Shown one piece after another: positions 1 through 64,000 of a stretch of DNA of 64,000 bases (position 1 is the first letter of the stretch; each line of letters begins with the position of its first letter). Origin of the DNA: an uncultured Cohaesibacter sp. (lineage in GTDB: Bacteria > Pseudomonadota > Alphaproteobacteria > Rhizobiales > Cohaesibacteraceae); NCBI RefSeq assembly GCF_963667045.1, contig NZ_OY762934.1:62001-126000 (forward strand), read 5' to 3'. The notes under the pieces are model-generated. The model was not told the DNA's origin and ran no database searches. It saw only the letters and a list, made by a program, of their open reading frames with translations. A program made the position numbers and the translations under genes.

Positions 1-1
1 G

Positions 2-157
2 GATGCCAATCTGGCAGGGTTGCGCGTTGAAGCCGCCAATCTTTCCGGCGCTTCCCTCAAAGCCTGCCAGATGGAAGGCATGACCATAGACGGAATTGAA
101 GTGACGGCCCTTCTTGAAGCCTGGAAGGCACAAGAAGCGAGTCGTGAGGACAAATGA
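2..157 (+). CDS. Pentapeptide-repeat protein, C-terminal end (partial)
   Basis: The window opens inside a reading frame that ends at TGA 155-157. The visible 51 residues contain repeats of the A(D/N)L-x-x type (DANLAGL, AANLSGA, ASLKAC), the hallmark of the pentapeptide-repeat right-handed beta-helix. They are followed by a short non-repeat tail ending REDK. The stop overlaps the first possible ATG of nuoG (ATGA), so the gene is probably part of the nuo transcript and translationally coupled to nuoG. Its role in a complex I operon is unknown. The 5' end lies outside the window. Confidence 0.6.
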   Translation, partial: DANLAGLRVEAANLSGASLKACQMEGMTIDGIEVTALLEAWKAQEASREDK

Positions 158-2244
158 ACATGGCAAAGCTGGTCGTTGACGGAATAGAAGTGGATGTCCC
201 GAAGGAATATAGCCTGCTGCAAGCCGCAGAAGAGGCCGGGGCCGAGATTCCGCGTTTTTGCTATCACGAGCGTCTGTCGATTGCGGGCAACTGCCGCATG
301 TGCCTTGTCGAGGTGAAGGGCGGACCGCCCAAGCCGACGGCATCCTGCGCGATGCGGGTGGGCGATCTGCGCCCCGGTCGTGATGGCGAGCCGCCGGAGA
401 TCTTCACCAAGTCGCCAATGGTCAAGAAGGCGCGGGAAGGGGTGATGGAATTTCTGCTCATCAACCATCCGCTCGACTGCCCGATCTGCGATCAGGGCGG
501 CGAATGCGATCTGCAGGATCAGGCGATGGCCTTCGGCAAGGGCGGTTCGCGCTTTCACGAGAACAAGCGGGCGGTCGAGAACAAGTATATCGGGCCGCTG
601 GTGAAAACCACCATGACCCGCTGCATCCATTGCACCCGCTGTGTGCGCTTCACCACCGAGGTGTGCGGCATTCAGGAGCTGGGCCTTGTGGGGCGCGGCG
701 AAGACGCTGAAATCACCACCTATCTGGAGGCGGCGCTGACCTCCGAGCTGCAGGGCAATGTGATTGACTTGTGCCCGGTTGGCGCTCTGACCTCCCGGCC
801 TTATGCCTTCACGGCACGGCCCTGGGAGCTGACCAAGACGGAAACCATTGATGTGATGGATGCAGTTGGCAGCAGCATTCGCGTTGATACCCGTGGCCGG
901 GAAGTGATGCGCATTCAGCCGCGTGTCAACGATGCGGTCAATGAGGAATGGATTTCCGACAAGACCCGTTTCATCTGGGATGGTCTGAGGGCCCAGCGGC
1001 TGGACAAGCCCTATGTCCGCAAGGATGGCAAGCTGACGCCAGCCAGTTGGGATGACGCCTTCCGCGCCATTGCCGAAAAGCTCAATGGGCTTGATGGCGA
1101 CCGGATCGGTGCCATTGCCGGGCCCATGGCGAGTGTTGAAGAACTCTATGCGCTCAAGGGCCTGATGGCCTCGCTCGGTTCGGGCAACATGGATGCCCGT
1201 CAGGATGGTTCGGTGCTGACATCGGCCATGGGGCGGGCAGCCTATCTGTTCAACGCCACCATCGAGGGCATTGAGGAAGCGGACGCCATTCTGATCGTCG
1301 GTTCCAATCCGCGCATGGAAGCGGCGGTGCTCAATGCCCGCATCCGCAAGACATGGCTGGCTGGCGGCACCAAGATTGCCGTCATCGGCGAACAGGCCGA
1401 TCTCAAATATGGTTATGACCATCTGGGCGCGGGTGCGGATGTACTGGCAGAGCTTGCCAATGGCAAGGGGGCATTCTTTGATGTGCTGAGCAAGGCCGAA
1501 CGTCCGCTGATCCTTGTCGGGCAGGGCGCGATCAACCACGAGGACGGTGCGGCGGTTCTTGCCCAGGCCGCGAAACTGGCCGTGGCCTGCGGTGCTGTCT
1601 CTGCTGACTGGAACGGCTTTTCCGTATTGCACACCGATGCAAGCGCCGTGGGCGCTCTGGAGATCGGCTTTGAACCGCAGACCGGTGGCAAGGACATCGC
1701 CGCGATGCAGGCTGGGGGTGTTGATGCGCTGTTCCTGCTGGGGGCTGACGAGTTGGCCTTTGACAGTTTCGGGTCGGCCTTCAAGATCTATATCGGCTCG
1801 CACGGGGATGCCGGAGCGCATGCGGCGGATGTCATTCTGCCTGCTGCGACCTACACCGAGAAATCCGGGCTCTATATCAATACCGAAGGGCGCGTTCAGC
1901 TGTCGGTACGGGCCAATTTTGCCCCGGGCGACGCCAAGGAAGACTGGGCGATCCTCAGGGCACTGTCCGCCGTTCTTGGCAAGACGCTGCCGTTTGACAG
2001 CCTCGCCTCGCTGCGGGCGCGGCTTTATGCCGACTATCCGGCCCTTGAGGTGCTGGATGAATGCCTGAAGGGCGACGCAGCTGCCATCGAGGCGCTCGCC
2101 AAGGCGGCCAAACCGGTCAAGGGGCAGGCGCTGGTGTCGCCGGTTTCGGACTATTACCTGACCAACCCCATTGCACGGGCTTCGGCTGTCATGGCCGAAT
2201 GCAGCGCTTTGGCCAAGGGCCACAAGGCGGAAGCTGCGGAGTGA
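154..2244 (+). CDS. nuoG: NADH-quinone oxidoreductase subunit G
   Basis: This is the iron-sulfur subunit of the peripheral arm of respiratory complex I, passing electrons from the NADH site toward quinone. Seen in order: a 2Fe-2S ferredoxin-like domain with Cys36, Cys47, Cys50 and Cys65; the His-Cys3 cluster motif with His105, Cys109, Cys112 and Cys118; a 4Fe-4S motif with Cys157, Cys160, Cys163 and Cys207; then a molybdopterin-oxidoreductase-like domain to the C-terminus. The 696 aa length is normal for alphaproteobacterial NuoG. An alternative start is ATG 160 (MAKLVVDG), which sits about 10 nt after the GAGG at 146-149 and is better spaced than ATG 154. nuoH follows 12 nt downstream. Confidence 0.97.
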   Translation: MNMAKLVVDGIEVDVPKEYSLLQAAEEAGAEIPRFCYHERLSIAGNCRMCLVEVKGGPPKPTASCAMRVGDLRPGRDGEPPEIFTKSPMVKKAREGVMEFLLINHPLDCPICDQGGECDLQDQAMAFGKGGSRFHENKRAVENKYIGPLVKTTMTRCIHCTRCVRFTTEVCGIQELGLVGRGEDAEITTYLEAALTSELQGNVIDLCPVGALTSRPYAFTARPWELTKTETIDVMDAVGSSIRVDTRGREVMRIQPRVNDAVNEEWISDKTRFIWDGLRAQRLDKPYVRKDGKLTPASWDDAFRAIAEKLNGLDGDRIGAIAGPMASVEELYALKGLMASLGSGNMDARQDGSVLTSAMGRAAYLFNATIEGIEEADAILIVGSNPRMEAAVLNARIRKTWLAGGTKIAVIGEQADLKYGYDHLGAGADVLAELANGKGAFFDVLSKAERPLILVGQGAINHEDGAAVLAQAAKLAVACGAVSADWNGFSVLHTDASAVGALEIGFEPQTGGKDIAAMQAGGVDALFLLGADELAFDSFGSAFKIYIGSHGDAGAHAADVILPAATYTEKSGLYINTEGRVQLSVRANFAPGDAKEDWAILRALSAVLGKTLPFDSLASLRARLYADYPALEVLDECLKGDAAAIEALAKAAKPVKGQALVSPVSDYYLTNPIARASAVMAECSALAKGHKAEAAE

Positions 2245-2256
2245 GAGGACTGCTAG

Positions 2257-3306
2257 ATGAATGAGTTTGTCACAAACTGGCTGATTCCCGGCGCCATCAT
2301 GGTGGGGCAATCCCTCTTGCTGCTGGTCGTTCTTCTGGTGGTGATCGCCTATGTGCTGCTTGCCGACCGCAAGATCTGGGCTGCGGTGCAGATGCGGCGC
2401 GGGCCAAACGTGGTCGGGCCGTTCGGGCTGTTCCAGTCCTTTGCCGATCTTCTGAAGTTCATTCTCAAGGAACCGGTCATTCCTTCGAGCTCCAACAAGG
2501 TTATCTTCCTTTTGGGGCCGCTGGTCACGGTGACTGTGGCGCTGGCCGCCTGGGCGGTGGTGCCGGTGGCCGATGGCTGGGTGATTTCCAATATCAACGT
2601 CGGCATTCTCTATCTGCTGGCGGTATCGTCGCTCGGCGTCTATGGCATCATCATGGGCGGCTGGGCGTCGAACTCGAAATATCCGCTGCTCTCCGCGCTG
2701 CGTTCGGCGGCTCAGATGGTGTCCTATGAGGTTTCCATCGGCTTTGTCATCGTGACGGTGCTGCTTTGTGTCGGCTCGCTCAATCTCAGCGATATCGTGC
2801 ACGCTCAGGAAACCGGCCTTGCGACCAAGCTGGGCATGCCGTCGATGAGCTTCCTCAACTGGTACTGGCTGCCGTTGTTCCCGATGTTCGTCGTCTTCTT
2901 CATTTCGGCGCTGGCCGAGACCAACCGCCCGCCATTCGATCTGGCCGAGGCGGAGTCCGAGCTGGTGGCCGGTTTCATGGTGGAATATGGTTCGACGCCC
3001 TACATGATGTATATGCTTGGCGAATATGTCTCGATCGCGCTGATGTGTTCGATGACCGCCATCCTGTTCATGGGCGGCTGGCTGCCGCCGCTGGATGTGG
3101 TGCCGTTTACATGGTTGCCGGGCGTTGTCTGGTTCATTCTCAAGGCTGGTCTGGTGTTCTTCATGTTCGCCATGGTGAAGGCCTTCGTTCCCCGCTATCG
3201 CTACGATCAGCTGATGCGTCTTGGCTGGAAGGTGTTCCTGCCGCTGTCGCTGTTCTATGTGGTGTTGGTGGCCGGGGTTCTGCAATTTGCCGGTTGGGCA
3301 CCGTGA
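2257..3306 (+). CDS. nuoH: NADH-quinone oxidoreductase subunit H
   Basis: A 349 aa polytopic membrane protein of complex I that, with NuoB, D and I, forms the quinone-binding chamber. About eight hydrophobic segments are visible. Family-diagnostic stretches include [19 protein letters not shown] near the N-terminus and [17 protein letters not shown] in the middle, the conserved acidic quinone-site loop. A GAGAGGA ribosome-binding site lies just before the ATG. It is followed directly by two small membrane proteins rather than by nuoI, which is the usual neighbour. Confidence 0.97.
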
Positions 3307-3315
3307 GGGACCGTG

Positions 3316-3561
3316 ATGTTTGATCTTTCGCTGCCCGGCATGGTCGGGGCCCTGATTGGCGGGGTGGTCGGCTGGGCCGACTACAAGATGATTGGTGGCC
3401 TTGTCGGGGCCAAATGGATGAAGGCTCGCTCGGACAAGGGGCTGGCGCGGCATCCGGATACGAAGAAATTCGGTGACTGGATACAGTTCGGGATCTGGTG
3501 TGGTACCCAGCTTCTGTTTCCGTTCATCGGCTATTGGGCTGGAGCCTCGCTTGCGGGCTAG
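3316..3561 (+). CDS. Small two-helix membrane protein in the nuo operon (copy 1)
   Basis: An 81 aa protein of unknown function placed between nuoH and nuoI. ATG 3316 is preferred, with GTG 3313 as an alternative; a GAGGGA ribosome-binding site lies just upstream. It has a Gly-rich hydrophobic N-terminal helix (about residues 6-20), a basic central loop (KARSDKGLARHPDTKK) and a C-terminal hydrophobic helix ending FPFIGYWAGASLAG. That ending resembles the C-terminus of the next gene (FAFVGWFAGLTAFGG), so the two are probably paralogues. I recognise no named family. A role in complex I assembly or as an accessory subunit is inferred from position only. Confidence 0.75.
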   Translation: MFDLSLPGMVGALIGGVVGWADYKMIGGLVGAKWMKARSDKGLARHPDTKKFGDWIQFGIWCGTQLLFPFIGYWAGASLAG

Positions 3562-3580
3562 GCTCGCACTGGAGAGTTGA

Positions 3581-3838
3581 ATGATTGATACACCCTGGAT
3601 GGCAGGCAGTCTTGGTGCCCTTGTCGGGCTCTTTATAGCGGTATTTGCCAACATCGTGGTGTTGCCTGCGGTTCTGCGGGCGCAGGAGAACGGGTTTTTG
3701 CTCGGGCGGGAAACGGCTCCCGGCTCGATGAGCAAGGAAACCATGGCCCGGTTGACGCGGTTTTTCTATCGCGTTCCGATGCCTGTCCTGTTCGCGTTTG
3801 TTGGTTGGTTTGCTGGTTTGACGGCATTTGGAGGGTAA
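3581..3838 (+). CDS. Small two-helix membrane protein in the nuo operon (copy 2)
   Basis: An 85 aa protein of unknown function. It has two hydrophobic helices, about residues 7-30 (GALVGLFIAVFANIVVLPAV) and 68-85 (VLFAFVGWFAGLTAFGG), separated by a hydrophilic loop. The architecture and the F-x-F-[IV]-G-[YW]-[FW]-A-G ending match the preceding gene, which suggests tandem duplication. A GGAGAG ribosome-binding site precedes the ATG. nuoI begins 3 nt after its stop, so it is firmly inside the nuo transcript. Its function is inferred only from context. Confidence 0.75.
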   Translation: MIDTPWMAGSLGALVGLFIAVFANIVVLPAVLRAQENGFLLGRETAPGSMSKETMARLTRFFYRVPMPVLFAFVGWFAGLTAFGG

Positions 3839-3841
3839 TTG

Positions 3842-4330
3842 ATGGCACTGGCTCAGGCTGCAAAATCGCTGATGCTGAAGGAGTTCGTTTCGGCCTTCAC
3901 GCTGTCGATGCGCTATTTCTTCTCGCCCAAGTCGACGGTCAACTATCCGTTCGAAAAGGGGCCTCAGTCGCCGCGTTTCCGCGGTGAGCATGCGTTGCGC
4001 CGCTATCCCAACGGGGAAGAGCGCTGCATTGCCTGCAAGCTGTGCGAGGCCATCTGTCCGGCGCAGGCGATCACCATCGAGGCCGGTCCGCGCGGCAATG
4101 ACGGTAGCCGTCGCACGACCCGCTATGACATCGATATGACCAAATGCATCTATTGCGGCTATTGCCAGGAGGCCTGCCCGGTGGAAGCGATTGTCGAGGG
4201 GCCGAATTTCGAATTTGCGACAGAAACCCGTGAAGAGCTGTTCTACGACAAGCAGAGACTGCTTGAGAACGGGGAACGGTGGGAACAGGAACTGGCACGA
4301 AATATCGCACTGGACGCACCTTATCGCTAA
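3842..4330 (+). CDS. nuoI: NADH-quinone oxidoreductase subunit I
   Basis: A 162 aa ferredoxin-type subunit of complex I that holds clusters N6a and N6b, carrying electrons to the terminal cluster near the quinone site. Two CxxCxxCxxxCP motifs are visible ([12 protein letters not shown] and [12 protein letters not shown]), each binding a 4Fe-4S cluster. ATG 3842 is chosen over the in-frame TTG 3839 because [10 protein letters not shown] matches the family N-terminus and the GGAGGG at 3829-3834 is well spaced. The length is typical of alphaproteobacterial NuoI. Confidence 0.97.
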
Positions 4331-4393
4331 GGTCGCCACTATGAGATTTCAAGGAGAATTGCCTCCCGCAAGGGACGCAGGAAAGCAAAAGAC

Positions 4394-5008
4394 ATGATCC
4401 TTCAGAGCGTCTTCTTCTATTTGTTCTCGGCGGTGCTGCTGATATCGGCGCTGATGGTCATCGGTGCGCGCAATCCTGTTCATTCGGTGCTGTTTCTCAT
4501 TCTGGCCTTCTTCAATGCCGCCGCCCTGTTCGTGCTGCTCGGGGCCGAGTTTCTGGCCATGCTGCTGGTGGTTGTCTATGTCGGGGCGGTCGCCGTGCTG
4601 TTCCTGTTCATCGTGATGATGCTGGACGTCGACTTTGTCGAGATGCGTGCCGGTTTCCTGCAGTATATGCCGATTGGACTGGTGGTGGGTGTTGTGCTGC
4701 TGGCCGAGCTTCTGGTCGCCTTTGGCGGCTGGGCGGTCAGTCCGGATCTTGCGGCCAATCTTGGAGAACCCTTGCCGGATATCGCCCAGGTCTCCAACAT
4801 CGAAGCCATCGGCTTGCTGCTCTATACCAAATACATTTTCTACTTCCTGACGGCAGCGCTGATCCTGTTTGTTGCGATGGTCGGGGCGATCGTGCTGACG
4901 TTGCATCATCGTACCGACGTCAAGCGGCAGAATATCGAGCGTCAGGTGGCGCGTACGGTAGAGAATTCAATCGAGGTTGTTGAAGTGGAGCCGGGTAACG
5001 GCATCTAG
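4394..5008 (+). CDS. nuoJ: NADH-quinone oxidoreductase subunit J
   Basis: A 204 aa membrane subunit of complex I with about five hydrophobic helices. The conserved segment VVVYVGAVAVLFLFIVMMLD, which includes the pi-bulge helix of the family, is clear. The last ~35 residues form a polar cytoplasmic tail ending in VEVEPGNGI. It is separated from nuoI by 63 nt and from nuoK by about 75 nt, still co-directional within the operon. Confidence 0.96.
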   Translation: MILQSVFFYLFSAVLLISALMVIGARNPVHSVLFLILAFFNAAALFVLLGAEFLAMLLVVVYVGAVAVLFLFIVMMLDVDFVEMRAGFLQYMPIGLVVGVVLLAELLVAFGGWAVSPDLAANLGEPLPDIAQVSNIEAIGLLLYTKYIFYFLTAALILFVAMVGAIVLTLHHRTDVKRQNIERQVARTVENSIEVVEVEPGNGI

Positions 5009-5083
5009 CCGCCGCTTTTCCGCCATCAGTTTTCAGTATGGCCCGCAGGGACGCGGGTGCACCAAGAAGGGACAGACAGAGAG

Positions 5084-5392
5084 ATGGAAATCGGGCTTAG
5101 CCATTATCTGACCGTTGCAGCGATCCTGTTCGTGATCGGCATGTTCGGCATTTTCATCAACCGCAAGAATGTCATCGTCATTCTGATGTCGGTCGAATTG
5201 ATCCTCTTGGCGGTGAATATCAATTTTGTGGCCTTCTCTTCCTATCTGGGGGATCTGGGCGGGCAGATATTCGGTCTGTTCGTGCTGACCGTTGCTGCCG
5301 CCGAGGCGGCAATCGGGCTGGCCATTCTGGTCGTGTTCTATCGCAATCGCGGCTCCATCGCGGTTGAAGATGTCAACATGATGAAAGGCTGA
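5084..5392 (+). CDS. nuoK: NADH-quinone oxidoreductase subunit K
   Basis: A 102 aa, three-helix membrane subunit of complex I. The start is ATG 5084 (MEIGLSHYL), which matches the family; upstream in-frame non-ATG starts would add an unlikely polar extension. The conserved membrane acids are present: Glu in [10 protein letters not shown] and Glu in [13 protein letters not shown], both part of the proton path. nuoL starts 8 nt after the stop. Confidence 0.96.
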
Positions 5393-5400
5393 GAGATCAC

Positions 5401-7356
5401 ATGTATTCGGCCATTCTCTTTCTGCCGCTCATCGGCTTCCTGATCGCCGGTTTCTTTGGCCGCACGCTGGGGCACAAGGCATCGGAAATCATCACCAGCA
5501 CGCTGTTGGTCATCGCAGCTATCCTGTCGTGGATCGCCTTCCTGTCGGTGGGTATCGGGCATGGCTCGCCGCAAACGGTCAACATTCTGACGTGGATCAG
5601 CTCCGGCGATCTGCAGATTGACTGGGCCATCCGTGTCGATACGCTGACGGTGGTGATGCTGGTGGTGGTCAACACGATCTCGGCGCTGGTGCATATCTAT
5701 TCGATCGGCTACATGCATGCCGACCCCAATCGCGCCCGGTTCTTTGCCTATCTGTCACTCTTCACATTCGCGATGCTGTCGCTGGTCACAGCAGACAATC
5801 TGTTGCAGATGTTCTTTGGCTGGGAAGGCGTCGGTCTGGCCTCCTATCTGCTGATCGGCTTCTGGTATCAGAAACCTTCGGCCAACGCTGCCGCCATGAA
5901 GGCATTCATCGTCAACCGTGTCGGCGACTTCGGCTTCCTGCTGGGCCTTTGCGGCATCTATGTGCTGTTCGACAGCGTGAGCTTTGGCAACATCTTTGCC
6001 AACGCCGACGCCATGAAGGACACGACGATCCATTTCCTCGGACAAGACCTCAATGCGATGACAACCATCTGTCTGTTGTTGTTCATGGGTGCGATGGGCA
6101 AGTCGGCGCAGTTCCTGTTGCACACCTGGCTGCCGGATGCCATGGAAGGGCCGACGCCGGTGTCGGCGCTCATTCACGCCGCGACCATGGTCACCGCCGG
6201 TGTCTTCATGGTGGCGCGCCTGTCGCCGCTGTTCGAGCTGTCGCCAACCGCGCTGGAAGTGGTGACCTTCATCGGTGCGACAACAGCCTTTTTCGCTGCG
6301 ACCGTCGGGCTGGTGCAGAACGATATCAAGCGGGTGATTGCCTATTCGACCTGTTCGCAGCTGGGCTACATGTTCGTGGCGCTGGGCATCGGGGCCTATG
6401 GGGCTGCGGTGTTCCACCTCTTCACCCATGCCTTCTTCAAGGCGCTGTTGTTCCTTGGGGCCGGGTCGGTCATCCATGCAGTTTCCGATGAGCAGGACAT
6501 GCGCCGGATGGGCGGTCTGCGCAAGCATATCAAGCTCACCTATGCCATGATGCTGATCGGCACCTTCGCGCTGACCGGTGTTGGCATTCCGGGGACCATT
6601 CTGGGCTTTGCCGGGTTCAATTCCAAGGACGCGATCATCGAATCCGCCTTTGCCGCGACCAACAGCATGGCCAGTTACGCCTTTGCCATGACGGTGATTG
6701 CGGCGCTGTTCACCAGCTTCTACAGCTGGCGGCTGATCTTCATGACCTTCCACGGCCGCGAGCGCATGAGCCCGGACGTCAAGGCGCATATTCATGAGAG
6801 CCCGGCGGTGATGATGGTGCCGCTGATGGTGCTGGCGCTCGGAGCCGCCGTTGCGGGCATGGTCTTCTCATCCTATTTCTACGGCCATGCCTATGACGAG
6901 TTCTGGAAAGGGGCGCTGTTTACTGGTCCCGAGAATGAAGTGATGCACGAATCGCACAGCGTTCCGGTGATGGTCAAACTGGCGCCGTTCGTGATGATGG
7001 CAACCGGCTTCCTCGTTGCGGTGGTGTTCTATCTTTTGTCGCCGGTCATACCCAAGCGGCTGGCAGAGCGGCACAACTGGCTTTATCGCTTCCTGCTCAA
7101 CAAGTGGTATTTCGATGAGCTTTACAGCTTCATCTTCATCCGCGGTGCCAAGGGGCTGGGTTCCCTTCTCTGGAAGAGGGGCGATGAGGGGATCATAGAC
7201 CGCTTCGGGCCCAACGGGATTGCGGCGTGGGTCGTTGCCCTGACCAACCGGATCAACAAGCTGCAAACCGGTTATGTCTATCACTATGCCTTTGCCATGA
7301 TGATCGGTGTGGCGATCCTGATTACCTATTCGATGCTGAGCGGGGGAACGCACTGA
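5401..7356 (+). CDS. nuoL: NADH-quinone oxidoreductase subunit L
   Basis: A 651 aa antiporter-like, proton-pumping subunit at the distal end of the complex I membrane arm. Hallmarks seen are [19 protein letters not shown] near residue 140, [19 protein letters not shown] near 240, and many hydrophobic helices. A long C-terminal part carries the lateral helix typical of NuoL. The stop overlaps the nuoM start (TGATG), so the two are translationally coupled. Confidence 0.97.
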
Positions 7357-8867
7357 TGAGCGATTGGCCACTCCTATCAACGGTCGTTTTCCTGCCCCTC
7401 GTCGGCGCGCTGATGATCCTTCTGGTCAAGGGCGACACCGCGATTGCCAGACGCAACATCACCAATGTCGCGCTCTGGACGACGGTCGTCACCTTCCTGA
7501 TCTCGCTGCTGGTTCTCAGCCAGTTTGATGCCGACAACCCCGGCTTCCAGATGCAGGAAAAGGCCGACTGGCTCGGCGCCTCGATTGCCTATCGCATGGG
7601 GGTTGATGGCATTTCCATTCTGTTCGTCATCCTGACGACGGCTCTGATGCCCGCGGCGATCTATGCCAGCCGCAATTCCATCACCAAGCGGGTGAAGGAA
7701 TACATGATTGCCTTCCTCGTGCTGGAAACGATGATGATCGGCGTGTTCTGCGCGCTCGATCTGGTGCTGTTCTATCTGTTCTTCGAGGCCGGTCTCATTC
7801 CGATGTTCCTGATCATCGGCATCTGGGGCGGGCAGAACAGGGTCTATGCCAGCTTCAAGTTCTTCCTTTACACGCTTGCCGGCTCGGTGCTGATGCTGCT
7901 GGCGGTGATGGCGATGTATTGGGACGCCGGAACGACGGACATCGTGACACTGCTTGCGCATCCGTTCTCGCAACAGATGCAGATCTGGCTGTGGCTGGCG
8001 TTTTTTGCTTCCTTTGCGGTCAAGATGCCGATGTGGCCGGTGCATACCTGGCTGCCGGACGCCCACGTGCAGGCACCGACTGGCGGGTCGGTCATTCTGG
8101 CTGCCATTCTGCTGAAAATGGGCGGCTATGGCTTTCTGCGTTTCTCGCTGCCGATGTTCCCGGTGGCGTCCGAGATGTTTGCGCCGCTGGTCTATACCCT
8201 GTCGGTGATTGCCATCATCTATACCTCGCTGGTGGCTTTGGCCCAGCAGGACATCAAGAAGCTGATCGCCTATTCCTCGGTTGCCCACATGGGCTATGTG
8301 ACCATGGGTATCTTTTCAATGACCCAGCAGGGCGTACAGGGTGGCATCTTCCAGATGATCTCGCACGGCATCGTTTCTGGCGCGCTGTTCCTCTGTGTTG
8401 GTGTGGTCTACGACCGGATGCATACGCGCGAGATTTCCGCCTATGGCGGGTTGGTCAACCGGATGCCGGTCTTTGCCACGCTGTTCATGATTTTCACCAT
8501 GGCCAACATCGGGCTGCCCGGTACCTCCGGCTTTGTTGGTGAGTTCCTTACCATCATCGGTGTGTTTCAGGTCAATACATGGGTGGCGCTGTTTGCTGCA
8601 ACGGGGGTCATCCTTTCGGCGTCCTACGCGCTCTGGCTCTATCGCCGCATCATTTTCGGCAAGCTGGAGAAGGAAAGTCTCAAGGGCATCCTTGATATGG
8701 ATGTGCGCGAGAAGATCATTCTCGTGCCCCTTGCTGCGCTGACCATCCTGTTCGGTTTCTATCCGGCGCCAATCCAGTCGATCACGGCCGTTGCTGTCGA
8801 GAATCTGATCAACAATTATCAGGCAGCCCTGAGTGCTGCGGACAAGCTTGCGCTTCTTGCTCAATAA
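7356..8867 (+). CDS. nuoM: NADH-quinone oxidoreductase subunit M
   Basis: A 503 aa antiporter-like proton-pumping subunit of complex I. ATG 7356 ([14 protein letters not shown]) overlaps the nuoL stop and gives the family N-terminus; the frame extends upstream inside nuoL but that part is not coding here. Seen are the conserved [36 protein letters not shown] and [12 protein letters not shown] segments with their functional Glu, Lys and His positions. nuoN follows after 35 nt. Confidence 0.97.
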
Positions 8868-8902
8868 AGCAGGGTGCAGGCGAAACATGAAGTGAGTGAA
8901 AG

Positions 8903-10348
8903 ATGACCACTGAGTTGGCTACGCTTCCGAATCTGATGCCCGCATTGCCCGAGATCCTTCTGGCGATTGGTGCGATGGGATTGTTGATGCTTGGCGCCTT
9001 TGGCGGATCAAAAACCTCGCAAGCGGTCAATGGCTTCGCGGTGGCCTTGCTGATCATCGCCGGAGCGATCGTCCTGTTGGGGACGAGCGGCACGGTCGCG
9101 ACCTTCAATGATGCCTTCATTCAGGATCCGTTTGCCCGGCTGATGAAGGTGCTGGTGCTTATTGGCTCGGGTTTTTCACTCGCCATGTCCGTGGGCTATG
9201 CCCAGGTCGAGAAGTTTGATCGCTTCGAATATCCGGTGCTGGTGCTGCTGGCAACGATCGGCATGATGTTGATGCTGTCTGCCAATGATCTGATCGCGGT
9301 CTATCTGGGGCTGGAGCTGCAGTCGCTGACCCTCTACGTGCTGTCGTCTTTCAAGCGCGACAGCGCCAAGGCGACGGAAGCGGGACTGAAATATTTCGTG
9401 CTCGGTGCTTTGTCCTCGGGCATGCTGCTTTATGGCATGAGCCTTGTCTACGGATTTACCGGTCAGACCTCGTTTGTCGGCATTGCGGAAACCGTGCATG
9501 TGGGAGGCGTCGGGATCGGCATCACCTTCGGCCTGGTGTTCATCCTCGCCGGTCTCACCTTCAAGATTTCCGCTGTGCCGTTCCACATGTGGACCCCGGA
9601 TGTCTATGAGGGCGCGCCGACGCCGGTGACGGCCTTCCTTGCTGCGGCTCCCAAGGTGGCGGCGATGGGGCTCATTGTCCGTGCCGTGATGACGGCATTC
9701 GACCCGATGGATCTGCAATGGCAACAGGTGATCACTTTTGTTTCCATCCTGTCGATGGTGCTCGGCGCCTTTGCCGCCATTGGCCAGCGCAATATCAAGC
9801 GGCTGATGGCCTATTCCTCCATCAGCCACATGGGCTATGCGCTCGTTGGTCTGGCGGCGGGCAACTCGGCCGGGGTGGTCGGGGTGATCATCTATCTCAT
9901 CACCTATCTGGCCATGACGCTTGGTACCTTTGCCGCCATCATGGCGATGCGGCGACGGGACGGGGTCGTCGAGCGCATCGATGATCTGGCCGGGCTGTCG
10001 CGCAGCGATTTGCCGATGGCTGTGCTGCTCGGTATTCTGATGTTCTCGCTGGCCGGTGTGCCGTGGATGGGGGGCTTTATTGGCAAGTGGTTTGTCTTCT
10101 CCGCCGCGATTGAGGCCGGGCTCTATCCGCTGGCCATCATCGGCGTACTGGCATCGGTGGTCGGTGCTTATTACTATCTGCGTATCGTCAAGATCATGTT
10201 CTTCGATGAACCGGCACCGGCGTTCGAGCGTCCGTCAAACGAGTTGCGCTTCGTGCTGGTGGTCAGTGGCCTGTTCATGGCGACCATGGTGTTCTATGTC
10301 GGACCCATCCGCACGGTTGCGGAAGCCGCGGCAAACAGCTTCTTTTGA
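8903..10348 (+). CDS. nuoN: NADH-quinone oxidoreductase subunit N
   Basis: A 481 aa antiporter-like subunit of complex I and the last gene of the operon. Family segments include [37 protein letters not shown] and [14 protein letters not shown]. About fourteen hydrophobic helices are apparent. The start ATG follows a GAGTGAAAG ribosome-binding region. A strong intrinsic terminator lies about 80 nt after the stop. Confidence 0.97.
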
Positions 10349-10429
10349 GGTGCGTTTCTTTTCGTTTCGGCGCTAAGAAATGTGGTTCTTTTGCAAGACA
10401 GTGGCTGACTGTTGTGGTATGTAGTGGCT

Positions 10430-10455
10430 GCCCGGGCGATGTCCGGGCTGTTTTT
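10430..10455 (+). terminator. Intrinsic terminator of the nuo operon
   Basis: A perfect 6 bp GC stem (GCCCGG / CCGGGC) with a 7 nt loop is followed directly by TGTTTTT. It lies 80 nt after the nuoN stop and before birA. This separates birA from the complex I transcript. Confidence 0.75.
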
Positions 10456-10523
10456 GTCTGGCCACGTCTTGCCGTCAGGCGCATCATACCGAAGCCTTCG
10501 GTTTTGCAAATCGAGCAACCGCA

Positions 10524-11300
10524 TTGATCAGTTTACCCGATAAATACCGCCTCATTTCCTTTGATACGATCGACTCCACCAACAAGTTTGCTCTGGATGC
10601 CGCAAAGGGCGGCGAAGAGAGCGGGCTTTGGATCAAGGCCGGTCAGCAGACTCAGGGACGCGGACGGCGCGGACGTCATTGGAGTTCCGAGCCTGGCAAT
10701 CTGGCGGCTACCCTGTTGCTGATCAATCCTGCTCCGCCCAGTCTGGTCGGCCAGCTGCCATTGGTGAGCGCAACCGCGGTGCATCGGGCGATCTGCGATC
10801 TCATTCCTGCCCATCTGCACGGATTGGTGCGGATCAAATGGCCCAACGACCTGTTGTGGGGCGACCAGAAAGTCTGCGGCATTCTGCTGGAGAGCGCCTT
10901 TATGGTGGACGGACGCATGGCGGTTGCCATAGGCATCGGCGTGAACTGCCAGACCCATCCAACTGAGACCGATGGCCTTGCGGCAGCCGACATCGCCCAA
11001 AGTGGCTATGAAGTGGCGCCGGATGCACTGTTGGAACGGCTGGCCTTTCATATGGACGACCGGCTTTCGGTCTGGCGCAACGGAGCGGATTTCGCCTCGA
11101 TCCGGGCCGACTGGCTCGCTTGCGCCAAGGGGCTTGGCCAGCATGTTGTCGCCCGGCTGCCTAATGAGGTGGTCGAAGGCACCTTCGAGATGCTGGACGA
11201 GAGCGGTGCCCTGATTTTACGTCTGGCGGACGGCCAGACACGGATTATCTATGCGGGCGATGTCTTTTTGCCCGGAATGCATGGTGAAATGCAAAAATGA
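10524..11300 (+). CDS. birA: Biotin--[acetyl-CoA-carboxylase] ligase
   Basis: A 258 aa enzyme that activates biotin with ATP and attaches it to biotin-dependent carboxylases. The biotinoyl-AMP motif GRGRRGR, the KWPNDLLW motif and the C-terminal SH3-like domain are visible. There is no N-terminal helix-turn-helix, so it is a ligase only and not a biotin repressor. No ATG is available near the conserved N-terminus; TTG 10524 is the first possible start after an in-frame stop and the ribosome-binding site is weak. Location next to nuoN and RNase J is common in alphaproteobacteria. Confidence 0.92.
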   Translation: MISLPDKYRLISFDTIDSTNKFALDAAKGGEESGLWIKAGQQTQGRGRRGRHWSSEPGNLAATLLLINPAPPSLVGQLPLVSATAVHRAICDLIPAHLHGLVRIKWPNDLLWGDQKVCGILLESAFMVDGRMAVAIGIGVNCQTHPTETDGLAAADIAQSGYEVAPDALLERLAFHMDDRLSVWRNGADFASIRADWLACAKGLGQHVVARLPNEVVEGTFEMLDESGALILRLADGQTRIIYAGDVFLPGMHGEMQK

Positions 11301-11330
11301 TGGCGTGAACAAGCGCCACTGAGAGAGAGT

Positions 11331-12995
11331 ATGATATCTTCTGAACTGGTCTTTATGCCGCTCGGCGGCGTAGGGGAAATCGGAATGAACATGGCCCTTT
11401 ACGGAATAGGGCCTGAGGGCGACAAGCGGTGGCTTGTCGTCGATTTTGGTGTGGCATTTGCCAATGAAGCGCATCCCGGCGCTGATCTTATCTTTGCGGA
11501 TATCCGTTTTCTCGAGCAGGAGAGGGACCGTATCGACGGGATCGTGATCACCCATGGTCACGAGGATCATTTTGGCGCGCTGTTTTCGCTTTGGCCACGC
11601 CTTGCTGCCCCTATCTATGCAACGGGCTTTCTGGCCGATCTGGTCGAGGCCAAGGCCGAAGCCGAACCGGGGTGTGGCGATATTCCCGTCAATCGGGTCG
11701 AGCAGGGCAGCCGGGTTCAGATCGGGCAGTTCAATGTTGAATTTGTGCCGGTTTCCCATTCGATTCCGGAAGCCAATGCGCTGGCCATCCGCACCGAGCA
11801 CGGGCTGGTGGTCCATTCTGGCGACTGGAAGCTGGATGCGACCCCAGGGGTCGGCAAGGGAACAGACATTGCCAGGCTAATCGAGCTCGGTGACGAGGGC
11901 GTGCTGGCGCTGATGTGCGACTCGACCAACGCCCTTTCCGAAGGTTCATCGATTTCGGAAACGGAGGTGGAAAAGGAACTGACGCACCTCATCGCCAAGG
12001 CCCCACATCGGGTGGCCGTTTCGACCTTTGCCTCCAACGTGTCTCGCGTTCAGGCGATTGCCAGAGCAGCCCGGGCCAATGACCGCCAGTGTGTGGTTGT
12101 CGGGCGGGCGTTGTGGCGCTTTATCGAAGTGGCGCAGGAGCAAGGCTATCTGCAGGATCTGCCGCCCTTTATCTCCGATGATGACTATGGCTATCTGCCA
12201 CGCGACAAGGTTGTCGCCATTCTCACCGGCTCTCAGGGTGAAAAGCGCGCTGCTTTGGCCCGGGTCGCGGCCAAGGAACATCCCACCGTCCAGCTTAGCA
12301 AGGGCGACCAGGTGATCTTTTCTTCCAAGGCCATTCCGGGCAACGAACGCTCTATCAACGAGGTTATCAACAATCTAGCAGCGCAGGATATCGAGATCAT
12401 CACCGACCGGGACGCCGCCGTGCATGTTTCCGGTCATCCGCGGCGCGGCGACCTGCGCAAGCTCTATGAATGGATCCGGCCCAGAATCGCGATTCCTGTT
12501 CATGGCGAGGAAATGCATCTGCGGGCGCATGCCCGTCTGGCGCGGGAGATGGGCGCAAAGGAAATTTTGCACGTACGCAACGGCTGGATGGCTCGCCTAG
12601 CCGGTGGTACCGTCAAAGCCTGGGACGAATATTTCGGCGGTCGCCTCTACAAGGACGGCTCGCTCGTTGGCACATTCGAGGAAATGGGGATACAGGAACG
12701 GCGCAAGCTTTCCTACGTGGGGCATATTTCCGTGGCGATCACGATCAGCCGCAAGGGGGAAATCCTGGGCCATCCACAGATGGCTCTCGCCGGGATTCCA
12801 GAGAGGGATGCAAATGATCAGTTGTTTGTTGAAATCGTGGAAGCCGGGATTTTTGGTGCCCTGAAAGGGATGCCAGCCAAGAAACGCAAGGATGTCGAGG
12901 TGCTGCGCGAGGCTGTCAGGCGGTCTGTCCGCTCTGAAGTGAACCAAAAGTGGTCCAAAAAGCCAGTTGTCGCAGTCATGATCAACCTTGTATGA
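11331..12995 (+). CDS. rnj: Ribonuclease J
   Basis: A 554 aa metallo-beta-lactamase/beta-CASP ribonuclease, an RNA maturation and decay enzyme with 5'-to-3' exonuclease and endonuclease activity in the family. The zinc-binding HGHEDH motif is at residues 75-80. Further MBL motifs (VSHSIPEA, HSGDWK, CDSTNALSEG) and the beta-CASP region with VSGHPRRGDL and PVHGEEMHL are visible. The N-terminus LVFMPLGGVGEIGMN is diagnostic of RNase J rather than other MBL proteins. A GAGAGAG ribosome-binding site precedes the ATG. Confidence 0.95.
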   Translation: MISSELVFMPLGGVGEIGMNMALYGIGPEGDKRWLVVDFGVAFANEAHPGADLIFADIRFLEQERDRIDGIVITHGHEDHFGALFSLWPRLAAPIYATGFLADLVEAKAEAEPGCGDIPVNRVEQGSRVQIGQFNVEFVPVSHSIPEANALAIRTEHGLVVHSGDWKLDATPGVGKGTDIARLIELGDEGVLALMCDSTNALSEGSSISETEVEKELTHLIAKAPHRVAVSTFASNVSRVQAIARAARANDRQCVVVGRALWRFIEVAQEQGYLQDLPPFISDDDYGYLPRDKVVAILTGSQGEKRAALARVAAKEHPTVQLSKGDQVIFSSKAIPGNERSINEVINNLAAQDIEIITDRDAAVHVSGHPRRGDLRKLYEWIRPRIAIPVHGEEMHLRAHARLAREMGAKEILHVRNGWMARLAGGTVKAWDEYFGGRLYKDGSLVGTFEEMGIQERRKLSYVGHISVAITISRKGEILGHPQMALAGIPERDANDQLFVEIVEAGIFGALKGMPAKKRKDVEVLREAVRRSVRSEVNQKWSKKPVVAVMINLV

Positions 12996-13086
12996 CAGTG
13001 AGGAATGCGTTTCCGGTAAGACGAAAGACTTGTCGCGTTGGCAAGCCCTGACCGGTAAACAACACAGTGAAAAAGGATGCATGGAA

Positions 13087-13491
13087 ATGATTGGTCGTTT
13101 GAACCATGTGGCTATTGCCGTACCGAGTCTCGAAAAAGCCGTTGCCACCTATGGCGGCGTACTGGGTGCAGAATGCTCTGAGCCACAGGAAATTCCTGAA
13201 CATGGCGTGAAGGTGGTATTTGTTATACTGCCAAACACCAAAATCGAGCTACTTGAACCTCTCGGGGAAAATAGCCCGCTTGCAAAGTTCGTTGAAAAGA
13301 ACACCGTTGGCGGTATCCACCATGTTTGCTACGAAGTTGAAGATATCATCGCTGCCCGCGACAAGCTGAAAGCTGAAGGAGCTCGCGTTCTTGGCGACGG
13401 CGAACCGAAGATCGGCGCACACGGCAAACCGGTTATCTTCCTGCATCCGAAAGACTTCTGCGGTACTTTGACCGAGCTGGAACAGGTATAA
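13087..13491 (+). CDS. mce: Methylmalonyl-CoA epimerase
   Basis: A 134 aa protein of the VOC/glyoxalase fold that interconverts (R)- and (S)-methylmalonyl-CoA in propionyl-CoA metabolism. Metal-ligand positions are apparent in NHVAIAV, KIELLEPL, GIHHVCYEV and the final LTELEQV. ATG 13087 gives MIGRLNHVAIAV, the common N-terminus, with GGA 9 nt upstream; ATG 13081 is an in-frame alternative. It lies between RNase J and a DUF1467 gene, a frequent arrangement in alphaproteobacteria. Confidence 0.92.
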   Translation: MIGRLNHVAIAVPSLEKAVATYGGVLGAECSEPQEIPEHGVKVVFVILPNTKIELLEPLGENSPLAKFVEKNTVGGIHHVCYEVEDIIAARDKLKAEGARVLGDGEPKIGAHGKPVIFLHPKDFCGTLTELEQV

Positions 13492-13517
13492 GCCTTTCCT
13501 TCAACAAGGAAGACTTC

Positions 13518-13793
13518 ATGAGTTTGGTTAGCGGCCTTGCCGTCTATTTCATCATCTGGTGGCTTTCGCTGTTCATTGTCCTGCCCTTTGGTGTCCGCAC
13601 CCAGGCAGAGATGAATGACCGGCGGCTCGGAACCACGGCCAGTGCTCCGGCAAAGGCGATGATGGTGCGCAAGGCCGTTGCCACGACCATTCTGGCGAGC
13701 GTGCTGTTTGGTCTCTTCTATTGGGCAATTGAAGTTCAGGGCCTTGGTCCTGATCTTCTGTCCTTTCTACCCATGCCCGACAGCCTGAAATAG
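13518..13793 (+). CDS. DUF1467 family membrane protein
   Basis: A 91 aa protein of unknown function. Two hydrophobic helices are seen, about residues 5-25 (GLAVYFIIWWLSLFIVLP) and 55-74 (TTILASVLFGLFYWAI). The intervening PFGVRTQ...LGTTASAPAK region is characteristic of the DUF1467 family found next to mce and proS in alphaproteobacteria. It starts 26 nt after mce with an AAGGAAG ribosome-binding site, so it is probably co-transcribed. Confidence 0.88.
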   Translation: MSLVSGLAVYFIIWWLSLFIVLPFGVRTQAEMNDRRLGTTASAPAKAMMVRKAVATTILASVLFGLFYWAIEVQGLGPDLLSFLPMPDSLK

Positions 13794-14681
13794 GATGCCA
13801 GCAGCACTCCGGCGCGGCTTCCTGTCGGAGTTTCCCCTTGGGCCATTTCGCTGAGTTCCTTTTTTGAGGGGGCGGGGGCGATTTCTTCTGCATTCAATCC
13901 CTGCATGACCGTCCGGCTCTGCGCTGTTCCTTGACTTGCTGGCTGGCTGACCCCTGTCACCGGTAGAGGTTGCAGGGGCGGCAAGCTGTTTTTTGCTTTT
14001 AAGAGGCAGGGCGATTGATCGGGTTGGTGTCTGTTGTATTGTTGCAACACAGAGGGCCGATTGATGCGTTTTTGCTGGCCCTGAATAAAATGTCATGCAG
14101 CTGTTACTTGAAATCGCTATCCGTCGTCACGACATGGAGGGTGTCCGGAGAAAAGGACAAAAAAAAACAAGGCCAAAGCCTTGTTTTTTAAGTAATCGCG
14201 TCGTGATCTCATAATTCAGCTTGCATTTGTGGTTTTGCTGATGCTGAACGGCTGCGACTAAAAAGCGCGCCCGAGATATGTATCCTCCCAAGACATTACT
14301 GCGCGAAGTGAGATAACGGTGGTGAGCGTATCTCTTATCGTTATGCAGGGACATTAATCCCAAACGCCCATTTTGTCATCATTATTTTTAAGCAATTGCG
14401 TATTTTTTTCTCTTTTTTTGAGATCGAAAATCAACTGCAAAGCGGAATCGACTTTGTTATCCGTCTTTAGAATAAGTGAGTGGTAATATTTACCTTTCCT
14501 GATCGCTCTGCCTGTGTAAAAAGTCGAACTAAAGGCGTCTTGTTCGATATTTGCTGTCTCAGAATCGATCTCGGTCTATAAAGACGTCGAGTGATATGCG
14601 GTCAGTTTCCGGGGCTTCTGTGGCGTCCGGATCAATTGCTCCGCGCCAAATCCGTTTTGTTTTAATGAAAGAGCCAGATCC
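13794..14681. other. Non-coding interval between the DUF1467 gene and proS
   Basis: This interval of nearly 0.9 kb holds no convincing gene. It becomes AT-rich toward proS (about 14370-14540). A bidirectional terminator-like hairpin sits at 14161-14190, and a weaker ACTCCG/CGGAGT hairpin followed by TTT lies at 13806-13833. I searched by eye for tRNA arms (GTTCRA) and found no cloverleaf. The ORFs present have no recognisable family or ribosome-binding site. Confidence 0.5.
14161..14190. terminator. Bidirectional intrinsic terminator
   Basis: A near-perfect inverted repeat (CAAGGC / GCCTTG, loop CAAA) is flanked by an A-run on the left and a T-run on the right, so it could act on both strands. 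It most likely ends transcription coming from the mce/DUF1467 side. Confidence 0.7.
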
Positions 14682-16004
14682 ATGCGTCTTTCCCGTTATT
14701 TTCTGCCAATTCTCAAGGAAACTCCGAAAGAAGCAGAAATCGTATCTCATCGCTATATGCTTCGCGCTGGCATGATCCGCCAGCAACAGGCCGGTATCTA
14801 CAGCTGGTTGCCGCTGGGGCTCAAGGTGTTGCGCAAGGTCGAGCAGATCGTTCGGGAAGAACAGGATCGCTCGGGCGCCATTGAGCTGCTCATGCCGACC
14901 ATGCAGCCCGCCGAACTCTGGAAAGAGAGCGGCCGCTACGACGATTATGGCAAGGAAATGCTGCGAATCGTCGATCGTCACGAACGCGACATGCTGTTTG
15001 GCCCGACCAACGAAGAAATGATCACGGACATCTTCCGCACCTATGTGAAGTCCTACAAGGACCTGCCGCTCAATCTCTATCACATCCAGTGGAAGTTCCG
15101 TGACGAGATCCGTCCTCGCTTCGGTGTGATGCGCGGTCGCGAATTCCTGATGAAGGACGCCTACAGCTTCGACATGGATGAAGCCCGGGCTCGCGAAGCC
15201 TACTACCGCATGTTCGTTGCCTATCTGCGCACCTTCAAGCGCCTCGGCATGACCGCCATTCCGATGAAGGCCGATACTGGCCCGATCGGGGGTAATCTCA
15301 GCCACGAATTCATCATTCTGGCGGATACCGGTGAGAGTGAGGTCTTCTGTCACAAGAACTACCTCACCAAGGCCGTGCCCGGCGATGATGTGGATTTCGG
15401 CGGCGATCTTTCCGGAATTGTCGAGGACTGGACCCGTGAATATGCGGCAACAGAGGATATGCATGACGAGGCTGCCTTCAACGCGGTTCCTGAAGAGGAC
15501 CGGATTGCAGCGCGCGGCATCGAGGTTGGTCACATCTTCTATTTCGGCACCAAGTATTCCGGCAAGATGAACGCCAATGTCATGGCTGCCGATGGCAAGG
15601 AATATCCTGTCCATATGGGCTCCTACGGCGTTGGCGTATCCCGTCTTCTGGGGGGCATCATCGAAGCCAGCCATGATGAAAATGGCATCATCTGGCCAAA
15701 GTCGGTTGCTCCGTTCGATATCGGTCTCATCAACATGAAGGCCGACAACGCAGATACCACGGCCGCCAGTGATGCGCTTTACGAGCGCCTTGGAAATGCC
15801 GGATTTGACGTCCTCTATGATGACCGCGCCGGACAGGCCGGTGCGAAGTTTGCCACGATGGATCTCATCGGGTTGCCGACGCAGATTATTGTCGGGCCGC
15901 GTGGCCTTGCGTCGAATGAGGTGGAAATCAAGGATCGCGCCACAGGGGCACGTGAAATGGTTTCCCTCGACGGGGTTGTAGATCGTATCATCGCCGGTAA
16001 ATGA
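14682..16004 (+). CDS. proS: Prolyl-tRNA synthetase (short type)
   Basis: A 440 aa class II aminoacyl-tRNA synthetase that charges tRNA-Pro. It lacks the ~180 aa editing insertion of the E. coli enzyme, as is typical of the short alphaproteobacterial form. Class II motifs are visible: [17 protein letters not shown] (motif 1 region), [21 protein letters not shown] (motif 2 region) and [16 protein letters not shown] (motif 3). A C-terminal anticodon-binding domain follows from about residue 345. Confidence 0.96.
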
Positions 16005-16074
16005 TTCGATAAATCAAGAATGTGTCGCCTGCCGCGGAGTTGCGGGCGGGCGACCGTTCCGTCTGGAGAATTGA

Positions 16075-17343
16075 ATGTCCGCGCCAAAGGTCCACTCGCC
16101 GTTTGCTCTGTTTGAATGGATGATGGCGTTCCGTTATTTGCGGTCCCGTAGACGGGATGCCTTCGTTTCCGTCATTTCCTGGCTTTCCTTTTTCGGAATC
16201 ATGTTGGGTGTTGCAACGCTCATCATCGTCATGGCCGTGATGAATGGCTTCCGTTCTGAACTTCTGGACAAGATTCTCGGCATCAATGGCCATCTGGTCG
16301 TCCAGCCGATGGACAAGGAACTGACGGACTATGACGGCATCGTCAAACGCATAGACGGCGTCAATGGTGTCAGCTTTGCCATTCCCTTTGTCGAAGGGCA
16401 GATCCTTGCGTCGGGGGCGGGCGGCTCCGTTGGTGCGCTCGTGCGCGGCATGTCGAAGGAAAGCATCGACAAGCTCAAGCTGGTTTCCAGCCATGTTCTT
16501 CAGGGCACATTCGACGGTTTTGACGAGTCCGAAGGCGTGGCACTTGGCTCCCGCCTTGCCCGTTCGCTCGGTGTTATTGCCGGGGATCGCGTCACGCTGA
16601 TTTCGCCCAAGGGGGCGGTTACGCCGATGGGGGTTGCGCCCCGCATCAAGTCCTATCCGGTCAAGGCGATCTTTGAGATCGGCATGAGCGAGTATGACAG
16701 CACCTTCATCTTCATGCCGTTGTCAGCTGCACAGGCCTATTTCAATCAGGATGGCAAGGTGTCGGCGATTGAGGTCTATCTCGATGACCCGGACAAGGTG
16801 GGCGAACTGCGCCCGGCTGTTGAGGAAGCGATCGGTCAGCAGATCTTCATGACCGACTGGCGCTATCGAAATGTCACCTTCTTCTCTGCGCTCGAAGTGG
16901 AGCGCAACCTGATGTTCATCATTCTCACACTGATCATTCTGGTGGCTGCTCTGAATATCATTTCCGGCCTCATCATGCTGGTCAAGGACAAGGGCAGCGA
17001 CATCGCCATTCTCCGGACCATGGGGGCGACGCGTTCCTCGATCATGCGGATTTTCATGATCACCGGGGCGGCCATCGGCGTTGTCGGCACCTTTGCAGGA
17101 TTCTTCCTTGGTTTGGTGGTGTGTCTCAATATCGAGTCCATCCGCCAGTTTGTCTCCTGGATCACGCGGACCGAGCTGTTCTCGCCTGAACTTTATTTTC
17201 TCTCCAAGCTGCCAGCGGACATGAATGCCTCTGAAACAATCTCCGTGCTGGCGATTTCGCTGGTTCTGTCCTTCCTTGCCACGCTGTATCCTGCGTGGCG
17301 CGCAGCGCGTCTCGATCCGGTGGAGGCTCTTCGGTATGAATAA
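16075..17343 (+). CDS. lolC: Lipoprotein-releasing ABC transporter permease LolC/E
   Basis: A 422 aa inner-membrane permease that, with LolD, extracts outer-membrane lipoproteins from the inner membrane. It has one N-terminal transmembrane helix ([18 protein letters not shown]), a ~200 aa periplasmic MacB-type domain and a C-terminal FtsX domain with three helices ending [20 protein letters not shown], the diagnostic FtsX/LolC tail. A CTGGAGAA ribosome-binding site precedes the ATG. Its end overlaps the start of lolD. Confidence 0.94.
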
Positions 17344-18331
17344 GAAAAGCTTTTTCTGGCCGGTGCTGAGCGATGAAGAAAAGCAGAAGGCTGCGAGGGC
17401 CAAAGAGCCGAGGGCCGTTCCAGCACAAGCTGCCAGCAGTGGCGTATCGTCCACCAGCTCTTATGAACCGTCGGGCAATTTTGTCGAGTTGACCTCCAGC
17501 ATTCCTGCCATGCCGACTTCCTATCCGGCCAGCAACGACGATACCGGAGTTGCTGCTGGTGCGGCTGTGCCGGAATATCCGGCGTCGTTCGGATCCGGGG
17601 GCAGCGTTTTCGGCGCCGAGGACAATGGCTCCGGGTTCGGTGAAGCCGAACTCAATGAGCCGCTTCTGGTGCTCGACAACATTCATCGGTCCTATGAACA
17701 GGCCGAGGAAGATCTGGTCGTTCTGAATGGTGCGAATCTCACGGTTCGGGCTGGCGAGATGGTGGCGCTGGTTGCTCCATCCGGTGCGGGCAAGTCCACC
17801 TTGCTCCATATTGCCGGCTTGCTGGAGCGCCCGACTTTGGGCGAGGTCTATATCGCGCAGGTCGCGCAAAGTCAGGCTGTGGATCGGGCGCGCACGCTGA
17901 TGCGCCGCAACGAGATCGGTTTTGTCTATCAGTTCCACCATCTGCTGGCGGAATTCTCGGCGCTCGAAAATGTCATGCTGCCACAGCTCATTCGGGGTGA
18001 AAATCGCAAGGAAGCTGAAATCCGGGCAAAGGAGCTGCTGGCTTACATGAAGATCGATCACCGCTCTGACCATCGGCCGAGCGAGCTTTCAGGCGGTGAG
18101 AAGCAGCGCGTTGCCATTGCCCGTGCCATGGCCAATGCACCTCGTGTGCTGCTGGCTGACGAGCCGACAGGCAACCTTGATCCGAACACCTCGGAATATG
18201 TCTTCAAGGCGCTCAATGCTCTGGTCAAGCAGTCCGGCATTGCTGCCCTGGTTGCCACCCATAACCTGTTTCTGGCAGAGCGCATGGATCGTCAGATCAC
18301 ATTGGTCGATGGCAAGATCGTCGATCTCTGA
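17336..18331 (+). CDS. lolD: Lipoprotein-releasing ABC transporter ATPase LolD with N-terminal extension
   Basis: The ATPase that powers lipoprotein release. Walker A (APSGAGKST), the signature LSGGEKQR, Walker B (VLLADEP) and the H-loop (ATHN) are all present. The ABC domain begins only at about residue 108, so the ATG at 17336, which overlaps lolC by 8 nt, gives a 331 aa protein about 100 residues longer than usual LolD. The extension is rich in Ala, Ser, Gly and acidic residues and looks disordered. An in-frame GTG at 17669 would give a standard-length protein but has no clear ribosome-binding site. No in-frame ATG lies between. Confidence 0.9.
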
Positions 18332-18345
18332 GATGGCTTTTCTCT

Positions 18346-18376
18346 GCCCGCCGACTGTATGAGCTGGCGGGCTTTT
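18346..18376 (+). terminator. Intrinsic terminator after lolD
   Basis: A 7 bp perfect stem (GCCCGCC / GGCGGGC) with a 13 nt loop is followed by TTTT. It is placed 15 nt after the lolD stop. Confidence 0.75.
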
Positions 18377-18805
18377 CCTCTGCTCTTGATGCACTATTTT
18401 TTCTGTGGCCTATGAAGCAGGCCACAGAGCTGCTTTTCTCTATCCGTTCTTCCATGAATTCTGTTTGGCCATTTGCTGCCCGGTTGTTGATGGCCGGTGG
18501 ACAAGGTTGAATATCTTGGAAAGCGCTTGGAAAATGGCGCTCCTTTTTGGGGATAGCCTGTGCACATCCTGAGGACAGGGAGCGCCTTGTTCACAGCTTG
18601 TCAAATCGTGCTGACGCGCTGTGGATCATTCCTCTCTTCCGGACGCTCCCTCTCGGAGGGGTGTGAATAAAAAGAGAACAAATTCTTCTAACTATCTGGA
18701 AAATTGTAATAAAATCCACTCTACCGGTTTAAGATAATTCGCTTGCAATGAGAACAAAACAGATACATAATGAGTTCATAACGCGAACAAATTTGAGGTC
18801 TGGTT
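18377..18805. other. Intergenic region upstream of the micropeptide ORF and dnaE
   Basis: No gene is supported here. There is an inverted repeat TGTGGCC / GGCCACA at 18404-18426. From 18661 on the sequence is AT-rich and contains three copies of GAACAAA (18676, 18752, 18785), the last two closely preceding the small ORF at 18806. This looks like a promoter region but I cannot assign specific -35/-10 elements. Confidence 0.4.
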
Positions 18806-18889
18806 ATGATTATTCGTGATGTTCTTGCGCTTGGCTCCCTGATTACCTTCATGTCCATGATCGGTGTGTGGATGCAGGTTCTGGTTTGA
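18806..18889 (+). CDS. Putative 27-residue membrane micropeptide
   Basis: A short frame encodes a peptide that begins MIIRDVLALGS and ends MQVLV. It is a single hydrophobic helix with an N-terminal charged pair (Arg-Asp). A GAGG ribosome-binding site at 18795-18798 lies 7 nt before the ATG. The good ribosome-binding site, a sensible membrane-helix composition and location after an AT-rich promoter-like region support it. I recognise no family. Chance occurrence is possible. Confidence 0.4.
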   Translation: MIIRDVLALGSLITFMSMIGVWMQVLV

Positions 18890-19121
18890 TCGGGCCAAAT
18901 GCTCCCGCTGTTGTGAACAAGGATAAGATCGGGGGTTTTACATATTCCCGACTTTGTGTGGCGCTTGGGTTAGCCATCTGCCTGTCGGTTCAAATGTCAA
19001 AAAGCAGCCGGTCGGGCTTTGCCATTCTCGATGACCTTTTCTATTCTCGTGATCCTGTGCGATATGATTCTCGCGCTTGGGTATTTGTTCTTGCGAGATT
19101 TGACGGGAAGGCTTGTGTTCC

Positions 19122-22100
19122 ATGGATGGACTGTCTGACAATCTGAAATTCATTCATCTGCATGTGCACTCGGCTTACTCCTTGCTGGAGGGAGCGATGC
19201 CTGTTGCCAAGATCATCAAGAAGACCAAAAGCCTCAACATGCCTGCGGTGGCTATCACCGATACGCGCAACATGTTCGGGGCGCTCGAATTCTCGGAAAA
19301 GGCAGTTTCTGAGGGCATTCAGCCGATCATGGGCTGTCAGGTCGAACTTAATTGCCAGGACGGCGATTTTCAGGGGTCCGGCCATACGCAGTTACCATCG
19401 CTTGTTTTGCTGGCGGCAACAGACGAGGGCTGGGCAAACCTGAAGCTTCTCGTTTCCCGCTCCTATCTCGCGCCGGAAGACGATCGGGAGCCGCATGTCA
19501 GTATTTCAGACCTTGAGGAGTTGGGGGCAGGAATCCTTTGTCTGACTGGCGGCGGCAATGGTCCTGTCGACCGGATGCTGGCGAGCAATCATGCGCCAAA
19601 GGCGAGGGACCGTTTGGTCGCACTCAAGACCATTTTCGGTGATCGCCTCTATGTCGAGATCATGCGTCAGGGCATGGCTTCAGAGTCTGTGGTGGAGCCG
19701 CAGATCATAGATCTTGCCTACGAAATGGACATTCCACTGGTTGCCACGAATGATGTCTATTTCAGTGAGAAGGAAGATTTCGAAGCCCACGATGCGCTGC
19801 TGGCCATTGCCGAGAGCAAGGTTCTCATTCAGAGCGACCGGCGGCAACTGACCCGCGATTATTATCTGAAATCTCAAGAGGAAATGGTCGAGCTGTTCTC
19901 GGATCTTCCCGAGGCGCTTGAGAATACCATCGAAGTTGCCCGCCGTTGTTCAACGCGTGTGCGTACCGTCAAGCCGCTGTTGCCCCGGTTTGCCGGTGCC
20001 GATGCCGATCCGGAAGAAGCCGAGCACCACGAGGCCGCCGAGCTGCGCAAACAGGCCGAGGAAGGCTTGCGCAAGCGCCTTGAAGTCCACGGTCTTGCAC
20101 CTGGGTTGACCGAAGAAGCCTATTGGGAGCGGCTTGAGTTTGAGCTCGGAATCATCGTTTCAATGAAGTTTCCCGGCTACTTCCTCATCGTTGCCGACTT
20201 CATCAAATGGGCCAAGGAACATGGCATTCCCGTCGGGCCGGGCCGTGGCTCCGGTGCTGGCTCGCTGGTGGCCTGGTCGCTGACCATTACCGACCTTGAC
20301 CCCTTGCGCTTCGCCCTGCTGTTCGAACGATTCCTCAACCCGGAACGCGTGTCGATGCCCGACTTCGATATCGACTTCTGTCAGGACCGGCGCGAAGAGG
20401 TGGTGCACTATGTTCAGCGCAAATACGGCTGGAGCAATGTAGGGCAGATCATCACCTATGGTACGCTGCAGGCCCGAATGGTGCTGCGCGACGTGGGGCG
20501 CGTCTTGCAGATGCCGTTCGGTCAGGTCGACAAGCTGTGCAAGCTGGTGCCGATGAAGGGCGCGGTTTCCGTTTCGCTACCCGAGGCGCTGGAGCAGGAG
20601 CCGCGTCTTGTCGAAGCGCGCAAGGAAGAGGAGATCGTTGACCGCCTCATTTCCATTTCGCTGAAGCTTGAGGGGCTTTATCGTCATACCTCGACCCATG
20701 CTGCCGGCGTGGTGATCGGTGACCGGTCACTCGACAAACTGGTGCCGATGTACCGCGACCCGCGCTCCGACATGCCGGTCACCCAGTTCAACATGAAGTG
20801 GGTGGAAAAGACCGGTCTGGTCAAGTTCGACTTCCTTGGCCTCAAGACGCTTACGGTGCTGCAGACCGCTGTGCGGTTCGTGGCCCAGCGCGGGATAGAG
20901 CTCAATCTGTCCGAAATCCCGATTGACGATCCGAAATCTTACGAGATTCTCTGCAAGGGCGAGACCGTCGGCGTGTTCCAGCTTGAAAGTATGGGCATGC
21001 GCAAGGCGCTGCTGGACATGAAACCCGACCAGTTCGAGGATATCATCGCTATCGTGGCGCTCTATCGACCGGGTCCAATGGCCAACATTCCGGTCTATTG
21101 CGCCCGAAAACGTGGCGATGAAAAGCCGGACTATATGCATGATCTGCTTGAGCCGGTGCTCAAGGAGACCTACGGCATCATCATCTATCAGGAACAGGTG
21201 ATGCAGATTGCGCAGATCCTTTCCGGCTATACCCTCGGTCAGGCTGACATGCTTCGCCGCGCGATGGGCAAGAAGATTCGCGAGGAGATGGAAAAGCAAC
21301 GGGTGTTCTTCTGCGATGGTGCCGAAGAGCGGGGTGTTGCCCGTGAGCAGGCGTCCGAGATCTATGACCTCGTTGCCAAGTTCGCCGACTACGGCTTCAA
21401 CAAGTCGCACGCGGCGGCCTATGCCCTTGTGGCCTATCAGACCGCCTATATGAAGGCCAACTATCCGGTTGAATTTCTCGCAGCCATCATGACGCTTGAT
21501 ATGAACAACACGGACAAGCTCTCGGAATTCCGCCGGGATGCGATCCGTCTGGGCATTGAGGTGCGTCCGCCGTCCATCAATGAATCCGGTGTCGAGTTCG
21601 TGGTCAAGGATGGATCGATCATCTATTCCATGGCCGCCATCAAGGGCGTGGGTCAGCCTGCCGCCGAACATATCATGGAAGTGCGCGGCGACAAGCCATT
21701 CAAGGATCTGGCCGATTTCGCCAAGCGCATCAGTCCGCGCGTGATCAACAAGCGGACCATCGAGAATCTGGCCGCCGCTGGCACCTTCGATGTGCTCAAT
21801 CCGAACCGGGCGCAGGTTGTCGCCTCCATCGATGTGATCATGGGCGAGGCCACCAGCCATACCCGCGATGCGTCTTCCGGGCAGGGCGGTCTGTTTGGCG
21901 AACAGGAAGCGGCGCCGCTGCCGTTGCCCGATGTTCGCCCATGGACCAGTGAGCAGAAGCTGCAGCGGGAATATAACGCCATCGGCTTCTATCTTTCTGC
22001 GCACCCGCTTGACGAATATGTGCCCCAGCTTGAGAAGATGCGAATCCAGCTCTGGCAGCCGTTCGAGCTGGCCGTCAAGCAGGGGGCAAGCGCCGGTCGT

Positions 22101-22568
22101 CTGGCTGGGACCATTACGGCGCGTCAGGAACGCAAGACCAAGACCGGCAACAGGATGGGCATTATCACCGTGTCCGATCCGACCGGGCAGTATGAAGCGG
22201 TGTTGTTTTCAGAGGCGCTGGCGCGGTTCCGCGACATGCTTGAGCCGGGCAAGACGGTCATTCTCGAGGTTGGGGCAGATGAAAGGCCGGAGGGTGTTTC
22301 CGTGCGCATCAACAATGTGCGACCGTTGCAAAGTGACGGCATGCAGAAGGTCATGCGGGTGTTCGTGAATGATCCCAAGCCGCTGTCTTCGTTGCAAAAG
22401 CAGCTTGATGATCGTGGCGATGGCGAGGTTTCGGTCATCGTGATGCTGGACGAGGGCCAGTGCGAGGTCGAGATGCGGCTCAAGGGCAAATATTATGTTT
22501 CGCCGGAAGTTGGACGTGCGCTCAAGGCAATCCCCGGTATTGTCGATGTCGAGGTCGGCGCGGCCTAG
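19122..22568 (+). CDS. dnaE: DNA polymerase III subunit alpha
   Basis: The catalytic subunit of the replicative DNA polymerase, about 1148 aa. Seen in order: the PHP domain (HLHVHS, residues 12-17), the polymerase core with GPGRGSGAGSLVAW and the catalytic PDFDIDF (Asp414, Asp416), the QEQVMQIA and GYGFNKSHAAAYA-type region (here DYGFNKSHAAAYALVAYQT), helix-hairpin-helix elements, and an OB-fold near residues 985-1060. Length and PHP region fit the replicative DnaE1 rather than the SOS polymerase DnaE2. ATG 19122 is chosen; GTG 19113 is an in-frame alternative. Confidence 0.95.
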   Translation: MDGLSDNLKFIHLHVHSAYSLLEGAMPVAKIIKKTKSLNMPAVAITDTRNMFGALEFSEKAVSEGIQPIMGCQVELNCQDGDFQGSGHTQLPSLVLLAATDEGWANLKLLVSRSYLAPEDDREPHVSISDLEELGAGILCLTGGGNGPVDRMLASNHAPKARDRLVALKTIFGDRLYVEIMRQGMASESVVEPQIIDLAYEMDIPLVATNDVYFSEKEDFEAHDALLAIAESKVLIQSDRRQLTRDYYLKSQEEMVELFSDLPEALENTIEVARRCSTRVRTVKPLLPRFAGADADPEEAEHHEAAELRKQAEEGLRKRLEVHGLAPGLTEEAYWERLEFELGIIVSMKFPGYFLIVADFIKWAKEHGIPVGPGRGSGAGSLVAWSLTITDLDPLRFALLFERFLNPERVSMPDFDIDFCQDRREEVVHYVQRKYGWSNVGQIITYGTLQARMVLRDVGRVLQMPFGQVDKLCKLVPMKGAVSVSLPEALEQEPRLVEARKEEEIVDRLISISLKLEGLYRHTSTHAAGVVIGDRSLDKLVPMYRDPRSDMPVTQFNMKWVEKTGLVKFDFLGLKTLTVLQTAVRFVAQRGIELNLSEIPIDDPKSYEILCKGETVGVFQLESMGMRKALLDMKPDQFEDIIAIVALYRPGPMANIPVYCARKRGDEKPDYMHDLLEPVLKETYGIIIYQEQVMQIAQILSGYTLGQADMLRRAMGKKIREEMEKQRVFFCDGAEERGVAREQASEIYDLVAKFADYGFNKSHAAAYALVAYQTAYMKANYPVEFLAAIMTLDMNNTDKLSEFRRDAIRLGIEVRPPSINESGVEFVVKDGSIIYSMAAIKGVGQPAAEHIMEVRGDKPFKDLADFAKRISPRVINKRTIENLAAAGTFDVLNPNRAQVVASIDVIMGEATSHTRDASSGQGGLFGEQEAAPLPLPDVRPWTSEQKLQREYNAIGFYLSAHPLDEYVPQLEKMRIQLWQPFELAVKQGASAGRLAGTITARQERKTKTGNRMGIITVSDPTGQYEAVLFSEALARFRDMLEPGKTVILEVGADERPEGVSVRINNVRPLQSDGMQKVMRVFVNDPKPLSSLQKQLDDRGDGEVSVIVMLDEGQCEVEMRLKGKYYVSPEVGRALKAIPGIVDVEVGAA

Positions 22569-22583
22569 AGCTGGACGCTTTCT

Positions 22584-23483
22584 TTATACGGCTGGATTTT
22601 TGCTGACGTAGGAGGGAAAGCCTTCGACGAGGCAATCAAAGGCAGCACGAACACGTGGCTCATGGCGCAGGTCCTCGTGGGTGACGATCCATATGTCGAG
22701 GGCGAACGGCGGGATGTCCAACAGAATCTGTCTTAGCGAGGGGTGCCGCCTGCCGATCGGGACTTGAAGATAGGCGATGCCAAGCCCGGCAAGGGCGGCG
22801 GCCAGCTGCGCGGGGTGACTGTCGGTGCGGATTTTCGGCAAGGCCCAGTCTTCAAGGCCGAGGCTGCGGACCAGTTGCAGATCGCTCTTGTTGCGATCCG
22901 GGCCAATCGTGGCATGATCCTTGAGATCGGACAGTGTACGCGGCTCTCCCTGTTCCTGCAGATAGTCTTCTCTGGCAAAGAATCCCAACGGGACGCACGC
23001 CACCTTGCGCGCAACCAGGGCGCTTTGGGACGGGGCGAAGGTGCGGACGGCCAGGTCCACCTCCTGATGCAGGATGTCCGCAGCACCGTTGCTCAGCTCC
23101 AGCTCCAGCTGGAGCAGGGGATAGGCCTTGCGCAATGGCGCCAGCATTTCGGGGATGACTTCCGTCCCCATGACTTCCGGAACACTCAGCCGCACTGTGC
23201 CAGCAATTTCTCCCGGTGGGGCCGAGGCCTGCCGCAGGAAGGCCTCCGAGGCCAACGCCATTGCTCTGGCGCTCGCATGCAGCTGTCTGGCGTGGTCGGT
23301 CGGGGTCAGGCCATTGAGCGAACGGGTGAAAAGGGTCACGCCGGTTGTCTGTTCCAGCGCCTCGATGCGGTTGCGTACAGTGGGCTGTGACACGCCCAGG
23401 CGACGTGCCGCACCGGAAAGACTTCCCTCTTCAAGAACGGCGAGGAAGAAGCGCTGATCGTCCCATGAAATCATTTTGCTCAT
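22584..23483 (-). CDS. LysR-family transcriptional regulator
   Basis: A 299 aa regulator (MSKMISWDDQ start; ATG 23492 is three codons upstream). The N-terminal winged helix-turn-helix is clear (DDQRFFLAVLEEGSLSGAARR and LGVSQPTVRNRIEALE), followed by a substrate-binding domain of the LysR type. It is divergent from the oxidoreductase gene at 23617 with a 133 nt shared intergenic region, the usual layout for a LysR protein controlling its neighbour. It converges on dnaE with a 15 nt gap. Confidence 0.9.
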   Translation of the reverse strand: MSKMISWDDQRFFLAVLEEGSLSGAARRLGVSQPTVRNRIEALEQTTGVTLFTRSLNGLTPTDHARQLHASARAMALASEAFLRQASAPPGEIAGTVRLSVPEVMGTEVIPEMLAPLRKAYPLLQLELELSNGAADILHQEVDLAVRTFAPSQSALVARKVACVPLGFFAREDYLQEQGEPRTLSDLKDHATIGPDRNKSDLQLVRSLGLEDWALPKIRTDSHPAQLAAALAGLGIAYLQVPIGRRHPSLRQILLDIPPFALDIWIVTHEDLRHEPRVRAAFDCLVEGFPSYVSKNPAV

Positions 23484-23616
23484 AAAAAACATGCTAGCAG
23501 ATGAAAGTTTTTTCGCAATTTATTTTCAGGTTGGTTTGGGGGATTGTCTCTTTGGTCCGCCGTTAGGGCGGTGTGGCCTCGAGCCGAAGAAACATGAAAG
23601 GGAGTGAGGTTTGGCG

Positions 23617-24576
23617 ATGAGCAAGTCCGGTGAACAGAAGACTGCGCTGGTGTTGGGCGCCACGGGTGGTGTTGGCGGGTCGGTTGCCAGAGCTCTGCTT
23701 GCCCATGGATGGCGGGTGCGAACCCTTGTGCGGGAAGGCTCCAGACACCGGGATCGGCTGTTCCCCGGTGTCGAGGCAAGGACGGGGGATGCCATGCGGG
23801 CGGATGATGTGGCCGCGGCCGCTGAAGGGGCATCGGTCCTGTTTCACGGTGTGAACCCGGCAGGCTATCAGAACTGGGACAAACAGGTGTTGCCGATGAT
23901 TGATCATTCCATCGCAGCGGCGCGGGCTGTCGGCGCAAGGATCATCCTGCCCGGCACGATCTACAATTTCGATCCGGCGACAACCCCGGTCGTTGCTAGC
24001 GGAACGGCCCAGACTGGTACGACCCGCAAAGGCAAGGTGCGGATCGAGCTTGAGCGGCGGCTGAGGGATGCCAGCCGTGATATGCCTGTCCTGATCGTGC
24101 GGGCGGGGGACTTCTTCGGGCCGGACGTCCGGTCAAGCTGGTTCTGTCAGGGGATGGTCAAGCCGGGTCGACCGTTAGGGAAGATCGTCCGGGTGACCAG
24201 AGGGGGCGGACACAGCTGGGCCTATCTGCCCGATCTTGCCGAAGCGATTGCCCGACTGGCAGATCGAGGCGACGCGCTTTCGATGTTCGAAGAGCTGGTT
24301 TTTGGCGGCGTGTATGATGAGACCGGAGATATGCTTGTTTCCGTCATTCAGCGGGTCGTCGGGAAGAAACTTCCGGTGCGGATGTTCCCCTGGTGGCTGA
24401 TGCATCTGGGCGCGCCTTTTGTCAGTTTCTTGCGCGAGGTGTCAGAGGTGGCGCCCTTCTGGCAGCATCCGATGCGGATGGACAACGCTCGCCTTGTTGC
24501 CATTCTGAAAGAAGAGCCGCACACCGAGCTTGACGAGGCCCTGCGCGCGACACTTCGCTCTCTTGATTGTCTCTGA
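23617..24576 (+). CDS. NAD(P)-binding atypical SDR / epimerase-like protein
   Basis: A 319 aa Rossmann-fold protein with the dinucleotide motif GATGGVGG (Gly14, Gly17, Gly20) at the N-terminus and a layout like NmrA/NAD-dependent epimerases. No clear YxxxK catalytic pair is seen, so it is probably an atypical or extended SDR. The substrate is unknown. ATG 23617 follows a strong GGAGTGAGG site at 23601-23609. It is divergent from the LysR gene, which probably controls it. Confidence 0.8.
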   Translation: MSKSGEQKTALVLGATGGVGGSVARALLAHGWRVRTLVREGSRHRDRLFPGVEARTGDAMRADDVAAAAEGASVLFHGVNPAGYQNWDKQVLPMIDHSIAAARAVGARIILPGTIYNFDPATTPVVASGTAQTGTTRKGKVRIELERRLRDASRDMPVLIVRAGDFFGPDVRSSWFCQGMVKPGRPLGKIVRVTRGGGHSWAYLPDLAEAIARLADRGDALSMFEELVFGGVYDETGDMLVSVIQRVVGKKLPVRMFPWWLMHLGAPFVSFLREVSEVAPFWQHPMRMDNARLVAILKEEPHTELDEALRATLRSLDCL

Positions 24577-24583
24577 GGCGCTA

Positions 24584-25504
24584 TCAGGTGTCTGCAACGG
24601 GTCCCGATTCTGGCTGGAGCGGTGACTGTGGCAGGCGCCGCTTGCGTGGGGCAAAGATGATCACATTGCCTGTGAGGGCTAGCGCCAGGCCAAGGACGCT
24701 GGTCCAGTGCCAGACATAGCCTTCGAATAGAGTCGAAACGGCAAGGGCGATGATGGGGAACAGCACCGTCATATAGGCCGCCTTGGCCGAGCCGATCTTG
24801 GCCACCAGCATCAAATAGGTGGTGAAGCCGACGATCGAGCCGAATATGGCCAGATAGAGCAGGGCTCCAATATAGGCCGAACCCGATGGAAGGATGACTG
24901 GTGTTCCGGTGATCGTGATGAGCGCCAGCAGGATGAGCGCACCATATCCCATGCCCCAGGCGTTGGCGATCACCGGTGATATGCCAATCTGGCTGTTGTG
25001 ACGGGAAACCATGTTGCCGAGCGAGAAGAACACCGTCCCCAGCGTGGCGAGCCCCACGCCGAGCAATACATCTGTGCCGTCAGCGGAGAGAATGTCCCGT
25101 CCGAACATCAGGGCAAGGCCTCCAACCCCGCAGAGGCTGGCCAGAACCACCTGTCTGGTGATCCGGTCGCCATAGAAGATGCGGGCATTGACGGCGTTGA
25201 AGATTGTCGCCAGCGAGAAGATCACCGATTCAAGGCCGGAGGGAATATAGCGCACGGCGTTGTAGAAGCAGATGAAGTTCAGGCTGAACAGGCAGAAGGC
25301 CTGAGCGATGATCCAGATGTGATGCTTCCTGTTTGGCAAGCGCAGGCGGCCTGTGGCTGCCAGCAGGACCAGAAACAACAGGCCAGCCGCGGCAAAGCGG
25401 TAAAAAACGGAGACGAGCGCCGGAACAGGGCCGCTCTGAAGGGCGATGGCGAACCAGGTGGTGCCCCAGATCAGGACAGTGGATGCGAAAAGAAACGGGA
25501 TCAT
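24584..25504 (-). CDS. EamA/DMT-family transporter
   Basis: A 306 aa membrane protein with about ten hydrophobic helices arranged as two EamA repeats. The first starts LFASTVLIWGTTWFAI, typical of the drug/metabolite transporter superfamily. The second half holds the matching LGVGLATLGTVFFSLGNM and a C-terminal VLGLALALTGNVIIF. The substrate cannot be told; family members export amino acids, metabolites or drugs. It is divergent from the AraC regulator at 25629. Confidence 0.88.
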   Translation of the reverse strand: MIPFLFASTVLIWGTTWFAIALQSGPVPALVSVFYRFAAAGLLFLVLLAATGRLRLPNRKHHIWIIAQAFCLFSLNFICFYNAVRYIPSGLESVIFSLATIFNAVNARIFYGDRITRQVVLASLCGVGGLALMFGRDILSADGTDVLLGVGLATLGTVFFSLGNMVSRHNSQIGISPVIANAWGMGYGALILLALITITGTPVILPSGSAYIGALLYLAIFGSIVGFTTYLMLVAKIGSAKAAYMTVLFPIIALAVSTLFEGYVWHWTSVLGLALALTGNVIIFAPRKRRLPQSPLQPESGPVADT

Positions 25505-25628
25505 GACAGAAACCTCATAGTGTCAGGCTATCGATCTAGCCGTTTTCGCCTCTGCGTTTTTGCATGATCTTGCGGCGAAGTCATGCAGGTCGGATTTTTG
25601 GCGCTGGCTGAAAGGGGGCGCCGATGAT

Positions 25629-26531
25629 ATGAAGAGGCTCGGGATCTTTAACTTCATCAGGCTTTTCATGCGCTCCAAGGATCATTCCGTTTTCAACTTT
25701 TTGCGCGACAGTTCATCCGCGGTCCGGCACGGCAGCCTTGATCTCGGCTTTGGGCGGTCTTGCGCGATCTGGAGCAACAGCCAGGACCATCTCACCTATG
25801 ATGATCTTGAGGGGCATGCCCTGAGCTTCTATGTGCGCGATGGACAGGATGTCTGGCGCGTCGATCAGGAACCGAAGCACGGCTGGCCGGGGGCGATGTG
25901 CATCTTCCCGCAAGGGCAGAGTTCGGAATGGCTGGTCAATGGTCCTTTGACCATGATGCATCTCTACCTGCCGGATGAGGAATTGCGACGCTGCTACAGC
26001 GAAATGATGGATCGGGACGGGCGGCAGATCGAACTGGCCGAAGCCACCTATGTTTCGCCGGATGATCTGATCGTGCCGTTTGCCCAATTGTTTCAGGCAA
26101 CCAACGAGCGCAATCTGTTATGGGCCGAAGAAGCGATGGTCGAATTGATCGCCGGTGTTCTGGCCCAGAAACGGTTTCATGGCGAGGTGGCAACGCCCAT
26201 TCGAGGAGGCTTGGCGGTTCCGGTCAAGCGGCGTCTGGTTGATTACATCGAAGCCAACCTGGATCAGGTTATTCATCTGAGGGATCTCGGCCAGATTGCC
26301 AATCTCAGCGAATTTCACCTGCAGCGCAGTTTCAAACAGACCTGCGGCGTTTCGCCCAATCTCTATATTGCCCATCGCCGGGTGGAACGGGCCAAGGGGT
26401 TGATCCGGGCTGGCGAGCCGTTGGCTCAGGTGGCTGATGCCTGTGGTTTTTCCAGCCAGAGCCATTTTACGCGCAGCTTCAAAGCCGGCACGGGGGCTAC
26501 CCCTGCGGCCTATCGCAAGGCTTCGGTCTAG
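25629..26531 (+). CDS. AraC-family transcriptional regulator
   Basis: A 300 aa regulator with a ~185 aa N-terminal sensing domain and a C-terminal AraC DNA-binding domain. Two helix-turn-helix motifs are visible (HLRDLGQIANLSEFHLQRSF and the family signature ADACGFSSQSHFTRSFK). ATG 25629 is chosen because it follows a G-rich region. It is divergent from the EamA transporter, so control of that exporter is a reasonable inference. Confidence 0.88.
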   Translation: MKRLGIFNFIRLFMRSKDHSVFNFLRDSSSAVRHGSLDLGFGRSCAIWSNSQDHLTYDDLEGHALSFYVRDGQDVWRVDQEPKHGWPGAMCIFPQGQSSEWLVNGPLTMMHLYLPDEELRRCYSEMMDRDGRQIELAEATYVSPDDLIVPFAQLFQATNERNLLWAEEAMVELIAGVLAQKRFHGEVATPIRGGLAVPVKRRLVDYIEANLDQVIHLRDLGQIANLSEFHLQRSFKQTCGVSPNLYIAHRRVERAKGLIRAGEPLAQVADACGFSSQSHFTRSFKAGTGATPAAYRKASV

Positions 26532-26839
26532 CGGTTGCCTGCGGGCAGTGTTGTCTTGTCGGGGCTGTCGCAGCGCATGGCATCTTCGCTGCAGACAAAG
26601 CCGACGGAGCGGCAGGAAACGGCGCCGTTGTCATCGCGGCTGCACTGTTCGCAACCATTGGATGCCTGCTGGCAGGCGGGGTTCTGATCCATGAACCGGC
26701 TGAGCTTGTCTGTCGCGATGGTTCTCTCAAGGACAGAGGCCTCGAACTTCTGACGGCAGGGAGCCGGCTCTGCTTGCGCTGGTGAGGCGATGAGGAGGGT
26801 AAAGAGCAGGGCGTGGTGCAGGGTTCGGGGTCTGATCAT
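26528..26839 (-). CDS. Small secreted cysteine-rich protein
   Basis: A 103 aa protein with a signal peptide (hydrophobic core HALLFTLLIAS, cleavage likely after AQA, residue 23). The mature part has seven cysteines, five of them spaced closely (NGCEQC, SCRSVGFVC, RCD), which suggests disulfide bonds in the periplasm or outside. I recognise no family. Its 3' end overlaps the end of the convergent AraC gene by 4 nt. Confidence 0.6.
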   Translation of the reverse strand: MIRPRTLHHALLFTLLIASPAQAEPAPCRQKFEASVLERTIATDKLSRFMDQNPACQQASNGCEQCSRDDNGAVSCRSVGFVCSEDAMRCDSPDKTTLPAGNR

Positions 26840-27090
26840 CGGATTTATCGAGACTGGGCCAGATTCGAGGACGGTGTTTGAGTAGAATTGGGCGTTTGAT
26901 TGGCCCCGTCAAGCCGCAATTCCCCAGAAAAGGCCGGCCCGTCCCTTGCAATCCATGAATTTACCGCCTATAAGGCCCCTCGAATCCACATGCGGGAGCA
27001 GGGTGGCAGCATGGAGAAATGTGCTGACATCCATCCGGTGCCCTTCTAGGCCACTTCCCGCAGAGGTTAAACCGGTAAAGGAAAATATAC
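26840..27090. other. Intergenic region with the rpsB leader
   Basis: No gene is supported. An AAAGGA ribosome-binding site at 27076-27081 precedes the rpsB ATG. The region presumably holds the promoter of the rpsB operon, but no element is distinct enough to mark. Confidence 0.4.
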
Positions 27091-27894
27091 ATGGCACTTC
27101 CTGAAGTTTCCATGCGCTCCCTGCTTGAAGCAGGCGTGCATTTTGGTCACCAGACCCACCGCTGGAACCCGAAAATGGGCAAATTCATTTTCGGCGCTCG
27201 CAACAACATCCACATCATCGACCTGTCCCAGACCGTTCCTCTGCTGAACGACGCCCTGAAGGCTGTGTCCGACACCGTCGCTCGTGGTGGCCGCGTTCTC
27301 ATCGTTGGCACCAAGCGTCAGGCTGCCGGTCCGGTTGCTGATGCTGCCAAGGCTGCTGCCCAGTACTATGTCAACTCCCGCTGGCTCGGCGGCATGCTGA
27401 CCAACTGGAAAACCATCACCCAGTCCATCCAGCGTCTGCGCAAGCTCGACGAACTGCTGGACGGCGAAGGCAAGGGCTTCACCAAGAAAGAACGCCTGAC
27501 CCTGACCCGCGAACGCGACAAGCTGGAACGCGCCCTGGGCGGTATCAAGGACATGGGCGGCGTGCCTGACCTGATCTTCGTTATCGACACCAACAAGGAA
27601 GACATCGCCATTCATGAAGCCCGTCGTCTGGGTATCCCGGTTGCTGCAGTGGTTGATACCAACTGCGATCCGGATGGCATCGACTTCCCGGTTCCGGGCA
27701 ACGACGACGCTTCCCGCGCAATCTCTCTTTACTGCGATCTGATCGTTGCTGCTGCCATCGACGGTATCTCCCGTTCCGCTGGCGAATCTGGCGTTGATCT
27801 GGGTGCTGCTGAAGAAGGTCTCATCGAGAGCGATCTCGACGACGAAGACGACGGCGCAGAAGAAGCTGTAGCTGCCGAAGCTTCTGCTGAATAA
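27091..27894 (+). CDS. rpsB: 30S ribosomal protein S2
   Basis: A 267 aa small-subunit ribosomal protein. Diagnostic segments are [22 protein letters not shown] at the N-terminus (first part), [26 protein letters not shown] and the [23 protein letters not shown] region. The C-terminal ~30 residues are acidic ([12 protein letters not shown]), a common alphaproteobacterial extension. tsf follows after a leader with a strong hairpin. Confidence 0.97.
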
Positions 27895-28013
27895 GCGGAA
27901 GTCTGGCGCTTCGGTGCTTACATATTCCTGTCTTGGAACTCTGTCAGCTTCAAGGGAATATGGTCTGCTTCGAATGTGAGATTTGGGGGCTTTGCCCTGA
28001 ATTGATTGAAATG

Positions 28014-28037
28014 GCCGCCCGAGATCATTCGGGCGGC
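28014..28037 (+). promoter_or_regulatory. Stem-loop between rpsB and tsf
   Basis: A perfect 9 bp GC-rich stem (GCCGCCCGA / TCGGGCGGC) with a 6 nt loop lies 34 nt before the tsf start. The following TTCTGGCTTGTTT is only moderately U-rich, so it may be an attenuator or an mRNA-processing site rather than a full terminator. Confidence 0.5.
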
Positions 28038-28071
28038 TTCTGGCTTGTTTGATAAAGGACGTGAGGCTGCA

Positions 28072-28992
28072 ATGGCTATTACAGCATCAATGGTGAAAGA
28101 GCTCCGTGAGATTTCTGGCGCGGGCATGATGGACTGCAAAAAGGCTCTCGGTGAAACCGACGGAGACATGGAAGCCGCAATCGACTGGTTGCGCACCAAA
28201 GGTCTGGCGAAAGCTGCCAAGAAATCCGGTCGTATCGCTGCTGAAGGGCTTATTGCCATCTCCGGTGCCGGCAACAAGGCTGCTCTTGCAGAAGTCAACG
28301 CCGAAACCGACTTCGTATCCCGTAACGACCAGTTCCAGGAACTGGCTCGCAACATCGCTTCTGTTGTTGTTGAAGCCGGTGACGATCTGGAAGCCATTCT
28401 GGCTGCAGACTACCCGACTGGTGGCACGGTTGCTGAAACCATCACCAACGCTGTCGCAACCATCGGCGAAAACATGAACCTGCGTCGCGGCAAGGTGCTG
28501 AGCGTGGACAAGGGCGTTGTTGCTTCCTACATGCACTCCGCTACTGCTCCTGGCCTCGGCCGTCTGGGCGTTCTGGTTGCTCTGGAATCCGAAGGCGATG
28601 CAGAGAAACTGGACGCTCTGGGCAAACAGATCGCCATGCACATTGCTGCAACCAACCCGCTCGCTGCGACCACCGAGGAAGTTGATCCTTCCGCAATCGA
28701 GCGCGAAAAGGCTGTGTTCTCCGAACAGGCTCGCGAATCCGGCAAACCTGAAAACATCATCGAAAAGATGGTTGAAGGCCGTATGCGCAAGTTCTTCGAA
28801 GAAGTCGTTCTGCTGAAACAGACCTTCGTTATCGACGGTGAAAACACCGTTGAGCAGGCAATCAAGAATGCCGAGAAGGAAGTTGGCGCACCAATCAAGC
28901 TTGTCTCTTTCGCTCGCTTCGCTCTTGGCGAAGGCATTGAGAAGAAAGAAGAAGACTTTGCAGCTGAAGTTGCTGCTGCTGCTGGCAAATAA
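28072..28992 (+). CDS. tsf: Translation elongation factor Ts
   Basis: A 306 aa guanine-nucleotide exchange factor for EF-Tu. The N-terminal UBA-like domain with [20 protein letters not shown] and the EF-Ts signature TDFVSRN are visible. The start ATG 28072 ([12 protein letters not shown]) has a GTGAGG site upstream; in-frame sequence further upstream is leader. It lies in the conserved rpsB-tsf-pyrH-frr cluster. Confidence 0.97.
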
Positions 28993-29042
28993 TCGACTTT
29001 CTTTGCCCATTGTGCTGCAACTGGCGTGAAAAAAGCGAAATT

Positions 29043-29078
29043 CGAAGGGCGTTGGGGATGACGAACCAGCGCCCTTCG
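29043..29078 (+). promoter_or_regulatory. Stem-loop between tsf and pyrH
   Basis: A 9 bp perfect stem (CGAAGGGCG / CGCCCTTCG), extended inward by TTGG/CCA pairing, lies 51 nt after the tsf stop. No U-run follows, so a Rho-independent terminator is not supported; it could stabilise or process the mRNA. Confidence 0.4.
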
Positions 29079-29206
29079 TGTATGCAGAGACAGCTTTTCT
29101 TCCGGCCCTCTTTCTGGTCGCCGGACAATACCTGACCCGCGCCATCTGCAGGACCGTTTTGTGGCCGATGCGCGGTTGGATCGCAATGCTCGAGGTGGCT
29201 GACAGT

Positions 29207-29923
29207 ATGGGAAATTTGAAATACAAGCGGGTTTTGCTGAAGGTGTCTGGCGAAGCCTTGATGGGGGAGCAGGGGTTCGGAATTGACCAGAAGATGGTTG
29301 CGCGTGTTGCCAAGGAAATAGCAGATGTGCGGGCGCTTGGGGTCGAGATTGGCGTTGTTATTGGCGGCGGCAACATCTTCCGTGGTGTTTCGGTTGCTGC
29401 CAAGGGCGGAGATCGGGTGCGCGGCGACCACATGGGCATGCTGGCAACCGTGATGAATGTTCTCGCCATGGCCAATGCACTTGAGGATATCGATGTTCCC
29501 GTTGTTGCCATGTCGGCGATTGCCATGGACGAAATCTGCGAGCCGTTCACGCAGCGCGCCGCCAAGGCCTATCTGTCCGAGGGCAAGGTGGTCCTTTTTG
29601 CGGCTGGAACGGGCAATCCTTTTGTGACGACGGATTCGGGCGCGGCCCTGCGTGCGGCCGAGATGCAATGCGACGCTGTGCTCAAAGGCACGCAGGTCGA
29701 TGGCGTCTACTCCGCAGATCCGCGTAAAGATCCAACAGCCGTGCGTTATGATACGATTACTTACACCGAAGTCCTCAAGCAAGGGCTCAAGGTTATGGAT
29801 GCCGCTGCGATTGCGCTTGCTCAAGAGGCGAATATACCGATAATTGTCTATTCATTGCATGAACCCAACTGCCTGCTGGACGTTTTGCAGGGCAGGGGGC
29901 GTGCAACCGTGGTTTCGGGCTAG
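29207..29923 (+). CDS. pyrH: UMP kinase
   Basis: A 238 aa amino-acid-kinase-fold enzyme that phosphorylates UMP to UDP. Visible motifs are KRVLLKVSGEALMGE at the N-terminus, VIGGGNIFRG, and DGVYSADPRKDPTA. The start at ATG 29207 (MGNLKYKR) matches the family; upstream in-frame ATGs would add an unrelated leader. A GAGG site lies at 29192-29195. Confidence 0.96.
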   Translation: MGNLKYKRVLLKVSGEALMGEQGFGIDQKMVARVAKEIADVRALGVEIGVVIGGGNIFRGVSVAAKGGDRVRGDHMGMLATVMNVLAMANALEDIDVPVVAMSAIAMDEICEPFTQRAAKAYLSEGKVVLFAAGTGNPFVTTDSGAALRAAEMQCDAVLKGTQVDGVYSADPRKDPTAVRYDTITYTEVLKQGLKVMDAAAIALAQEANIPIIVYSLHEPNCLLDVLQGRGRATVVSG

Positions 29924-30104
29924 GGCTCTCTGGCGCTATCAGCTGCTGGATGCCCGGTCACCAAACCCGATCTGCGGGAGGGGCAAAGCTTGCCGTTCCG
30001 CATGTCACATCAGGGGGAAACTGCTCAGGGGAGCTCACATCGAGGGGCATGAGCAAACTATAAACCCGGAATGAAAACCGACCTAGAAAACAAGAGGCTT
30101 TACC

Positions 30105-30665
30105 ATGTCTGCCGAAGAACTGGATCTTGATGACCTTGAACGCCGAATGAAGGGGGCTCTGTCTGTTCTCAAATCAGATCTGTCCGGTTTGAGAACCGGG
30201 CGGGCATCCATCGCACTTCTGGACCCGATCACGGTAACGGCCTATGGGCAGACCATGCCGATCAACCAGGTTGGCACCGTATCCGTTCCAGAGCCACGCA
30301 TGCTTTCGATCCAGGTTTGGGACAAGGGCATGGTTGGCGCTGTTGAAAAGGCGATTCGTGAATCCAATATCGGCATCAATCCGGTAACGGATGGTCAGCT
30401 GCTGCGTCTGCCGATTCCCGAGCTTAACGAAGAACGCCGTCAGGAAATGGTCAAGATTGCGCATTCATATGCAGAAAATGCCAAAGTGTCGGTGCGCCAC
30501 ATTCGTCGCGATGGCATGGACATGTGCAAGAAGGCCGAGAAAGACGGCATGAGTGAAGACGATGCCCGTCTCTACAACGACGAGATTCAGGAACTGACCA
30601 ACAAATATGTTGCCGAGGTTGATAATCTGCTCTCGACAAAGCAAGCCGAGATCATGCAGGTCTAG
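30105..30665 (+). CDS. frr: Ribosome recycling factor
   Basis: A 186 aa factor that, with EF-G, splits the post-termination ribosome. The [16 protein letters not shown] motif, [14 protein letters not shown] and the C-terminal [19 protein letters not shown] helix are family features. It lies in the conserved pyrH-frr-uppS order. Confidence 0.97.
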
Positions 30666-30863
30666 AGCTTTCAAAGGCCCGGATCGAGTCGATTGCCAAC
30701 TGGAGGCGGGGGTTTCTGGTTGGGCGTTTCGGTCCGTTTCGGGGCGCCCGTTGAGGACATCCCGATGGTCTGGATGCATATTTGTAGCTGGAATTCGGCC
30801 CGGCCACGCGACATCCTTGAGGTGTTGCGTCGGGCCGTTGAGGAACCGAGGGGATAGAAATTT

Positions 30864-31673
30864 ATGGCAGGACAGGTGCGTTTCGCGGACACTTCCGTTA
30901 CCGGGACTATGGTCATACCTCGGCATCTGGCTGTCATCATGGACGGGAACGGGCGTTGGGCCAAGGCGCGCAAACTGACCCGCACGCATGGGCACCGGCA
31001 GGGGGTTGTTGCCGTTCGTGAAATCGTTTCCAATTCCATTGATCTGGGCATCTCCTACCTGACGCTGTTTGCCTTCAGTTCGGAGAACTGGTCCCGACCT
31101 CCCTCGGAAATCCGCGACCTTCTGGGTCTGCTCAAGCTTTTCATCAACAAGGATCTGGCAACGCTGCACAAGCAGAATGTGCGCGTGCGGGTTATTGGCA
31201 GCCGTGTCGGGCTCGATGATGATATCATCGCGCTGCTGGACAAGGCCGAGACACTGACGGTAAACAACAACGGTCTCAATCTGATGATCGCGTTCAATTA
31301 CGGTGCCCGTCAGGAAATTACCGATATGGTACGCCATCTGGCCAAAAGGGTCGAAACAGGGCAGATGACTGCCGATCAGATCTCCGAAGCGATGGTGTCG
31401 CAGTCGCTTTATACCGCCGGCATTCCCGATCCTGACGTGATTGTCCGGACGAGTGGGGAGCAGCGGCTGAGCAACTTCCTGTTGTGGCAGGCGGCCTATT
31501 CGGAATTCATCTTTGTTGATTGCTTCTGGCCTGATTTCGACCGATGTCAGCTTGAGCTGGTCCTGGCTGAATATGGCCGACGCAACCGCCGATTTGGCGG
31601 TTTGAAGGCGGATGAGCCGGAGATGGAGCAGAATGCTGTTGCTTCGGGGGGGCTGGCGGCCTCTGCCTTATGA
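30864..31673 (+). CDS. uppS: Undecaprenyl diphosphate synthase
   Basis: A 269 aa cis-prenyltransferase that makes the C55 lipid carrier for peptidoglycan and O-antigen. The catalytic MDGNGRWAK motif, LTLFAFSSENWSRP and the C-terminal RTSGEQRLSNFLLWQ are seen. The start ATG 30864 follows GAGGGGATAG. The C-terminal ~25 residues after RFGGL are variable. Confidence 0.96.
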   Translation: MAGQVRFADTSVTGTMVIPRHLAVIMDGNGRWAKARKLTRTHGHRQGVVAVREIVSNSIDLGISYLTLFAFSSENWSRPPSEIRDLLGLLKLFINKDLATLHKQNVRVRVIGSRVGLDDDIIALLDKAETLTVNNNGLNLMIAFNYGARQEITDMVRHLAKRVETGQMTADQISEAMVSQSLYTAGIPDPDVIVRTSGEQRLSNFLLWQAAYSEFIFVDCFWPDFDRCQLELVLAEYGRRNRRFGGLKADEPEMEQNAVASGGLAASAL

Positions 31674-31782
31674 TCAGCGATATGGTGTCGCATGCTGGCT
31701 AACCGGCTGGCGGGAAATTACAGGAGACTCTGTTCTGGACTCTTTGAAGAAACCCGTGAGTGACACGGAGGAAAAGGCACCA

Positions 31783-32607
31783 GTGAAGTCCCTCTGGTCT
31801 GATCTGGCCTTGAGGATCGTGTCCGGTGTCGTGCTTGCGGTTGCCGCTTTTGCTGTGACCTGGTGGGGCGGATTGGCCTATGCGCTGTTTTTCGGTGCGG
31901 TTACCGTTCTGATCTATCGGGAATGGGTTGCCATGGTAGGGGAGACGCCGACGGGCACACCTGCCTTGACGGGCTATATTTCTGTACTCGGATCGCTGCT
32001 CTGCTTCTATTTTGGGGACTGGCAGGCGGGTCTTGCCATTCCTGTGTTCGGAGCCGGCTATCTGTTGATCGCCCGCTGTTCCTATCCAGCGGCCCGCTGG
32101 TGTGCTTGGGGGATTCTTTACGCCGGACTGTTCGGCGCGGCAATGTTGCTGCTGCGACAGGATGCGACCCATGGCTTCTCCGCGATCCTCATTCTGTTTG
32201 CCCTCGTCTGGGGAACGGATGTGTCTGCCTATTTTGTTGGCAAGTTCGTTGGCGGCCCCAAACTGTGGCGCCGGGTTTCGCCCAAGAAGACCTGGTCTGG
32301 CTCGCTCGGCGGACTTGTTCTGGGTACCGGCTTTTCCGTCGTTGTAGCCATCATTCTGGGGCTTCAGCCAAGCGTGACGATGGTTGCAATGCTCGGTGGA
32401 CTTTCTGTGCTCTCTCAGGTGGGAGACCTTGCGGAGTCACAAATGAAGCGTATGTTTGGCGTCAAGGATTCCGGTACGCTCATCCCTGGTCATGGCGGTG
32501 TGATGGATCGCGTCGACGGTCTGCTTTTCGCTGTTGTGGCTGCTGCTGTCATCGGATTTGCCTTTGCGGATATCCATTCCGTGGCCACAGGCTTTCTGAT
32601 CCAGTAG
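31783..32607 (+). CDS. cdsA: Phosphatidate cytidylyltransferase
   Basis: A 274 aa membrane enzyme that makes CDP-diacylglycerol for phospholipid synthesis. About seven hydrophobic helices are visible. The family signature SQVGDLAESQMKRMFGVKD and GHGGVMDRVDG occur near the C-terminus. No ATG is available at the N-terminus: GTG 31783 has GGAGG at 31767-31771 upstream and is chosen; GTG 31756 is an alternative. Confidence 0.92.
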   Translation: MKSLWSDLALRIVSGVVLAVAAFAVTWWGGLAYALFFGAVTVLIYREWVAMVGETPTGTPALTGYISVLGSLLCFYFGDWQAGLAIPVFGAGYLLIARCSYPAARWCAWGILYAGLFGAAMLLLRQDATHGFSAILILFALVWGTDVSAYFVGKFVGGPKLWRRVSPKKTWSGSLGGLVLGTGFSVVVAIILGLQPSVTMVAMLGGLSVLSQVGDLAESQMKRMFGVKDSGTLIPGHGGVMDRVDGLLFAVVAAAVIGFAFADIHSVATGFLIQ

Positions 32608-32676
32608 GCCCAGATCCTGCCCTCGCAAGACCATCGCCGCCTTTCGGTCGATTATTCGAATTCTAATGAGTAGCTT

Positions 32677-33894
32677 ATGTCAAAGTCTTCATCCTGTGAC
32701 ACTTCCGCACCAACCTATTCGGGGGCGCAGAAATCAATCTCCGTTTTGGGAGCGAGTGGATCGGTTGGAGACTCCGCGCTCGATATCATCAATGGTTCGC
32801 CCTTGCGCTACCGGGTTGATGCGCTGACGGCCAATCGCAACGTTTCCAAGCTGGCAAAAGCGGCGATAGCCTCCAAGGCCCGCTTTGCGGTGGTTGCCGA
32901 CGAGAGCTGCTATGGTGCGCTGAAAGAGGCGCTGTCGGACCACGACATCGAGGTTGGGGCCGGTCAGAGCGCAGTTGAAGAAGCCGCTTCCCGCCCGGCT
33001 GATATCGTGATTGGTGCCATCGTCGGGGCCGCCGGGATTTGCCCCACGCTGGCGGCGCTGAAGGCGGGCAATCAGGTGGCTTTGGCCAACAAGGAAGCGC
33101 TGGTCTGTGCCGGTGATCTGGTGATGGCCGAAGCCAAGCGTCTCGGCAAGCCGATTCTGCCGGTGGATTCCGAGCATAGCGCCGTGTTTCAGGTCTATGA
33201 GCGGGACAATGCCAGCGAAATTCTCGAAGTTGTTCTCACCGCATCGGGTGGGCCGTTTCGCACGTGGGACAAACAGGCGATCGCCAACGCTTCCATCATC
33301 GAGGCGCTGAACCATCCGAATTTTTCCATGGGCAACAAGATCACCATCGACAGCGCGTCGATGATGAACAAGGGTCTTGAACTGATCGAGGCGCACCATC
33401 TTTATGGATTGCCGTCGGAGCGATTGTCTGTGGTGGTGCATCCGCAGCAGATCATTCACGGCATGGTGGCCTATAGCGACGGTTCGCTGCTCGCCCAGCT
33501 TGGCGCGCCGGATATGCGCATTCCGGTTGCCCATTGTCTTGCCTGGCCGCATCGTGCTCCGGCTGATACGGACCGTATCTCTCTTATTGATATTGGCAAA
33601 TTCACCTTCGAAGCGCCCGACTATGAGCGCTTTCCCTGCATGCAGTTGGCAAGGAATGCGCTGGAAGTGGGTGGCAGTCTGCCCAATATTCTCAATGCGG
33701 CCAACGAGATCGCCGTTGCGTCCTTCCTAGCGGGCGGGATGTCCTTTGGCGGCATCGCGGTTCTGGTTGAGAAGGTCATGGCCGAATTTCTGCGCCGTGG
33801 CGAGGTGTGTGCTGCCAATGACGTGGCGGATGTTCTGGCGCTCGACAAGGCGGCTCGCGACGTGGCCAGCCAGTTGCTGAGAGCTGAGAGCTAA
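32677..33894 (+). CDS. dxr: 1-deoxy-D-xylulose 5-phosphate reductoisomerase
   Basis: A 405 aa enzyme that converts DXP to MEP, the committed step of the MEP isoprenoid pathway, supplying UppS. The NADPH-binding LGASGSVGDSALDII, the ALANKEALVCAG motif, the metal-binding PVDSEHSA and the NPNFSMG-like HPNFSMGNKITIDSASMMNK region (catalytic loop) are visible. Confidence 0.96.
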   Translation: MSKSSSCDTSAPTYSGAQKSISVLGASGSVGDSALDIINGSPLRYRVDALTANRNVSKLAKAAIASKARFAVVADESCYGALKEALSDHDIEVGAGQSAVEEAASRPADIVIGAIVGAAGICPTLAALKAGNQVALANKEALVCAGDLVMAEAKRLGKPILPVDSEHSAVFQVYERDNASEILEVVLTASGGPFRTWDKQAIANASIIEALNHPNFSMGNKITIDSASMMNKGLELIEAHHLYGLPSERLSVVVHPQQIIHGMVAYSDGSLLAQLGAPDMRIPVAHCLAWPHRAPADTDRISLIDIGKFTFEAPDYERFPCMQLARNALEVGGSLPNILNAANEIAVASFLAGGMSFGGIAVLVEKVMAEFLRRGEVCAANDVADVLALDKAARDVASQLLRAES

Positions 33895-34012
33895 TGATTC
33901 CCGTCCGCTGCCAGTTGGTGCCTTGACACTGACGGCGTGTGCGGTCTGATTTTGATAAACCAGTGTCAGGTGTCTCGCTTCCGGTCGGGATGCTGCAAAC
34001 GGAGGTATTGCC

Positions 34013-34909
34013 ATGCAAGGCAAGGTGGACAAGCTTCTTCTCGACTATGCGGCGCAGTTTTCCTATTTTCCGGCTCCGGGCAGCACGGAATCGGTTGACG
34101 AAGTGCGTAAGAAATACACAGACGCTCGGCGCGGTCTGGTCGGGCGGCATGATGATCAGATCACCATTGTGGACACGGATTTCGGGCGTCGCTTTACGCC
34201 AAAGACCATCAAGGCAGGGCCACGCAAGCTCATTCTCTACATTCATGGCGGCGGTTGGCGGAACTGCAACCTTATCACCCACGCCAGCGCCATTGCCGAT
34301 ATGGCCGCTCTGGCCGAGCGGGAAGTCTTCGGGTTGACCTATCCGTTTGCGCCTGAAGACCCACATCCGGCCGCGATCAACATGGTGTGCGAAAAGATCG
34401 AGAAGATTGCTGCCGAGGAGCAATGCGAGATCGTGCTTGGTGGCGATAGCGCCGGGGCCAATCTGGCGCTGGCTGCGGCGCTTCGCCTCAGAGACGAGAA
34501 AAGCCCGGCCGCCGTTTCTGCCCTGCTGCTTTACTATGGCTGCTACCGGCGTCTTTATGACACCCGGTCACACAAGGCCTACGGTGATGGTAGCAACGGT
34601 CTTTCCACCGACTGGATGCATGCCCTGTGGGATTTCTATCTGCCGGACGGGGTCGATCCGAAATATGCCGATCTTGGCGATGAGGACATGACAGGCTTGC
34701 CGCCGGTTCTGATCTGCGAGGCGGAATGCGATTGCCTTGCCGACGACAGCCGCTGGCTTGCAGGCAAGCTGATGGAAGCGGGTGTTCGCCATTGCTATGT
34801 TGCCTTCGAGGGCGCGCCGCATGGTTTCATTCATTACAGCAAATATCACGACACCAGCTACAATGCGCTGAAGACTGCTGGTGACTTTCTGGCGATGCTG
34901 GAGCGCTGA
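34013..34909 (+). CDS. Alpha/beta hydrolase (HSL-like family)
   Basis: A 298 aa alpha/beta hydrolase. The oxyanion-hole motif HGGGW and the nucleophile elbow GGDSAGA (Ser within GDSAG) are typical of the hormone-sensitive-lipase group. An acid in the EAECDCLADDS region and a His in GAPHGFIHYS complete a plausible catalytic triad. The substrate is unknown. It interrupts the usual dxr-rseP adjacency and has its own downstream terminator, suggesting later insertion. Confidence 0.88.
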   Translation: MQGKVDKLLLDYAAQFSYFPAPGSTESVDEVRKKYTDARRGLVGRHDDQITIVDTDFGRRFTPKTIKAGPRKLILYIHGGGWRNCNLITHASAIADMAALAEREVFGLTYPFAPEDPHPAAINMVCEKIEKIAAEEQCEIVLGGDSAGANLALAAALRLRDEKSPAAVSALLLYYGCYRRLYDTRSHKAYGDGSNGLSTDWMHALWDFYLPDGVDPKYADLGDEDMTGLPPVLICEAECDCLADDSRWLAGKLMEAGVRHCYVAFEGAPHGFIHYSKYHDTSYNALKTAGDFLAMLER

Positions 34910-34935
34910 ATCGACCGTTGTTGTCGCGTTTTCGC

Positions 34936-34966
34936 GTGGACGCACCCGATGGGGCGTCCACCTTTT
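34936..34966 (+). terminator. Intrinsic terminator after the alpha/beta hydrolase
   Basis: A perfect 8 bp stem (GTGGACGC / GCGTCCAC) with a 10 nt loop is followed by CTTTT. It lies 26 nt after the stop and separates this gene from rseP. Confidence 0.7.
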
Positions 34967-35083
34967 GGCTGTTGAGAGCCATTGCTTCGTCTGTCGTGGT
35001 TGATCTCTCCATATTTTAACCCCATTTAAGCCTTCTTTAGAGGATCGGCGATATTCTCACGCCAAGGAAATTTGGAGATTTGA

Positions 35084-36232
35084 ATGGAATTCCTACAGAG
35101 CATTTTTTCTGCCGGTTCCGGTTTGCTTGGTTATGTCATTCCTGCGCTGTTTGTTCTCATGATTGTTGTGTTCTTTCATGAGCTTGGCCATTTCATGGTA
35201 GGACGATGGTGCGGCGTGACCATCAGCGAGTTCTCGATAGGCTTCGGCAAGGAACTGTTCGGCTTTTATGACAAGCATGGAACACGCTGGAAGGTTTCTG
35301 CTGTTCCTCTTGGCGGCTATGTCAAGTTTTTTGGTGATGAAAACGCCGCCAGTGTGCCCGATCAGGACGCGATGAACAGTCTTGGTAAAGATGATCGGGA
35401 AGGCTCTTTACATTCAAAATCTCTTTGGGCGCGCGCCGCGATCGTGGCTGCGGGGCCGTTTGCCAACTTCCTGTTGTCGATCGTCATTTTTGGCATGCTG
35501 CTGTTTCTCTATGGCAAGCCGATGACGCCCGCACGGGTGGATGCCATCACGCCGGACAGTGCTGCTGCCGAAGCCGGCTTTGAGGTTGGTGATATCATGC
35601 TGTCTGTCGACGGGCAGACCATCAAATCCTTCGCTGATGTTCAGGGCATTGTTGCGTTGAGTTCCGGTGATGCGCTGGCTGTTGTTGTTGACCGCAATGG
35701 TCAGAAAATCACGCTGATGACAACACCGCGTCGGACTGAAGTCACCGACCAGTTTGGCAACAAGCAGAAAATCGGTGTTCTGGGGATCCGGCACGAGACC
35801 CGGTCCGAGGATGTCGTGCGCAAGCAATATGGTCCGCTGGAAGCTGCGTGGGGCGGGGTGACCGAGACCTATGCCATCGTTGAGCGGACACTGGGCTATG
35901 TCGGGCGGATTTTTGTCGGCAAGGAAGATGCCGATCAGCTGGGCGGGCCCATTCGTGTTGCCCAGGTTTCCGGGCAGGTGGCGACGCTGGGTATTGTCGC
36001 TCTGGTCAATCTGGCAGCCATCCTCTCGGTGAGCATTGGGCTGCTCAATCTGTTCCCGATTCCGATGCTGGATGGTGGCCATCTGGTGTTCTACGCATTG
36101 GAGGGAATTCGTGGCAAACCACTTTCGGCCAAAAGTCAGGAAGTGGGCTTCCGGATCGGTCTGGCGCTGGTTTTCTCGCTCATGATCTTTGCTACATTCA
36201 ATGATATCACACACATTTTTATGTCGGACTAG
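35084..36232 (+). CDS. rseP: RIP metalloprotease RseP
   Basis: A 382 aa inner-membrane site-2 protease. The zinc motif HELGH is at residues 32-36 in the first helix. One PDZ domain (about residues 150-235) is followed by the C-terminal membrane segment with NLFPIPMLDGG, the third zinc ligand. The family cleaves membrane anchors of regulators such as anti-sigma factors. It precedes bamA as in most alphaproteobacteria. A TTTGGAGA ribosome-binding site precedes the ATG. Confidence 0.94.
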   Translation: MEFLQSIFSAGSGLLGYVIPALFVLMIVVFFHELGHFMVGRWCGVTISEFSIGFGKELFGFYDKHGTRWKVSAVPLGGYVKFFGDENAASVPDQDAMNSLGKDDREGSLHSKSLWARAAIVAAGPFANFLLSIVIFGMLLFLYGKPMTPARVDAITPDSAAAEAGFEVGDIMLSVDGQTIKSFADVQGIVALSSGDALAVVVDRNGQKITLMTTPRRTEVTDQFGNKQKIGVLGIRHETRSEDVVRKQYGPLEAAWGGVTETYAIVERTLGYVGRIFVGKEDADQLGGPIRVAQVSGQVATLGIVALVNLAAILSVSIGLLNLFPIPMLDGGHLVFYALEGIRGKPLSAKSQEVGFRIGLALVFSLMIFATFNDITHIFMSD

Positions 36233-36251
36233 GAATGCAAGTGGTTTTTCT

Positions 36252-36286
36252 CCGCAGAAATTATTATAGTGATTTCCGCAGAAATT
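36252..36286 (+). repeat. Direct repeat upstream of bamA
   Basis: The 11-mer CCGCAGAAATT occurs twice, at 36252-36262 and 36276-36286, starts 24 bp apart. It lies in the 221 nt rseP-bamA gap and could be an operator or promoter element. Confidence 0.4.
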
Positions 36287-36453
36287 TGTGGCTTATGGGC
36301 AACTGAGCGTCGTCTTTGTTGTAGTTAGGTGCCTTCGGGGGTTGATCCTTTTACGATTCAAGGTAAAACCTTTTTAGGCATATAGATTCCAATTCGTGGG
36401 TTATATATGTATCCCATTCGATTTGATGATTTAGAAAAAGAGTGTTGGGGCTG

Positions 36454-38775
36454 ATGAAAAAAGTTAAGACCATCGCATGGAAAGCGGCACTGGCCACTGT
36501 TATGTGTGCAGGCGCGCAGCTCGGTCCTGTAGATATTTTTGCAATCAGTCCGGCCTTTGCGCAAACGGTCAGTCAGGTCGTGGTGCGCGGCAACGCTCGG
36601 GTGTCTGATGACACGATCCGTTCCTATGTTGTTGTCAAGCCGGGGCAGCGGTCCAGCGCTTACGATATTGATGAATCGCTCAAGGCACTCTATCAGACGG
36701 GCCTCTTCAAGGATGTCGATATCCGGTTGAGCGGGTCTTCCCTGATTGTCAATGTGCAGGAGAACGCGGTCATCAACCGCATTTCATTCGAAGGCAACAA
36801 GCGTATCAAGGATGCTGACCTCAATACGGTGGTTACCTCCAAGAGCCGCGGTATCCTCAGCGAAAACCGCATCCAGACAGACGTGCAGCGCATTCTTGAA
36901 GCCTACCGTCGTGCCGGTCGTTTCGGTGCCCGCGTGGAGCCGAAGATCATCGACCTTGGCCGTAACCGTGCCGACCTTGTGTTCGAAATCACTGAAGGTG
37001 CCAAAACTGCCGTTGCCAAGATTGCCATTCTCGGCAACAAGGCCTTCGGCGACAATCGTCTGCAGAATGTTCTGAAAACCAAGGAAACCGGCTGGTTGAG
37101 CTGGCTGTTCACCAACGATGTGTATGATGCAGACCGTCTGGCCGCCGATGAAGAGCGCCTGCGTCAGTTCTATCTCAATCATGGTTACGCCGACTTCCGC
37201 GTTGTTTCATCCGTTGCCGATCTCGACCGCGAACGTAACAAGTTCTTCGTTACGATTACGGTTGACGAAGGCGAACAGTATCGCATTGGCGATGTTGAAG
37301 TGGATAGTGCTGTTCCTGAAGTGGATGGCGAAACGCTTCGCAGCCAGGTTCATACCAGTGCTGGCGATGTTTACAGTGTCGACGCCGTTTCCAAGTCGCT
37401 TGAAGACATGACTATCGAGATTTCCAAATCCGGTTATGCCTTTGCTCGTGTAACGCCACGTGCTGACCGCGACTATGAAAACAAGGTCATCAATCTGGTC
37501 TACCAGGTTGATGAAGGCAACCGTGCTTATGTTGAACGCATCAATATTCGTGGCAACACCCGTACCCGTGACTATGTCATTCGTCGTGAGTTCGATATGG
37601 CTGAAGGCGATGCTTTCAACCGTGTTCTGCTGGATCGTGCGAAACGTCGTCTGGATGCGCTCGGGTTCTTTGACAAAATCGATATCTCCACGTCTCAGGG
37701 GTCTTCACCTGATCGCGTCGTGCTGAATGTCGATGTGAAAGAAAAGGGGACCGGTTCTGTTACGATTGGTGGTGGTTATTCTACCGCCGATGGCTTCATC
37801 GCCGACGTTTCCGTTTCCGAGCGGAACTTCATGGGCCGTGGGCAGTATCTGAAGGTCTCCGCCTCCGGTGGGGCTTCCAAGCAGTCCTACACGCTGTCCT
37901 TCACCGAGCCTTACTTCATGGGCCGTCGCCTTGCTGCTGGGTTTGATCTGTTCCACTCGGTTTATGAAGACAACGATTATCGTGATTATGACTACAAACG
38001 TGATGGTGGTACCATCCGTTTTGGTCTGCCGATCACGGAAGAGATCTCCTTCAATCCGTACTATACCATCGAGCAGAAAGAGATTTCGAACTATACGAAA
38101 TATAGCTTGCCAACTGCTGCTCCCGGGATCAAGCAGGCGCAGGACGAAGGGTCAACGATCAAATCCGCCGTCGGTTATGCGCTCGTTTACAACTCGCTTG
38201 ACAGCATGAGCAACCCGACCAGCGGTATCTATGGCAAGTTCAGCCAAGAATTTGCCGGTCTTGGTGGTGACGTTCGTTTCATCAAGTCCACGGTTGATGC
38301 CTATTACTATCATGAGCTATATCCGGCCTGGAGCCTGGTTGGCATGCTGCGTGTCGGGGCTGGTCATATTCAGGGTATCGGCGGTGACGATGTTCGTCTG
38401 CTGGATGCCTTCAGTCAGGGTGGTGAAACCATTCGCGGCTTCGGATCTTACGGTTTTGGCCCGCGTGACATCACCTCTGGTGAGGCTTTGGGCGGTAAGA
38501 CCTACTTCAACGCAACTGCCGAGTTGCAGTTCCCGTTGCCATATCTTGAAGGCGTGGGCTTGAGCGGCGCTGTCTTTGCGGATGCCGGTACTCTGTTTGG
38601 ATCCGACGCTGCCGGTTCCTTCTATGATTCCCATAGCATCCGGTCTTCCATTGGTGCCGGTATCATCTGGGCCAGCCCGTTTGGCAGACTGCGCCTTGAC
38701 TATGGTCACGCTTTGACCAAGGAAAATTATGACGAGACGCAGATCATTCGCTTCGGCGCTGCGACCTCATTCTAA
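36454..38775 (+). CDS. bamA: Outer membrane protein assembly factor BamA
   Basis: A 773 aa Omp85 protein that inserts beta-barrels into the outer membrane. A signal peptide (residues 1 to about 38, ending PAFAQ), five POTRA domains (for example VVVRGNARVSDDTI, ISFEGNKRIKDADL) and a C-terminal barrel are visible. The conserved IRGFGSYGFGPRD (VRGF loop) and a C-terminal Phe typical of barrel proteins are present. ATG 36454 (MKKVKT) is chosen over the in-frame GTG 36442. Confidence 0.95.
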   Translation: MKKVKTIAWKAALATVMCAGAQLGPVDIFAISPAFAQTVSQVVVRGNARVSDDTIRSYVVVKPGQRSSAYDIDESLKALYQTGLFKDVDIRLSGSSLIVNVQENAVINRISFEGNKRIKDADLNTVVTSKSRGILSENRIQTDVQRILEAYRRAGRFGARVEPKIIDLGRNRADLVFEITEGAKTAVAKIAILGNKAFGDNRLQNVLKTKETGWLSWLFTNDVYDADRLAADEERLRQFYLNHGYADFRVVSSVADLDRERNKFFVTITVDEGEQYRIGDVEVDSAVPEVDGETLRSQVHTSAGDVYSVDAVSKSLEDMTIEISKSGYAFARVTPRADRDYENKVINLVYQVDEGNRAYVERINIRGNTRTRDYVIRREFDMAEGDAFNRVLLDRAKRRLDALGFFDKIDISTSQGSSPDRVVLNVDVKEKGTGSVTIGGGYSTADGFIADVSVSERNFMGRGQYLKVSASGGASKQSYTLSFTEPYFMGRRLAAGFDLFHSVYEDNDYRDYDYKRDGGTIRFGLPITEEISFNPYYTIEQKEISNYTKYSLPTAAPGIKQAQDEGSTIKSAVGYALVYNSLDSMSNPTSGIYGKFSQEFAGLGGDVRFIKSTVDAYYYHELYPAWSLVGMLRVGAGHIQGIGGDDVRLLDAFSQGGETIRGFGSYGFGPRDITSGEALGGKTYFNATAELQFPLPYLEGVGLSGAVFADAGTLFGSDAAGSFYDSHSIRSSIGAGIIWASPFGRLRLDYGHALTKENYDETQIIRFGAATSF

Positions 38776-38795
38776 GACCTAATAAACACATAGGT

Positions 38796-38832
38796 AAAAA
38801 GCCGCTGCTCTTTTGGGCGGCGGCTTTTTTTT
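38796..38832 (+). terminator. Intrinsic terminator between bamA and lpxD
   Basis: A hairpin with outer stem AAAAAGCCGC / GCGGCTTTTT is followed by a run of eight T. It ends only 9 nt before the lpxD start, so it may work as an attenuator that lowers, but does not abolish, read-through into the lpx genes. Confidence 0.7.
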
Positions 38833-38841
38833 AAGGCTATC

Positions 38842-39882
38842 ATGACCGACGCTGCTTTTTTCTCCAAAGTTGAATCTCTTACGCTGGCGGCTGTTGCCGA
38901 GTTGATCGGTGCCGAGCTGCCGGAAGGTGCTCAGGGTGATCTGTTGGTCACCGATGTTGCTCCTATCGATACCGCAGCTGAGGGACACATCACGTTCCTC
39001 GACAATCCCAAATATGTGGGGCAGTTGGAGAAGACGCATGCGAGCGTCGTGATCTGTGCCAAGCGTTATGTGGAGCGGGTTCCCGACGGGGTTGTTGTTC
39101 TGGAATCCAAGAATCCCTATCGGGCATTCTCCGATGTTTCCGCTGCCTTCTATCCGGAAGCTGCTGTTCCCATGGCCTATTTTGAGACCAACGGCGGCAT
39201 TTCACAGGCGGCTCACATTCACCCGTCGGCACGGATCGAGGCGGGTGTGTGCGTCGAGCCGGGAGCCAGCATCGGTGCCAATGCTGAAATCGGTGCGGGT
39301 ACGACCATCGGGGCTGGCGCCGTGATCGGGCAGGGCGTTCGTGTCGGTCGCAAGTGTCATATTGGAGCCAACAGCGTGCTGCAGCATACGCTGGTTGGCG
39401 ACAGCGTGATCATTCATCCCGGTGTGTGCAGCGGGCAGGATGGCTTCGGTTTCTCGATGAGCGCTACCGGCCACCAGAAAGTGCCGCAAATCGGCCGGGT
39501 GATCATTCAGGATCGAGTCGAAATTGGTGCCAATAGCACGATCGATCGCGGCGCAAACCGCGACACCATCATCGGTGAAGGCACAAAAATTGATAACCAG
39601 GTTCAGATCGGCCACAATGTCGAAATTGGTCGTCACTGCGTTCTGGTTTCCCAGGTTGGTCTGTCAGGTTCGTCGAAACTGGAAGATTTCGTCGCGATTG
39701 GTGGACAAACCGGTGTTGCTGGTCATATTACCATTGGAATGGGCGCGCAAATTGCTGCAGTCAGCGTTGTCAAGGATGACGTTCCTGCCGGTGGCCGTTA
39801 TGGTGGCGTTCCTGCAAAGCCAGTGAAACAGTGGTTCCGTGAAATGACGGCCTTGAGCCGGCTCGCGGAGAAAAACAACTAA
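38842..39882 (+). CDS. lpxD: UDP-3-O-(3-hydroxyacyl)glucosamine N-acyltransferase
   Basis: A 346 aa lipid A enzyme that N-acylates UDP-3-O-acylglucosamine. It has an N-terminal uridine-binding domain (FLDNPKYVGQLEKTHASVV) and a left-handed beta-helix of hexapeptide repeats from about residue 120 (IHPSARIEAGVCVEPGASIG and following). The catalytic His is probably in QIGHNVEIG. It is followed by fabZ, lpxA, lpxI and lpxB. Confidence 0.95.
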   Translation: MTDAAFFSKVESLTLAAVAELIGAELPEGAQGDLLVTDVAPIDTAAEGHITFLDNPKYVGQLEKTHASVVICAKRYVERVPDGVVVLESKNPYRAFSDVSAAFYPEAAVPMAYFETNGGISQAAHIHPSARIEAGVCVEPGASIGANAEIGAGTTIGAGAVIGQGVRVGRKCHIGANSVLQHTLVGDSVIIHPGVCSGQDGFGFSMSATGHQKVPQIGRVIIQDRVEIGANSTIDRGANRDTIIGEGTKIDNQVQIGHNVEIGRHCVLVSQVGLSGSSKLEDFVAIGGQTGVAGHITIGMGAQIAAVSVVKDDVPAGGRYGGVPAKPVKQWFREMTALSRLAEKNN

Positions 39883-40005
39883 AGCTAACAATCAAAACGA
39901 GCTTGTCGGAGATTTCCCGCTTGGCGGCGGTCCGGCTGCAGAGCTCAGCAAGGGGTCTTTCATACTGGGCAAAAGACCTCGACAGGTGTTGAAGGGAAAT
40001 ACATC

Positions 40006-40473
40006 ATGAGCGACAAACAAACCCTTGATAGTGCGGATATCATGCGCGTTCTTGAGCTGTTGCCGCATCGCTATCCGTTTTTGATGATCGATCGGATCAT
40101 TGAGATGGACGGTGACGACAGCTGCATCGGCATCAAGAATGTCACGATCAACGAGCCGCATTTTCAGGGGCACTTCCCGATTCAGCCCGTCATGCCCGGG
40201 GTTCTGCTCATCGAAGCCATGGCGCAGACTGCTGGCGCTCTGTGCGTCAACAGCCGCGAAGACATGGGGACGCCCAGCCTTGTCTATTTCATGACCATTG
40301 AAAAGGCCAAGTTCCGCAAACCGGTCGTGCCGGGTGATGTGGTTCACATTCACGTTCAGAAGGTCAAGAACCGCGCCAATATCTGGAAGTTCGCCTGCGA
40401 GGCGAAGGTCGACGGTGTGAAAGTTGCCGAAGCCGAAGTGAGCGCAATGCTGATCGGGAATGAGCAGAAGTAA
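40006..40473 (+). CDS. fabZ: 3-hydroxyacyl-ACP dehydratase FabZ
   Basis: A 155 aa hot-dog-fold dehydratase of fatty acid synthesis. The catalytic His is in [13 protein letters not shown] and the catalytic Glu in [11 protein letters not shown]. Its stop overlaps the lpxA start (TAATG), the usual tight coupling of fatty acid and lipid A synthesis. Confidence 0.97.
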
Positions 40474-41270
40474 TGGCCAATATTCATCCTACAGCAATTG
40501 TCGCTGATGGGGCTCAGCTTGCCGATGACATCGAAGTTGGTCCTTACAGTATCATCGGAGCGAATGTGACCATTGGCGAAGGTGGCAAGGTGCATTCCCA
40601 CGTGGTGATCGAAGGCAACACGACAATTGGCAAGAATGTCGAGATTTTTCCTTTTGCCTCTGTCGGCACGATTCCTCAGGACCTGAAGTTCGGGGGTGAG
40701 GATGTCGGCTGCGTGATTGGCGACGACGTCAATATCCGTGAATATGTGACCATTAATCCGGGCACCAAGGGTGGCGGCGGGTTGACGAAAGTCGGCAACC
40801 ATTGCCATCTCATGGTCGGCGCGCACATCGCTCATGACTGCATGATCGGTGACAACGTTATTCTGGTGAACCATGCAACCATTGCAGGGCATTGTGAAAT
40901 TGGCGATTATGCCATCGTTGCCGGTCTTTCAGCGGTGATCCAGTTTGCCCGTGTGGGCGAGCATGCTTTTGTTGGTGGCATGTCCGGGGTTGAGAATGAC
41001 GTGATCCCGTTTGGCTCCGTCATCGGCAACCGCGCCCATCTTGGTGGTCTCAACCTCGTTGGCCTCAAGCGCCGCGGGTTCAGTCGCGAGACCATCCACA
41101 ATCTGCGTCATGCCTATCAAATGCTGTTTACAGAAGAAGGCACCTTGGTAGAACGGGTTGATCAGGTGGCCGAGGCATATGCGGACGACGAGAATGTCAT
41201 GAAGATTGTCAATTTCATCCGCAAGGACACCAAGAAGTCTCTCTGCACACCACGCAGCAACAAGGAATGA
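40473..41270 (+). CDS. lpxA: UDP-N-acetylglucosamine acyltransferase
   Basis: A 265 aa acyltransferase that performs the first step of lipid A synthesis. Left-handed beta-helix hexapeptide repeats run from the N-terminus (IHPTAIVADGAQLADDIEVG) to about residue 190, followed by the C-terminal helical domain. The catalytic His lies in GAHIAHDCMIGDN. It overlaps fabZ by one base. Confidence 0.97.
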   Translation: MANIHPTAIVADGAQLADDIEVGPYSIIGANVTIGEGGKVHSHVVIEGNTTIGKNVEIFPFASVGTIPQDLKFGGEDVGCVIGDDVNIREYVTINPGTKGGGGLTKVGNHCHLMVGAHIAHDCMIGDNVILVNHATIAGHCEIGDYAIVAGLSAVIQFARVGEHAFVGGMSGVENDVIPFGSVIGNRAHLGGLNLVGLKRRGFSRETIHNLRHAYQMLFTEEGTLVERVDQVAEAYADDENVMKIVNFIRKDTKKSLCTPRSNKE

Positions 41271-41273
41271 TCC

Positions 41274-42143
41274 ATGGCTGTTTCCGGTGATGGGCCGGTG
41301 GGCATCATCGCCGGCGGACAGGACCTTCCCTTCGAGGTTGTCGACGCCCTGAAAGAATCGGGGCGCGACTATTTCCTGTTTGGAATTGTTGGCGAGGCGG
41401 ATGCCCGTATCGAGGCGCATCCGCATCTCTGGCTGAAGTGGGGCGAGATCGGCCTTCTTTTCAAGACAATCGAGCAAATGGCCATTGCCGAGCTTCTCTG
41501 CATCGGGTCCATTCGTGCACGTCCGGATTTTCGCAGTATCAGGCTTGATTTCGGGGCGGTGAAGGCACTGCCTGCCATCCTCAAGATCATGGCTGCCGGG
41601 GGGGACGAAGGCGTGTTGCAGGGCGTGGCCCGGTTCATGGAGAAGCGCGGGGTCCGGCTTGTGTCGGTGCCCGAGGTTGCTTCCCGGCTGGTCGTGGGGC
41701 CGGACCTGTCGGTCGGGGCGGCGCTGGCTGAGGTTAATGAGGATGATATTGCGCTCGCTGCGCGGGCTGCAGGCCTCATTGGGGCGCTGGACGCCGGGCA
41801 GGGGGTGGTTGTTGCTGCCGGGCGCATTGTGGCTCTGGAAGGGCCGGAGGGAACCGACCAGATGCTCGACAGGGTCTTCCGGATCCGCGAGGAAAAGCGC
41901 GCGCGCTGGACCTATGGCAAACAGGGGCTGCTGCTCAAGCGCGCCAGACCGGGGCAGGACCTTCGCTTCGACATGCCAACGATTGGCCCCCGCACCATCG
42001 AGAATGCCAGAAGAGCTGGTCTCGCTGGTATCATTTGCGCAGAGGGCGAGGTTCTTTGCGCCAATCGTCTGCAAAGTCTAGCCATGGCGAAAGAAGCTGG
42101 CCTGTTTCTACAAGCCAGAAAGCTTGATGACGTCGCGCTGTAA
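41274..42143 (+). CDS. lpxI: UDP-2,3-diacylglucosamine pyrophosphatase LpxI
   Basis: A 289 aa protein of the DUF1009/LpxI family that makes lipid X by attacking the alpha phosphate of UDP-2,3-diacylglucosamine. LpxI replaces LpxH in most alphaproteobacteria. The N-terminal VGIIAGGQDLPFEV and the C-terminal KRARPGQDLRFDMPTIGPRT, which carries the proposed catalytic Asp, are visible. It starts 3 nt after lpxA. Confidence 0.95.
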   Translation: MAVSGDGPVGIIAGGQDLPFEVVDALKESGRDYFLFGIVGEADARIEAHPHLWLKWGEIGLLFKTIEQMAIAELLCIGSIRARPDFRSIRLDFGAVKALPAILKIMAAGGDEGVLQGVARFMEKRGVRLVSVPEVASRLVVGPDLSVGAALAEVNEDDIALAARAAGLIGALDAGQGVVVAAGRIVALEGPEGTDQMLDRVFRIREEKRARWTYGKQGLLLKRARPGQDLRFDMPTIGPRTIENARRAGLAGIICAEGEVLCANRLQSLAMAKEAGLFLQARKLDDVAL

Positions 42144-42233
42144 TCTGGTTGTGATTGTCTGGTGCCATGCGGCATCTGATGTCCGCGGTCGGGAGAGGTC
42201 TCCTGCGCGGTTCCAGGGCTGAGGAGAAGCCGA

Positions 42234-43385
42234 ATGGATGACAAGGGTCCGCTGATCTATATCGTTATTGGCGAGGATTCCGGCGATCAGCTCGGAGCGC
42301 GTGCGGTCAAGGCTATCAAGACACTGCTGGGTGGCCGGGTCCGGTTTGCCGGGCTGGCCGGGGAGCGTATGCAGGAAGAGGGGCTGTCGACGCTTTTCCC
42401 GCTTTCTGAGATCGCGGTGATGGGGATCATCAATATCATCCGTCAATATCCCTCCCTGCATCGGCGCGGAATGGAGGTGGTGGAGGATGTGATCGCCAAA
42501 GAACCGGATCTCCTTCTGATCATTGACAGTCCGGAATTTACCCATGCCGTGGCCAAGCGCGTTCGCAAGCGGCATCCGGATTTACCGATCATCGATTATG
42601 TATCGCCCAGTGTATGGGCCTGGCGCCCCGGTCGTGCCCGCAAGATGACACGCTATGTCGATCATGTGCTGGCGCTGCTGCCTTTTGAGGTTGAGGTGCA
42701 CAAGCGCCTTAAGGGACCTCCCTGCACCTATGTCGGCCATCCGCTTATCGAGCGTCTCGACGTGCTGCGACCTCAAGCCGGTGAGCGGGGGCCGCTGGAG
42801 ACGCCTGTTCTTCTGGTGCTGCCGGGGTCTCGCCGGAGCGAGGTGTCGCGACTGTTGGTCGAATTCGGTGAGGTCGTGCGGCTGGCAAGGGAGAGGCATC
42901 CAAATCTGCGTGTCATTCTGCCTGCGGTCAGCCATCTCAGAGGGCTGATCGATGAGGGGCTGAAGGAGTGGCCCGTTCAGCCAGAAATCGTGGTCGGGGA
43001 AGACGCCAAGTTTGCTGCGTTCCGCAAGGCTCATGCCGCGCTGGCGGCTTCGGGGACTGTCACGCTGGAACTCGGGCTTTCGGGTGTTCCGATGGTTGTT
43101 GCCTACAAGGTCGACTGGATCGTCCGCCAGTTCAAATGGCTGCTGACGGCCCATTCGATTGTGCTGACCAATCTTGTGCTGGGGCGAAATGCGATCCCTG
43201 AATTTCTCGATGACGAGGCGAACGCCAGAAGGCTGGCAGACAATCTGCTACCGTTGCTGGAGGCCGGCCCGGCCCGTACAGCGCAGGTCTCCGCTCTTGA
43301 AGAGCTTGATGAAAAGATGACGCTGCCTGATGAAACTCCCAGCGAGCGGGTTGCCTGCATCGTGCGGGGCTTCCTGCCTGGCTGA
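42234..43385 (+). CDS. lpxB: Lipid-A-disaccharide synthase
   Basis: A 383 aa GT19 glycosyltransferase that joins lipid X to UDP-diacylglucosamine. GEDSGDQLGARAVKAI at the N-terminus, DSPEFTHAVAKRVRK, the YVSPSVWAWRPGR motif and LPGSRRSEVSRL are family features. It starts 90 nt after lpxI; the gap holds no gene. Confidence 0.96.
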   Translation: MDDKGPLIYIVIGEDSGDQLGARAVKAIKTLLGGRVRFAGLAGERMQEEGLSTLFPLSEIAVMGIINIIRQYPSLHRRGMEVVEDVIAKEPDLLLIIDSPEFTHAVAKRVRKRHPDLPIIDYVSPSVWAWRPGRARKMTRYVDHVLALLPFEVEVHKRLKGPPCTYVGHPLIERLDVLRPQAGERGPLETPVLLVLPGSRRSEVSRLLVEFGEVVRLARERHPNLRVILPAVSHLRGLIDEGLKEWPVQPEIVVGEDAKFAAFRKAHAALAASGTVTLELGLSGVPMVVAYKVDWIVRQFKWLLTAHSIVLTNLVLGRNAIPEFLDDEANARRLADNLLPLLEAGPARTAQVSALEELDEKMTLPDETPSERVACIVRGFLPG

Positions 43386-43439
43386 GGCGTTTCGCTGCCG
43401 CGGGTTCAAGGATTGCCCGATATTTTGATATGCCCAACG

Positions 43440-43466
43440 AAAAAAGGCTCCCGCAAGGGAGCCTTT
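43440..43466. terminator. Bidirectional terminator between lpxB and gltA
   Basis: An inverted repeat (AAAGGCTCCC / GGGAGCCTTT, loop GCAA) is flanked by an A-run and a T-run. It serves the two convergent transcripts. Confidence 0.8.
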
Positions 43467-43498
43467 CTGCATTCGTGATGCTGTTGAAACGGGCGCGC

Positions 43499-44788
43499 TT
43501 AGCGGTCATCCATCTCGACATAGTCGCGCAATGGGGCGCCAGCGAAGAGCTGACGCGGGCGACCGATGCGCTGGGACGGATCTTCAACCATCTCTTTCCA
43601 CTGGGCAATCCAGCCCACGGAGCGAGCCACAGCGAACAGCACGGTGAACATTTCCGCCGGGAAGCCCAGTGCACGCAGGGTGATGCCGGAATAGAAGTCG
43701 ATATTCGGATAGAGCTTCTTCTCGATGAAATACTCATCGCTAAGGGCGATCTTTTCCAGTTCCATTGCGACCTGCAGGGTCGGATCATCGCCATGGCCCA
43801 GTTCATTGAGCACTTCATGGCAGGTCTGCTGCATGATGCGCGCACGCGGGTCATAGTTCTTGTAGACGCGATGGCCGAAGCCCATCAGGCGGAACGGATC
43901 ATCCTTGTCTTTTGCCTTGGCAACATACTCGGCCACGCGGTCAACAGTCCCGATCTGATGGAGCATGTTGAGGGCAGCTTCGTTGGCCCCACCGTGGGCC
44001 GGGCCCCAGAGGCAGGCAATACCGGCAGCGATACAGCCGAACGGGTTGGCACCTGAAGAACCGGCAAGACGAACCGTCGAGGTCGAGGCGTTCTGCTCGT
44101 GGTCGGCATGCAGAATGAAGATGCGGTCCATGGCGCGTGCCAGCACAGGGTTCACTTCATATGGTTCTGCTGGAACGGAGAAGCACATGTGCAGGAAGTT
44201 TGCTGCGTAGCTGAGGTCATTGCGCGGATACACAAACGGCTGGCCGATGGAGTATTTGTAGGCCATGGCTGCCATGGTTGGCATCTTGGCGATCATGCGA
44301 AGGGATGCCACCATACGCTGATGCGGATCGGCAATGTCCGTGGAGTCATGATAGAAGGCAGACAGCGCGCCGACGATACCGACCATCACAGCCATCGGGT
44401 GGGAGTCACGACGATAGCCAGTGTAGAACTTGCTCATCTGCTCGTGCACCATGGTGTGGCGCGTCACGCGGGTGTCGAAGTCTTTCTTCTCTTCGGGAGT
44501 TGGCAGGTGGCCATAAAGCAGCAAGTAGCAGGTTTCTAGGAAGTCGCCATGTTCAGCCAACTGCTCGATCGGGTAGCCACGATACAGCAGAATACCCTTT
44601 TCGCCATCGATGTAAGTGATTTCTGACTCACACGATGCCGTTGAGGTGAAGCCTGGGTCGTAGGTGAACATTCCAGTTTCTTTGTAGAGGGACCCGATGT
44701 CGATAACGTCTGGCCCGATAGATCCGCTTTTGATGGGGAACTCCCAGGACTGGTCACCAACAGTCAAAGTTGCTTTTTTATCACTCAT
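43499..44788 (-). CDS. gltA: Citrate synthase
   Basis: A 429 aa type II (hexameric) citrate synthase that starts the TCA cycle. The catalytic His regions [11 protein letters not shown] and [14 protein letters not shown] are present, together with [15 protein letters not shown]-type sequence (here [15 protein letters not shown]). It is convergent with lpxB and separated from it by a terminator. Confidence 0.96.
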
Positions 44789-45145
44789 TCGGATACTCCC
44801 AAATTTTGAAAACTATTTGCTGTTGTTTATGGCGGTTGAGCTTCGTGCGTGGGTACGAGAAACTTTCCGCAACAACGTAGGAATTGCGCTTTCGGTATCT
44901 GATTTTTTGCTCGGTAGCAAGCAGTCTTAGGACTGAATATAGGTGTCGGATCGTGAAATATATAGGACTTTCAGTACTTTATCCTACAAAAGTATGAGCG
45001 CTTCAGTCGCATGACATTCATAATTGTTGAAACAATTATCGCGATAAGACTATGCTTATTCTGCTGGAAATTGGCAAGTACGGATTCATATTTTTTGTTT
45101 GTTGCGCATTTGCCCTGAAATCTTGTCATTCATACTCAAGATACG
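44789..45145. other. gltA upstream region
   Basis: About 360 nt of AT-rich sequence lie between the gltA start and the gltX terminator. It presumably holds the gltA promoter and a long leader on the minus strand. No convincing gene or RNA was recognised. Confidence 0.4.
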
Positions 45146-45173
45146 CAAAAAGCCGACCATTAGGTCGGCTTTT
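45146..45173 (-). terminator. Intrinsic terminator after gltX
   Basis: A perfect 8 bp stem (on the plus strand AGCCGACC / GGTCGGCT, loop ATTA) has A and T runs on its two sides. It lies about 35 nt beyond the gltX stop on the minus strand. Confidence 0.75.
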
Positions 45174-45206
45174 GTGTAATTTTTCTAAAAAGGCTGTGTA
45201 AAAACC

Positions 45207-46628
45207 CTATTGGGCCTGATCCTTAAGGCGGGCGATCGATTCATCTTTGCCCAAAATAATCAGAACGTCGAAGATGCCCGGCGACGTGGCGCGGCCGGTC
45301 ATGGCAGCGCGCAGCGGCTGGGCGACCTTTCCGAGCTTGAGATCCTTCTCTTCGGCAAAGGCTCTCACCTCGGCGTCTGTGCTTTCCAAGGTCCACTCGC
45401 CAAGGGATTCAAGGCGCGGCAGGAGCTCCTTCAGCATGGCGCGGGATTCATCGGTCAGCTGCTTGGCTGCCTTCTCTTCCATTACCAATGGTCGGGTGTC
45501 GAACAGGAAGGCCAAGCCGTCCTTGAGTTCGAGCAGCGTCTTGGCGCGTTCCTTGACGCTCGGCATGGCCAGCATGATCTGGGCCTCTTTGGCATCATCG
45601 ATCTTGTCCAGCATGGCCTGTCCGTCTTCCAGATGAGGCAGCAGGGCGGTGAGCTGGGCATAGAGGTCGGCGTCATCTGCATGGCGCATGTGGATGCCAT
45701 TGAGGTTTTCGAGCTTTTTGAAGTCGAAGCGCGAGGCGGCCTTGTTCATGCCTTCAAAACCGAACCATTCGACCATCTGTTCTGTCGTCATGACTTCGTC
45801 GTCACCGTGGGCCCAACCCAGACGGACGAGATAGTTGCGCATGGCGACCGGCAGATAGCCCATGTCGCGATAGGCCTCAACACCAAGGGCGCCGTGACGC
45901 TTGGACAGCTTTGCGCCATCCGGTCCATGGATCAGCGGAATATGCGCCATGACAGGGACATCCCAGCCCATGGCCTGATAGACGAGAGTCTGGCGGGCTG
46001 CGTTGGTCAGGTGGTCGTCGCCGCGCATGATATGGGTAACGCCCATGTCGTGGTCATCGACAACCACGGCAAGGTTGTAGGTTGGGTTGCCATCCGAACG
46101 CATGATGATCATGTCATCAAGGTCCTTGTTCGGGAACTTAACAGTGCCCTGAACCTGATCCTCGATCACCGTGATCCCTTCCTGAGGAGCCTTGAGGCGA
46201 ATGGCCGGAGCGACGCCTTCCGGTGCTTCGGACGGGTCACGGTCACGCCAGGTGCCATCATAGCGCGGCGGGCGCTTCTCGGCACGGGCCTTCTCGCGCA
46301 TTTCGGTCAGCTCTTCAGGAGAGCAGTAGCAGCGATAGGCCATGCCCTTCTCCAGCATCTGCTCGACGACTTCCCGGTGGCGTTCAACACGTGAATACTG
46401 CGAGATGGGGTCGCCGTCGTAGCTCAGGCCCATCCACTCCATGCCAGCGATAATCGCGTCAATGGCGGCTTCGGTGGAACGTTCGCGGTCAGTGTCTTCG
46501 ATGCGGAGCAACATCTTGCCGCCGTTGGCCTTGGCATAGAGCCAGTTGAAGAGAGCGGTGCGAGCCCCGCCGATGTGAAGAAAGCCTGTCGGGGACGGAG
46601 CGAAGCGCGTTACAACCTGGGAACACAT
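45207..46628 (-). CDS. gltX: Glutamyl-tRNA synthetase
   Basis: A 473 aa class I aminoacyl-tRNA synthetase. The HIGH-type motif is in [14 protein letters not shown] and the KMSKS-type motif in [12 protein letters not shown]. The N-terminus [20 protein letters not shown] is the family start. It is divergent from comEC, with about 200 nt between them. Confidence 0.95.
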
Positions 46629-46831
46629 AATGCTATCAGTAACCTGTTGTTCGGGATATAGTACACCAGTAGTTGAAGACGGGTGTGCAAGGAAACTCAG
46701 GAGAGCCTCGCAGTGCGCACTGCTTCATGAACCGGCGATTGAAGTTGTGAAGGATCTAGCACAGCTTGCGCCTGTGGCGAAAGACCTCAGGGCTGTCAGA
46801 GTGTCGAAAAAAGGGTGCATAAGGACGAAAT

Positions 46832-49267
46832 ATGGCGCAAAGCCCCTTCCATCAGCCAGAGGATGCCGCCGAAACGGTCTGGCCCCTTGCTCCGCCCCCC
46901 AATGACAACCCTGACGAGGATGGTGGGGAAGCAGGATCTGGCGTCGGATATGACTGGCTGGGCCTGACCGGCCGCCCCGTGCTGGCGCGGCGTCTGATGT
47001 TTCGTCTGGAGGCCTTCTGGCAGCTCTTGGCGCGCAACTGGCAGGAAGATTGTGTCGATCAGAATGCCCGCTTTCTCTGGGTGGGCGTATGCATGGGGTT
47101 TGGTGCTGCGGCCTATTATGCCTTGCCGGATGAGCCGAGCTTTCCGGTGTTGCTTGCAGTGGCAATGGGGCTTTGTGTCTGGGCTTTCATCCGCGCGCGC
47201 AAGGGCCTGGTAACATTTCCTTTGCTGTTGGCCACGTCCGTCGTTGTCGGGCTTTGCGCTGCCTGTGGGCACGGGCAGTTTGCCACCACACCGGTGCTGT
47301 CGCAGAGCGTTTCCGGCGAAGTTACTGGTCGCCTGGAGCGGGTCGAGCAGCGTGGCACTGCGGAACGGCCACAGGAGCGCTGGACCATTGCCGTGGAGGC
47401 GATCAACAAGCTCAAACCTGAAGAGACACCGCGCAAGCTATTGCTTGTTCGGCGCGCCATGGGCGAGACTTATCGGGTTGGAGAGCGGCTGAAGATGGTG
47501 GCGCAGTTGACACCACTGCAGCAACCGGCCTATCCGGGCGGGTTTGACTATGGCCGCTATCTCTGGGCAAGAGCGATTGGCGGGCAGGGCTATCTTGGCC
47601 GTTCCATCACGCGATTGCCGGAAAAGCGGGAAGGCGCAATGGCTTCCTTTGGCCTGATGCTGAAAGACGGGATCGAACGCACACGGCAGCGGGTTGCCAG
47701 CTATATCACCGATAGGGTTGACGGCAAGGCGGGCGGTCTTGCGGCGGCGCTGGCCGTTGGCAAGCGGGACTTTCTCTCCGAAGATGTTGAAACAGCCCTC
47801 CGGCGCAGCGGGCTAGCGCATATTCTTGCCATCTCCGGGCTGCACATGGCGCTGGTTACCATGACGGTCTTCTGGGGTGTAAGGGGCTTTCTGGCCTTGT
47901 GGCCGTTCCTGTCGCTGCGCTATCCGATCAAGCAGTGGGCTGCGGGTGCGGCTCTGCTCAGTGCCGTGGCCTATCTGGTATTGTCCGGGGCGTCGGTTGC
48001 CACTATCCGGGCTTTCTGCATGACGGCTATCTTTCTTGTTGCGATATTGGCAAAACGCCCCGCGATGACCATGCAAAATCTGGCGCTGGTCTTGATCTTG
48101 CTGATTTTCATGCAGCCTTATGGTGTTGTTGAAGCGGGCATGCAGATGTCGTTTGCAGCGACCGCTGCGCTCATAGCCTCCTATGATCGACTGACCCGTT
48201 TTCGATATCGCCGTGCGGATGCTGATCATGGTGCCGGTGCGGGGTGGGGCCTGATGACGGGGGGCATCTTGACCGTCGGGCGGTGGATCGCCGGGATCGG
48301 GTTGACGTCGCTTATCGCCAGCATTGCGGTGCTGCCTTTCTCTGTTGCCCATTTTCAGCAGATGGCACCGTATGGTCTGGTGACCAATCTGTTGGCTATG
48401 CCACTGGTAAGCCTGCTGGTGATGCCTATGGGGCTGGTTTCCGTGCTGCTGACGCCATTCGGGCTGCAATCCTGGCCGCTCGATCTGGCCGAGTGGGGGC
48501 TTGACTGGGTGATCGCTATCGCCGAGATGACCTCGCGCTGGTCGTCGGCGGACTATCTGGTCATCAAGGCGGGCGGAAACTTCCTGCCGTTGGCGGTGCT
48601 GGGGCTGGCTGTCTATACCATCCACCGTCGCATGCTTTCCTCGCTGGCTGCCATACCCATGCTGCTCGCCCTTGTGCTCTGGTGGTATAGTCCGATGCCG
48701 GATCTATGGATATCTGAGGGTGGGACGCGCATCGCCACTCGGGATGCGAACGGAGCGTGGCAACTGACCGGCGGGCGCAGGAAGACGCTGGACTTCAACG
48801 CGCTCTTGCGGGCCGATGGCGACACGCGGGCTCTTGGTGACGGCGCATCTGATCCCGGTGTATCAGCCTGTGACAAGGAGGCCTGCCTTGTTCCTTCTAT
48901 CTATACGGTAAGGGGCGACAGAACGTCATTATCGCTGGCAATCGTGAAGAAGCCGGCGGCCTTTGCCGAAGAATGCCTGCGGCGCGATATCATCGTATCG
49001 CGATTGCCAATCCCGCAAAACTGCGTTGGGCCGGCTCTGATCCTGGGAGAAGCCGCATTGGCTGAATCTGGTGCCCGCTTCCTCTCATTCAAGGCAGTCG
49101 ACAGCGGAGACACGGTGCCTTGCAAGGAAGCGACCGACGGAGATCCATGTGGGCTGAAATATGGGCAGAGTGCCGATGTGCTTGGCAACGGCGGCAGTCC
49201 GCGCTGGACGCTGAAGGCAATGACTGCTTTGCCGCAGGGAAAGCGGCCATGGATGCCGCAATCCTGA
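46832..49267 (+). CDS. comEC: ComEC/Rec2-family protein
   Basis: An 811 aa polytopic membrane protein of the DNA-uptake channel family. An N-terminal DUF4131-type region (about 85-270) is followed by the Competence domain with LAAALAVGKRDFLSEDVE, the HILAISGLHMALV motif and many helices to about residue 615. The C-terminal part has no HxHxDH metallo-beta-lactamase motif; it ends in a shorter soluble domain beginning ISEGGTRIATRD, as in many alphaproteobacteria. An AAGGA ribosome-binding site lies before the ATG. Whether it supports DNA uptake cannot be told. Confidence 0.9.
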   Translation: MAQSPFHQPEDAAETVWPLAPPPNDNPDEDGGEAGSGVGYDWLGLTGRPVLARRLMFRLEAFWQLLARNWQEDCVDQNARFLWVGVCMGFGAAAYYALPDEPSFPVLLAVAMGLCVWAFIRARKGLVTFPLLLATSVVVGLCAACGHGQFATTPVLSQSVSGEVTGRLERVEQRGTAERPQERWTIAVEAINKLKPEETPRKLLLVRRAMGETYRVGERLKMVAQLTPLQQPAYPGGFDYGRYLWARAIGGQGYLGRSITRLPEKREGAMASFGLMLKDGIERTRQRVASYITDRVDGKAGGLAAALAVGKRDFLSEDVETALRRSGLAHILAISGLHMALVTMTVFWGVRGFLALWPFLSLRYPIKQWAAGAALLSAVAYLVLSGASVATIRAFCMTAIFLVAILAKRPAMTMQNLALVLILLIFMQPYGVVEAGMQMSFAATAALIASYDRLTRFRYRRADADHGAGAGWGLMTGGILTVGRWIAGIGLTSLIASIAVLPFSVAHFQQMAPYGLVTNLLAMPLVSLLVMPMGLVSVLLTPFGLQSWPLDLAEWGLDWVIAIAEMTSRWSSADYLVIKAGGNFLPLAVLGLAVYTIHRRMLSSLAAIPMLLALVLWWYSPMPDLWISEGGTRIATRDANGAWQLTGGRRKTLDFNALLRADGDTRALGDGASDPGVSACDKEACLVPSIYTVRGDRTSLSLAIVKKPAAFAEECLRRDIIVSRLPIPQNCVGPALILGEAALAESGARFLSFKAVDSGDTVPCKEATDGDPCGLKYGQSADVLGNGGSPRWTLKAMTALPQGKRPWMPQS

Positions 49268-49523
49268 GCGCTTCTGCTAGATGGTAAGACCTCTGAGACC
49301 ACACCTCAAAGCAAAGAGAGAGCGTTTCCTCTGGCAGACGGTGCTTTCCTCTATGGGCCGATGATCGGCATCCGATCCGTGCCAAGCGGCATTTCTAAGC
49401 GGCTATTCTAGGGATTTCACCCGGTGCCTGGGCGTTGCAAGGGCCTGTTCTGCGTATCCAATAGGACTGCTCTTGCGTTCAAACGAGCCGGTCAAGCGGA
49501 TGGCTCAACCGGCCGTGAGGACC

Positions 49524-50237
49524 CTAATACTGACGCATCAGCCCGACGAGTTTGCCCTGAACGCGGACGCGGTCTGGCCCGAAAATCCGAGTTTCATAGG
49601 CAGGGTTGGCTGCTTCCAGTGCGATGGACGCCCCTTTCTTGCGAATGCGCTTTAGGGTCGCTTCCTCATCGTCCACGAGGGCGACAACAATATCGCCGGA
49701 AACCGCATCGTCGGACTTCTTGATGACGACCGTGTCGCCGTCCAGAATGCCAGCCTCAATCATCGAGTCACCACGCACCTCAAGGGCAAAGTGTTCACCG
49801 CCGCGTAGCATTTCGGCAGGAACGGAAATCGTATGTGATTGGTGCTGGATGGCAGAAATGGGAACACCTGCGGCGATGCGCCCCATGACCGGGACTGAAA
49901 TGCCGGTTCCTTCCCCTGCCATCTCTGGGGCGGCGGGTTCTTCACGGCGGGTCTTGCCAAGTCCACCTTCAACAACACTTGGAGAGAAGCCGCGAGACGG
50001 ACCTCCAAGGGTGGGTTTCAGGGATTCGGGCAGTTTGAGCACTTCCAGCGCACGGGCTCGGTTTGGCAGTCGGCGAATGAAACCACGCTCTTCCAGCGCT
50101 GTGATCAGACGGTGAATGCCAGACTTGGAACGCAGGTCAAGGGCGTCTTTCATTTCGTCGAAGGAAGGGGGAACGCCGGATTCCTTGATGCGTTCGTGAA
50201 TAAACATCAGCAGTTCATGCTGTTTGCGTGTGAGCAT
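49524..50237 (-). CDS. lexA: SOS response transcriptional repressor LexA
   Basis: A 237 aa repressor and self-cleaving protease of the SOS response. The N-terminal winged helix ([20 protein letters not shown] start; [20 protein letters not shown] recognition region) is followed by the Ala-Gly cleavage site in GRIAAGVPI, the catalytic Ser in [11 protein letters not shown] and the catalytic Lys in DTVVIKKSD. The start ATG at 50237 has a GGAGAGGGA site; an 18-residue upstream in-frame extension is unlikely. A LexA-type box lies 77 nt upstream. Confidence 0.96.
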
Positions 50238-50313
50238 TTCCCTCTCCAATTCCCGCGTGTTTTGTTCGCATGAGCGAAACATTAATGGCACAAATCACGA
50301 ACAAACTATACAT

Positions 50314-50328
50314 GTTCTTGCTGTGTTC
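50314..50328 (-). promoter_or_regulatory. LexA (SOS) box of lexA
   Basis: GTTC-N7-GTTC, the direct-repeat LexA site of alphaproteobacteria, occurs at GTTC 50314-50317 and GTTC 50325-50328. It lies 77 nt upstream of the lexA start and indicates autoregulation. Confidence 0.75.
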
Positions 50329-50750
50329 TGCAAGCAGGAATATGCCTGATATGCTGTTGCCGGACAAAGCCTTTTGGGCTTTGACGGGTGGTGGAAGGAT
50401 GGCTCGCTTGTAGCGCGTCATTGTCTGTAGCGTTTGAGCAAATGTCAACTCGAATGCATCGACATATCTGTGAGGGCCTGCTTATAACTATATGAGAAGA
50501 AATGCTTTTTCGGATCGAGGGCAAAGCCGTCAGGAGGTGGCGGCGATCATGTTTTTCTGGCTGTGAAATCGATGATGCGCTTTCCGATAGCCGTCAAATG
50601 TCCATCGGACGCTCGTCGCTGGAGTGGGGCATTCAATACCGCTCTCTTCCGGTTTTGATGGTGATGGGCGATGTTGGCTCGGTTCTAACCTGTCTGGATT
50701 TATCTTTTGCGCTTTGATTCTGTTCTTCATGATCCTCAATCACAGACATG
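50329..50750. other. Intergenic region between lexA and the curli locus
   Basis: About 420 nt with no supported gene. Short ORFs here lack ribosome-binding sites and family resemblance. It separates the conserved lexA neighbourhood from the curli locus. Confidence 0.4.
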
Positions 50751-50787
50751 AAAAAGCCACCAGCAGCCCGGAGCCGTTGGTGGCCTT
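50751..50787 (-). terminator. Terminator at the end of the curli locus
   Basis: On the minus strand a GCCACCA / TGGTGGC stem is followed by TTTTT. It lies about 30 nt after the stop of the last gene of the locus. Confidence 0.7.
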
Positions 50788-50815
50788 AAAACTGGCTGCC
50801 GTGTAGGACAGCAGG

Positions 50816-51541
50816 TTATACGCAGCCGTTCTTGAAGGTGATGATGGGCCAGCGTTGCTGACGGACGGTCTGCTTCTTGACCCAGGCATTGCCGTTTTCC
50901 GTTTTCACCTTGCACCACAGACCATCGGAGGCAACGGTGCACACCTCGGCACTGACGCAGGCATTGGGTTTCAGCACACCCTTGACGGCGGCGCTATTGC
51001 GCGGTTCTGCGCGTGCGTTGAGGTTTACGAGGATCTTGATGGGAGACGGCGACCCGATGGTTGCCGGTGGTGGGGTGAAGTCTTGCGGTGAAGCGCAGGT
51101 CTGGCTGTAGCCGATGTAGGAACATTCGATGGACTTGCGGGCCTGCTCGATCTTTTCAGCCACTTCCAGTCGCTCGAAGATGATCGGCAACTTGCTTTGC
51201 AGGATGGAACCGCTCATCCGTTCCTGATTGCCGCCGACCAGAGCGATGGCACTCTTGTCTGCGGCGACAAAGACCAACTGGTTGTTCTGGATCCGCCAGC
51301 CTGCGATGGCTGCAAGGGCGCCAGTGCAACCGGTCTTGGCAATAGGGAAGATGTCGTCTTTCAACTCACTGGAGAACTCGAAGATGCAGCTCTTCTGGTC
51401 GGAGAAGTTCCGATCATAGGTGATCCAACGGCCAGCGAAGGCCTTTGCCACTGCATTTGGGGTTTGAGCCAGAGCCGGGGACTGAGAAAGACAGCCCAGC
51501 CAGAGGAGAGTGGATGCGAAAACTGCGGTTAGCCTGATCAT
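50816..51541 (-). CDS. Secreted AprI/Inh-like plus SH3 domain protein
   Basis: A ~241 aa exported protein with a signal peptide (cleavage after SPALA, residue 25). Residues ~35-125 resemble the AprI/Inh protease-inhibitor fold: AGRWITY, a Cys pair (KSC and TGC), then IAGWRIQNNQLVFV and a glycine-rich strand. Residues ~165-235 resemble a bacterial SH3 domain (LNARAEPRNSAAV, GLWCKVKTENGNAWV). An in-frame GTG at 51568 overlaps the csgH stop (GTGA) with GGAGGA upstream, so the start may be there and translation coupled to csgH. A role in protecting or controlling curli is inferred from this linkage only. Confidence 0.65.
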   Translation of the reverse strand: MIRLTAVFASTLLWLGCLSQSPALAQTPNAVAKAFAGRWITYDRNFSDQKSCIFEFSSELKDDIFPIAKTGCTGALAAIAGWRIQNNQLVFVAADKSAIALVGGNQERMSGSILQSKLPIIFERLEVAEKIEQARKSIECSYIGYSQTCASPQDFTPPPATIGSPSPIKILVNLNARAEPRNSAAVKGVLKPNACVSAEVCTVASDGLWCKVKTENGNAWVKKQTVRQQRWPIITFKNGCV

Positions 51542-51564
51542 TGATTTCACCGATAAGAAATGGA

Positions 51565-52032
51565 TCACAAATGGTTTTTGTCCTCCGGCGCCGAAGTGCC
51601 GAAATCAAATTCTCGATTGGTGCTCTGAAGGAGCTTGTCGTTGGAAAAGAGGTCGAGCCGGGCGGTGACATGGTCGCCCGTCGACAAACGCAAGGAGACC
51701 TTGCCAGATGGATAGGTCTTGTCGCCGTTGACCGTTATCCTGTTGCTCTGTCTGGTGGTTGCCTTGCCGTTCGGCCCCGATTTGATGACTTCCAGGGTGG
51801 CGACATAGTCGCCGGGGACAACTGGTTGCAGAACGCCTGAAATGGTGAGTTGATCACCCGTGGTCTCAAAGACAAGGCTGGTCTCTGCTTGCTGGTCGGC
51901 GGCCATGGTTGATGTTCCCATGCTTGGGGTGACGGCAAGGCCGAGCAACAGCGACAGACGCATGGCCGGGCCAAGTCCCCGGCCAAGGCCGGTTGGAATT
52001 GTCTTTTGTGAAACGGGATGTCGCAAGGTCAT
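51565..52032 (-). CDS. csgH: CsgH-like curli chaperone
   Basis: A 155 aa exported protein. The mature part (from about residue 45) fits the CsgH family, a small periplasmic beta-sandwich known in alphaproteobacteria to inhibit premature CsgA fibre formation: SLVFETTGDQLTISGVLQP, a GDYVATLEVIKSGPNGKATT core and a late strand pattern. ATG 52032 is the first start; ATG 51963 (MRLSLLLGLAV) would give a cleaner signal peptide. It lies directly after the curlin genes, which strengthens the call. Confidence 0.7.
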   Translation of the reverse strand: MTLRHPVSQKTIPTGLGRGLGPAMRLSLLLGLAVTPSMGTSTMAADQQAETSLVFETTGDQLTISGVLQPVVPGDYVATLEVIKSGPNGKATTRQSNRITVNGDKTYPSGKVSLRLSTGDHVTARLDLFSNDKLLQSTNREFDFGTSAPEDKNHL

Positions 52033-52043
52033 GCTCCCCCAAT

Positions 52044-52061
52044 CCCTGCCCGAAGGCAGGG
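52044..52061 (-). promoter_or_regulatory. Hairpin between the 242 aa curlin gene and csgH
   Basis: A perfect 7 bp stem (CCCTGCC / GGCAGGG) with a CGAA tetraloop lies 16 nt after the upstream stop. No U-run follows on the minus strand. Confidence 0.55.
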
Positions 52062-52077
52062 CCGGGCGTTGGAAGGA

Positions 52078-52806
52078 TCAGAACTGGACTTGCGTAATGC
52101 TGACGGACGCGCCGTTTGTCGACACGGTGACCGGTTGGGTCGTCGTTACGCCATTGGCATAGAGCGTATAGGTCACATTGGCACCGTCGACACCGGTGGC
52201 GGATGTGGCATTGCCCTGTGCCACCAACTGGCTGTCATTGTTGGAGCCGACCTGCGTCAAGGCCGCGGTGACATTGTTGCCATCCACAGTGATGGTGCCG
52301 TTGTTGTCCGATCCGTTTTGCAGGATTGTGCCATTGGAAAGGCTGCCGTCAATGCTGACCTCGGCATTGTTGCCAGCGCCGGTCTGCACGACTGCCGCAA
52401 AGGAAGGCGCACCCGCTCCGGAGTTGACATAGATATCGGCATTGTTGCCCGTTGCCTGTCCCTGACTGTTCTGCTGCAGGTAGACCACGTCATCCTGCCC
52501 CTCGATCGTAATATTGGCGCTGTTGTTGTCGCCCAACTGCAGGATCGGATGGTTGGTTGCTTCATTGAGGCTCAGAGGGTTTGAAAGATCGAGCACCTCG
52601 AACTCGGAATTTTCAAGCGCTGGCTTTTCGATGAAGTTCACACCACCGATCTGACTGCCGATTGCTGTCTGCTGATCGATGGAAATGGTGTTTCCGGCAC
52701 CCTCCTGAAGCAGGATCAGGGTGTTTTCGTCACCGGCCTGAGCGGTCGAAAGCGGAAGCCCCGCAAGGGATAGTGCGAGAGCGCCCAAATAAAAGGCTTT
52801 GTTCAT
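52078..52806 (-). CDS. Curlin-repeat protein (242 aa)
   Basis: A secreted curlin with a signal peptide (MNKAFYLGALALSLAGLP, cleavage after AQA). Curlin-type units are visible (LQLGDNNSANI, VVQTGAGNNAEVSI, LQNGSDNNGTI, LTQVGSNNDSQL). It ends VSITQVQF, unlike the large family members. It is close in size to the CsgA/CsgB class and could be the minor subunit or nucleator. It has a GAGGAGA site inside the loop of an inverted repeat. Confidence 0.8.
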   Translation of the reverse strand: MNKAFYLGALALSLAGLPLSTAQAGDENTLILLQEGAGNTISIDQQTAIGSQIGGVNFIEKPALENSEFEVLDLSNPLSLNEATNHPILQLGDNNSANITIEGQDDVVYLQQNSQGQATGNNADIYVNSGAGAPSFAAVVQTGAGNNAEVSIDGSLSNGTILQNGSDNNGTITVDGNNVTAALTQVGSNNDSQLVAQGNATSATGVDGANVTYTLYANGVTTTQPVTVSTNGASVSITQVQF

Positions 52807-52833
52807 GTGCCAGTCTCCTCATTCATTGGCACA
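52806..52833 (-). promoter_or_regulatory. Inverted repeat around the ribosome-binding site of the 242 aa gene
   Basis: TGTGCCA / TGGCACA arms flank a loop that contains the GAGGAGA ribosome-binding site. It could modulate translation. Confidence 0.35.
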
Positions 52834-52841
52834 GAATGACC

Positions 52842-53351
52842 CTAGAATGATCTTTGCGAGATGTTGATGCTGTTGTTGCTGCCCATCTGGCTGAAGCTCA
52901 CGTGGTTATTCTGTCCATATTGCTGCACGGCGGCCTGATTACCTGTGCCCTCGATAGAGGCCTGAAGCGAGTTGTGCGCTCCATTTTGCAGGAAGGAGAA
53001 CAGATTGCTGTTGCCGCTGACATTCACAATCATGCTGTTGTCGAACCCTTCCTGGATCAATTCTCCCGGCTGAAGCCCACTTTTGAGCGTCACGCCCGAA
53101 AAGATGGAACCATTTGCGCCGCCGTTGTTGTTTCCCTCGATGGTGATGTCCATCAGATTTTCGCTCCAAGCGCCAAAAGCAAAGTCCTGAGTGAGGCTCA
53201 GGCTATTGTTGTCGCCGGTGATGTTCATCTCAATGACATTTCCATCCAGATTCGCGTCATCAAGTAATTCGATTACATTCGTCTCCGCATATGCCTGAGT
53301 GGCCATGCTCAAGAGGAGGGTTGTTGCCAAAGCCGTCAGTTGTTTTTGCAT
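52842..53351 (-). CDS. Curlin-repeat protein (169 aa)
   Basis: A secreted curlin with a signal peptide (MQKQLTALATTLLLSMA, cleavage after AYA) and the size of E. coli CsgA (about 150 aa). Units such as ITGDNNSLSLTQ, IEGNNNGG, QEGFDNSMI, QNGAHNSLQ, QYGQNNHVS and QMGSNNSIN are seen. It ends INISQRSF. The segment LQPGELIQEGFDN matches the C-terminal module of the large curlins. It may be the CsgA- or CsgB-like subunit. Confidence 0.85.
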   Translation of the reverse strand: MQKQLTALATTLLLSMATQAYAETNVIELLDDANLDGNVIEMNITGDNNSLSLTQDFAFGAWSENLMDITIEGNNNGGANGSIFSGVTLKSGLQPGELIQEGFDNSMIVNVSGNSNLFSFLQNGAHNSLQASIEGTGNQAAVQQYGQNNHVSFSQMGSNNSINISQRSF

Positions 53352-53512
53352 ATCCCTGTTCCTTTGCTTTCAACTGAAGCCAGTAGAACAGGGAAATCTT
53401 TAATGAGCTTTTATGTGAACCTCTTGAGTGTTCCGTTTGGGCCTTTTCTTGATGACAGAGTGAATCCTATCTTAAATCCTGTGGTAGAAAAATTCAACAG
53501 TACAACCTATTT

Positions 53513-55066
53513 CTACTGTAAGATGATAACCTGGTTGTAATTGCCCGACTGGCGGTAGTAAGCATAGTTGTCGCCACCGGTCTGGATGACAGCTGACTGG
53601 TTGGATGAGCCATGAATGGCGCCATCGATGACGTTCTGATCACCAGACTGGGAAAAGGCGAATTTGTTGAAACTGCCCTCGCTGATCTGCACGAAGGCGA
53701 TATTGAGGTTGCCTGTCTGAATGGCCTGACCGGGTGTGAGGGTGCCTGCCGCGCTGAGCACAACATCCGTGAACCCGCCCAGCGCCGTGTCATTATTCTG
53801 ATCACTGCGGGTGAGGGGGCTGACGCTGCCGTCAAAGGCGATCGACATGGTGTTGTCATCGCCAGTCTGCACGGCGTTCAGCTCATTGTCCTTGCCGCGA
53901 TAGGAGACGGCCAGCGTGTTGCGGTCTCCACTCTGGGAAAAATTCAGCCGGTTACCGTCACCGATCTGTAGCGCAGCCACCTCGTTCTCCGTTCCGTCGG
54001 TGGTGCCGCTCAGCCAGTTGCCATCGCCATCCTGCACGAAGCCGAAGACCGTCATCGAAGAAACGCCCGAGGTCACGAAGTTGAGCGTGTTGTCATCACC
54101 GAGCTGCTTGATTTCCGCCTGCGCGACGGCCAGATGTTTGGTGATGGCGTGGGTGAATTGTCCAAGACCACCGAACCCATCGCCGCCGTTGTCATCCCCG
54201 CCAAGCTGAACGGTGGCAAGGTTGCCCGCCACGCTGACGAGATCATTGTTCTGAATGAGGGAAAGCAGCAAGTTGCGAGACCCGGTCATGGTGACTGCCG
54301 TCCTGTTGCTGCTGCCGATCTGGTTGAAGCTGGAGATCAGGTTGTCCATGCCCGCCCGTTGCAGGATGGAGGCCTCGTTGGAAAGCCCGTATTGCAGGAA
54401 GGTGTCTATGGCGTTGCCGCGATACTGTTGTGTGATATCGACGCGGTTTGCACTGCCCTCCTGAACCAGACGGTTGATGCTGTTGCCATCATCACTATTG
54501 TTTCCGCCGTCATATTGCCAGATCGTGGCAACGTTAGGGGACAGGGAGGTTGCCGTCTGAATTTGCTGGATCTCGCCGATGAAGTGATTGCCCTGACCGT
54601 CGCCAGAGCCATCGGTGCCATCAAGGGCGTTGTGGCTCTGAATGATGGTGAGGCTGTTGCTGCGCGTTGAGGCATAGGTAGCGGGCGACACCTGAGAGAT
54701 GGCGCCAATCTGGTTGATGCCAGCGGCGCTGTCGTTTTCCTGCGTGATCTCGAGATTATTCAGTGCGCCGGTCTGGTAGAGACCCTGCAGGCCGAGGCTC
54801 CCGGACGATGCCCGCGCCCCGGCTTGGTTGCTGTATCCCGTCTGAGAAATCGTCATCTCGTTGCTGATGCCCTGCTGGGAGATGAAAATCTGCCTGTCAT
54901 CGGCGCCGATCTTGTTGGCATCACCAAGCTGGTTGATGTCGATGACGTTGGTAACGCCGGTCTGCCCGAGATAGACCTCGTTTTCATCAGCCAAAGCCGC
55001 CGTCGCGCATGTGGCCATGGCGAGGGTCAGCGCTGCATTCTGCACAAGATGACGGGTCTTTTTCAT
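53513..55066 (-). CDS. Large curlin-repeat protein (517 aa)
   Basis: A signal peptide (MKKTRHLVQNAALTLAMA, cleavage after LADE region) is followed by curlin units through the whole length, including LGQTGVTNVIDINQLGDAN, ISQQGISNEMTISQTGYSN and LQIGDGNRLNFSQSGDRN. It ends YNQVIILQ. Its N-terminus and ribosome-binding site (AAAGGCAGAC) differ from the other four large genes, so it is a more distant paralogue. Being over three times the size of CsgA, it is predicted to form an unusually long amyloid subunit. Confidence 0.87.
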   Translation of the reverse strand: MKKTRHLVQNAALTLAMATCATAALADENEVYLGQTGVTNVIDINQLGDANKIGADDRQIFISQQGISNEMTISQTGYSNQAGARASSGSLGLQGLYQTGALNNLEITQENDSAAGINQIGAISQVSPATYASTRSNSLTIIQSHNALDGTDGSGDGQGNHFIGEIQQIQTATSLSPNVATIWQYDGGNNSDDGNSINRLVQEGSANRVDITQQYRGNAIDTFLQYGLSNEASILQRAGMDNLISSFNQIGSSNRTAVTMTGSRNLLLSLIQNNDLVSVAGNLATVQLGGDDNGGDGFGGLGQFTHAITKHLAVAQAEIKQLGDDNTLNFVTSGVSSMTVFGFVQDGDGNWLSGTTDGTENEVAALQIGDGNRLNFSQSGDRNTLAVSYRGKDNELNAVQTGDDNTMSIAFDGSVSPLTRSDQNNDTALGGFTDVVLSAAGTLTPGQAIQTGNLNIAFVQISEGSFNKFAFSQSGDQNVIDGAIHGSSNQSAVIQTGGDNYAYYRQSGNYNQVIILQ

Positions 55067-55109
55067 GGGTCTGCCTTTCTGGAACGGGCATCAATGCCTG
55101 TGAAATGCG

Positions 55110-55132
55110 GGATGGGCGCGGATCGTCCATCC
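55110..55132 (-). promoter_or_regulatory. Hairpin after the 616 aa curlin gene
   Basis: A GGATGG / CCATCC stem with an 11 nt loop lies 24 nt after the stop. It is weaker than the hairpins after the other large genes. Confidence 0.4.
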
Positions 55133-55156
55133 TGTTGTTGCCAGCGTCTGTGGCTG

Positions 55157-57007
55157 TTACTGGCTGATGCCTACGATGTTCATCGAGCCGACCTGCGCAA
55201 CCTGAGAGCTGTTGGCGTTGCCCTGCTGACTGATCGCCACTTCGTTGCTGTCGCCTGCGGTGATTGAAATGTCGATCATGTTGCCGTCGCCATTCTGCAC
55301 GGTGGCCACGAGGTTGCTGGAGCTGATGAACCCGCTATCGCCAATAGCCAGCGTCAGAGCGTTGCCGGAACCGGACTGGCTCAGATAGCCGCTATCAAGC
55401 AGCAGCGACGCAGCCGCGCCACCGACGGACCATGTGCCCATGCCGTTGTCGTTGCCATAGATTGTGGTCGACAGGCCGTTGCCAGCACCAAGCATCTGGG
55501 TTGCGTCGAAGCTGTTGCCGTCGCCAAGGATGGTAAAGGCCGTCGAGCTGGCAGACGTGGTGTTTTGGTTAGAGCTGATGGTGTTGGTCTGGCCAGTGAT
55601 GCCCACTGTAAGGGTGTCGTTGCTGCTGACTTGCTGCAGGTTTTTCACATTGTTGCCGTTGCCTGTCACCGTGACGGTGACAGAGCTGTCAGAGCCACCG
55701 TCCTGCTGGTCGCTGCGGATTTCGTTACGGTCGCCTGTCACCGTGATTGTTGCCAGGTTGTCCTTGGCATAATGGTTCTGATAGGTGAAGTTCTTGTTGC
55801 TGTTACCGGTGATGGAGACAGTGGCGCTGTTTCCGCTGGCGGTCTGCTGAGTGCTGGAATAGTTGAAATCGCCAACGGTCGTTGTGCGGGCAAACTCGCC
55901 ATCGCCATATTGTCGGACGTAGAGGTGGTTGTTGGCACGCAGCTTGTCACTGGAGGTGACCTCAATTTCGGCGTCGTTGTCGGTGGTGCTGGCAGCATAC
56001 TGCTCGATGGAGAGGCGGTTATAGTCGCCAGTTGTGGCCGTGATCTTGGCTGTCGCTCCATTCTGCTGAATCAGCTTCGCCCAGTTGCTGTCGCTGCTGC
56101 TCCCCAGAGAGATGGTGCCGGTGTTGCTGCCATAGCCCTGTTGGCTGACGCCGACGCTGTTGTCGTCGCCGATGATCTCCTGAATGGTCAGCGTGTTGGC
56201 ATCGGTGGCGGAATGGGCAATCTGGGAAACACCCAGTTCGTTGCGATCCCCTTCCACCTTCAGGGTGTTGATGCTGTTGGTGCCGCCAGACAGATTGGTC
56301 TGGGTTGCGCCGAACTGGTTATCGTCGCCGGTGACATAGAGCTTGATCTCGTTGTCGCTGCCAGACTGGATGATCTCACTGCTATTGACGCCGCTATTGT
56401 TTGCGTAGTTGGTCAACGTGTCGGACGTGCCATTGCCATTGCCCTCGATCTTGATGACCAGACTGTTGGTACCACTCCCGTTGTTATTCTGGGAGACGGA
56501 CTTAATCCGGTTTCCGGCGCCGTCCTGCCAAAGGATGGCCCGGTTTTCACCATTGGCGGAGGTTTCCTGCAGAACAGAGCCAATGGTGTTGGCGTTGCCG
56601 ACCTGCTGTTTGATGCGCAGATCGTTGATGCCATCGGCACCTGCGGCGGTGCTCTCAATCTGCTGGACCGAGCCGATGATGTTGTCGTCAGTGGCCTGCA
56701 ATGCCTCAAAACTGTTGTTTGCACCGGTCTGGTCGACGCCGTCGCCGAGAAGGCCGATGGCGTTGTCGCTACCGCTTTGGGTCACGTCAAGGCTGTTGGA
56801 GGAGCCGTTCTGGAGAACAGCGTCGCTGGCGCTGCCCAACTTGTTCCGGTCGGCTGTCCCGCCGGCGCTGGTCTGATCCACCGACGCTGCGTTGTTGTTG
56901 CCCGACTGTGCAATGAATGCCCCATTGCTGGCAGCGTAGGCCAGGCTGGCCATGGCGATCGAGCCGGTTGCAGCGGTTGCCAGCACTGCCAAACGAATTC
57001 TAGTCAT
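55157..57007 (-). CDS. Large curlin-repeat protein (616 aa)
   Basis: The longest curlin in the window. A signal peptide (MTRIRLAVLATAATGSIAMA, cleavage near AYA) precedes continuous curlin repeats. Two turn types alternate: QxGxxN (for example LQNGSSN, TQSGSDN) and [IV]xG[DN]xN (for example VTGDDNQF, VEGDRNEL, IIGDDNSV), with the spacing seen in CsgA. A conserved C-terminal module starts at about residue 510 and ends MNIVGISQ. Roughly 20-25 repeats are estimated from length. GGAGAC ribosome-binding site. Confidence 0.87.
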   Translation of the reverse strand: MTRIRLAVLATAATGSIAMASLAYAASNGAFIAQSGNNNAASVDQTSAGGTADRNKLGSASDAVLQNGSSNSLDVTQSGSDNAIGLLGDGVDQTGANNSFEALQATDDNIIGSVQQIESTAAGADGINDLRIKQQVGNANTIGSVLQETSANGENRAILWQDGAGNRIKSVSQNNNGSGTNSLVIKIEGNGNGTSDTLTNYANNSGVNSSEIIQSGSDNEIKLYVTGDDNQFGATQTNLSGGTNSINTLKVEGDRNELGVSQIAHSATDANTLTIQEIIGDDNSVGVSQQGYGSNTGTISLGSSSDSNWAKLIQQNGATAKITATTGDYNRLSIEQYAASTTDNDAEIEVTSSDKLRANNHLYVRQYGDGEFARTTTVGDFNYSSTQQTASGNSATVSITGNSNKNFTYQNHYAKDNLATITVTGDRNEIRSDQQDGGSDSSVTVTVTGNGNNVKNLQQVSSNDTLTVGITGQTNTISSNQNTTSASSTAFTILGDGNSFDATQMLGAGNGLSTTIYGNDNGMGTWSVGGAAASLLLDSGYLSQSGSGNALTLAIGDSGFISSSNLVATVQNGDGNMIDISITAGDSNEVAISQQGNANSSQVAQVGSMNIVGISQ

Positions 57008-57210
57008 TTGATGTCTCCAATATTCTACTCATGACTTGCATGCGTCTGGATCTTGCCTGGGCTGCGTTCGTGACGGGTGCAGCGTTTGAGTGCTCTGAAA
57101 TGAATCGTAAAAAGCAAAACTCTGCCCTGATCTGATGCTGAGTTGACCCTGAGCGGGAGCGACCGGTCTGCCACGTTCCTTTCAGGACCTTCGACCTTAA
57201 GGCAAAGGGA

Positions 57211-57236
57211 TGGTTGGGCGGCGTGCCGCCCAACCA
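57211..57236 (-). promoter_or_regulatory. Hairpin after the 512 aa curlin gene
   Basis: A perfect 12 bp stem (TGGTTGGGCGGC / GCCGCCCAACCA) closes 24 nt after the stop. No U-run follows on the minus strand. Confidence 0.6.
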
Positions 57237-57260
57237 TGTTTCAATGAATTGGCATCGCGC

Positions 57261-58799
57261 TTACTGGGTTACGCCAACAACGTTGGAAGACCCGATCTGC
57301 GTGATGTTGGAATAGTTGCCATTGCCGCTCTGCAACAGAGCGACCTGGTTGTCGTTGCCTTCGGAAATGCTGATCACGGCTTCGTTGCTGTTGCCGCTTT
57401 GGGTCAGCGCGAAGGCGTTGTTGTTGCTATCGCTCGTCGAAGACCCGACGTTGATGGTGACCAGGTTGCCATAGCCGGTCTGGATCAGTTCCCCTGCTAC
57501 AAGACCGGTGGCCCCGGCAACACCGGCACCGTCAAAGCTGGCGCTGTTGTTGCTGTTGCCATAGATGGTGGCATTGAGGGTGTTATCAGTACCGGCTGCC
57601 GAACCGGACTGCGACGTTTTCAGCAGGTTGGAGCTGCCGGTCGCGTTGATGGTCAGCTGGTTGTTGTCTTCCTGCGTCAGATCGAAATTGTTGCCGTCAC
57701 CGGAAAAGATGGTAACAGATGCCAGGTTGGTTCCGGTTTGGGACAGGCCAATCTGGTTGTTGTTGGAATTGGTTTTCAGGTCGATGGTGCCTTGGTTGCT
57801 CCCCAACTGGGAGACACCGATGTTGTTGCCATCGCCAATGATCGAGCTGATGGTCAGCTGGTTGTGATTGCCAGCAACGCCGTCTGCATCCTGTGAAACA
57901 CCGAGCTGGTTGTCATTGCCCGTGATCGTCAGCGCCTGCAGCGTATTGCGACCGCCGCCAAAGTTGGTCTGGCTGACGCCAAAGGCGTTGTTGTTGCTGG
58001 CACCGGTGATGTTGAGGGTGATCGAGTTGTCAGCCCCGAACTGGTTCAGTTCGCTGGTTGTGGCACCCGAAGACAGGGCATAGCCGGTGAGGGCGCTGGT
58101 GCCGTTGTTCGTGCCGCTGATGTTGGCGATGATGCTGTTGATTGCAGTGGTCGCACCAGCAGTATTGACGCCGATCTGGTTGATGGCGGCGATCTTGTTG
58201 TTGGAGCCGGTCTGCGTGATGGAGGCATAATTCTGCTTGTCGGAGGAGGTTGCCTGCATCACCTGCGACACCTCGTTACCCGAGCCGCCCAGTTGGGTGA
58301 TCTCAAGGGTATTTTTCAGGGCGCCGGTCGGACGGACGGCAAGCTGGACAACGCCACCGATGACATTGCCACCGACTTTCTGAACCGCCGTGAATTCGTT
58401 GTTGTCACCGATCTGGGCGATGCCGGAGGTGGCGTCGCTGTCGAAATCTTCGGCTGGTATACCCCACGCTGCGCGATTGAGTGATGCGCTGCCATCAAGG
58501 CGATGAATGATTTCGTCGAGCTGGTTGAAGCGGTTCGCAATGAGACCAGCCTGGTTGCCCGTGCCCTCCTGCAGGACATCGATGCTGTTACCATTGCCCA
58601 TTTGAAGGGCGGCGCTGGTGTCGCTGGCTCCAGTGCTGTTGAACTGGTTACTCTGTCCTGCGCTCTGGTTGATCCTGGCAGCGTTGCTCTGGCCTTCCTG
58701 ACGGATTGCCGCCTCGTTGCCCCCAGCGGCATAGGCATAGCCAACACCGATAACACCTGATGCAACGGCAGCCATAAGTGCCAAACGAATTCTAGCCAT
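57261..58799 (-). CDS. Large curlin-repeat protein (512 aa)
   Basis: A signal peptide (MARIRLALMAAVASGVIGVG, cleavage after AYA) is followed by curlin repeats. I count ten strict QxGxxN turns (among them QEGQSN, QMGNGN, QIGDNN, QFGADN, QTGYGN, QSGNSN) plus alternating [IV]xG[DN]xN turns. A less repetitive patch of about 45 residues (DEIIHRLDGSASLNRAAW area) interrupts the N-terminal third. It ends SNVVGVTQ. Same GGAGACAACAAATG start context as the 462 aa gene. Confidence 0.87.
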   Translation of the reverse strand: MARIRLALMAAVASGVIGVGYAYAAGGNEAAIRQEGQSNAARINQSAGQSNQFNSTGASDTSAALQMGNGNSIDVLQEGTGNQAGLIANRFNQLDEIIHRLDGSASLNRAAWGIPAEDFDSDATSGIAQIGDNNEFTAVQKVGGNVIGGVVQLAVRPTGALKNTLEITQLGGSGNEVSQVMQATSSDKQNYASITQTGSNNKIAAINQIGVNTAGATTAINSIIANISGTNNGTSALTGYALSSGATTSELNQFGADNSITLNITGASNNNAFGVSQTNFGGGRNTLQALTITGNDNQLGVSQDADGVAGNHNQLTISSIIGDGNNIGVSQLGSNQGTIDLKTNSNNNQIGLSQTGTNLASVTIFSGDGNNFDLTQEDNNQLTINATGSSNLLKTSQSGSAAGTDNTLNATIYGNSNNSASFDGAGVAGATGLVAGELIQTGYGNLVTINVGSSTSDSNNNAFALTQSGNSNEAVISISEGNDNQVALLQSGNGNYSNITQIGSSNVVGVTQ

Positions 58800-58996
58800 T
58801 TGTTGTCTCCAAAATGATGTTTGCCCGTGTATCGACCCGGCTTCAGGTCCTGTCCGTCGCTCGAGGTCAAGGAATCGATTGCAACCTTTGATTTCATATA
58901 ATCAATGATGCAATCTTTACTTTATGTTCACCATAATTGTCAACCTGAGGTGGAGGGGGGAGCCACTTGCCCTTTGGTTGTGGTTGGTACTGTGAA

Positions 58997-59024
58997 GGGT
59001 GGGCGGAGATACGCCGCCCAACCC
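58997..59024 (-). promoter_or_regulatory. Hairpin after the 466 aa curlin gene
   Basis: A GGGT-GGGCGG / CCGCCC-A-ACCC stem with one bulged base closes 28 nt after the stop. It shares the GGGCGG core with the other two strong hairpins. Confidence 0.5.
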
Positions 59025-59048
59025 TGGCTTGAAAAGTGGTGCCCGCTG

Positions 59049-59766
59049 CCGCTTACTGGCTGATGCCAACGACGTTGTCGGAGCCGACCTGTGTGACGGA
59101 CGAGCTGTTGCTGTCACCGGTCTGGGAAATGGCGACCTGGTTGGCGTTGCCAGCCGAGATGTCGATGGCGATGCTGTTGCTGTCGCCGATCTGGGCAAGA
59201 GCCAGCACGTTGTTGGCGCTGAAGCTGCTGGACGAACCGACAGAAACATGAGCGGTGTTGTCGAGGCCGGTCTGGGTGAGGGTACCTGCCGTCAGGCCAA
59301 CATCATGGGCCACATTCCCGCGCCAGCTGCGCAGACCGTTGGAATTGCCATAAACCGAGAGGGTCAATTCGTTCTGCGCACCGATCAGCGTGCCATTTGG
59401 TGTCGTCTGGTTGATGGTGAAGTTGTTGAAGTTGCCTTCTACATCTGCATCCAGCAGGTTGGTGCCGATCTGGGTGGCATAGATTTCGTTGAAGCTGCGG
59501 GCCACGGCAATGTCGGCACTGTTGGTGCCGTCCTGCACCAGTGAGATGCTGTTGTCGCTGCCATTGCTGATGGAGACGGTGCCGGTGTTGTCGCCAGACT
59601 GATGCAGCAGGACCATGTTGCGGTTGCTGGTGGTGTCCAGATTGATGGTGCCGGTGTTGGCGCCATACTGATAGGCACCGATGTTGTTGTCGTCACCATT
59701 GATGGCGGCGATGGTCAGGCTGTTGAGGCCAGCAGCGGTCGATTCCTGATAGACGCCAAGCTGGTT
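59049..59766. repeat. Near-identical block, copy 1 (curlin 3' half)
   Basis: This block matches 60695-61412 at a constant offset of 1646 bp with only scattered substitutions and no indels seen. It covers the last ~235 codons of the 466 aa gene and stops sharply 4 nt past the stop codon. Confidence 0.85.
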
Positions 59767-60453
59767 GTCGCTACCATCGATGGCTAGGGCGGAAAGGCTG
59801 TTGGTCCCCTTCTGGGTCACGCCGAACTGGTTGTGATCACCAGTGATAGACAGGCTGATATCATTGCCTGTGCCATCCTGCAACAGAGTGCCGTTGGACG
59901 CAGTTGATGCGGCGGCATAGCCTGTGAGCTTCTGCTGGATCCAACTGGTTCCGGACGGAGTGGTTTCCGGCAGATAGGTTGAACCGTTTGCTGCACCGAC
60001 GATCGAGACCGAGATGGTGTTGGCAAGGGAGCCGGTGTTGTTCTGAGTGACGCGGTCAATACGGTTGTTGCCGCCGTCTTCCAGAATTGTTGCGCTGTTG
60101 GAGCCGTCGGCATTCACTGTCTGCTTGAGATTGACGACGCGGTTCACGTTACCCGTCTGCTGGGTGATGACTGCTTCGTTGCTGCCGGTGCCCAATTCTG
60201 AATTCTGAACAGCCCGGTTGACGGTGCTGTAACCGCCGGATTGCGTGACGGTGAGAGTGTTCGAGGCGCTGTCCGTATCGTTGGTCTGGGTTGCGTTGGT
60301 TGTATTGAAGCGCCCCCCGAGCTGATTGACTTCAGCTGAGTTGCTGTTACCGGACTGGGTGACATTTGCTTTGTTACTGTCAGCAAAGGCATATCCGGAA
60401 GTGATAGTCATTGTGGCAACTGCGGCCATGAGCGCTATGCGTGTTCTGGTCAT
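59053..60453 (-). CDS. Large curlin-repeat protein (466 aa), paralogue 1
   Basis: ATG 60453 (MTRTRIALMAAVATM) follows a TTGGAGACTC site; an 18-codon in-frame extension upstream is not supported. Signal peptide cleavage is near AFA. Curlin repeats fill the protein and it ends DNVVGISQ. From QLGVYQESTAAG to the C-terminus it is almost identical to the 462 aa paralogue (three differences noticed in ~230 residues), while the N-terminal half is clearly diverged. Confidence 0.88.
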   Translation of the reverse strand: MTRTRIALMAAVATMTITSGYAFADSNKANVTQSGNSNSAEVNQLGGRFNTTNATQTNDTDSASNTLTVTQSGGYSTVNRAVQNSELGTGSNEAVITQQTGNVNRVVNLKQTVNADGSNSATILEDGGNNRIDRVTQNNTGSLANTISVSIVGAANGSTYLPETTPSGTSWIQQKLTGYAAASTASNGTLLQDGTGNDISLSITGDHNQFGVTQKGTNSLSALAIDGSDNQLGVYQESTAAGLNSLTIAAINGDDNNIGAYQYGANTGTINLDTTSNRNMVLLHQSGDNTGTVSISNGSDNSISLVQDGTNSADIAVARSFNEIYATQIGTNLLDADVEGNFNNFTINQTTPNGTLIGAQNELTLSVYGNSNGLRSWRGNVAHDVGLTAGTLTQTGLDNTAHVSVGSSSSFSANNVLALAQIGDSNSIAIDISAGNANQVAISQTGDSNSSSVTQVGSDNVVGISQ

Positions 60454-60655
60454 TTTGAGTCTCCAATAAATGTGTTTTCGCCATCCCATACATTCAGTCA
60501 GGGGCAAAAGGTTGCAGGGCGTGTCTTCCGATCACGTCGAGTCATCGTTTGTTCGGATCACGACTGTTCCGAGTTATCCGTATTCCCGCATGGCAAGGGC
60601 GGTTGCCTGAACAACCGGTTGCACGAAGCGCCTCACGATGAAGGAGCGAATGTCT

Positions 60656-60677
60656 GGCCGGGCGGGACCGCCCGGCC
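60656..60677 (-). promoter_or_regulatory. Hairpin after the 462 aa curlin gene
   Basis: A 10 bp perfect inverted repeat (GGCCGGGCGG / CCGCCCGGCC) with a GA centre closes 21 nt after the stop. No U-run follows on the minus strand. Confidence 0.6.
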
Positions 60678-60694
60678 ATGGAGATGCTGATGTA

Positions 60695-61412
60695 CCGCTT
60701 ACTGGCTGATGCCAACGACGTTGTCGGAGCCGACCTGTGTGACGGACGAGCTGTTGCTGTCGCCGGTCTGGGAAATGGCGACCTGGTTGGCGTTGCCCGC
60801 CGAGATGTCGATGGCGATGCTGTTGCTGTCGCCGATCTGGGCAAGAGCCAGAACGTTGTTGGCGCTGAAGCTGCTGGACGAACCGACAGAAACGGTTGCG
60901 GTGTTGTCGAGGCCGGTCTGGGTGAGAGTGCCTGCCGTCAGGCCAACATCATGGGCCACGGTACCGCGCCAGCTGCGCAGACCGTTGGAATTGCCATAAA
61001 CCGAGAGGGTCAATTCGTTCTGCGCACCGATCAGCGTGCCATTTGGTGTCGTCTGGTTGATGGTGAAGTTGTTGAAGTTGCCTTCTACATCTGCATCCAG
61101 CAGGTTGGTGCCGATCTGGGTGGCATAGATTTCGTTGAAGCTGCGGGCCACGGCAATGTCGGCACTGTTGGTGCCGTCCTGCACCAGTGAGATGCTGTTG
61201 TCGCTGCCATTGCTGATGGAGACGGTGCCGGTGTTGTCGCCAGACTGATGCAGCAGGACCATGTTGCGGTTGCTGGTGGTGTCCAGATTGATGGTGCCGG
61301 TGTTGGCGCCGTACTGATAGGCACCGATGTTGTTGTCGTCACCATTGATGGCGGCGATGGTCAGGCTGTTGGGGCCAGCAGCGGTCGATTCCTGATACAC
61401 GCCAAGCTGGTT
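60695..61412. repeat. Near-identical block, copy 2 (curlin 3' half)
   Basis: The partner of 59049-59766. The flanks outside the block are unrelated, which fits gene conversion or a mosaic duplication. Confidence 0.85.
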
Positions 61413-62087
61413 GGAGTCACCGACGATGGACAGGGCGGAAAGGCTGTTGGTGCCTTTCTGGGAAACGCCGAACAGGTTATCGTCACCGGTGATGGACAGG
61501 GTGATGTCGTTGTCGGTGCCATCCTGCGAGACGACGCCATTGGAAGCCGTTGTGGCGGCTGCATAGCCGGAAAGGGCTGACCATACCACGCTGCCGGTAG
61601 CCTGAGAGTTGGTGTAGCCGTTGCGTCCGCCTACGAGGTCGATGGATATGGTGTTGTCTGATGCTCCCGTGTTGGTCTGGCTGACCGAACGGATGGAGTT
61701 GTTATAGCCGGTTTCGGTGATGCTGGCCGTGTTCGAGCCGGCGTCGGTCACTGTCTGGGCAAGACCGCGGATGTTGTTGGCGGTGCGGCCCTGCTGCAGA
61801 ATGTCCGCGGAGTTGCTGCCTGTGCCGGACGAGGCATCCTGAACGACGCCCGCTGCATAGCTCCACGCGGATTTCTGTTCGATTGTCAGCGTGTTTGAAT
61901 TGCTGTCGGTATCATTGATCTGCTTGACATAAGCCCTGCTTTTGTCTGCTTCGTCCTGAATGATCGAGGCCGAGTTCTGGTTTCCGCTCTGATCAACCTT
62001 GGCCTCGTTGCTTGCTGCGTAGGCATGGCCTGAAGAGATAGCTGCAGTGGCAACCGCTGCCATGAGTACCAAACGGGTTTTGGTCAT
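60699..62087 (-). CDS. Large curlin-repeat protein (462 aa), paralogue 2
   Basis: A signal peptide (MTKTRLVLMAAVATAAISSG, cleavage after AYA) and curlin repeats throughout, ending DNVVGISQ. A GGGAGACAAC ribosome-binding site precedes the ATG. It is the first curlin gene after csgG and follows an AT-rich, promoter-like stretch. Its C-terminal half is nearly identical to the 466 aa paralogue. Confidence 0.88.
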   Translation of the reverse strand: MTKTRLVLMAAVATAAISSGHAYAASNEAKVDQSGNQNSASIIQDEADKSRAYVKQINDTDSNSNTLTIEQKSAWSYAAGVVQDASSGTGSNSADILQQGRTANNIRGLAQTVTDAGSNTASITETGYNNSIRSVSQTNTGASDNTISIDLVGGRNGYTNSQATGSVVWSALSGYAAATTASNGVVSQDGTDNDITLSITGDDNLFGVSQKGTNSLSALSIVGDSNQLGVYQESTAAGPNSLTIAAINGDDNNIGAYQYGANTGTINLDTTSNRNMVLLHQSGDNTGTVSISNGSDNSISLVQDGTNSADIAVARSFNEIYATQIGTNLLDADVEGNFNNFTINQTTPNGTLIGAQNELTLSVYGNSNGLRSWRGTVAHDVGLTAGTLTQTGLDNTATVSVGSSSSFSANNVLALAQIGDSNSIAIDISAGNANQVAISQTGDSNSSSVTQVGSDNVVGISQ

Positions 62088-62111
62088 TTGTTGTCTCCCA
62101 TATGAATTTCT

Positions 62112-62324
62112 TTGTTAAAAATTGATGCCACCACCCGGGGCGATCCCCCTTTTTGCACCCCTCGTACTGACGATATGTGCAACCAATGATTATTAAAAAG
62201 CGGCAATACAACTCATTTACCTCTCCTTAACTTTGAAAGTCAATATGGAAGAAAACAATTTATTAAAACTGTAATTACTTTCGAATTTGTTGGTAAAATT
62301 AGGTGGTTAATGTATGTTTTGAAA
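62112..62324. other. AT-rich region upstream of the first curlin gene
   Basis: AT-rich sequence without a gene lies between the csgG terminator and the 462 aa curlin gene. It probably holds a promoter for the curlin genes on the minus strand. No specific regulator site is recognised. Confidence 0.45.
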
Positions 62325-62358
62325 TAAAAAGGCCGAGGAATAAATACTTCCTCGGCCT
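62325..62358 (-). terminator. Intrinsic terminator after csgG
   Basis: On the minus strand a perfect 10 bp stem (GGCCGAGGAA / TTCCTCGGCC, 7 nt loop) is followed by TTTTTATTT. It lies about 36 nt after the csgG stop. Confidence 0.85.
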
Positions 62359-62393
62359 ATTCAACCTAATACAACTAAAAATTATAAATTCAC

Positions 62394-63464
62394 TCAGCCA
62401 AGTGGTTCTTCATTATTTGAGTGTGGTGGAGGAAGCCTTCTTGTTGTTTGTCTTACTGGTTGTGTTGGTTGTGGCTTCTGACTGATCACAATCCTCGGAA
62501 CTGTTGTTGAAATGGCGGTGGCATTTTTCGTCTCCGGCGGCAGCATGGCCGGGGACGCGGCGTCCTTTGCATCCTTGTATTGTTCTGACTTCAGGTTTTT
62601 TACATAGGACGTGCCATTTCCGGGATCCTTGAACTGCCAGATATCGAGTTCGACGCCTTCAACGATCAGGGCTTCAACGGCCTTTTCGACTGCGGCCTCA
62701 AGGGCGATCTGGCTTGGTTCGTTGCTGGTAAAGCCACCTTCTGCCTGCAGCAATTCGTCAAGCTTGACGTAGCGGAACACCGAGGCTTGCAGTCCGACCG
62801 AGACGACAGTCTTTCGGGCGGTCACGGTAGTCAGGACTTCGCCGGTCTTTGTGGAAATGGCCCTGAGCGAAACCGTGATCTCATCCTTGGAATAGTCGCT
62901 GTCGCCGGTAATGCCGAGATAAGACGCACCAAGGCCACCTGTCTGAACATTGTGGTTGTAGCCGATGATGCCACCCTCGATGATGATTGCGGCGTGCTTG
63001 AGCGGTGGCAGGACACTGGCGTTGACTTTTTCCTCGCCGCGGTAAAGCCGGCGCATCTCGGTGATGATCTGGCGTTCCTTGAGCAGGTCGGCCAGCTTGT
63101 TGCGTTCCATGACGGTAAACCAGCGACGATTGCCTGCATCCTGCAGAGCCTTGATCAGGATGGCGACGCCGCCCTGTGTCACGACTCGTGACAGTTGCTG
63201 ATAATTTGCCGCCTCGCGATATTGCCCGGTTTCGTCCTTGAAGTCATAGACGGCGACGGGGATTCGCTGCTTGGGAGCCGGGATGTTCCTCAGCCGCAGA
63301 TTGACTTCGCTGACTTCGGCCACCCGCGGGGCTTCCGTCATCAGGGACTTGTTGGTCGCACAGCCCGCAAGGGTGATCATGGCGAGGAGAACAGGGGCTG
63401 CCAGACGTTTGCCGACACCATGTTTCGTTCCTGACCGGATTCGGAGAGTATCATTCATTTTCAA
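62394..63464 (-). CDS. csgG: Curli secretion pore CsgG with extended C-terminus
   Basis: The outer-membrane lipoprotein channel that secretes curli subunits. A lipobox (LAGC) follows a signal sequence; ATG 63458 is an in-frame alternative to 63464. CsgG hallmarks are VAVYDFKDETGQYR, FTVMERNKLADLLKERQII, IIEGGIIGYNHNVQTGGLGA, YLGITGDSDYSKDEITVSLR and FTSNEPSQIALEAAVEKAV. The protein is 356 aa versus about 277 in E. coli; most of the excess is a Pro/Gln/Thr-rich tail after IWQFKDPG, likely periplasmic. Confidence 0.95.
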   Translation of the reverse strand: MKMNDTLRIRSGTKHGVGKRLAAPVLLAMITLAGCATNKSLMTEAPRVAEVSEVNLRLRNIPAPKQRIPVAVYDFKDETGQYREAANYQQLSRVVTQGGVAILIKALQDAGNRRWFTVMERNKLADLLKERQIITEMRRLYRGEEKVNASVLPPLKHAAIIIEGGIIGYNHNVQTGGLGASYLGITGDSDYSKDEITVSLRAISTKTGEVLTTVTARKTVVSVGLQASVFRYVKLDELLQAEGGFTSNEPSQIALEAAVEKAVEALIVEGVELDIWQFKDPGNGTSYVKNLKSEQYKDAKDAASPAMLPPETKNATAISTTVPRIVISQKPQPTQPVRQTTRRLPPPHSNNEEPLG

Positions 63465-63473
63465 AACCAGAGG

Positions 63474-63920
63474 CTAGTTTGTAACCAACTGCGGAACTTC
63501 GATATGGGTCACTGTTCCATCGGTGAAGTCTGTGATCACGAGAGATATGGAATCTGTCGTCTGGTTGAAGGTGATTTCCGTGTCCCCAAAGGTGATGGTG
63601 CCGTTTTCCTGCGGGTCGTCCCCAAAGATGGCTTCTGTAACCTGACTGGCGAGAGCGGAAAGCAGACGGCTTTGCAGCTGGCTGACAAACAGATCGGCTG
63701 CGGTATTGTCGGTGTTTCCGCTGTCGGTTCCTCCGCTGGAGCTGGACTTGTTTGCATCACTCGCTGTTGCCGATCTTTGGGCGCTTGCAATGGAGAGCAG
63801 ATGAGACGAGTTGTACGGGCTGCCGCCGAACGTCGGATTGACCGGCGTATAGACAAGCTCTGATGCGTGGGCTGTGCTTGCCGCAAGGAGCAGGCCAACT
63901 AAAGTAATCGCTTTTCTCAA
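63474..63920 (-). CDS. csgF: Curli assembly factor CsgF
   Basis: A 148 aa exported protein that binds CsgG and couples secretion to nucleation. The mature N-terminus ELVYTPVNPTFGGSPYNSSH matches the CsgF segment that plugs into the CsgG pore (FGG-x-P-x-N motif). A Ser/Gly/Asn-rich linker is followed by the QLQSRLLSALASQ helix and a C-terminal beta domain. TTG 63920 is chosen because AGGAGA lies 7 nt upstream and it gives a clean signal peptide; ATG 63968 is the longer alternative. csgG begins 9 nt after its stop. Confidence 0.9.
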   Translation of the reverse strand: MRKAITLVGLLLAASTAHASELVYTPVNPTFGGSPYNSSHLLSIASAQRSATASDANKSSSSGGTDSGNTDNTAADLFVSQLQSRLLSALASQVTEAIFGDDPQENGTITFGDTEITFNQTTDSISLVITDFTDGTVTHIEVPQLVTN

Positions 63921-64000
63921 TTCAATGTCTCCTGAGCCAAGGCCTGGCGATCCCGGATGGTTTGTCATAAGCCTGTCGAGGTACCCGGCATTCTGGGAAC

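What the first reader, a model, noticed from the sequence alone, without database searches (positions are those of the whole stretch)
50816..64000. Expanded curli locus with seven curlin-repeat proteins
The locus carries csgF, csgG and a csgH-like gene, all co-directional, but instead of one or two CsgA/CsgB-size subunits it has seven curlin genes, five of them 462-616 aa. Curlin repeats, CsgG and CsgF are established families; the multiplicity and size of the subunits in one locus is what stands out. It implies fibres built from several different, very long subunits, perhaps for attachment or cell aggregation.
Basis: partly seen in the sequence, partly recalled or inferred. Interest (0 to 1): 0.82.

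Follow-up and report, generated by a model that had tools for sequence, protein, structure and literature searches.

The report
Expanded multi-subunit curli amyloid operon
A marine bacterium carries an unusually large version of the known curli (sticky amyloid fibre) gene cluster, with seven different fibre subunits, one of them partly overwritten by its neighbour, plus a conserved extra gene that looks like a protease inhibitor and may guard the subunits before export.

Summary
Window 50816-63968 (minus strand) is a csgH-type alphaproteobacterial curli locus: csgF, csgG, seven curlin-repeat genes (five of 462-616 aa), csgH and one further gene. All seven curlins pass Pfam's curlin cut-off; no curlin was detected elsewhere in the genome. 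The genus is inferred to be Cohaesibacter. Long and multiple curlins are already in print (529 aa in 2012; up to 30 copies per genome in 2023), so this is extreme in degree, not new in kind. Added here: (1) the seven fall into four subunit types (D, C, B, A in this report); only D varies in number, four here against 1-3 in 13 genus loci. (2) Two D copies are mosaics: 5' halves 55% identical in protein (dS 1.33), 3' halves 98.7% (dS 0.068), which points to gene conversion. (3) The last gene encodes a predicted protease-inhibitor (Inh) domain plus SH3b domain; it is present at 13 of the 14 nearest csg loci, the fourteenth being cut by a contig end. Fibre formation, co-assembly and function are untested.

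The parts
63474..63968 (-). csgF (164 aa)
   Evidence: PF10614 E 5.7e-33, over cut-off
62394..63464 (-). csgG, outer-membrane curli pore (356 aa)
   Evidence: PF03783 E 1.5e-57
62330..62358 (-). terminator-like hairpin between csgG and the first subunit gene
   Evidence: 11 pairs, 7 G-C, T-rich tail; hairpins of similar strength in 8 of 14 such spacers examined, window included
60699..62087 (-). curlin G (D type, 462 aa)
   Evidence: PF07012 54.8 bits; model all-beta, best VIA match 8c50
59053..60453 (-). curlin F (D type, 466 aa from ATG; 484 aa from TTG at 60507), mosaic with G
   Evidence: PF07012 54.1 bits; mosaic
59339..59638 (-). stretch of F that is identical to G in five successive 60-base windows
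   Evidence: longest exact block shared by the two genes is 345-349 bases
57261..58799 (-). curlin E (D type, 512 aa)
   Evidence: PF07012 40 bits
55157..57007 (-). curlin D (D type, 616 aa)
   Evidence: PF07012 41.4 bits; inner block differs from the L023 orthologue
53513..55066 (-). curlin C (517 aa)
   Evidence: PF07012 42.5 bits; weak match to PDB 8c50, E 0.002
52842..53351 (-). curlin B (169 aa, CsgB-sized)
   Evidence: PF07012 25.7 bits
52078..52806 (-). curlin A (242 aa)
   Evidence: PF07012 25.1 bits
51565..52032 (-). csgH, anti-aggregation chaperone (155 aa)
   Evidence: NF041112 45.7 bits, cut-off 35; PDB 2n59 CsgH at E 0.0069
50816..51568 (-). accessory gene: secreted Inh-like plus SH3b protein (250 aa from GTG; an in-frame ATG follows at residue 10)
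   Evidence: overlaps csgH by 4 bases; fold matches to U-Omp19 and SH3b domains; at csg loci of relatives

Best explanation
This is a csgH-type (alphaproteobacterial) curli system, a type VIII secretion system, that makes a composite amyloid. Unfolded curlin subunits cross the periplasm, are kept from early aggregation by CsgH, leave through the CsgG pore and are nucleated at the surface with CsgF. The short subunits A and B probably nucleate or anchor. C (about 515 aa in nearly all genus loci) and the D-type subunits (462-616 aa) build the fibre as beta-solenoids of about 19-26 rungs (length divided by 23 aa per repeat). The D type is the variable part: 1 to 4 genes in different species, with segments overwritten between copies by gene conversion, which could change fibre length, stiffness or surface without changing the export machine. 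The Inh-SH3b protein at the operon's end is probably a periplasmic, perhaps peptidoglycan-bound, protease inhibitor that protects the long unfolded subunits while they wait for CsgG. Shown: gene identities, conservation, order, selection, copy number, the F/G mosaic. Inferred: co-assembly, the role of each subunit, protease protection, use in cell-cell or surface adhesion.
Against: No fibre, expression or secretion data. Foldseek found no significant PDB match for the model of G (8c50 at E 0.97) and the VIA alignment has a high rmsd (8.4 A). CsgE gave no hit in the genome, so how subunits are delivered to CsgG is unknown. Exact blocks of 60 bases or more between paralogues occur in 3 of 31 multi-subunit loci, the window included, so conversion is occasional. 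In relatives the D genes sit elsewhere: upstream of csgF on the same strand (L069, L070, L072) or on the other strand (L067, L074, L075). The Inh and SH3_3 models are below Pfam's cut-offs in the window protein (17.8 of 25; 25 of 27); protease inhibition is only a fold-level inference.
Confidence: 0.7

Rival explanations
1. The subunits do not mix: each long curlin makes its own fibre, or is made under its own conditions, through the shared CsgG pore.
For: The D copies have spacers of 245-253 bases, in which separate promoters could sit, and D, E and G differ strongly (33-55% identity by band). A hairpin separates csgG from the subunits.
Against: Sigma-70-like sites are at chance level (6 found, 5.6 expected). 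The C-terminal ends are among the most alike parts of the paralogues (52%), as expected if they stack on each other, though that would also fit self-stacking.
Confidence: 0.3
2. The D-type array is a recombination cassette for surface variation, for example against phages or predators that recognise the fibre.
For: F/G mosaic; an inner block of D differs from its orthologue in L023 while both sides agree; copy number 1-4 within one genus.
Against: Shared exact blocks of 60 bases or more in only 3 of 31 loci; dN/dS stays below 1, although those values are averages over whole genes; no variation within a species was examined.
Confidence: 0.15
3. The Inh-SH3b protein is not a protease inhibitor but a second anti-aggregation chaperone or a wall anchor for the export complex.
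For: Position next to csgH, and linkage to csg loci; CsgE is missing; SH3b domains often bind the wall (recalled); a beta-barrel of this type can serve other binding roles (general knowledge).
Confidence: 0.35
4. The extra D copies are recent neutral duplicates without a role of their own.
For: F occurs only in the window among 14 genus loci; single-copy species exist; an E copy in L026 is split in two ORFs.
Against: D and E lineages persist across several species under purifying selection (dN/dS 0.13-0.35).
Confidence: 0.1

Closest known systems
csgH-type alphaproteobacterial curli systems (Dueholm 2012, PMC3521004)
   Same: csgG, csgF, csgH, curlin subunits; CsgA homologues up to 529 aa in that survey; Alphaproteobacteria said to lack csgC, csgD and csgE (passages); CsgE not found here either
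   Different: seven subunits, four of them one long type; a conserved Inh-SH3b gene. The words SH3, inhibitor and hypothetical do not occur in that paper's main text
E. coli curli csgBAC-csgDEFG
   Same: CsgG pore, CsgF, curlin repeats, a chaperone against aggregation (CsgC there, CsgH here)
   Different: no CsgE hit in the genome; CsgA is about 152 aa in Enterobacteriales (passage) against 462-616 aa here; all genes in one direction
Pontibacter korlensis CsgA (PDB 8c50)
   Same: curlin repeats; best VIA match of the model of G and a weak sequence match of subunit C (E 0.002)
   Different: regular 15.5-repeat solenoid (Sleutel 2023, passage) against irregular repeats with inserts here; overall rmsd 8.4 A
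U-Omp19 and other Inh protease inhibitors (PDB 7mhw, 1smp chain I, 1jiw chain I)
   Different: followed by an SH3b domain and encoded in a curli operon; inhibition not tested
Caulobacter holdfast anchor Hfa proteins (recalled, not studied here)
   Same: CsgG-like pore in an alphaproteobacterium
   Different: the window CsgG scores higher with the curli CsgG model than with HfaB (187.9 against 37.5 bits, both below their NCBIfam cut-offs)

Membership tests
csgH-type curli (type VIII secretion) system | CsgG secretion pore | tested here: met
   PF03783 E 1.5e-57, over cut-off
csgH-type curli (type VIII secretion) system | CsgF | tested here: met
   PF10614 E 5.7e-33, over cut-off
csgH-type curli (type VIII secretion) system | curlin-repeat subunits beside csgG | tested here: met
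   7 of 7 proteins over the PF07012 cut-off
csgH-type curli (type VIII secretion) system | CsgH next to csgA/B | tested here: met
   NF041112 over cut-off, Pfam CsgH below cut-off; 45 bases downstream of curlin A
csgH-type curli (type VIII secretion) system | cross-beta amyloid fibre on the cell surface | not testable with these tools
   needs microscopy and dye binding
E. coli-type curli (csgBAC-csgDEFG) | CsgE | tested here: not met
   0 hits in the genome with PF10627; the control search rings in E. coli. Dueholm 2012 reports that Alphaproteobacteria lack csgE (passage)
E. coli-type curli (csgBAC-csgDEFG) | CsgD regulator beside the operon | not tested
   no CsgD search was run
Inh protease inhibitor family (accessory gene) | Inh-type beta-barrel domain | tested here: inconclusive
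Inh protease inhibitor family (accessory gene) | inhibits a protease | not testable with these tools
   needs biochemistry

The most novel reading that the evidence does not exclude
A modular, evolvable amyloid: a fixed export and nucleation core (csgF, csgG, C, B, A, csgH) carries a cassette of long D-type subunits that varies in copy number and swaps segments by gene conversion to retune the fibre, and the operon brings its own periplasmic protease inhibitor with a wall-binding SH3b domain, an additional Csg component, that lets cells without CsgE export very long unfolded amyloid subunits.
Probability: 0.3. Interest if true: 0.68.

Novelty: new variant of a known kind. Interest (0 to 1): 0.42.

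Why it matters
Curli is a standard example of a functional amyloid, yet what limits subunit length, how unfolded subunits survive the periplasm, and whether different subunits co-assemble are open for systems unlike that of E. coli. A locus with four diverged, recombining copies of one long subunit offers a natural series for fibre mechanics. The Inh-SH3b gene is a testable candidate for a protection step in systems without CsgE.

Tried and rejected
Considered and rejected. Assembly artefact for the F/G pair: the genome is one contig and F has its own diverged 5' half. Pseudogenes: dN/dS below 1. A second curlin or CsgG locus in the genome: none detected. A universal conversion engine: 3 of 31 multi-subunit loci share exact blocks of 60 bases or more (L062-L064 dropped before the count as repeats of genus genomes L023, L029 and L034; other loci may still repeat a genome). 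Simple amplification of one ancestral D gene: not settled, since single-copy species carry either the D lineage (L030) or kin of G/F (L031-L034), so losses are as possible as gains. RNA elements: no Rfam family at gathering level in 49000-64000. Promoters: sigma-70-like sites at chance level. Tandem Repeats Finder saw one weak array in 47000-64000, at 58172-58226, so the curlin repeats are too diverged in DNA for it. Foldseek for the model of G gave nothing significant; VIA-align was then used as a second look. A single-sequence search for the Inh-SH3b protein in the class hit 2 of 289 genomes, the own one and one weak hit; profiles then found its csg-linked relatives. The profile search of 385 class genomes hit 18 genomes: the own at full length; G403 over profile positions 53-231; G099 with an Inh-part hit (one stop inside) and an SH3-part hit; G133 with an Inh-part hit (one stop inside); 14 with SH3-part hits only.

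Papers. Dueholm 2012: outline and passages. Sleutel 2023: passages. All others: search listings only. Searches for curli with SH3 domain, protease inhibitor, gene conversion and CsgH listed nothing that, by title and abstract start, describes this accessory gene or conversion between curlin genes. Searches on Thalassospira (my first guess at the genus), Cohaesibacter (with aggregation terms) and multiple csgA (no paper) added nothing used here.

Full report
What is there. The window is bases 62001-126000 of a one-contig 5.24 Mb genome. A genome of the same genus, G003, whose CsgG is 97% identical to the window's, has a contig of the same length (672413) as the Cohaesibacter haloalkalitolerans record that gave locus L062, so the genus is taken to be Cohaesibacter (Hyphomicrobiales, Alphaproteobacteria). 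On the minus strand, in order of transcription: csgF, csgG, four long curlins (G 462, F 466, E 512, D 616 aa), C (517 aa), B (169 aa), A (242 aa), csgH and a 250-aa gene. The family of each was tested. The genome shows one CsgG, no curlin outside the locus and no CsgE.

How unusual is it? In 14 loci of the genus (window plus L023-L035) the gene order is constant, and the number of D-type genes is 1 in six loci, 2 in four (in one of these a copy is split in two ORFs), 3 in three, and 4 only in the window. B is missing in 2 of 14. Of 18 genus genomes 14 have csgG. Among the 80 csgG loci returned as nearest from public genomes (105 were found), a motif-based count gives two curlin ORFs in 42, none in 5, one in 8, three in 10, four in 8, five in 3, six in 1 and seven in 3 (L067 Pseudaminobacter, L105 Salegentibacter, L108 Nitrospinaceae). 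Curlins of at least 450 aa: none in 51, one in 15, two in 10, three in 2, four in 2; the window has five. The count is limited by contig ends and 10-kb flanks, and the first three rows are genus genomes already seen. In print, Dueholm 2012 gives up to 529 aa and 22 repeats (passages); Sleutel 2023 gives up to 30 copies per genome and up to 62 repeats per protein (passages).

Where the seven came from. Profiles made from the genus genes find D, C, B and A types beside csgF, csgH and the last gene in Aurantimonas (L066, L068) and Pseudaminobacter (L067). In Rhizobium terrae and Mesorhizobium (L069, L072) both long subunits score best as D, with no distinct C; L070, L071, L073 and L074 lack B and L075 lacks csgH by these profiles. 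The place of the D genes varies: after csgG in the genus and in L066, L068, L071 and L073; before csgF on the same strand in L069, L070 and L072; on the other strand before csgF in L067, L074 and L075. A tree of 26 D-type proteins (27 aligned, L035 left out) has well supported D (9 rows), E (7 rows) and G/F (4 rows) groups. The single copies of L031-L034 fall near G/F and that of L030 within D, so both gains and losses are possible.

F is a mosaic. Its N-terminal half has a long end branch (0.67 changes per column), while its C-terminal half is nearly identical to G. In DNA, five successive 60-base windows (59339-59638) are identical to G, with near identity on either side, and the longest exact block is 345-349 bases. 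dS is 1.33 over 228 codons in the 5' part and 0.068 over 234 codons in the 3' part, against 0.120 and 0.108 between G and its orthologue in L023. A gene conversion about as old as, or younger than, that species split explains this. D shows a second case: against its orthologue in L023 identity falls to 38-66% over codons 300-500, with 74-96% on either side, while against L024 it stays at 76-100%. Exact blocks of 60 bases or more between paralogues occur in 3 of 31 loci with at least two curlins of 300 aa or more, the window included, so the process is occasional.

Expression. A terminator-like hairpin lies between csgG and the first subunit gene. In 14 such spacers (window, L023-L034 and L051; L035 not examined) a script found hairpins of score 23 or more in 8, weak ones in 2 and none in 4; the score and the line at 23 are my own. 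This suggests partly separate expression of export genes and subunits. No promoter evidence was obtained.

Verdict. An intact-looking and extreme member of a described kind, with a conserved accessory gene and segment exchange between subunit genes; the paper searches named under Tried and rejected listed no description of either. A role in cell aggregation is plausible (the genus name, as recalled, refers to cells sticking together) but untested.

Noticed in passing
L067, L074, L075; L069, L070, L072: The D-type curlin genes lie before csgF, on the opposite strand in the first three loci and on the same strand in the others, so the variable subunits can be a separate unit.
   Followed up: partly
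L080, L082, L116: Curlin-like ORFs of 1110, 1022 and 1046 aa within 10 kb of csgG in Brevundimonas, Asticcacaulis and Microvirga.
   Followed up: no
L107, L108: Paralogous curlin genes that share exact blocks of about 100 bases, possible conversion in Methylobacterium and Nitrospinaceae.
   Followed up: no
L026:14005-15626; L035:15898-16961: An E orthologue split into two ORFs in L026 and csgG split into two in L035; sequencing error or decay not resolved.
   Followed up: no
L143 (G403): A partial Inh-SH3b-like hit (profile positions 53-231, E 3.6e-13) on another contig than that genome's weak CsgG hit.
   Followed up: no
window 55565-57034 (+): A 489-aa open frame antisense to curlin D; other curlin genes also have antisense open frames of 80 aa or more. 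Probably a by-product of repeat codon usage.
   Followed up: no
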